From positions 1-30,123 of the IMG/VR virus record IMGVR_UViG_3300033994_000115: 30,123 nt of DNA. One strand, written 5' to 3'. Within the stretch, counting starts at the first letter, position 1. Every line of letters begins with the position of its first letter. A program made the translations under genes and the position numbers. This DNA comes from a virus. The notes under the pieces were generated by a model, which was not told the origin of the DNA, did not search any database, and saw only the letters and a program-made list of their open reading frames with translations. Positions 1 to 30,123 of this stretch are shown in pieces.

Positions 1-80
1 GCACCAATGAATTCCATCATAGAATCAAAGGTCATAGTTGACATTTCGTCAGTTATTGTTTTGTACAGATTTAAAGACAT
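1..80 (-). CDS. 5' end of an unidentified gene, cut by the left edge
   Basis: An open frame starts with ATG at 80-78 and runs without a stop to the window edge, giving 26 complete codons (begins MSLNLYKTITDEMSTM). An in-frame TAG lies directly before this ATG, so translation cannot start earlier; a later in-frame ATG is possible. It is the next gene after the baseplate genes in the transcription direction, so a structural or baseplate role is likely from position alone. The visible part is too short to name a family. The 92 bases between it and the preceding gene hold a 20-codon ORF (71-133) and a weak copy of the promoter-like AT motif near 145-165. Confidence 0.55.
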   Translation of the reverse strand, partial: MSLNLYKTITDEMSTMTFDSMMEFIG

Positions 81-172
81 CTAGCACTTCTGTCTACGTG
101 TGGTACTACCATTCTCATCGCAATCAAGTCCATGGCATCCCCATATAATTATGTAAATATACGAATAATTTG

Positions 173-541
173 TTAAAGTACCAAATCTTTCTTCTTTTTA
201 AATTGAATTAAATTTGGAAGATATGATTGTATCAATGGTATCTTATCAACAATAGTCTTTATTGATTTAAAATTACATTCTTTTATTTCTTCATCAGTTC
301 CCTTTACTTTCCAATCTAAAGATGCGGCTGTATAAAATGCATTTCCTAAAAACTTTTTGTATCCTATGTAATCAACTTCAACTATTCTGGATTTAGTATC
401 ATTTGCTTTTTGAATAAAATAACGTACAATATATCCCCTATCATAGTCCAAATCCGTTAAGGTTGGAATATGCGATGATATTATTTTTTCATCAAAAGTA
501 CTACCAATATTTGATATTGTATTATATCTATCTAAATTCAT
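173..541 (-). CDS. Small conserved structural protein downstream of the baseplate hub
   Basis: A 122-residue protein with no signal peptide or membrane segment. The middle has a recognisable pattern, GYIVRYFIQKANDTKSRIVE followed by an FY..ASLDWK segment and GTDEEIKECN, which from memory resembles a small protein conserved beside the baseplate genes of marine T4-like phages; I could not check this. The C-terminus is basic (FKKKKDLVL). It starts six bases after the stop of the hub-like gene, so it is almost certainly co-transcribed with it and likely belongs to the virion or its assembly. The leader before the ATG is A/T-only with no Shine-Dalgarno sequence. The biochemical function is unknown. 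Confidence 0.8.
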   Translation of the reverse strand: MNLDRYNTISNIGSTFDEKIISSHIPTLTDLDYDRGYIVRYFIQKANDTKSRIVEVDYIGYKKFLGNAFYTAASLDWKVKGTDEEIKECNFKSIKTIVDKIPLIQSYLPNLIQFKKKKDLVL

Positions 542-547
542 TTTATA

Positions 548-2842
548 TTATGTTCTTTGTATTCTAAATCCACCCTCTATTTCAGTTTTCCAAATCATAT
601 CAGTAATTGTATGTTTTACAGATGTTACTTGGAAAAATCCAGTTTCTTCATATGCTCTAGGAATGCCACTTACCATAAATTTATCACCTCTTTTAATACC
701 ACTCACGCCATGTATAGTAAAACTAAATTTAATTGGCATTAGTGCAGATACTGCATTACTTTCTGCACTTACATTCTTATCATTACCATTTTTTAATGAT
801 TCAAATACTAATTGGTCATTATATGCAGTAATATACGTCATATCTTCTAATGTTTTGCTAAAATCAGAACTTGCAACCAAATCGATTTTTGGTGCATATC
901 CAATTTTACTTAAAAACATTTGCATTGCTTTTTCTTTAGCTTTTTCAGCTGCTTCACTTTCTTCTTTTGCAGTTTTAGTACCACCCTTTGTCCCTTTATC
1001 AGCCGGCTTTGCTTGCTTTCCCTCAATACTTTTTAAAACTAAATCATCTAAATTAGAAAAAAGTCCTTTTTTCTTTTTACTCTGAGTTGATGGTTGGCTT
1101 CCGTTTACTTTTTGTCCTAATCTATTTCCAATAATTTGGTTCATTTTTGCACCACTAATATCTAAATCTAATGAGGCATCCATAAAAACAGAATTTGCGC
1201 CAGCAACATCAAATTTATATGGAGTTCCAGATGTTTGTGGATTCATATTCATATCAACTACACACAATTCAGTAGAACCATCCGATGAGTTTTGTTCTTG
1301 TATTTGAAAATCCCACACCCCACCAGCTGCGCCAGATATACCATTGAGAATTTGATATAATGCATCTTTTATAGAAAAGTTTTTAGTTTCTAATATACCT
1401 TTAACAAATTGCATATTAACATAAAGGTCTTCTAAAAATCCATAAGAAAGTGCCGGCTTATTTAATCCCACAAATGTACCATCATCGCCGAATTGAATTT
1501 GAGATGGCGTTCTACCTTCAACATTTCCATTTACAATTGCTTTATCGTATGGAAATTGAACAATCGTAGTACCATCGGTAATTGAATTATTAATTACACT
1601 TGTAAAATCGGTTTGCGTTTGATTTTCTGATGCTTGTAATAATGAAAACTTTGGTGTATTTGTATTTGGTATAAACAATTTATTTTTATCAGTGCTAAAT
1701 ATTTTTGGAAATGCAAAACACACAGTGTTTTTTGTATTTACTCTAATACTAACTAATTTATTTCCAACTTTAAATGCCTGAAATCCTATTTTACTTAAAA
1801 CTTCAGATAACACAGAAAATCTTATAAATGCACTATCTCCAATAAGTTCAGTACCTTCCGGTAAATCTACTTTTTTTGCATCTTTACCTTTATCTTGTGT
1901 TTTTGCCCCACCCCCAAATGTAAATCCTAAAAAGCTAGTTCCTTTTAATTTGGAATTCATTTCAGCTTTTACATTTTCATCTACGTTTATATAGTTTAAT
2001 GTTGATGCAAAATTAACATCTTTTAATAATTCAGTAACTTCAAGACTTTGTTTATTTGATGGTAGGTTATTAAATGCCATCATAAATCTTTGCTTACCAA
2101 CATCCTGCTCAGCTGATATTTCAGATGGCTCATACGCCTCTGCTTTATTATTTGTTTCTTCTTCTTTACCTTCGGTATTATCAGCTGCATTAAGAAATGC
2201 TGGTAGTTCGGTGAATCCAGTACATTTTACAGTTATTGTCCATTCCTGTCCACTCATAGCAACACTACCACCTGTTATAAATCCTAAGTAGTTATCATAA
2301 TGTCCGCCGGCTGCTTTTCTTTTTTTATTAACAACTTGAAATGATTGATTATCACCAACCTCATCTGCTGTTAATTTTTGTTTATATTGAGATACTCCCT
2401 TATTGGTATTCCATCCCCATTCTAAAAATATAGTATATCCGGGCTCTAAATAATATTTACATAATGTATCTAATTGAGCTCTTGTATAGCAGGTTATTGA
2501 AAAAGTAGCTTTTCTAGAAATATTTCCAGCACCCTCATCAATTTCAATCGAAGTTATATTTGGTTTAGGTCTATATCCATGAAACTCACCACCAGCTATA
2601 ATAGAATTACCAAACCATGTACTACCAACAGTACCACTCATCGTATCGTTACCATATATTGATGGGTATGCACCAAATAAAGCAAAGTTTGGATTAGATA
2701 TTATTTGGCATCCACCACCCACACCAGATGCTACTCTAACCCAAGCATTTAGGTTAGATACTCGCATGATATCTCCTTTTCTAAGAGCTAATTCTTTTTG
2801 AACATAATCTGCGATATTTGAAAAATTTGGAAATGCTGACAT
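548..2842 (-). CDS. Baseplate hub-like structural protein
   Basis: A 764-residue protein in the baseplate block. Residues about 94-145 carry a beta-rich segment ending in YYLEPGYTIFLEWGWN. Similar 'PG-T-hydrophobic-WG' segments occur, as I recall, in large baseplate or hub proteins of phages with contractile tails. The last 60 residues have a hub-like pattern: GVSGIKRGDKFMVSGIP, then FQVTSVKHTITD..W.TEIEGGFR, as at the end of gpD/gp27-like hub proteins, where a ring of tube-like domains joins tube and spike. A low-complexity lysine/glutamate stretch lies at about 620-670. It follows a LysM wedge-like gene by nine bases, as expected for hub assembly. I infer a hub or hub-adaptor role; no lysozyme motif is visible. 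Confidence 0.6.
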   Translation of the reverse strand: MSAFPNFSNIADYVQKELALRKGDIMRVSNLNAWVRVASGVGGGCQIISNPNFALFGAYPSIYGNDTMSGTVGSTWFGNSIIAGGEFHGYRPKPNITSIEIDEGAGNISRKATFSITCYTRAQLDTLCKYYLEPGYTIFLEWGWNTNKGVSQYKQKLTADEVGDNQSFQVVNKKRKAAGGHYDNYLGFITGGSVAMSGQEWTITVKCTGFTELPAFLNAADNTEGKEEETNNKAEAYEPSEISAEQDVGKQRFMMAFNNLPSNKQSLEVTELLKDVNFASTLNYINVDENVKAEMNSKLKGTSFLGFTFGGGAKTQDKGKDAKKVDLPEGTELIGDSAFIRFSVLSEVLSKIGFQAFKVGNKLVSIRVNTKNTVCFAFPKIFSTDKNKLFIPNTNTPKFSLLQASENQTQTDFTSVINNSITDGTTIVQFPYDKAIVNGNVEGRTPSQIQFGDDGTFVGLNKPALSYGFLEDLYVNMQFVKGILETKNFSIKDALYQILNGISGAAGGVWDFQIQEQNSSDGSTELCVVDMNMNPQTSGTPYKFDVAGANSVFMDASLDLDISGAKMNQIIGNRLGQKVNGSQPSTQSKKKKGLFSNLDDLVLKSIEGKQAKPADKGTKGGTKTAKEESEAAEKAKEKAMQMFLSKIGYAPKIDLVASSDFSKTLEDMTYITAYNDQLVFESLKNGNDKNVSAESNAVSALMPIKFSFTIHGVSGIKRGDKFMVSGIPRAYEETGFFQVTSVKHTITDMIWKTEIEGGFRIQRT

Positions 2843-2851
2843 AAACTTTAT

Positions 2852-3145
2852 TTAGTTATTTATAAAATCGGTTACTATTTCTATATAGTTTAATGGAATT
2901 CTTAATACTGTTGCTTCTGGAAATCCCAATGGTGCATCATGTATATTATTTGCTGATGCGATTATCCACCAAAGTGTTGGGTCATCGTAATATTGAAATG
3001 CTAATGTATCTAATCTATCACCCAATTCCGTCATCACATATACATCATCATCTCTTAATGGAATATTAGGATATATTTTTGGTCTATATACCTCTCTACC
3101 ATCGTGAGTTTTTTTAGTTTCTAATTCGTAATATCTACTTTCCAT
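2852..3145 (-). CDS. LysM-like baseplate wedge protein (gp53-like)
   Basis: A 97-residue protein. Residues about 41-70 form a LysM/tail-protein-X-like core: GDRLDTLAFQYYDDPTLWWI followed by IASANNI. This is the usual pattern of GD.L..IA..YY..P..WW.I...N. In T4, gp53 is a wedge protein with a LysM-like fold that helps join wedges to the hub, and phages such as P2 encode small gpX proteins of this type. The gene sits between the tube-cap-like gene (4-base gap) and the hub-like gene (9-base gap), which fits. It is about half the length of T4 gp53, so it may be closer to a gpX-type protein. A cell-wall-binding role is less likely because there is only one motif and no signal peptide. Confidence 0.75.
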   Translation of the reverse strand: MESRYYELETKKTHDGREVYRPKIYPNIPLRDDDVYVMTELGDRLDTLAFQYYDDPTLWWIIASANNIHDAPLGFPEATVLRIPLNYIEIVTDFINN

Positions 3146-3149
3146 ATTT

Positions 3150-5942
3150 TTAACTTATAGTTATATTAGTACTTGCTGGGTAATCCTTACCATCATTGCC
3201 AGTCCATCCAGATATTTTTGATTTATATCTAAGAAATTCTGTTACCCCAGCTTTTTCCGTATATTTCTTACCATCCTCACCATATGTAAAGTACCCTGGC
3301 ATATATGGTAATCCATTACTATTGTATATTAATTTTCCGTTTGCATACACATTACCAATATATCCATCGGTAGCCGGGTCTGTTTTTACTTCTATTCTAT
3401 ATGTTGGTGGTGGGTCTACTTTTGGTGGCGCCGCATTTTCCATACCAGCACCTGTTTTTGTAGGTGTAGTTGCTTGACCAGGATTATTAACAGCAGCTGT
3501 TGCTGATACGGTATCCGCCTTTGTAGCGGTTGTGTTAAGTATTGGAGTTGATTGTTCAGTACTTGTTTTACTATTAGCATCAGTTGCAGCTTCTGATTGA
3601 GTTGATGTATTTTCTAAAGGTTTTGCTGTATTTTCTGAAGTTTTTCCTGCCACTCTTGGTAATTTATCAAATCCATATAAATAACCATCCTTTGTACTTG
3701 ATTTCGATTCCACCAAGTTCAATGTTACACTAACATCTATTATTTTTGGTAATTTATAATTATCCAATGATGTAGTTTCGCCATTTAGTTTAAATGATTG
3801 ATTATCAGCAATTCCCATACCAGCAGTAGGCCCAACTTCCCAAGTACCAGTATCATCAACTGTGTATGATAAACTTGAAATATAACATTCTTTATTTTTA
3901 TATAAATTACCAATTGTTATTTTAAGGAATGGTGCCAACACAGCTATACCTTTATTATATCCTTGTGGATATGCAAGTGATGTTAAAAAGTTTAATCTTT
4001 GCCAAGCTGCTATATGTTGTAATGGCGTAGTTGAATATACTTTAAAATTAAAAGATACACTTCTTTCTATACCAGTATAAGTCCAATATGGAAATGGTGA
4101 ACCAATAAATTTAGCCGAATCCCAACTTGGTGTTGTAGTTTCAGTAATACCAGATAAAGTTGCTCTAAAATTTACTGATTGTTTTTTTGCAATTGATGTA
4201 AATTTTAAAGTTATAAAATCATAATCATCTAATGTATCAGGTCCTATTTTTAATTCACTACCATCGTATTGAGTTTTTTCATTAACAATATCCAATTTAT
4301 CCCTACTATCAATACCATATTTTGTTTTCAAAGTTACTTTAGGAGTTTGCCCATCTTTTAATGATGAATAAGTACTAATAGTAACTCCCGGTCTTTCAGC
4401 TGATGTTCCACTTGTATCCAAAGTTGCAAGTGCTGCATTTAATGCATCCAATTTAGATGATAAATCATTTCTTAATTTAACATCATCTTGAGTTTCATCA
4501 ACAGTATCCGAATATTTTGTTGTACCATCATGCTTAGATTCAATCCCAGCCGCTATTGCCCTTTCATCTTTTGCAGCTAAATTTTGCTGCCCTTCTTTTC
4601 TACCTTCTGATAATTTAGCAGTTGCATCTTTTGTTGTAGAATCTAAAGTTTCTTTTGTAGTTGCAAACGGACTCTTAACCAATAATTTATTACTTAATGC
4701 AGATGCATCTACTGGTGCTTCTGGTGCTCCTGGTGGTGTTACCGTTGCTCCGTTAGATTTAGCCTCATCATTAGCTCCATTCAATGCATCAAGTTTGGAT
4801 GATAAATCATTTCTTAATTTAATATCATCCGATTTAGCATCTATGGTTGATGAATAGTTAATTGGAGGTGCTGGTTGTTCGGCTGGAACGGCTGGATTTA
4901 TATCTCCAATTTTTAATTTACTATTAGCTATTAGAGTTTGTCCTTCTTTTCTAGCCGAAGATAGTTTACTTGTTACAGAATCCTTTATAGAAGAAATCTT
5001 ACCACCTATGTTAAATCTAGATGTATCTAAATTTAATTTTCCTCCTAAATTTGGAGTTGGTGCTGGTAAAGATTTTAAATTTATTTTTGATTTACTATCT
5101 TCTAAAAATTTGTTTATTGCATTTGCTTGCGCTTGCTTTTTACCAGTTAATCTTTCAAACTGAATACTTGATAAGTCATTTCTTTTATATACATCTTCAT
5201 CGGTTGGATTAACTGTGTCAGAGTATTTAGCAGAACTATCATATTGAACTTCGTTTTCACCTTTTTTAGCAAGATTTTGTGCACCTTGCTTTGGTGCTCC
5301 AAATAATTTTTTCTTTATTTCACCTTTAAGTAAATTTATACCAGCCCCTAACAATTGGTTGCCAATTTGTTTAGGAGTTCCTCTTGCACTATTCTTTAAA
5401 ACTTGTCCAATCAAATTACCTTTAGAATCTCCTTTAATTTTAGCAAGAGTAATCATCGTATCAGGCTCTTTACCTGCTTTGAAATCTGCGTTTAATGAAA
5501 TCTTTGTTGGTATAGTTGATTCAGGAAAAGCTATACCCAACTTACCAGCAACTCTTAATCCAAAATCTTCAGCTTTTTTAAGGAAGTTACCAACAATACC
5601 AGCATCTTGTGGGTTATTGGAATTTACACCATCCTTCATTATTTCAACAAGTCTAGTTGATTTCTTTTGAAATTTAAATATATCAGTACCATATATTAAA
5701 GGTGCTGATAATTTATTTAATATTCTTAATCCAGTTGTTTCTTGTTCTAATCTACTCTCACCTTTGGTTGTTGATATTTTTCGTCTAATTGCAGTTGCTG
5801 CGTTAAAAGATGGTTGTAATAATACCGTAGTGTTCGCACTTATAGGCAAATCCTTACTATTGCGGATATCATATTTCTGCTCAGCCGTTTTACCATCGGA
5901 TAATACTTTGGTCTTAAATAATTCTTCTATTGTCTTACCCAT
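3150..5942 (-). CDS. Large baseplate / tube-initiator (tube cap)-like protein
   Basis: A 930-residue protein directly after the tape measure gene (2-base gap), the place where T4 has the tube-cap genes 48 and 54. Residues about 575-750 form a compact beta domain: TLKFTSIAKKQSVNFRATLS, PSWDSAKFIGSPFPYWTYTG, IERSVSFNFKVYSTTP, then APFLKITIGNLY, Y..SLSYTVDDTGTWE. I associate this pattern with contractile-injection-system tube or tube-initiator domains. The N-terminal half is low in hydrophobics and contains three copies of an imperfect repeat (residues 216-259, 330-388 and 447-502). Residues 770-845 are a Thr/Ser/Ala/Pro-rich linker before a small C-terminal domain. It is much larger than T4 gp48 (364 residues) or gp54 (320), so the repeat region is an addition. 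The exact role is inferred. Confidence 0.65.
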   Translation of the reverse strand: MGKTIEELFKTKVLSDGKTAEQKYDIRNSKDLPISANTTVLLQPSFNAATAIRRKISTTKGESRLEQETTGLRILNKLSAPLIYGTDIFKFQKKSTRLVEIMKDGVNSNNPQDAGIVGNFLKKAEDFGLRVAGKLGIAFPESTIPTKISLNADFKAGKEPDTMITLAKIKGDSKGNLIGQVLKNSARGTPKQIGNQLLGAGINLLKGEIKKKLFGAPKQGAQNLAKKGENEVQYDSSAKYSDTVNPTDEDVYKRNDLSSIQFERLTGKKQAQANAINKFLEDSKSKINLKSLPAPTPNLGGKLNLDTSRFNIGGKISSIKDSVTSKLSSARKEGQTLIANSKLKIGDINPAVPAEQPAPPINYSSTIDAKSDDIKLRNDLSSKLDALNGANDEAKSNGATVTPPGAPEAPVDASALSNKLLVKSPFATTKETLDSTTKDATAKLSEGRKEGQQNLAAKDERAIAAGIESKHDGTTKYSDTVDETQDDVKLRNDLSSKLDALNAALATLDTSGTSAERPGVTISTYSSLKDGQTPKVTLKTKYGIDSRDKLDIVNEKTQYDGSELKIGPDTLDDYDFITLKFTSIAKKQSVNFRATLSGITETTTPSWDSAKFIGSPFPYWTYTGIERSVSFNFKVYSTTPLQHIAAWQRLNFLTSLAYPQGYNKGIAVLAPFLKITIGNLYKNKECYISSLSYTVDDTGTWEVGPTAGMGIADNQSFKLNGETTSLDNYKLPKIIDVSVTLNLVESKSSTKDGYLYGFDKLPRVAGKTSENTAKPLENTSTQSEAATDANSKTSTEQSTPILNTTATKADTVSATAAVNNPGQATTPTKTGAGMENAAPPKVDPPPTYRIEVKTDPATDGYIGNVYANGKLIYNSNGLPYMPGYFTYGEDGKKYTEKAGVTEFLRYKSKISGWTGNDGKDYPASTNITIS
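4437..5297 (-). repeat. Three dispersed copies of an internal protein repeat in the tube-cap-like gene
   Basis: Copies lie at about 5166-5297, 4779-4955 and 4437-4604. Each pairs a K-(E/Q)-G-Q/A-x-N/L-L-A-like element with a second element of the form Y-S-(D/S)-T-(V/I) ... D-D/E-(V/I)-(K/Y)-x-RNDLSS, and the last two also share KLDALN. The last two copies are nearly identical in the RNDLSSKLDALN part at protein level and close at DNA level, which points to duplication inside the gene. Confidence 0.7.
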
Positions 5943-5944
5943 CG

Positions 5945-8524
5945 TTATCTTTTACCATATGAATTTGAACTACTCTTATCAACTATTGCTGATACTTTTG
6001 ATGTAACTTTTTGTCCGTCCATATTAACGGATATTTTACCAGCATTTAAATCTGCTCTTAAACCTTTTATTTCTTCAATCAATTGAGCCGTACTATCAGT
6101 CTTACCTTCACCACCACCTTCACCACCACCTCCAAATAAGCTAGATAATCCACCCAATGCCATCAAAACAGGAAGTGCAAGTAACCCACTAACAGCAACA
6201 GCTGCTAATGCAAATGCCAATACAGTTAATGCTCCAGCTAATCCTAATATTGGCATATAATCTATTTGAGATACTGCTGATATTTGTTCCATTATAGCAG
6301 GTAGTGATGAGGATATTGCGCCAAATCCACTACCTATTAAATTCATACCAGTTCCAAAAACTATTAAAGCTGCTCCTAAAACAGCTATGCCCAATGCGCC
6401 AGCTAATACAAATGGTAGTATTAAACCAAGTCCGGCTGCAGCTGCGCCAAATAAAACCAACCCAGCTGCTGCGGCTAATACAGAATCTATACTTAATCCC
6501 TGAATTAAACTCATAGCAAATGCAAATGGTATCAATGCTGCTCCCAATATTGCTATTGCTATTGCTCCTTGTATCATAGAACCACTTGCTTTTGATAATA
6601 TGTATGCAATACCGGCCAATCCAACCAATCCAACTAATCCTTTACCAACATCTTCCCACTTAACCGTTGCAAACTGTTGGAATGCTTTAGCAGATACATA
6701 AAGTGCTGCAGCTAATATTAATAATGCAGCTGCACCCTTAATTAAATCACCTGATTTTATTTTTCCAAATTTATTTGCTTGGTCAGCTCCACCGCCAGCT
6801 GGTGTTGCTGCTGCACCTGGTGTTGCTCCTGCGGCTGGTGCTGCACCTGGAGCTCCTCCACCTTTAAATAGTTTACCAATTATTGGAATTTTGGAAGCCA
6901 TACCTTTTACATCCATTCCCATTTGTGCAAAAGAACCACCCAATTGACCAGCCATCATCACACCAGTTCCTAATCCCTTAACTATACTACCCATAGGGCC
7001 TGTTGCGAGAGCTGTCAATGTTTCTTTCATACTTTCAAACTTAGAAAGTTGAACAGTACCATCATCATTTAATTTATCAGAATTGGCCGCCATTTTTTGG
7101 AATTCATCAACTGATAATCCTAATAATTCTGCTGCTTTTCTCTTTTGGAAAATATCCATTTTATTGAATGCTTCTATACCACCCAATTGTTGTAATGTTT
7201 CTTTTACAGCTCCACCAATATTTCCTTCATATGCTAACCCTCTTGCTCTATCTAAGTTAAGTTGTTTACCAAGCATTGCTCCCAATTCCAATTCGCCATT
7301 AATAGATGTTTCAAAATCTAAAAGTGAATCAGTTACTTTGGTTAATGAATCCATACCAACACCTAACTTAGCTGCTGCTACTGCTGCTTTAGCTATATTT
7401 AACCCACCATCTTTACCATATTCGGCAAATGCCTTTGATGAACCAGCTACATCCTTCATTAAAGAATCAATTGGAACACCAGCAGCCTTACCCATTGCTT
7501 TTGTAGTTGCTGCCATATCCATAGCAGTTGAAGCAGAACCATCGTTCATTCTTGCAAAGTTACCAACTACATTAGCAGCTTCAGCACCACTAATACCCAT
7601 ATTAGTTGCCATTAAGTTGGTGTTCAATTGTGTGGCAAATGTTACATCCTTTAATCCTCCAAATTCTTTTGATAATCCCTTTGTTACTTCTTCAGCATCT
7701 TTAAATACAGCACCTAATGCAAATGATGATATTTGTGCCGAATCTACATAGCCTCCAAAACTTCTAACACTATCTCCCCATTTACTTATACCTTGCCCAA
7801 CTGCTGTTATTCCAAGACCAAGAAGAATCATAGGTTTTTTTAGAGTCGTTGTAATCATTGCAGCTATACCTTTAAATCTAGCCGCCATTCTATCAGCCTC
7901 GGCAGTTAAGTCTTTATATGCAGCTAATTCATCTTCAGTTAGACCTATTGTTTTTTGTAATTCTAAAGTTGTTAATTTTAATGTATCTTTATATTGATTT
8001 GCCCAAGCACCCAATTGCTTATTACTTTTTAATACATCATCATATTCTTCATTTATTAATTGTAAAAAGCTAACTTGATATTCATATTCTTTGGTAGCTT
8101 CTGCTAATTCTTCAGGAGTACCATCAGCAGCTGCTAACATATTTTGTTGTGACCTTGCTATATTTACTGCAGCCGAAGATAATGCGTTTGCTGCATCTAT
8201 CCCCTTTCCACCATCTGTTATATCAAATTGAATTTTACTCAATCCAGTTACTTGCTTACTGATTGAAGTGAATCCTTTTCCTAACGCATCTGATGCTCTA
8301 TTTGAAATAGTTATTTGCGATGCGAGATCGCTAAATTCTGTTGATGCTTTGGAAATATCCGTTTTTACTTTATCAACTTTACCAATAAATTGAGTTATCT
8401 TATCAATATTATTTTGAATCTCTTTTGCTTGCGCACCAGTTGATTTGTTTAATTGATTTTGTAATTCATTTAAACGTTCCGTTGCTTTTACTTGAGCATC
8501 TAATAATTTAACACTATCTGCCAT
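5945..8524 (-). CDS. Tail tape measure protein
   Basis: An 859-residue protein. The N-terminal 200 residues are charged and helical, with coiled-coil-like spacing (VKATERLNELQNQLNKSTGA and on). There is a hydrophobic segment near 230-250 (MILLGLGITAVG), a Gly/Ala/Pro linker near 560-590, then several long hydrophobic stretches from about 600 to 780 (GAAALLILAAALYVSAKAF; GAIAIAILGAALIPFAFAM). The C-terminus has the usual tape-measure ending, a glycine-rich run, then LIEEIKGLRADLNAGKISVN. Such proteins fill the tail tube, set its length and can enter the host membrane. Its place after the tube and chaperone genes and before the baseplate genes is diagnostic. It is longer than T4 gp29 (590 residues), which suggests a tail somewhat longer than T4's. 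No peptidase or lysozyme motif is evident. Confidence 0.85.
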   Translation of the reverse strand: MADSVKLLDAQVKATERLNELQNQLNKSTGAQAKEIQNNIDKITQFIGKVDKVKTDISKASTEFSDLASQITISNRASDALGKGFTSISKQVTGLSKIQFDITDGGKGIDAANALSSAAVNIARSQQNMLAAADGTPEELAEATKEYEYQVSFLQLINEEYDDVLKSNKQLGAWANQYKDTLKLTTLELQKTIGLTEDELAAYKDLTAEADRMAARFKGIAAMITTTLKKPMILLGLGITAVGQGISKWGDSVRSFGGYVDSAQISSFALGAVFKDAEEVTKGLSKEFGGLKDVTFATQLNTNLMATNMGISGAEAANVVGNFARMNDGSASTAMDMAATTKAMGKAAGVPIDSLMKDVAGSSKAFAEYGKDGGLNIAKAAVAAAKLGVGMDSLTKVTDSLLDFETSINGELELGAMLGKQLNLDRARGLAYEGNIGGAVKETLQQLGGIEAFNKMDIFQKRKAAELLGLSVDEFQKMAANSDKLNDDGTVQLSKFESMKETLTALATGPMGSIVKGLGTGVMMAGQLGGSFAQMGMDVKGMASKIPIIGKLFKGGGAPGAAPAAGATPGAAATPAGGGADQANKFGKIKSGDLIKGAAALLILAAALYVSAKAFQQFATVKWEDVGKGLVGLVGLAGIAYILSKASGSMIQGAIAIAILGAALIPFAFAMSLIQGLSIDSVLAAAAGLVLFGAAAAGLGLILPFVLAGALGIAVLGAALIVFGTGMNLIGSGFGAISSSLPAIMEQISAVSQIDYMPILGLAGALTVLAFALAAVAVSGLLALPVLMALGGLSSLFGGGGEGGGEGKTDSTAQLIEEIKGLRADLNAGKISVNMDGQKVTSKVSAIVDKSSSNSYGKR

Positions 8525-8529
8525 TTAAA

Positions 8530-8727
8530 TTATTTAGTTTTGCTAGCTTTTTCAACCTGATTAAAAACATTATCAAGCATTTTGCTAACATTATCAAGAG
8601 ATTTTGCTACTTCTGGGTTTCTTTCTTTTGTTTTATTTATAAATTGCTGGTCTAATCCTTTTTTATATGAATCAAAAAAGCTATCTATAAACTTATCCAC
8701 AAGTCCTTCATTTAATTTTTTTGCCAT
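8530..8727 (-). CDS. Small helical protein before the tape measure gene
   Basis: A 65-residue, lysine-rich protein predicted to be almost all helix (MAKKLNEGLVDKFIDSFFDS; then SKMLDNVFNQVEKASKTK). It is the first gene after a terminator and a promoter-like motif and ends five bases before the tape measure start, so both are likely read from one transcript. The position suggests a tape-measure partner or tail-assembly helper, but no family is recognised. The start is set by ATG at 8727-8725; no Shine-Dalgarno sequence precedes it. Confidence 0.7.
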   Translation of the reverse strand: MAKKLNEGLVDKFIDSFFDSYKKGLDQQFINKTKERNPEVAKSLDNVSKMLDNVFNQVEKASKTK

Positions 8728-8733
8728 GGTTAT

Positions 8734-8753
8734 TGTTTATATTGTATAAATAT
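8734..8753 (-). promoter_or_regulatory. Candidate late promoter before the tape-measure operon
   Basis: The coding strand reads TATTTATA-CAA-TATAAACA, a near-perfect inverted repeat (TTTATA-CAA-TATAAA). The same 20-base sequence occurs at 13288-13307 before another gene. It sits just downstream of the terminator at 8762-8789 and 7 bases before the ATG of the 65-residue gene. The promoter role is inferred from repetition and placement. Confidence 0.5.
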
Positions 8754-8761
8754 TGGATAAT

Positions 8762-8789
8762 AAAAAAGTGAGGATTAACGCATCCTCAC
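8762..8789 (-). terminator. Intrinsic terminator overlapping the end of the second chaperone frame
   Basis: The coding strand has a perfect 8-bp stem, GTGAGGAT and ATCCTCAC, with a 6-base loop GCGTTA, followed directly by six T. The first base of the TAA stop codon of the 82-codon frame pairs in the stem region and the rest lies in the loop. This is a textbook rho-independent terminator for the chaperone unit. Confidence 0.88.
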
Positions 8790-9023
8790 TTTCGATTTAC
8801 TTTGAGCTTTTTTCATCTCATCAGCTTCTTTTTTCTTCATTTCAACTAATTTATTGAAATAAAACCTTCTTAAATATACAGGCATATGGTAAACTTCAGA
8901 CCAAGTAAATCCATTACTGAATTGTACCATTTCCCAAATTTGCGAATGTAATTGTATCCTATAATCAAGCGGTAGGGTAAAAAAAGTTAATCCCGAAGGG
9001 TATATCCAGCGCCTCCGATTCAC
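8775..9023 (-). CDS. Second tail-assembly chaperone frame (gp51-like / GT-type extension)
   Basis: An 82-codon frame overlapping the last 59 bases of the gp26-like gene in another frame. Its conserved-looking core is TLPLDYRIQLHSQIWEMVQF, then GFTWSEVYHMPVYLRRFYFNKL, followed by a lysine/glutamate-rich helix. I recall similar short proteins beside gp26 homologues in marine T4-like phages, some annotated as gp51-like. As a free-standing gene it needs a GTG start at 9023-9021 with no Shine-Dalgarno sequence; an in-frame TAA lies two codons further up, so there is no better start. The residues before the core (MNRRRWIYPSG) look like out-of-frame noise from the upstream gene. It could instead be translated as a C-terminal extension of the gp26-like protein through frameshifting at 8979-8985. 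The stop codon sits inside a terminator hairpin. Confidence 0.7.
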   Translation of the reverse strand: MNRRRWIYPSGLTFFTLPLDYRIQLHSQIWEMVQFSNGFTWSEVYHMPVYLRRFYFNKLVEMKKKEADEMKKAQSKSKVRMR

Positions 9024-9774
9024 CAGTTATTTGTGATGTAAATTGGAATGTTAAATCCAAATCGGGACTAATTTCCTTAACATACTTTCTAAACGCCTTA
9101 GTATCTTTTGCTAAAAATGAGTTAATTACCCATCTATTGATAAATCCCCTATCAGTATTACCATCAACGGATTTAATCATATATTTTAATCTAGTTGTTA
9201 CATCAAATTGAGTAGATGCGTTTTTATTTAACTTTTCTAAAGCTTGAGTTTCTTTTGTTATTTCTTGCTCATCACCATGTGTAAGTAATTTAAATTCAAT
9301 TTCTTTACCATTTGAAGGTAATGTAAATTTATAAGTGTTTTCCGAATTCAATACTTCAATATCAATATCCTTTGTTTGTACTTTACCTAAATCAATAGTA
9401 ACAGCTTGCTTTTCTAAACTAAAAGGGTCAGTCATTTCTATTTCATAATCAGCACCATATCCTAAAATACGAGTTGCCAAAAGGATAGCGTTCTTATCAC
9501 CAATGTAAATATCATTTGGATTTACACCTGGCTCAACCACAACTGATTCAAATAATTTATCCAAAACAATACCTTTTTTGATAAGGTTTTGTGATGCAAG
9601 AATATCTTCTTCTCTTGCTGTCATATATTTGATTTCAATAGTACCCTTTCTTAAAGGATGTCCTTCAGGATATACTAATCCTTGAGATGGTAATTCAATG
9701 GTTTCCGTTGGGAAATCATTTTGTTTTGGTGCGGTTTGCATTTGCACCTTAGTTGTATTTGTCATTTCTGCCAT
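8965..9774 (-). CDS. gp26-like baseplate hub / tape-measure chaperone (T4_baseplate family)
   Basis: A 269-residue protein. The N-terminal segment IELPSQGLVYPEGHPLRKGT followed by IEIKYMTAREEDIL is the hallmark of the T4_baseplate (gp26-like) family. The middle (LLTHGDEQEI, DVTTRLKYMIKSVDG) and the basic helix near the C-terminus (INRWVINSFLAKDTKAFRKY) also fit. T4 gp26 (208 residues) takes part in hub and tape-measure assembly. The gene lies between tube and tape measure, where tailed phages keep their G/GT chaperone pair, and its end overlaps a second frame, as in those pairs. It is preceded by a terminator and a promoter-like motif, so it has its own unit. The start ATG at 9774-9772 has an A/T-rich leader. 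Confidence 0.85.
   Translation of the reverse strand: MAEMTNTTKVQMQTAPKQNDFPTETIELPSQGLVYPEGHPLRKGTIEIKYMTAREEDILASQNLIKKGIVLDKLFESVVVEPGVNPNDIYIGDKNAILLATRILGYGADYEIEMTDPFSLEKQAVTIDLGKVQTKDIDIEVLNSENTYKFTLPSNGKEIEFKLLTHGDEQEITKETQALEKLNKNASTQFDVTTRLKYMIKSVDGNTDRGFINRWVINSFLAKDTKAFRKYVKEISPDLDLTFQFTSQITGESEALDIPFGINFFYPTA
8979..8985 (-). other. Candidate +1/-2 ribosomal slip site in the chaperone overlap
   Basis: The coding strand reads AAC TTT TTT TAC in the gp26-like frame, a run of seven T inside the 59-base overlap. A Phe-tRNA on the second TTT can re-pair perfectly after moving +1 or -2, and either move enters the 82-codon frame at ACC (then TLPLDYR). The fused product would be 332 (+1) or 333 (-2) residues. 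The in-frame stop of the first gene is only 12 bases after the run. Confidence 0.45.
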
Positions 9775-9788
9775 AACGATGTTTATTT

Positions 9789-9806
9789 TGTTTGTATATA
9801 TAAATA
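9789..9806 (-). promoter_or_regulatory. Candidate late promoter before the gp26-like gene
   Basis: The coding strand reads TATTTATA-TA-TACAAACA, matching the bipartite motif found before five other genes. It lies between the terminator at 9834-9860 and the ATG at 9774, which is the expected place for re-initiation. Confidence 0.5.
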
Positions 9807-9833
9807 CATAGAAATTAAAAAATTAGAAAGCAC

Positions 9834-9860
9834 AAAAAAGGGGATATTTTTGATATCCCC
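9834..9860 (-). terminator. Strong intrinsic terminator after the tail tube gene
   Basis: A perfect 8-bp stem, GGGGATAT and ATATCCCC, with a 5-base loop is followed on the coding strand by six T. A run of eight A precedes it, so the opposite strand also has a T-run. It lies 20 bases past the tube stop codon and ends the sheath-tube unit. Confidence 0.92.
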
Positions 9861-9880
9861 TTTTTTTTATTATTTTTAGA

Positions 9881-10369
9881 TTAGAATTCTAAGATTGCGT
9901 AATCATAAGATAGTGTTAATTCGATTGTTACTGGTTCGTTAGAATCGAATGCTAAATCTCCAAAGTTTGCTTGAGAGATAAATGCTCCTTTCAACTTCCA
10001 TTGTTCAATCTTATCACCAACTGGTCCTAATAGATAGAAATCAACATCTTTCTTATAGAAATCAGCGTATCCATCTCTACCAGTGATTGATTCATGTCCT
10101 AAACGAATCCACTCCATTACCGCTTGTGCTCCAGAAGGAACAATTGGGTCATAAAGTGTGATAGTGATATCTTGCCACTCACCTTTACCTTTCAACTTTC
10201 TCTTTACGTTGATATGGTCTAAAGTTACGGTTTCAAATTGAATTGTAGGTCTATTTGCTGCCTTTACAAGATATGAAGGGATATTGTCTATCTCCATCAC
10301 ATATCTATTTTTCATCTTCGGTTCGAAGTTCGTATAGAACATCTTATCAAACTCTAATATTTCTGCCAT
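9881..10369 (-). CDS. Tail tube protein (gp19-like)
   Basis: A 162-residue protein, almost the same length as T4 gp19 (163). Typical features are the start FDKMFYTNFEPKMKNRYVME, the segment RPTIQFETVTLDHINVKRKL, the segment WQDITITLYDPIVPSGAQAV, and the closing beta strands NEPVTIELTLSYDYAILEF. gp19-family proteins stack as hexameric rings to build the tube through which DNA leaves the virion. It lies directly after the sheath gene and before a strong terminator, as in most myoviruses. A purine-rich AAAAGGAA about 7-11 bases before the ATG is one of the few Shine-Dalgarno-like leaders in the window, fitting the high expression needed for this protein. Confidence 0.95.
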   Translation of the reverse strand: MAEILEFDKMFYTNFEPKMKNRYVMEIDNIPSYLVKAANRPTIQFETVTLDHINVKRKLKGKGEWQDITITLYDPIVPSGAQAVMEWIRLGHESITGRDGYADFYKKDVDFYLLGPVGDKIEQWKLKGAFISQANFGDLAFDSNEPVTIELTLSYDYAILEF

Positions 10370-10382
10370 TTTTTATTCCTTT

Positions 10383-10400
10383 TATTTGTATTAATAAATA
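10383..10400 (-). promoter_or_regulatory. Candidate promoter between sheath and tube genes
   Basis: The coding strand reads TATTTATT-AA-TACAAATA, one mismatch from the first half of the shared bipartite motif. It lies 13 bases before the tube ATG and could add tube-only transcripts to those from the sheath promoter. Confidence 0.4.
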
Positions 10401-10421
10401 TCTACTTTATTGATTTTCGTA

Positions 10422-12734
10422 TTATGCGTTAAAACTTGCTCCAGTTGGTAAGATGTTGAAATCTATTACGATAAATTCCGCTGTCTTAGCCGGTTGTAAG
10501 AAAATTTGTCCTGCTAATATGTTTCTATCAATTACATCAGGTGTATTGTTTGATTCATCCATTACAACTCTAAATGCGTATAAACCTTGTCTTTGTTGAA
10601 CTGCCTCTAAATAAGGGTTCACAGTGTTTAAGAATCTTGCTCTAGTTGTTGCTGTGTTTTGTTCGAACACTAAGAAACGAGATGTAGATGCTATAAACTT
10701 CTTAAGAGTAATAAGTAATCTTCTAACATTGATTCTATCTAAAGCTGATGCCTTATCTTGCAATGTCTTCTGTCCGAATGCTACAATACCTTGTCCAGGG
10801 AATGCTGCGATTGGGTTTACTTTGTTCTCATATAGAGTATCTCTTTCAGAATGTGTTAATCTATTCAATACTGAAACTGCTCCACTAATACCACCTCTAT
10901 TCAAACCAGCAGGTGCGAACCATTCAGCTGCTAATCTATCGTTTGCAGCGAATACAGCCGGCATCAATACTGATGGAGGTACACTCATTAATTTGTTACT
11001 ATTAGTATCAACTGTCTTAACCCAAGGGTAGTAAGTTCCAACGTAGTTAGAATCTACCGAATTTGCTTCTTCAGTTGCTTCAGTAATTGTTGCAGTTGCT
11101 GCCACAAAATCAGCGATATAGAAACAATCTTGTCTATCTTCAACCATATCAATTACTTTTGTAGTAATAGATGGGTGTAAAGAACGAATGATACCAGGAG
11201 TTACAACTAAGTTAATATCATATTCATCTGCATTTGATACAGCGTTAATTGCTTTTGTATATGCAATTGAACCATTAGTTGAGTTATTTGAACAGTTAAA
11301 TCCTTGCGTATTTTGTCCAGTTATTTGAGTACCTAAATTAATTTTTACAGTTGGTGCATTACCATCAAATCCACTTTGGAATCCTAATACAAATTGTCTT
11401 TTAACCATATCAGTTGATGCAGAACCTGTCATTTGATAACTTAATTGAGAATCAAATGCGAATACTACGTTTGAACCAGTTTGATTAACTGCCCCATCAG
11501 GAATTGGTTTTAAGTATTGTTTATTATCATCAGAAACACCAGTTGTTTCAAAATCAAATCCACTAAAATATATTGGAGATGATGATGTATTACCAATTGA
11601 GTTAGTTTGATAAACTACCGCAGGTACTTTAGTTACATCACCAGCAAGAGTTGCTATTGGATTAGTATATGGTGCGTGTCCAAATGGTGCTGATGAAATT
11701 GGGAATGAACCCGCTTCAGCTACAACTACTCTTACATATTTTGATTTGTTTGAGTAATCACCATTTTCAGTTATCTTACCATTAGATTCAATCGTATTCC
11801 ATCTATCACCTATTCTTCTAGCTATATAGTTAGGAGAAGCAGGGTCTAAGTTTACATTGTTAAATGTTTCAATTACACTCTTTCTCTTATCAGTATCAGA
11901 ATAACCTCTTACAGTTACAGTAAAAGTTGAATAATCAGTTGCTCCATCTTCACCAGCTGCTTTAACATTAGAAATACCAATTTTGAATTTAGTATTATAT
12001 GGAGTACCATGTCCTAAAGTTACAAACTTAAATAAATCGTATCTTACATTGTTGTTATCTTTTTGAGATACAACATATGGAGTTTCTGCATTACTGATAT
12101 CACCATATACTTGGTTTGGTAAATCATCCACTACTACACCTGTTCCCAAATCGGCGTTAGTGTAATTAGTAGTTGCTATGTTTTTGAAATAAGCGTAAGT
12201 GTATGCTGATTTAGCTCCGAATGGAGATGTACCAAATGTATCTACCACATCGTTAGTAGCAGTTTCTAAAATAGAAGCCGATACAGATCCAAATGTACTA
12301 GTTACTACAAATGAACCAGATGCAAATCCTTTTCCTTGTGCACTTACTGTTGGGTTATCAAATCCAACCGCTTCATCACCAGCTTCAGTTGAATATAAAA
12401 CTCCAATAAGTTTTTGTCCAACCAAACCACCAGATGCAAATATACCAAGAGGTTTAACTTGTGTATAACCACCAATACCACCAACTCTTACGATGGTAGC
12501 ACTTCCAGCTTCTCTTAAATAGTTTTGTACTGCATATTCAGTATAATAAGTTCCATCAGGAGTTCCGAAGATATCTTCGAATTCTGATTGCGTTCTAACA
12601 ATTGTTGGAACAAATGCAGGTCCTTGCTTAAAAGGTCCTATGAATGCTGCTCCAATTTCACCTACTCCTTGCGCTAGGAAGGAAAGGTCATTTTCTCTTG
12701 TAAATACGCCGGGTGATACGATTCTTTCTGCCAT
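10422..12734 (-). CDS. Tail sheath protein (gp18-like)
   Basis: A 770-residue contractile sheath subunit. The N-terminus MAERIVSPGVFTRENDLSFL with the following GPFKQGPAFVPTIV and FGTPDGTYYTEYAVQNYLRE is typical of the family. The conserved C-terminal part has FPGQGIVAFGQKTLQDKASA, LDRINVRRLLITLKKFIAST, then RFLNTVNPYLEAVQQRQGLY and a closing AEFIVIDFNILPTG. The terminal arms interlock neighbouring subunits around the tube and drive contraction. It is about 110 residues longer than T4 gp18 (659); the extra length lies in the variable middle, which usually forms surface-exposed domains. It is followed by the tube gene after 52 bases. A long hairpin and a promoter-like motif lie upstream. The leader has no clear Shine-Dalgarno sequence. 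Confidence 0.95.
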   Translation of the reverse strand: MAERIVSPGVFTRENDLSFLAQGVGEIGAAFIGPFKQGPAFVPTIVRTQSEFEDIFGTPDGTYYTEYAVQNYLREAGSATIVRVGGIGGYTQVKPLGIFASGGLVGQKLIGVLYSTEAGDEAVGFDNPTVSAQGKGFASGSFVVTSTFGSVSASILETATNDVVDTFGTSPFGAKSAYTYAYFKNIATTNYTNADLGTGVVVDDLPNQVYGDISNAETPYVVSQKDNNNVRYDLFKFVTLGHGTPYNTKFKIGISNVKAAGEDGATDYSTFTVTVRGYSDTDKRKSVIETFNNVNLDPASPNYIARRIGDRWNTIESNGKITENGDYSNKSKYVRVVVAEAGSFPISSAPFGHAPYTNPIATLAGDVTKVPAVVYQTNSIGNTSSSPIYFSGFDFETTGVSDDNKQYLKPIPDGAVNQTGSNVVFAFDSQLSYQMTGSASTDMVKRQFVLGFQSGFDGNAPTVKINLGTQITGQNTQGFNCSNNSTNGSIAYTKAINAVSNADEYDINLVVTPGIIRSLHPSITTKVIDMVEDRQDCFYIADFVAATATITEATEEANSVDSNYVGTYYPWVKTVDTNSNKLMSVPPSVLMPAVFAANDRLAAEWFAPAGLNRGGISGAVSVLNRLTHSERDTLYENKVNPIAAFPGQGIVAFGQKTLQDKASALDRINVRRLLITLKKFIASTSRFLVFEQNTATTRARFLNTVNPYLEAVQQRQGLYAFRVVMDESNNTPDVIDRNILAGQIFLQPAKTAEFIVIDFNILPTGASFNA

Positions 12735-12786
12735 TTTATTTCTCGAATTTGTATTTTAAGTTTGTAATTAAGATAATCCAATTAAT

Positions 12787-12800
12787 TACTTATATAAATA
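12787..12800 (-). promoter_or_regulatory. Candidate late promoter before the sheath gene
   Basis: The coding strand reads TATTTATATAAGTA, the shared motif with no spacer between its halves. It lies just past the hairpin at 12807-12854. Unlike the other copies it leaves a 52-base leader before the ATG at 12734. Confidence 0.4.
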
Positions 12801-12806
12801 TAAAGA

Positions 12807-12854
12807 AAATATCCAAAACACAAATTTGTTTATAAATCTGCATTTTGGATATTT
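12807..12854 (-). terminator. Long hairpin between the DUF7936-like gene and the sheath gene
   Basis: The outer arms AAATATCCAAAA and TTTTGGATATTT are perfectly complementary over 12 bp. After a 2x2 internal loop the stem continues as CAGATTT with AAATTTG (one G-T pair), closed by a 6-base loop. The coding strand continues with TTCTTTATATTT, a weak T-tract. I read it as a terminator or processing and stability hairpin ahead of the sheath leader. Confidence 0.6.
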
Positions 12855-12877
12855 AACATTTTTTCTTATAATTTCTA

Positions 12878-13279
12878 CTAAACAGGCGCTGGTGCCGTTA
12901 CTTCTGGTGCTACTCTACTTCCAGATGTAGGAGACCAAGGTAAATCTTCTTCAGAAACTTGTAAACTAACCCACTTATTAGCATTGATTTCTTTTGTAAT
13001 CATTTCATTTATATGCCCCATATAATTGGTTTGGCCTGAACCACTTACATAATCTTTTATCCATCCAAGTACTTGCTCTTCTGTCAATTGTGAATATTCA
13101 GTAAAGCTAGCTGTGTTTATTTGTGAAATTTTAAAAGGAGTTGCACCAGTAAATGAACCAACATTACCATCTTCGTCTGTTGCTGTTACTTTCCAATTAG
13201 TTCCAACAATAGCATCATTTAGAAATTCTGCATTTTGCTTTTTAAGTCCTATTAATTTCCATTCGTATGTATATCCCAT
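12878..13279 (-). CDS. Conserved small T4-like structural protein (DUF7936-like)
   Basis: A 133-residue soluble protein starting MGYTYEWKLIGLKKQN. It has a WKVTATDEDGNVGSFTGATP segment, then a YSQLTEEQVLGWIKDYV segment and a C-terminal acidic/proline tail. The combination of Y-W-K..LK at the start, GTDEDG..G-F-GATPF and LTE..V..WI is familiar from a short conserved protein next to tail and head genes of T4-like cyanophages and pelagiphages; I believe this is DUF7936, named from memory. It has its own promoter-like motif and is followed by a long hairpin, so it may be expressed alone. A virion or assembly role is inferred from position; the function is unknown. Confidence 0.75.
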   Translation of the reverse strand: MGYTYEWKLIGLKKQNAEFLNDAIVGTNWKVTATDEDGNVGSFTGATPFKISQINTASFTEYSQLTEEQVLGWIKDYVSGSGQTNYMGHINEMITKEINANKWVSLQVSEEDLPWSPTSGSRVAPEVTAPAPV

Positions 13280-13287
13280 AATAATTG

Positions 13288-13307
13288 TGTTTATATTGTA
13301 TAAATAT
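13288..13307 (-). promoter_or_regulatory. Candidate late promoter before the DUF7936-like gene
   Basis: The coding strand reads TATTTATA-CAA-TATAAACA, identical over 20 bases to the copy at 8734-8753 although the genes are unrelated. It lies 8 bases before the ATG at 13279. Confidence 0.5.
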
Positions 13308-13321
13308 ATGTATTTTATTTT

Positions 13322-13753
13322 TTAAACTTGTAACGAACCACTATAATAGTCAGTTGTTAGTAAGTGTCTATATGCCTGTGCCATATGGTCTAGTTCTGAT
13401 GGAACTTCTAATATGAATACACATTTGTGGTCCATGCCCTCCGTACCAATAGATACTCCATATTTATTATCAGATGGATTAGTACCTATAAATCCAATTG
13501 GTTTTGCTTCGGCATCTCTAGCTGCTTTATCTTTCCAAATGGTTACTGCTACTTCTGCAGTATATCCAGACTTCCAATAAACTTCCGTACCAGCACTTCT
13601 ATCCATTGGTGTCAATCCATCTGGTCTAGAATTATCTACGGGTGGTTTTATATCTGCCATTCTTTTTTCAATCCTCACATTTGTTACAACATGATATGCG
13701 TTTGGTATAACCAATCCAGTTCCTGGTAATTCGTAATCTTTTAAAAGTGCCAT
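13322..13753 (-). CDS. Hypothetical structural protein downstream of the giant fibre
   Basis: A 143-residue soluble protein with no signal or membrane segment (MALLKDYELPGTGLVIPNAY; later YTAEVAVTIWKDKAARDAEA). The strand-rich pattern 'Y-V..VRIEK..... YKSGY-AEVAV-IWKDK-ARD' reminds me of small phage virion proteins found near fibre and neck genes, but I cannot name a family. It starts three bases after the stop of the giant fibre gene, so it is translated from the same message and may assist fibre assembly or attachment. The C-terminal part, SELDHMAQAYRHLLTTDYYS, is helical. The function is unknown. Confidence 0.75.
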   Translation of the reverse strand: MALLKDYELPGTGLVIPNAYHVVTNVRIEKRMADIKPPVDNSRPDGLTPMDRSAGTEVYWKSGYTAEVAVTIWKDKAARDAEAKPIGFIGTNPSDNKYGVSIGTEGMDHKCVFILEVPSELDHMAQAYRHLLTTDYYSGSLQV

Positions 13754-13756
13754 AAT

Positions 13757-16700
13757 TTATGCTTTATTAATATTAAATATAAAATCTTTAATTTTTTGTA
13801 ATTCTTCTTTTAGTAAATCTATTTCGTTAGACTGGTTTTTAATAATAGTTTGTTGTTCTTTGATAGCTTCAATGAATACACCAGCAAATTTACCATAATC
13901 AACACCATATTCATCAACATCAGCCGCATATGTTACAACCTCAGGAAGAAATTCTTCAACTTCTTGTGCGATTACACCAACATTTCTTTTTTGCGATTTA
14001 TCACTAATTACCGTATAGTAAACTCCTCTAAGTTTATCCAATATATCTAACGCATTTTCTACAGTTTCGATATTTTCTTTTTTACGTCTATCAGAAAAAC
14101 CTACTATGTTTCCTTCGGCGTAAATAGCACCACCAACATATATTCTATATGCACTTGATGTAGATGATGTCCCAAGTCCAGTACAGTTATTTCCGTTTGA
14201 ATGATACAATACCCATCTTCCAAAGTTTTGTAAATATATACCACCATTACCACTTTCCCACATATAGTGAGGTAATCCAGTTGAATCAATTACATGCCCA
14301 TACCATCCATTTCGTTGACCATCCATTCTCCACGCACCATATGTGATATTGTTTGGATAAAAATGCGCTGAGTTAATTCCAGAATATATTCCATGATGTC
14401 CTGTTAAGTTTTGCCAAGTGTACCAGAACGAATAATTTGAACCTCCATTCAATTGAATTAAAAGACCACTCATATCATAATCAGAATATAATCTAACACC
14501 CTCATATGAAGGACCATTGGCACCTAATTTGATACCAGTATGATATGCTATTCTTAAATCTGGATAAGGATAACCCCATCCACCACCTTCTTGGAAGATA
14601 TTATAGGCAGGTATTCCATATACGCCAGAATCACCACCAACTCCTACGAAATCAATTCTTCTTATTCTACAATAGTCATTGAATTCACCACTACTAAATT
14701 GAGAATAACCATCACCATTCCAATAATATCCAGTATTATTGTAATCGTATATAAATGTACTTCTTAATTCATATGTATAAGTTCTGTTTCCAGAATAGTG
14801 GTTGATATAAGTCTCATATCCGTTTTGACAATCTAAGTGTAAGTTACCATTTGTAGCACATACCGATGCAGTTCCATCAGGTCTACCATTCGTTCCAACA
14901 TATAGATATGCTCCCCACGTCCAGTTAGGTCCATGCAATGCACCACCCCTAATTCTTAAACCAGTGTTTGATACAGCGTTAGGGTCTATATAATATCCAG
15001 TATCATCCGAATCATAGAATACGTTTGCACGAAGGTCACCAGAACCACCGCCACCATACATAGCGAATTCTTTCCACCCAGATCTACCACCACCCCATGC
15101 ACCTCTTGCCCAATATCTATTTTCAGTTGCGTTGTGTGCCCCAACCATCATCCAACCATATGCCTGTCCACCACCAGCAGTTGCGTAGTGTTGTCCAGAT
15201 ACAATACCCTGTGCGTGAATGTAACCACCACCTTGAGGGTGACCAGTTCCAGTACCCCAAATATCCCAAGCACCAAATCCAGATTGCCAAGCACTATCCC
15301 AGTTACCATAAGATGTTCCCCATCCCCAAGTTCCTGTCCAATAGTCTTGGTCACTTACAATATCTCTACGAGTAGTCAACATTCTACCTAAGTTGAATGC
15401 CCCTCTACGAACATAATCCGTAATTGCGTAAAAGTTAGATGTACCATCACCATTGAAATAATATCCAGTATTTGAATCATAGTATATTGGTGTTCTTACA
15501 TCTTGCCCTGCAAATAATATATTATTTACTCTAACGTGTTGGTCTCCTTCCCCAATAGAAAACAGCTGAGAACCTCCATAATATTTTATAGAGTTATTAT
15601 AAAATCTTATACCACCATAGTTAAAGGCGGCACCGATTTTTATACCAGTATGCCAATCTAAAGTAAGTTTTGTATAATTACCATTATAGTTTTCCATAGT
15701 TGTTCCTATGGAGTAACCCTGTATATCACTCTCACCATTTGAGTTAAAAAATAAAATTCCTTGTCCGGCAGTAGTATAAACTTGGCCACCTTGATACCCC
15801 ATATTAACTCTACTTATTCTGGATTGGCTATTTGGGTCTACATAATAAGTTGTATCATTGGAATCATAGAATATTGGTGCTCTTAATGAATTACCTCCAG
15901 TTAAGTAATCGTTGGCGTAAACAGTACCATTTGAGTACCATTCCATTGTAGTAAAACGAGTACCGCTGGTGTTAGTATTATAAAAATATGTATTACCACC
16001 TGTGTTGAATCTCATATACGCTTGTCCCTGTCCCGTATTTATTCTACCAAATCCAGCAGGAGAACCACCATCATTTTGTACGTTATATCCAAAACCACCA
16101 TCATTCCAAGTTACACCAGGTTCAGAAACCCACATTTGTAAATAAGATGGAGTTCCAGTACCCATTTCACTACCAATCGCAGTAATTCTAAGTGTAGAGT
16201 TACCATGTCCACCAGCTACTTCCAATCTACCTCTCAAATAAGAACCACCATTAGGGTCTAAATAATATCCGGTATTATTTGTATCATAAAATATAGGCGC
16301 TCTAAAATCACCTTGAGCAGTACCAATACCTCCAACGATTATATTACCATTATTTTGGTCAATTCTAAATTTCTCATAAGCCGTTCTATTACCACTTACT
16401 CTTGAAGGTACAGTAAATGAACGAATTTGTCCAGCCGAAGCTTCTGCCGTAAAACAAAATAAATTATTTGGATTATCATGATACAATCCCCAACCAGTAT
16501 ATGGTTCATAATCAACAAATATACCAGTCCAACCTTCTGCTGTTTCCTGCTGTATTGCAAATGATGCTCCAGCTGATGATGTTCCACTTGATACTGAAAG
16601 AATTGCTGGTTTATTATGATTTGTATGTCTTAGTGAACCTGCAATTTGAATTGAAGTTCCCGTTGAGTTATAATCTGCGTAAAATGCTGTATCATTCGAA

Positions 16701-19700
16701 TCGTAATATATAGGAGTGTACATTGCTACGGTTGAAAATATAGCGCCGGTTGTATAGATACCACCATTCATTTGTAGTCTGGTGTATGTTGTACCATTAT
16801 TTCTTAATGCAATAACATGTGGGTCACCCGGTAAGAATGTACTACTAGCATATTCATATCCTAATCCGTACATATTACCAATAGGCCAACTTTCACCGAT
16901 TGTCCAAATTACTTTTGATGCAGTACCATTTACATTATAATCACCCATCAAACCACCATTGTTTCTACTAACAAGATAATTGCTATACCACATTCTACCT
17001 ACAAAGTTACCTTCGTTTAAGTTTGAGTATCCATTAGGGTTTGAATAATATCCTGTATTCTCAGAATCGTAGAATATTGGCGCTCTCATATCACCATCGG
17101 CCTGCATTTGACCTGCTCTATTAAAATAGAATCTATCACCAATTCCATTAAAATGGAAAATTAATGCTTCATATCCATTCCAACCATCATTTACCAACCA
17201 AGGGTAATATGAATTGCTATATGCGGTATTACTTAAGCCAATTAAATATCTATTATTGTGAGATAATTGTAAAGCGTAAGTATTTCCACCATTAAAGTTA
17301 CCACTATTACCAACTTTTAATGCTAATAATCTAGATTGATTATCTCCATCTATATAATATCCACTATTATTTGAATCATAGTATATTGGAGAATACATCG
17401 CACTACCAGCATTAACATTAGCACCGGCTGTAAATGATAATGGTGTTCTTAAATTACGAAGGTCACCAGAAATATTTGAATAACTATCAGATTCAATTGC
17501 TACTGAATATCCTTCAGAAACATTCATTACACCATCGTAATATGTACCATTTTGTATTTTTCTCAATACAACTTGTCCATAAGACCAAGATGATGAACCA
17601 TTACCAATTACGATACAATACCTACCATCTTTAACACCAACTCTTACAGGTTTATCAGTTTGTCCAATTACTTCCGCATTTATATTATACCATGCACCAT
17701 TCCAGTTATGCCCACCAACTCTTACAGTTGATGCGGCATTTCCATTGTATTCGTAGATGTCAATTACCGCATGAATCATACCATAGTTACCAGTTCCGCC
17801 AGGGAATTTAATAACTACTGCTCCAGTTGCTCCAGTTGCTCCCCAATATGCAACAGGCCTACCAACAATATTATTTTGTGCAATACCACCTGCGATTCTC
17901 AATGATGTTGCTGATGTGGCTGGGTTTAAGAAAAATGCAGTATTATCTTCATCATAAAATATAGGTGCTCTAGATGAACCATATGCCCAATGATTACCAG
18001 CGGTATCATATCCACCAACTGTTCTACCAGCGGTTTCAGAATATATATGAAACGCATCAGTACTACCTAATAATTGTGATGATGTTCGTTTACCAACATA
18101 CCAACTACTACCACTACCACCAATATAACGAACCATTGCTTCATACCCATTTCCCGGATTAATAGTAAGATATTTATGTGATGCGCCTGTTATATTAATA
18201 GGAGTGGTGTTTGTTCCAATCATACCAATATAAGAAACATCATTAATACTATTACCATTCAAATACATTGTACCATACAACCAGTTTGTACCAGTTGAAT
18301 AAATACCAGATGGATGATATGATGCGTTTCCAGTTCCTGCTACGTTACTATTTCCCTGATAAGAATATGCTTGTAATGTATTTAAGTTTGAGTTACTTGC
18401 TCCGTTGATAAAAAATGCCGTATTATCGGAATCATAGAATATTGGTGAACGCAATGAATATGGTGCAATAACATTACCCGATGTATCAAATCTTAAATGA
18501 TAATCACCCAATCCATTTCTATAAATACCAAATCCACTTGCACCAACACCATAACCACCAGTATTTGCTGTATCGGAGAATATGAATCTCCATGCATTTG
18601 CACTACCAGCGGTCCAATAACTATCTATACTACTACCATTAGTTATATTTAAATTATTAAATGTTACAGTATCCGATGTACGAATGTTTTGATTCATTAA
18701 ATGTACTTCAGTAAAACCAGGTCCAGTATTTATTGAAGCAAATGTTGGAGAATCCGATGTTCTAACTGCTTGATTTAAATAGTCTGAAAATTGATATCCA
18801 TCCCATAAATCCGCATCTAATCCAGAACCAGCTCCATCATTACCATCATTCCAATGCTTTTTCCAACCTTGACGAATTCCATTTTGTATAGTTTGTGTAT
18901 ATATGTCACCAGGACCAGTACCAGTCATACGAACTGCTAATGTATTACTATAATAAGAAAGTGGTGAACCATGCCCCATTCTTATGGTATTGTGCCAATC
19001 ACTCGTTGGTGCTTCCGTAATACCAAGACCAGATGCTTGCCAATATTGTAATGAATTATCTGGAGTATCTCTAGTTGTATTCAAATGATTTGCATTCGTA
19101 GCAGTGCCAGATAAAGGACCAGTTATATTTGCAAAGGTTACACTATCCGTTGTTCTAACATTTTGATTCATTAGATGCACTTCAGTAACACCAGGTCCCG
19201 TATTTATTGAAGCAAATGTTACAGCATCCGTTGTACGAACATTCTGGTCCATTAAATAAACTTCGGTTGCTCCTTGTCCTGTGTTTAATGTGCCACTAAG
19301 AACTACGTTACCACTTACGTTTACGTTATCATCAAATGACCATCTATCATTACCCTCATCCCAAATAAATTGTTTTGTTGCTGCATTACCTCTCTTAATT
19401 TCTATACCAGAGTTTTCAGTTGGTGCAGTTGATGCTCCAATATCTGCGTTAAGTGTAATAATATTATCACCTACGTTAAGAGTTGTTGTATTAATATATG
19501 TTGTTGTACCACTTACAGTAAGGTCACCACTAATTGTAGCGTTACCAGTTACTGCTAATGTAGTACCATCAAAAGTTAAATTAGCTTCTGCATTTATTGT
19601 ATTTGCACTTACCGCAGTTAATACTCTATTATCGGCTGGGTTAGTAAATGATGTAATTCCAGCATTGATACCACTCGTACCAGAAGTTCCTGATGTGCCA

Positions 19701-21820
19701 GATGTACCACTTGACCCATTAACACCAGAAGTTCCCGATGTGCCGCTTGTGCCAGAAGTTCCGGATGTACCAGCAGAACCACTCACTCCAGAAGTTCCCG
19801 ATGTGCCGCTTGTGCCAGAAGTTCCTGATGAACCTCTACTACCAGAAGTTCCCGAAGTGCCACTTGTGCCAGCCGAACCACTCACTCCAGAAGTTCCCGA
19901 AGAACCACTCACTCCAGAAGTTCCCGATGTGCCGCTTGTGCCAGAAGTTCCGGATGTACCAGCAGAACCACTTATTCCACTAGTCCCACTACTACCACTT
20001 ATTCCAGACGTTCCTGATGTTCCTGATGACCCAGCACTTCCACTTACACCACTTGTACCAGAAGTTCCTGATGTACCTGCTGAGCCTGAAGAACCTTGTG
20101 CTCCAGAAGTTCCCGATGTACCATTTGAGCCTGAAGAACCTTGTGCTCCAGATGTACCAGAAGTTCCAGATGTGCCATTTGAGCCTGAAGAACCTTGTGC
20201 TCCAGATGTACCAGAAGTTCCCGATGTGCCAGAAGTTCCTGATGAACCACCAGTACCACTTACTCCACTCGTCCCACTACTACCACTTGTGCCAGAAGTT
20301 CCCGATGTGCCAGAAGTTCCTGATGTACCACTACTTCCAGAAGAACCACTTCCTCCACCAGCTCCAGTTATACCAGAAGTTCCTGATGAACCACTTGTAC
20401 CAGAAGTTCCCGATGAACCCCTACTACCACTTGTACCAGAAGTTCCCGATGTGCCGCTTGTACCCGAACTACCACCAGCCCCACCAATACCACTTGTACC
20501 AGAAGTTCCCGATGTACCGCTTGTGCCAGAAGTTCCAGCAGAACCACTTACTCCCGAACTACCACTACTACCACCAGCACCACTTACTCCAGAAGTTCCA
20601 GATGTTCCGGAAGTTCCACTACTACCATTTGAACCCGATGTACCAGATGTTCCCGATGAACCACTTGCTCCACTCGTACCACTACTTCCACTAATTCCAC
20701 TTGTACCAGCTGAACCAGTTGAACCTGAAGTACCACTACTCCCACTACTTCCGCTTGTACCACTACTTCCGCTTGTGCCAGAAGTTCCCGATGTTCCAGA
20801 AGAACCACTTGTCCCACTACTTCCGCTTGTACCAGAAGTTCCAGCTGAACCAGAAGTTCCTGATGTACCAGAAGTTCCTGATGTGCCAGAAGAACCACTT
20901 GTCCCACTACTTCCACTTGTGCCAGAAGTTCCCGATGTACCAGATGTTCCTGAGGTTCCTGATGTGCCACTTGTGCCAGAAGTTCCTGATGTACCACTAC
21001 TTCCACTTGTGCCAGAAGTACCGCTTGTACCACTTGTACCAGACGTTCCTGAGGTGCCGCTTGTACCTGATGTACCAGAAGTTCCCGAAGTTGCTGCTGC
21101 AAATCTTCTACTAATTCTTCCTGTTGTTGTATTAAGAACTAATACTTCGTTTGTTGTTTCATCGGTAGGTATTGTATCTCCCGTTACAAACATAGAACCA
21201 CTAACAGATAAACTACCAGTTATTTCTTGCTTATCATTTGAATAATCTCCAAATTTATTTGAACCAGATGCATAAATTATAGAAGATGAAATATATGTTG
21301 CAAATAATTCCGTTGTATTTATTTTTCCACTAACATTTAAATTACCAGTAATTGTTTCGTTACCAGTTAATGATAAATTTCCAATTATATTTGTAGAACC
21401 ACTAAGATTTGTACTACCAGTTACATTTAGCCCACCACTTATTGATGTTTTTACATTTACTACTAATCCATTATTTGGAGAAATTATTGCTGTTGCAGAA
21501 CCTGATTTAAGTTGGTTTATATCGCCAATAGCGGATGCATTAATATTAAACAATCCACCACCATCACCTCTAAATAAAGATGCGGTTATAGATGATGAAA
21601 CATTAAGTGAACCCGTTATTTGCGTATTTGCTTTTAATTGCAAAGGGTTATTTCCAAATGAATCTATTTCATCCGTTTGAATTTTAGAAGCACTAAAATT
21701 TCCAACTACATCTACCGATTGTGATGAAAAACTAGCTATTCTACTTCCACTTACAAATAAAGAAACTGTATCTTTATTTTGCTGATTTAAACCATTAGGA
21801 TTGTTACCCAAATACTCCAT
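13757..21820 (-). CDS. Giant tail fibre: collagen-like stalk, ten fibre repeats and S74 self-cleaving chaperone
   Basis: A 2687-residue protein. Residues 1-245 hold repeated fibre motifs (ITGSLNVSSSITASLFRGDG, GGLFNI). Residues 246-717 are 157 uninterrupted Gly-X-Y triplets, mostly Gly-Thr-Ser and without proline. Residues 720-1120 hold beta-rich fibre segments, including repeats of the form STINTGPG.TEVHLMNQN.RT and the phage-fibre motif GLDADLWDGY. Ten copies of a (R)-(A/S/T)-P-I-(F/Y)-YD-x-N/D-T-G/A-Y/F-Y/F motif follow. The C-terminus from Ser2576 (SDRRKKENIETVENALDILD, then VGVIAQEVEEFLPEVVTYAA) is a peptidase S74 intramolecular chaperone with its Ser/Lys motif and a final coiled coil. 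S74 domains trimerise the fibre, then cut themselves off, here probably before Ser2576. It is likely a long tail fibre or whisker that contacts the host. The ATG follows the previous stop by 11 bases. Confidence 0.9.
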   Translation of the reverse strand: MEYLGNNPNGLNQQNKDTVSLFVSGSRIASFSSQSVDVVGNFSASKIQTDEIDSFGNNPLQLKANTQITGSLNVSSSITASLFRGDGGGLFNINASAIGDINQLKSGSATAIISPNNGLVVNVKTSISGGLNVTGSTNLSGSTNIIGNLSLTGNETITGNLNVSGKINTTELFATYISSSIIYASGSNKFGDYSNDKQEITGSLSVSGSMFVTGDTIPTDETTNEVLVLNTTTGRISRRFAAATSGTSGTSGTSGTSGTSGTSGTSGTSGTSGSSGTSGTSGTSGTSGTSGTSGTSGTSGTSGSSGTSGSSGTSGTSGTSGTSGSAGTSGTSGSSGTSGSSGTSGTSGTSGSSGTSGSSGSSGTSGSTGSAGTSGISGSSGTSGASGSSGTSGTSGSNGSSGTSGTSGTSGVSGAGGSSGSSGVSGSAGTSGTSGTSGTSGTSGIGGAGGSSGTSGTSGTSGTSGSRGSSGTSGTSGSSGTSGITGAGGGSGSSGSSGTSGTSGTSGTSGTSGSSGTSGVSGTGGSSGTSGTSGTSGTSGAQGSSGSNGTSGTSGTSGAQGSSGSNGTSGTSGAQGSSGSAGTSGTSGTSGVSGSAGSSGTSGTSGISGSSGTSGISGSAGTSGTSGTSGTSGTSGVSGSSGTSGVSGSAGTSGTSGTSGSRGSSGTSGTSGTSGTSGVSGSAGTSGTSGTSGTSGTSGVNGSSGTSGTSGTSGTSGINAGITSFTNPADNRVLTAVSANTINAEANLTFDGTTLAVTGNATISGDLTVSGTTTYINTTTLNVGDNIITLNADIGASTAPTENSGIEIKRGNAATKQFIWDEGNDRWSFDDNVNVSGNVVLSGTLNTGQGATEVYLMDQNVRTTDAVTFASINTGPGVTEVHLMNQNVRTTDSVTFANITGPLSGTATNANHLNTTRDTPDNSLQYWQASGLGITEAPTSDWHNTIRMGHGSPLSYYSNTLAVRMTGTGPGDIYTQTIQNGIRQGWKKHWNDGNDGAGSGLDADLWDGYQFSDYLNQAVRTSDSPTFASINTGPGFTEVHLMNQNIRTSDTVTFNNLNITNGSSIDSYWTAGSANAWRFIFSDTANTGGYGVGASGFGIYRNGLGDYHLRFDTSGNVIAPYSLRSPIFYDSDNTAFFINGASNSNLNTLQAYSYQGNSNVAGTGNASYHPSGIYSTGTNWLYGTMYLNGNSINDVSYIGMIGTNTTPINITGASHKYLTINPGNGYEAMVRYIGGSGSSWYVGKRTSSQLLGSTDAFHIYSETAGRTVGGYDTAGNHWAYGSSRAPIFYDEDNTAFFLNPATSATSLRIAGGIAQNNIVGRPVAYWGATGATGAVVIKFPGGTGNYGMIHAVIDIYEYNGNAASTVRVGGHNWNGAWYNINAEVIGQTDKPVRVGVKDGRYCIVIGNGSSSWSYGQVVLRKIQNGTYYDGVMNVSEGYSVAIESDSYSNISGDLRNLRTPLSFTAGANVNAGSAMYSPIYYDSNNSGYYIDGDNQSRLLALKVGNSGNFNGGNTYALQLSHNNRYLIGLSNTAYSNSYYPWLVNDGWNGYEALIFHFNGIGDRFYFNRAGQMQADGDMRAPIFYDSENTGYYSNPNGYSNLNEGNFVGRMWYSNYLVSRNNGGLMGDYNVNGTASKVIWTIGESWPIGNMYGLGYEYASSTFLPGDPHVIALRNNGTTYTRLQMNGGIYTTGAIFSTVAMYTPIYYDSNDTAFYADYNSTGTSIQIAGSLRHTNHNKPAILSVSSGTSSAGASFAIQQETAEGWTGIFVDYEPYTGWGLYHDNPNNLFCFTAEASAGQIRSFTVPSRVSGNRTAYEKFRIDQNNGNIIVGGIGTAQGDFRAPIFYDTNNTGYYLDPNGGSYLRGRLEVAGGHGNSTLRITAIGSEMGTGTPSYLQMWVSEPGVTWNDGGFGYNVQNDGGSPAGFGRINTGQGQAYMRFNTGGNTYFYNTNTSGTRFTTMEWYSNGTVYANDYLTGGNSLRAPIFYDSNDTTYYVDPNSQSRISRVNMGYQGGQVYTTAGQGILFFNSNGESDIQGYSIGTTMENYNGNYTKLTLDWHTGIKIGAAFNYGGIRFYNNSIKYYGGSQLFSIGEGDQHVRVNNILFAGQDVRTPIYYDSNTGYYFNGDGTSNFYAITDYVRRGAFNLGRMLTTRRDIVSDQDYWTGTWGWGTSYGNWDSAWQSGFGAWDIWGTGTGHPQGGGYIHAQGIVSGQHYATAGGGQAYGWMMVGAHNATENRYWARGAWGGGRSGWKEFAMYGGGGSGDLRANVFYDSDDTGYYIDPNAVSNTGLRIRGGALHGPNWTWGAYLYVGTNGRPDGTASVCATNGNLHLDCQNGYETYINHYSGNRTYTYELRSTFIYDYNNTGYYWNGDGYSQFSSGEFNDYCRIRRIDFVGVGGDSGVYGIPAYNIFQEGGGWGYPYPDLRIAYHTGIKLGANGPSYEGVRLYSDYDMSGLLIQLNGGSNYSFWYTWQNLTGHHGIYSGINSAHFYPNNITYGAWRMDGQRNGWYGHVIDSTGLPHYMWESGNGGIYLQNFGRWVLYHSNGNNCTGLGTSSTSSAYRIYVGGAIYAEGNIVGFSDRRKKENIETVENALDILDKLRGVYYTVISDKSQKRNVGVIAQEVEEFLPEVVTYAADVDEYGVDYGKFAGVFIEAIKEQQTIIKNQSNEIDLLKEELQKIKDFIFNINKA
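14720..18455 (-). repeat. Ten dispersed copies of a fibre repeat motif
   Basis: The motif RAPIFYDSxNTGYYxDPNG and variants occurs ten times, near 18437, 17950, 17380, 17068, 16702, 16281, 15861, 15481, 15010 and 14740, with spacing of about 90-190 residues. Between copies the sequence differs strongly, as if distinct beta domains are joined by a common linker. Residues after YD vary between S/E/T/Y and N/D. Confidence 0.85.
19670..21085 (-). repeat. Collagen-like (Gly-Thr-Ser)n coding repeat, 157 triplets
   Basis: Glycine occupies every third residue from 246 to 717 with no break. Most triplets are GTS, with GSS, GVS, GIS, GSA, GSN, GAQ, GAG and GSR mixed in. At DNA level, GGA-ACT-TCT units alternate with GGN-ACA-TCN or GGN-ACA-AGT units, giving a 9-base and an 18-base periodicity. 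Confidence 0.95.
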
Positions 21821-21831
21821 TATCTAAAACT

Positions 21832-22164
21832 TTATGTTATTTCTAAAACCGAAACAATTACATCTACTGAATTTGCCAACGATGAGGTTACTGAAAGAAA
21901 ATCTCCAGCTTCTAAAACTAATTTTTGCTCACCACCAACTAATACATTAGAACTACCAGGCATAATTAGCGAATCCTTCACAACATATACAGTTTTATTT
22001 AATGAATTATCTCTAACCATTACACTTACCGAAATATTATTTGTGTTTACATTCGCTACACCAACACCAATTACAGTTGTTGATGTATTAACAGGAGTTT
22101 CGTAAACTTTAACACCCGTTGTTCCAATTGAACCTGTTATACTATTTTTAAATGCGTTTGCCAT
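21832..22164 (-). CDS. Small conserved virion protein of T4-like phages
   Basis: A 110-residue beta-rich protein (MANAFKNSITGSIGTTGVKV, then TSTTVIGVGVANVNTNNISV, LVGGEQKLVLEAGDFLSVTS and a closing VDVIVSVLEIT). This pattern of TTVIG..VAN......V.V.V.D, VGG.QKLVLE..D...V.SS is familiar to me from a small structural protein repeated in genomes of marine T4-like cyanophages and pelagiphages near fibre genes. It lies in the middle of a compact set, 14 bases after the 92-residue gene and 11 before the giant fibre, so it probably belongs to fibre or capsid decoration. The exact role is unknown. Confidence 0.8.
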   Translation of the reverse strand: MANAFKNSITGSIGTTGVKVYETPVNTSTTVIGVGVANVNTNNISVSVMVRDNSLNKTVYVVKDSLIMPGSSNVLVGGEQKLVLEAGDFLSVTSSLANSVDVIVSVLEIT

Positions 22165-22178
22165 TTCTTTTTATTTTT

Positions 22179-22457
22179 TTATCCTAATGCTATCGCAAAA
22201 GCTATTGCAGAATCTAATACACTTACACCATCAACTAAATATCCACCAGCTGTCAAATCCATAGAACCTGTCATACTTACCGAACCACTAATAGATAATT
22301 TATTAGTTACATCCAAATTGGCAAATGCTGCTTGTTGTACATCGATTGTACCTTTAAATGAACCAGTTAATGAACCAGTAAACGAACCACTTAAATTTGC
22401 GTAAGCTGATGAGGCCTGTGTGATTGAACCTGAAAATATAGGACTGTGTATAATCAT
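22179..22457 (-). CDS. Short fibre-motif protein
   Basis: A 92-residue protein made mainly of the Ser/Gly motifs seen in the N-terminal parts of the two giant fibres (SGSITQASSAYANLSGSFTG, SLTGSFKGT, then LSISGSVSMTGSMDLTAGGY). It ends in a small hydrophobic stretch, SVLDSAIAFAIALG. It may be a short adaptor or a remnant or duplicate of a fibre N-terminus. It is the first gene after a promoter-like motif and ends 14 bases before the next start. No independent family is recognised. Confidence 0.65.
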   Translation of the reverse strand: MIIHSPIFSGSITQASSAYANLSGSFTGSLTGSFKGTIDVQQAAFANLDVTNKLSISGSVSMTGSMDLTAGGYLVDGVSVLDSAIAFAIALG

Positions 22458-22473
22458 TTATATTTATATACTT

Positions 22474-22491
22474 TTGTTATAGGTATAAATA
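22474..22491 (-). promoter_or_regulatory. Candidate late promoter before the second fibre unit
   Basis: The coding strand reads TATTTATA-CC-TATAACAA, matching the shared bipartite motif, 16 bases before the ATG at 22457. A perfect TATAAATA (the T4 late-promoter octamer) also occurs on the coding strand at 22461-22468 but leaves only 3 bases before the ATG. Confidence 0.45.
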
Positions 22492-22506
22492 TAAACTATT
22501 TTCCTT

Positions 22507-22956
22507 TTAAGGTTTCACAGGCCAAGTTATACTAAATGGATTAGTTTGAGATGTAATATCTCTTAAAGATTGTCTGTAATCAGACCAAATTGATTTTGTT
22601 TCAGATGGAATATCTGCCAATTGTGTCCAATCACATTCTGCCAATAATCCGTTACGAGTTTCTCTAACAATAAACCATTGATTTTCTATTCTATAATTTA
22701 TCTCACTCTCAGATGCATTAGTTTGAAGCCAATTTTGATAATATACACCATCCGTTAGAACAGGAGTTCCTTCGGTAATATTTTTTGTGTAATCATTTGG
22801 CATTGGAGTTGGAGTAACTTCATACACACCCCACTCGGCCAAAATTTTATTTGTTAAATTAGCATTAGCAGGAAAACTTACATTACGATGCGATGCTCTT
22901 AATTCAGTAATACTATACGGATAGTTTATTGTTTCATCTATAATTCGTAAATACAT
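22507..22956 (-). CDS. Protein with a tail-assembly-chaperone (Phage_tail_APC-like) C-terminus
   Basis: A 149-residue protein if started at ATG 22956-22954, one base after the stop of the preceding gene. An upstream ATG at 23019 would add 21 residues that overlap that gene and look like noise. The C-terminal 45 residues, LLAECDWTQLADIPSETKSI then WSDYRQSLRDITSQTNPFSI and TWPVKP, match the pattern of Phage_tail_APC proteins (CDWTQL ... W..YRQ.LRD ... F...WP..P). Such proteins are found next to fibre genes in many tailed phages and are thought to help fibre assembly. The N-terminal part, including RNVSFPANANLTNKILAEWG, resembles the lead segment of similar proteins. A fibre-assembly helper role is likely. 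Confidence 0.8.
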   Translation of the reverse strand: MYLRIIDETINYPYSITELRASHRNVSFPANANLTNKILAEWGVYEVTPTPMPNDYTKNITEGTPVLTDGVYYQNWLQTNASESEINYRIENQWFIVRETRNGLLAECDWTQLADIPSETKSIWSDYRQSLRDITSQTNPFSITWPVKP

Positions 22957-22957
22957 A

Positions 22958-23863
22958 TTATTTAAAGTTTGTAGGTATTGATGCGAAATTTGATAAACCA
23001 GTACAATTGTTGAATGCATCAGTTCCAGCTGGCGTTGGAGTTCGTAACCACAATGTAGGTGCAGTTCCTGTCAACGCATTTGTTGTAGAACTCATATTAT
23101 ATAAATTAGTAAATGTTGTTACATTTATATTATTTGTAAATTGTAATACATTTGTTAATGCTCTACAATTTCTAAATGTACCAGAAAAAGTTGTTACGTT
23201 TACATTTAAATCAAATAATGTGGATGGTACGTTTGCTAATCCAGAACATGCAAAGAAACAAGATGCAAAAGATGTTGCTAATGGTACATTATTAAATAAT
23301 CCATTTGGTACTGTTGTTATTGTTGATATTGATGAGAACGAACTATTAAATGATGTTGCATTTGGAGAAAAATTAAAAATATCAGCTGGTATTGATGTTA
23401 TCCTAGTACCATTCATAAAGTTCGTAAAATTAAGTACTTCTGCCAAACCGGTATATCCCCCAACACCACTCAAAGATGCACTTCCAGGTATTGTTGTTAG
23501 ATTTAAGCAACCATAAAAATTTATAGTTCTCAACCCAACCGTACCCCATTGAACTAATTCGGTAATAAGAGTTCTAATTGATGCATTATTATTTACAGCA
23601 AATCCAGGCATAAATCCACTTATAGTAATTGTATAAGTTGCTGGTGTTACAAATGTATGGATTCTATCTACGGAATTACTTGCAGTTATTATAGGTGAAT
23701 TTGCACTTCCATCACCCCAACCAATTATTAAACTAGGAGAAAGTCCACCAAAATCAACTAATGGTACAGTAAATACTGTATTAGCCGTAGTTGTTGTTAT
23801 TTTAAAAACAAATGGATATTCCTGCGAACCATCTTGTGATACTAATCTTCTAAATATTCCCAT
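22958..23863 (-). CDS. BspA-like leucine-rich-repeat protein with a PKD-like N-terminal segment
   Basis: A 301-residue protein if started at ATG 23863-23861 (MGIFRRLVSQDGSQEYPFVF). The first possible start, GTG at 23899, would overlap the preceding gene by 20 bases and adds residues that look random. An IIGWGDGSANSP segment resembles the W-G-D-G core of PKD-like surface proteins. From about residue 100 to the end there are several 23-26-residue repeats of the form I-P--LF--N---T-F---F--C--L--V, typical of BspA/DUF285-type LRR proteins common in Bacteroidota surface adhesins. There is no signal peptide, so it is not exported. Placed between fibre and APC-like genes, it is best read as a receptor-binding or accessory fibre tip. 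This is unusual for a T4-like tail locus. Confidence 0.75.
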   Translation of the reverse strand: MGIFRRLVSQDGSQEYPFVFKITTTTANTVFTVPLVDFGGLSPSLIIGWGDGSANSPIITASNSVDRIHTFVTPATYTITISGFMPGFAVNNNASIRTLITELVQWGTVGLRTINFYGCLNLTTIPGSASLSGVGGYTGLAEVLNFTNFMNGTRITSIPADIFNFSPNATSFNSSFSSISTITTVPNGLFNNVPLATSFASCFFACSGLANVPSTLFDLNVNVTTFSGTFRNCRALTNVLQFTNNINVTTFTNLYNMSSTTNALTGTAPTLWLRTPTPAGTDAFNNCTGLSNFASIPTNFK

Positions 23864-23879
23864 AACTTTAAATATAATA

Positions 23880-26800
23880 TTAATTAAAATTCTTACCACC
23901 TACAAATCCATAATATGTAGTACCACCATTAAATGTGTAGAATACTAACACATCAACACCACCAGATCCTGTTAGAACTGGTGCGTTTGGTCCATTCACC
24001 CAATCAATATTAACAGGCCATACAGGAGTATATGAACCAGCGTTTACAGTTACTAAAGTAAATCCAAATGCGTTTGATGCAGGTGGGTTAGTAAATGTTA
24101 TTGTTGGTGTACTATTAAATTGTCTTCTAAAGTTGTTTGCTGTTGATAAATCTATTGTTACACTACCCCCAGTTCCTAAATCATTAAAAGTTTCTCTAAA
24201 TGTTGTTGCTGTTATGTTTTGTGTTGCTGATATTGCTCCCGTAACATCTATATTACCAGTTTGTGTAGTTGTACCAGTTATTGTTAATGTAGAACCATCA
24301 AATGTTAAATTGTCTTCTACCTGTACACCTGTTGGTGCATTTACATATGTAACTACTCCGTTGTTGGTTGTACCACTTATTGGGAATCCAGAAGTACCAG
24401 AAGTTCCAGAACTAAATCCTACTGCAGATGTTCCAGAAGTACCACTTATACCAGAAGTTCCAGAAGAAAAGCCAGGTGCGTTTGTTCCAGATGTTCCAGA
24501 AGAACCAGCCTCTCCAGTAGAACCATTAGCTCCACTAGTACCGCTACTACCAAAGAATGTTCCATTAACACCAGAAGTTCCAGACGTTCCAGAAGTTCCC
24601 GATGAAGATGTTAATCCAGAAGTACCTGCCGAGCCGCTTGTACCAGAAGTACCACTACTACCAAAGAATGTTCCATTCAATCCAGATGTACCACTAGTCC
24701 CAGAAGTTCCCGATGAACCACTTATTCCAGAAGTTCCACTACTACCATTTGAACCAGATGTGCCACTTGTACCACTACTTCCAAAGAATGTTCCATCTAA
24801 GCCAGAAGTTCCTGATGTGCCAGAAGTTCCTGATGAACCACTTTCTCCACTTGTACCAGATGTTCCCGATGTTCCAGAAGTTCCACTGCTTCCGAAGAAT
24901 GTTCCATCTAAACCGGAAGTTCCAGAAGTTCCAGAAGTTCCCGATGAACCACTTATTCCGCTTGTGCCAGACGTTCCTGAAGTTCCAGACGTACCGCTAC
25001 TTCCAAAGAATGTACCATCAAAACCAGAAGTTCCAGAAGTACCGCTTGTACCCGATGTGCCATCAGTTCCATTTATACCACTTGTACCAGAAGTTCCTGA
25101 TGTGCCAGATGTTCCCGATGAACCAAAGAATGTACCATCAAATCCACTTGTACCGCTTGTGCCCGATGAACCGCTTTCTCCAGATGTGCCAGATGTTCCA
25201 GAAGTTCCTGATATACCAGAAGTACCACTACTACCAAAAAATGTTCCATCAAATCCAGAAGTTCCTGATGTGCCATCCGTACCACTTATACCACTAGTAC
25301 CACTTGTACCACTTTCTCCGCTTGTACCAGAAGTACCCGATGTTCCAGATGAACCAAAGAATGTGCCATCTAAACCAGAAGTTCCCGAAGTACCAGCCGT
25401 TCCAGAAGTTCCTGATGTGCCAGAAGTTCCCGATGAACCACTTTCTCCAGAAGTTCCTGATGAACCAAAGAATGTTCCATCTTGTCCAGAAGTTCCTGAA
25501 GTTCCAGATGTGCCAGAAGTTCCCGATGTGCCATTCTCTCCGCTTGTACCTGATGTACCATTACTACCACTTTCTCCAGAAGTTCCTGAAGTACCAAAGA
25601 ACGTTCCATCTAACCCACTTGTACCAGAAGTTCCAGAAGTACCATCACTTCCATTTACACCGCTTGTACCAGAAGTTCCAGAAGTACCACTACTTCCACT
25701 TTCTCCAGAAGTTCCCGATGAACCAAAATATGTTCCATCCTGTCCAGAAGTTCCAGAAGTTCCCGATGTACCATCGCTTCCGTTTACGCCACTTGTACCA
25801 GAAGTACCACTACTCCCACTTTCTCCAGAAGTTCCCGAAGAACCAAAATATGTTCCATCCAAACCAGATGTGCCAGATGTTCCCGATGTTCCACTCACTC
25901 CAGAAGTTCCTGATGTGCCATCACTTCCAGAAGTTCCTGATGTGCCATCACTTCCAGAAGTTCCCGATGTACCAGAAGTACCAGCAGAACCAGACGTTCC
26001 CGATGTACCGCTTGTGCCATCAGTTCCAGAAGTTCCTGATGTACCATCACTTCCAGAAGTTCCCGATGTGCCATCTATACCAGATGTACCTGAAGTTCCT
26101 TCAGAACCATTTGTACCTGAAGTTCCAGCCGAACCATTTGTGCCAGAAGTTCCTGAAGTTCCCGATGTGCCATCTGAACCACTTGTACCACTTGTGCCAG
26201 AAGTTCCTGAAGTTCCATCACTACCACTTATACCAGAAGTTCCTGAGGTGCCAGAAGTTCCAGAAGTACCATCTACTCCGCTTGTACCAGAAGTTCCTGA
26301 TGTGCCGCTTGTACCAGAAGTTCCTTCCGAACCATTAGTACCACTTGTGCCGCTTGTACCACTACTTCCGCTTGTGCCAGATGAACCACTTGTACCTTCA
26401 GTTCCCGATGTGCCAGAAGTTCCTGATGTGCCAGAAGTTCCTGATGTACCAGAAGTTCCACTACTACCACTTGTGCCAGAAGTTCCCGATGAACCTTCAC
26501 TACCAGAAGTTCCCGATGTTCCTGACGTTCCCGAAGTACCGCTTGTGCCAGATGTACCACTACTTCCAGACGTACCATCACTACCAGAAGTTCCTGATGT
26601 GCCAGAAGTTCCAGATGTGCCAGAAGTTCCAGATGAACCAGTTGTACCGGATGTACCGCTTGTGCCAGAAGTTCCCGATGTACCACTACTTCCCGCTTGA
26701 CCATCAGAACCACTTGTACCAGAAGTTCCAGCAGAACCAGTTGTACCGCTTGTGCCAGAAGTTCCTGATGTACCACTTGTGCCAGCTGTACCCGAGGTTC

Positions 26801-29800
26801 CAGATGTACCAGCCGAACCAGATTCACCGGCAGTTCCCGAAGTACCTGCCGTACCACTAGTTCCAGATGTGCCAGAAGTTCCCGATGTACCACTACTACC
26901 ATTCGAACCAGATGTGCCAGAAGTTCCCGATGTACCAGAAGTTCCCGAAGTACCAGCGGTTCCAGCAGAACCTGTACTACCATTACTTCCGCTTGTGCCA
27001 GAGGTTCCAGATGTACCAGAAGTTCCCGATGAGCCACCACTTCCAGAAGTTCCAGATGTACCACTTGTTCCAGAAGTTCCTGATGAACCAGAAGACCCAG
27101 AAGTTCCCGAGGTACCAGACGTACCTGATGTTCCACGAGTTCCAGAAGTTCCTGATGTGCCGCTTGTACCACTACTTCCCGATGTACCATCCGAACCGCT
27201 TGTGCCGCTTGTACCAGACGTTCCCGATGTACCAGAAGTTCCTGATGTGCCAGACGTTCCAGAAGTTCCTGATGTACCTGATGTACCAGAAGTTCCTGAT
27301 GTGCCGCTTGTACCACTACTTCCTGATGTACCATCAACGCCAGAAGTTCCCGATGTACCGCTTGTACCAGACGAACCTTCACTACCAGAAGTTCCTGATG
27401 TACCAGACGTACCAGAACTTCCACTTTCTCCGCTTGTACCAGAAGTTCCTGATGTACCCGATGTACCATCCGTACCACTTACTCCAGAAGTTCCTGAAGT
27501 ACCAGAAGAACCAACTGCTGCAGCTACGTTTCTATATGCTAATTTTTTCGATACAGTATCCCAAATTACTACTTGCTCATATGATGCAGATGGTAAATTT
27601 CCTATTAATACACTACCACTAACTCCTAAACTTCCACTAACAGTTAAGTTTGCATTTATACTACTATCTTTATTTACTTGTAAGAATGATGCCGTATTTA
27701 CTCCTTCCGCATTTAGAGCGTAAAGAGCGTATGATGCGGTGAATGCTAAAGATGCAGTTCCAACTAACATTGAAGAAGTTTGTGAACTAAGTAAATCACC
27801 AATACCACCGCCAGTACCACCACCACCTAATATAGTTACTAATACTCCATCTGAACCAGATGGTGTAACAGTTACACCACTACCAGTAAAGTTAATTTTT
27901 CCTACTTGAGATTTTGCTAATGAACTTGTATAATAAACAAACAAATCAGTACCACCCTGTCCTGCATTTAATGCATATGATGCGGTTAATGCATAAGAAG
28001 AACTTACTGCACTAAACACAGCCATTGATGATGTTTGTGAATTTCTTACAAAGTTTTCCAAATCACCCAATGCTGCCAATGATGCTGAATTAAATCCAAC
28101 AATACTTTCAGCCACACCAGCTCTAACTGCATATGATGCTGATAGAACATTACCAAATACTCTATCACCAGTTATCGTACCATTAATCAACGAACCACCA
28201 CTTCCAATTACAACATGCCCAGAAGTTAATCCAGCAAATTTAATTTGAATTGTATCATCATCGATTGATTTTATAGTTCCAGGTAAAATTTGGTCTTCAG
28301 AACCAGTAGCGTAAACCTGAACCATTGGGTATCTAATTCCCAAATTATGTACAATTGTTAAATCACTAACATTATTAAATGATACAGTTTCAGTTAATGA
28401 AGTTTCGGGTTGAGGTACAAAATATCCTCGATTTTCATCAAATCTTAAAATATCATATTCTGCAGATGCCGTAGGTCCTAATCCTTGAAAATTATATGTA
28501 CCTAAGAATGAGCCAGTAAATAATGCAGATTTAATGATTCCACTTGCAGTTATATTAGTTACAGTTATTTTATTTAGTACACTCAAATCACCTTCAATAG
28601 ATGATGATGTATTTACTACAAATCCATTATTAGGAGAAATTCGTGCAGTTACAGAACCAGATTGTAGTAAAGAAGTTTCAAATGCTAAATTTGCAATATT
28701 AATATTTCTAATACCACTACCATCTCCCACAAATGAAGAACCAGAAGATAATATTAAATCACTACCAGTAACAAATAATCCACCACTAACACTTAAGTTA
28801 CCAGACACAAATGTTCTAGTCCCAATTTCCAAACCTCTATTAGGAGATATTACTGCCTGAACCGAACCAGATATAATTCTATCTAACTTAAGGTCTTGCA
28901 ATGCGTTTGCAGGAATATTAAATAATCCACCACCATCACCTATATAAAGTGCAGCAGTTATTGGTACGTTTACATCTAATTTTAATGGGTCAATAATAGC
29001 AACACCAGAACCAGAATTAATTTTAAATAATTCAAGTCCTTCAATTGATTCCGGTGGAATATTAAATAATCCAGCACCATCACCATAGTAAATAGATGCT
29101 GTAATTGAGCCACTAATTGCTACCGATGATGTGAATTGAGATTGATATGAACCAGAAGATGGTGCGGTTACTACTCTAAACGTATCACCACTTGCTACCG
29201 ATGCAGTTGCCGAACCACTTGCTATCAATGGTGCAGCTGATGCCTGTACATTTGTTAAAAATCTACCATCACCAAATACAAATCCTCTTGCTGTTAAATC
29301 ATCTGCGGTTAATGAACCACTTACATCAATTGAACCAGTAAATCTAGAACCAATAGCTGAACCAGTTACACCAGTTGTTACTATAAATGTATCTCCACTT
29401 TGAACCGATGCCGTTACCGAACCACTTGCTATCAATGGAGCTGCTGCAGCAACAACGTTAGTAATAAATCTACCATCTCCAAATAAAAATCCAGTTGATG
29501 TTACATCTACTGCTGATATCGAACCACTTACTGATACTGAACCGGTAAATTGAGAACCGATTTGAGAACCAGTTGCTCCAGTGGTTACTATAAATGTGTC
29601 ACCACTTGTTACCGATGCAGTTGCCGAACCACTTGCTATCAATGGAGATGCTGCCGCTTGTACGTTTGTTATAAATCTACCATCACCAACAAAGAATCCA
29701 TCATTAGATAGTGTTATACTTCCACTTACTGAAATACTTCCGCTAAATTGAGAACCACTTTCTTGCGATTGAACTCTAAATCCAAAATCAGGACTTACCG

Positions 29801-30123
29801 ATGCAGTTACCGAACCAGATTTAATTTCAGTTGAAACTAATGCATCTTCCGTTAATGCAGAACGAGGTATATCTCTAAGATATGTACCTTCACCATAATA
29901 TTTTGAAGATGATGCCAAAAACAATCCACCAAAAGATTCGTTTATAAACAAACTACCACTTATATCAACCGAACCAGTAAATTTAGAAGCAATTTGAGTT
30001 TTATATATAAAATCAGGATTACCATCTACTATATTTATAACACCAGCCATAGCTGAGTGTAATTGACAATTATAATATAATGTATCGGGTGCACTTCCAG
30101 AAACTAAGAATTTTATTTGTCCA
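23880..30123 (-). CDS. Giant collagen-like fibre protein, N-terminus beyond the right edge
   Basis: At least 2080 residues; the frame is open to the window edge with no stop. The first in-window ATG (30050) is internal: in-frame codons before it encode VSGSAPDTLYYNCQLHSAM, a plausible cupredoxin-like or Ig-like motif. Numbering from that ATG: residues 70-360 have three near-identical 69-residue repeats and several SGS..VSGSI/GDGRF.TNV modules. Residues 537-620 match a beta domain common in marine phage fibres (LTIVHNLGIRYPMVQVYATG). Residues 847-1888 are collagen-like Gly-Thr-Ser triplets with twelve regular GTFFG/GTYFG interruptions. The C-terminus (TFRETFNDLGTGGSVTIDLS, FTNPPASNAFGFTLVTVNAG, FYTFNGGTTYYGFVGGKNFN) is a beta domain often found at fibre ends in aquatic phages. 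No S74 domain is seen here. Confidence 0.9.
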   Translation of the reverse strand, partial: GQIKFLVSGSAPDTLYYNCQLHSAMAGVINIVDGNPDFIYKTQIASKFTGSVDISGSLFINESFGGLFLASSSKYYGEGTYLRDIPRSALTEDALVSTEIKSGSVTASVSPDFGFRVQSQESGSQFSGSISVSGSITLSNDGFFVGDGRFITNVQAAASPLIASGSATASVTSGDTFIVTTGATGSQIGSQFTGSVSVSGSISAVDVTSTGFLFGDGRFITNVVAAAAPLIASGSVTASVQSGDTFIVTTGVTGSAIGSRFTGSIDVSGSLTADDLTARGFVFGDGRFLTNVQASAAPLIASGSATASVASGDTFRVVTAPSSGSYQSQFTSSVAISGSITASIYYGDGAGLFNIPPESIEGLELFKINSGSGVAIIDPLKLDVNVPITAALYIGDGGGLFNIPANALQDLKLDRIISGSVQAVISPNRGLEIGTRTFVSGNLSVSGGLFVTGSDLILSSGSSFVGDGSGIRNINIANLAFETSLLQSGSVTARISPNNGFVVNTSSSIEGDLSVLNKITVTNITASGIIKSALFTGSFLGTYNFQGLGPTASAEYDILRFDENRGYFVPQPETSLTETVSFNNVSDLTIVHNLGIRYPMVQVYATGSEDQILPGTIKSIDDDTIQIKFAGLTSGHVVIGSGGSLINGTITGDRVFGNVLSASYAVRAGVAESIVGFNSASLAALGDLENFVRNSQTSSMAVFSAVSSSYALTASYALNAGQGGTDLFVYYTSSLAKSQVGKINFTGSGVTVTPSGSDGVLVTILGGGGTGGGIGDLLSSQTSSMLVGTASLAFTASYALYALNAEGVNTASFLQVNKDSSINANLTVSGSLGVSGSVLIGNLPSASYEQVVIWDTVSKKLAYRNVAAAVGSSGTSGTSGVSGTDGTSGTSGTSGTSGESGSSGTSGTSGTSGSEGSSGTSGTSGTSGVDGTSGSSGTSGTSGTSGTSGTSGTSGTSGTSGTSGTSGTSGTSGTSGSDGTSGSSGTSGTSGTSGTRGTSGTSGTSGTSGSSGSSGTSGTSGTSGTSGSGGSSGTSGTSGTSGTSGSNGSTGSAGTAGTSGTSGTSGTSGTSGSNGSSGTSGTSGTSGTSGTAGTSGTAGESGSAGTSGTSGTAGTSGTSGTSGTSGTTGSAGTSGTSGSDGQAGSSGTSGTSGTSGTSGTTGSSGTSGTSGTSGTSGTSGSDGTSGSSGTSGTSGTSGTSGTSGTSGSEGSSGTSGTSGSSGTSGTSGTSGTSGTSGTSGTEGTSGSSGTSGSSGTSGTSGTNGSEGTSGTSGTSGTSGTSGVDGTSGTSGTSGTSGISGSDGTSGTSGTSGTSGSDGTSGTSGTSGTNGSAGTSGTNGSEGTSGTSGIDGTSGTSGSDGTSGTSGTDGTSGTSGTSGSAGTSGTSGTSGSDGTSGTSGSDGTSGTSGVSGTSGTSGTSGLDGTYFGSSGTSGESGSSGTSGTSGVNGSDGTSGTSGTSGQDGTYFGSSGTSGESGSSGTSGTSGTSGVNGSDGTSGTSGTSGLDGTFFGTSGTSGESGSNGTSGTSGENGTSGTSGTSGTSGTSGQDGTFFGSSGTSGESGSSGTSGTSGTSGTAGTSGTSGLDGTFFGSSGTSGTSGTSGESGTSGTSGISGTDGTSGTSGFDGTFFGSSGTSGISGTSGTSGTSGESGSSGTSGTSGFDGTFFGSSGTSGTSGTSGTSGINGTDGTSGTSGTSGTSGFDGTFFGSSGTSGTSGTSGTSGISGSSGTSGTSGTSGLDGTFFGSSGTSGTSGTSGTSGESGSSGTSGTSGTSGLDGTFFGSSGTSGTSGSNGSSGTSGISGSSGTSGTSGTSGLNGTFFGSSGTSGTSGSAGTSGLTSSSGTSGTSGTSGVNGTFFGSSGTSGANGSTGEAGSSGTSGTNAPGFSSGTSGISGTSGTSAVGFSSGTSGTSGFPISGTTNNGVVTYVNAPTGVQVEDNLTFDGSTLTITGTTTQTGNIDVTGAISATQNITATTFRETFNDLGTGGSVTIDLSTANNFRRQFNSTPTITFTNPPASNAFGFTLVTVNAGSYTPVWPVNIDWVNGPNAPVLTGSGGVDVLVFYTFNGGTTYYGFVGGKNFN
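24387..27512 (-). repeat. Collagen-like (Gly-Thr-Ser)n coding repeat with regular interruptions
   Basis: About 1040 residues of Gly-X-Y triplets, mainly GTS, with GES, GSD, GVD, GSE, GTA, GSN and GSS mixed in. In the 3' third, twelve modules of the form (L/F/Q/V)-(D/N)-GT-(F/Y)-FG-(S/T)-S-GTSG put one extra aromatic residue in the Gly periodicity. Near the end, NAPGFSSG and SAVGFSSG are further breaks. Confidence 0.95.
29197..29817 (-). repeat. Tandem 207-bp (69-residue) repeat in the second giant fibre
   Basis: Starting points at 29197, 29404 and 29611 are exactly 207 bases apart; a more diverged fourth unit begins at 29797. Each unit encodes (L)-IASGS-(A/V)-TASV..GDTF.V.T, then FTGS..VSGS, then GF.FGDGRF.TNV. 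Confidence 0.85.

Follow-up and report, generated by a model that had tools for sequence, protein, structure and literature searches.

A tail assembly chaperone gene of the G/GT type, spread over two overlapping reading frames and probably expressed in two forms through a +1 frameshift, lies between the tail tube and tape-measure genes of the virus studied here. We put the probability of this reading, in which ORF1 and ORF2 are one gene, at about 0.88, mainly on the strength of sequence comparisons among relatives. The analysed DNA, referred to below as the window, is positions 1 to 30,123 of virus record IMGVR_UViG_3300033994_000115 (30,123 nucleotides), and the features listed in Table 1 are on the minus strand.

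Probably one gene in two reading frames

The two frames overlap by exactly 59 bases, with ORF2 in the +1 (equivalently, -2) frame relative to ORF1. The overlap is crossed by the sense sequence AAC TTT TTT TAC CCT, which contains a run of seven T's at 8985-8979 (minus strand). An earlier note on this DNA, made from the sequence alone, had described these frames, their overlap, the T-run and their location between tube and tape measure, and all of its coordinates are correct. It had also described the second frame as having a weak GTG start, no Shine-Dalgarno (SD) sequence and a stop codon just upstream, and this too holds: a TAA lies 6 nt upstream of the GTG, and the search for an SD sequence at the GTG found none, the best anti-SD energy being +1.9 kcal/mol.

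Table 1. Features of the chaperone locus and its neighbours in the window.
Feature	Coordinates	Strand	Remarks
Tape-measure protein gene	5945..8524	(-)	phrog_4372 tape measure, E 1.4e-7
Intrinsic-terminator-like hairpin	8764..8793	(-)	directly 3' of ORF2; 12 pairs, T tail
ORF2, from GTG	8775..9023	(-)	82 aa
C-terminal extension read after the predicted +1 slip, GT-like T domain	8775..8978	(-)	67 residues + stop
Candidate slip site AAC TTT TTT TAC	8977..8988	(-)	P-site Phe codon 8982-8980 would re-pair at 8981-8979 (+1)
Short hairpin CCC-TTC-GGG	8992..9000	(-)	between GGAGG and slip site; weak in the window, strong in many relatives
Internal GGAGG (anti-SD complement), proposed stimulator	9012..9016	(-)	29 nt upstream of slip codon
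GTG, nominal ORF2 start	9021..9023	(-)	judged not used; no SD, not conserved
ORF1, short chaperone (TAC-N / gpG-like; gp26 family)	8965..9774	(-)	269 aa
Terminator-like hairpin	9834..9866	(-)	after tube gene, upstream of ORF1
Tail tube protein gene	9881..10369	(-)	PF06841, E 7.4e-9; phrog_4542, E 2.5e-31

In the mechanism that we propose, most ribosomes would read ORF1 to its own stop codon and produce the short form. The peptidyl-tRNA-Phe on the second TTT of the slip site would at times move forward by one base and re-pair with the overlapping TTT, so that ACC would be read next. Slipped ribosomes would then make a predicted product of 332 residues, 265 from ORF1 and 67 from ORF2, that ends in a small helical domain. 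If the two forms work like lambda gpG/gpGT, coating of the tape-measure protein would fall to the short one and recruitment of tube subunits to the long one. The frame switch at the T-run, its +1 direction and the conservation of both products are strongly supported by the comparisons described below; we infer the ribosomal nature of the slippage, its efficiency and the roles of the two forms. The features on which the G/GT assignment is based are the position between tube and tape measure, an overlapping second frame whose start is not conserved, and a switch of coding constraint at the slip site.

Strong terminator-like hairpins follow both the tube gene and ORF2, which suggests that the chaperone gene is transcribed separately; a search against Rfam gave only sub-threshold matches, one of which covers a terminator hairpin. 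The space between ORF2 and the tape-measure gene also holds a 65-aa ORF (8530-8727), and a small ORF is annotated at the equivalent place in Microcystis phage Mel-JY01. Two different genes are preceded by the same AT-rich leader of 20 bases (8734-8753 and 13288-13307), which may be a promoter or start-site motif. Elsewhere in the window, 13757-21820 and 23880-30050 encode very long structural proteins (2687 and 2056 aa), likely tail fibres, in which Gly-Thr-Ser triplets are repeated at length (GTSGTSGTSG).

Frame switch and slip codon among relatives

Scans of viral contigs, together with the named phages, gave 272 loci with a match to ORF1, and ORF2 could be placed in 262 of them. The second frame was +1 in 259 and -1 in 3, a recurrence beyond coincidence, so the frame order and slip site that the earlier note had proposed to check in homologues are kept. 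The search of the 272 loci found no in-frame fusion of ORF1 and ORF2. Among the three -1 loci, L091 has a -1 heptamer, and in L264 and L269 ORF2 follows the ORF1 stop, starts at an ATG of its own and has additional residues at its N-terminus, so that the frameshift gene is split naturally. With ORF2 a separate frame in these two, not every relative has the fusion. The gene order is shared by the Flavobacterium phages immuto, Microcystis phage Mel-JY01, Bacillus phage SP-15 and Listeria phage LIS04, whose annotations give ORF1 and then a gap or a small ORF at the place of ORF2; the annotations of these and similar phages thus miss the predicted long chaperone. We found no relatives of ORF1 in bacterial genomes, and no relatives of XacN1 or RM378 in viral contigs except RM378 itself.

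Coding constraint changes frame at the T-run. In 39 close relatives, pN/pS up to the slip was 0.18-0.30 in frame 0 and 1.16 in the +1 frame; after the slip it was 0.30 in the +1 frame and 1.52 in frame 0. Values for the alternative frame spanned 0.94-1.5 overall, and the switch was less clear in the four codons of direct overlap past the slip (0.7 vs 1.1). The switch is pinned to the T-run by 25 loci whose ORF2 frame is open for just 9 nt ahead of the first codon read after the slip.

Slip-site statistics were compiled for 190 distinct +1 loci. As these loci are related, their counts are not statistically independent; the type of slip site changed at least 7 times on a tree of 96 representatives. 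The codon at the slip position was TTT in 156 loci, CTT in 29 and CTA in 5. It was never TTC, a codon that makes up 27% of the Phe codons elsewhere in the same ORF1s. The base preceding TTT TTT was T in only 5 of the 190 loci, against about 99 expected from codon usage, and a T at this position would create the -1 heptamer T TTT TTT. Re-pairing of the P-site codon one base forward fits TTT_T (153 loci), CTT_T (29) and TTT_C (2), while CTA_T (5) and TTT_A (1) do not fit unless one assumes wobble or a slip at the TTT before them. Clear +1 sites also occur in named phages: CTT TGG in Flavobacterium immuto, TTC TTT CGT in Streptococcus GXN1 and TTT TTT CAC in SP-15. That TTT TTT is hardly ever preceded by T, together with the way the sites can re-pair, strongly supports +1, rather than -1 or -2, as the direction of the proposed slippage. 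A lambda-type -1 slip, moving one base back on an X XXY YYZ heptamer, would not reach ORF2, whose frame is wrong for it.

A -2 slip on the T-run, as in Mu-like phages, would enter the same frame and give a 333-residue product with an extra Phe, and TTT TTT T permits such re-pairing in the window and in most relatives. Clean re-pairing two bases back is, however, impossible at 51 of the 190 distinct sites (TTC TTT, TTT CTT, CTT TTT and TTT CTA), where the +1 move stays possible; these sites are homologous to the seven-T sites and the types interconvert on the tree. We therefore consider -2 slippage highly improbable. The earlier note had left the choice between +1 and -2, and between 332 and 333 residues, undecided; the +1 slip and the 332-residue product are the options that the comparisons favour. 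The same variant sites bear on slippage of RNA polymerase, which on a run of seven T's might yield a minority of mRNAs one base shorter, as is known on homopolymers (PMC5009743). At TTT CTT T and TTC TTT T, which are homologous to it, no more than 3-4 T's stand in a row, yet the frame order is kept, and we give transcriptional slippage a very slim chance. A homopolymer is also where a false indel in the sequence, or decay to a pseudogene, might split one gene in two, but hundreds of independent contigs, and finished phage genomes as well, show the arrangement, and it is never fused in frame; the survey refutes this explanation, which we regard as virtually ruled out.

Alternatively, ORF2 could be an independent small gene translated by coupling from the GTG at 9023, a near-cognate ATA or an internal ATG. 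The GTG does exist, the window has an in-frame ATA 6 nt after the GGAGG, an ATG opens ORF2 in L264 and L269, and the cyanophage counterpart is annotated as a gene apart, gene 51. Against this, the GTG has no SD sequence and is not conserved among relatives, and the +1 frame upstream of the slip shows, as noted above, no coding constraint. Moreover, 44 of the 190 loci offer ORF2 no ATG, GTG or TTG in its frame as far as 12 codons beyond the slip, the kind of outcome that the check proposed in the earlier note called for, and the 25 loci that open only 9 nt before the conserved part leave little room for one. A separate gene would also leave the preference for TTT over TTC and the avoided T unexplained, and we think it highly improbable.

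Sequence elements upstream of the slip site

The GGAGG within ORF1 and the hairpin that follows it are, by comparison with synonymous shuffles, conserved beyond protein constraint in many relatives. Anti-SD energy peaked 34-37 nt upstream of the slip codon, at -6.9 kcal/mol compared with -3.5 kcal/mol in the shuffles, and in a thinned set of 53 the values were -7.46 vs -5.12 (p 4e-6). The segment from -30 to -2 had a minimum free energy of -5.55, against -3.52 in the control (thinned set, p 1.5e-5). SD-like element and hairpin occurred together in 52% of 79 representatives and in 9% of shuffles, and the element is missing from roughly 40-50% of thinned lineages. Pairing of the GGAGG with the T-run was also above control (-3.95 vs -2.99, p 1.5e-4), and the two explanations of GGAGG conservation are inseparable in this analysis. 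Regions past the slip fold slightly better than shuffles, a modest difference.

Two roles were considered and rejected. The idea that the hairpin sets the GGAGG at a fixed spacing (mode 3 nt) found no special clustering relative to synonymous shuffles, and GGAGG as a start signal for ORF2 at the ATA conflicts with the many loci that have a stop further down that frame.

We suggest that both elements may favour the forward slip. Hairpins upstream of a slip site are regarded as an obstacle to slipping backward (PMC10885494). A more specific possibility is that the GGAGG, about 29 nt upstream and brought nearer by the hairpin or acting with it, is a dedicated stimulator of forward slippage, of which the split ribosome-binding site (RBS) of T4 gene 25 could be a relic or a re-use; we hold this joint proposal to be unlikely as a whole. 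If true, it would place such a stimulator in phages whose own genes have no SD sequences (the window has just a partial one ahead of the tube gene) and which probably infect SD-blind bacteria. To judge from the related Flavobacterium phages and from the gene starts lacking SD sequences, the host is probably a member of the Bacteroidota, and ribosomes of Bacteroidia ignore SD sequences yet retain the prfB +1 frameshift (PMC8710568, PMC9976891).

Relation to T4 gp26/gp51 and to known frameshifts

ORF1 matched PF12322 (T4_baseplate, gp26) with E 1.3e-6 and 28.7 bits, above the Pfam gathering cut-off of 24.5, and phrog_150 with E 1.6e-11; among its relatives, PF12322 scores reach 1.5e-28 in SP-15 and 5e-71 in S-PM2. 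ORF2 had no match in Pfam or PHROG. T4 gp26 and gp51 are themselves homologous (profile E 1.7e-20): gp51 resembles gp26 as far as residue 205, beyond which comes an extension collinear with ORF2, and the Phe-Phe of T4 gp26 aligns with the slip codons. The alignment of ORF2 to gp51 204-254 is weak (hhalign P 0.023). By sequence, ORF1 corresponds to T4 gp26 and, through this weak link, ORF2 probably to the C-terminal extension of gp51. The idea in the earlier note that gp26/gp51 may be the counterpart of G/GT is supported, with one refinement: gp51 joins a gp26-like N-domain and the extension in one gene, and ORF2 would match the extension only.

ORF1 and ORF2 were modelled separately with AF2. 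The ORF1 model (pLDDT 89.5) resembled viral structures named baseplate hub subunit or hub assembly chaperone, and it matched HK97 gp13 (2ob9) weakly, at rank 5 (E 2.1, prob 0.18). The ORF2 model has three helices; among its matches, all weak (E 0.76 and above), are Gp51 from P-HM1 and a pair of proteins that bear the name tape measure chaperone. A sequence search of solved structures with a mixed ORF1/ORF2 alignment gave no match.

This gene family appears to have arrived at several ways of making its two products. A large sister group of T4 would keep the frameshift in the +1 direction. In S-PM2 and in 56 of 56 distinct loci from cyanophage relatives, the site reads T TTT TTC and ORF2 lies in the -1 frame; by their sequence they would switch frame by -1 at the same Phe-Phe codons. 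In these cyanophage gp26 loci (L284-L363), gene 51 is probably a frameshift extension and not a separate gene. XacN1 and RAS14 have T TTT TTT with -1. In T4, genes 26 and 51 are on opposite strands and divergently oriented, so T4 needs no frameshift. One family thus offers natural pairs for comparison, the direction of the slip being predicted by whether or not a T precedes TTT TTT. Frameshifted tail chaperones are already well known; what looks new is limited to the +1 direction across a group, the switch of direction at one codon pair and the upstream elements.

Frameshifts in tail chaperone genes are described as conserved except in T4, and HSTV-2 is named as probably +1 (Atkins et al. 2016, PMC5009743). 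The tail assembly chaperones of T4-like phages have been assigned as gp26 (TAC-N) and gp51 (TAC-NC) by Vladimirov, Gautam and Davidson 2022, as reported in PMC10885494 and PMC12846349, and the title of that paper proposes another mechanism for T4-like phages. With T4 our locus shares the gp26 family and the collinear extension, but T4 uses two genes and no frameshift; with gp26/gp51 of Kyanoviridae cyanophages such as S-PM2 it shares the family, the Phe-Phe codons and the order before the next large gene, but there the slip is -1. The archaeal myovirus HSTV-2 (+1 inferred, PMC5009743) likewise has a chaperone frameshift in a contractile-tailed virus, and Vandenendeviridae and Andersonviridae have one in their TAC (-1 on GTTTTT, PMC12846349); both differ in slip site.

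The upstream elements recall two systems outside the chaperones. Bacterial prfB, including that of Bacteroidia (PMC8710568), makes the same CTT T to TTT slip as the immuto-type sites and has an SD-like purine element upstream. Unlike prfB, the sites described here have no stop codon in the A site, and their SD-like element lies about 29 nt rather than 3 nt upstream, with a hairpin between. The split RBS of T4 gene 25 (PMC3014915) has its SD about 27 nt upstream, again with a hairpin between, at the 3' end of gene 26; its position in gene 26, at the T4 gene 26-25 junction (L093 in our set), matches that of the GGAGG-hairpin in the present family, and a shared origin is possible. There it serves initiation of gene 25, whereas here no start codon is present.

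A close functional parallel that we propose is lambda gpG/gpGT (Xu, Hendrix and Duda 2004, 2013, 2014; reviewed in PMC5009743). Lambda differs in slipping by -1 at a different sequence, compared with the +1 slip at NTT T predicted here, and in having no detectable sequence similarity. The two systems share the location of the pair between tube and tape measure, a second ORF without a usable start and, as predicted for our locus, a short and an extended chaperone.
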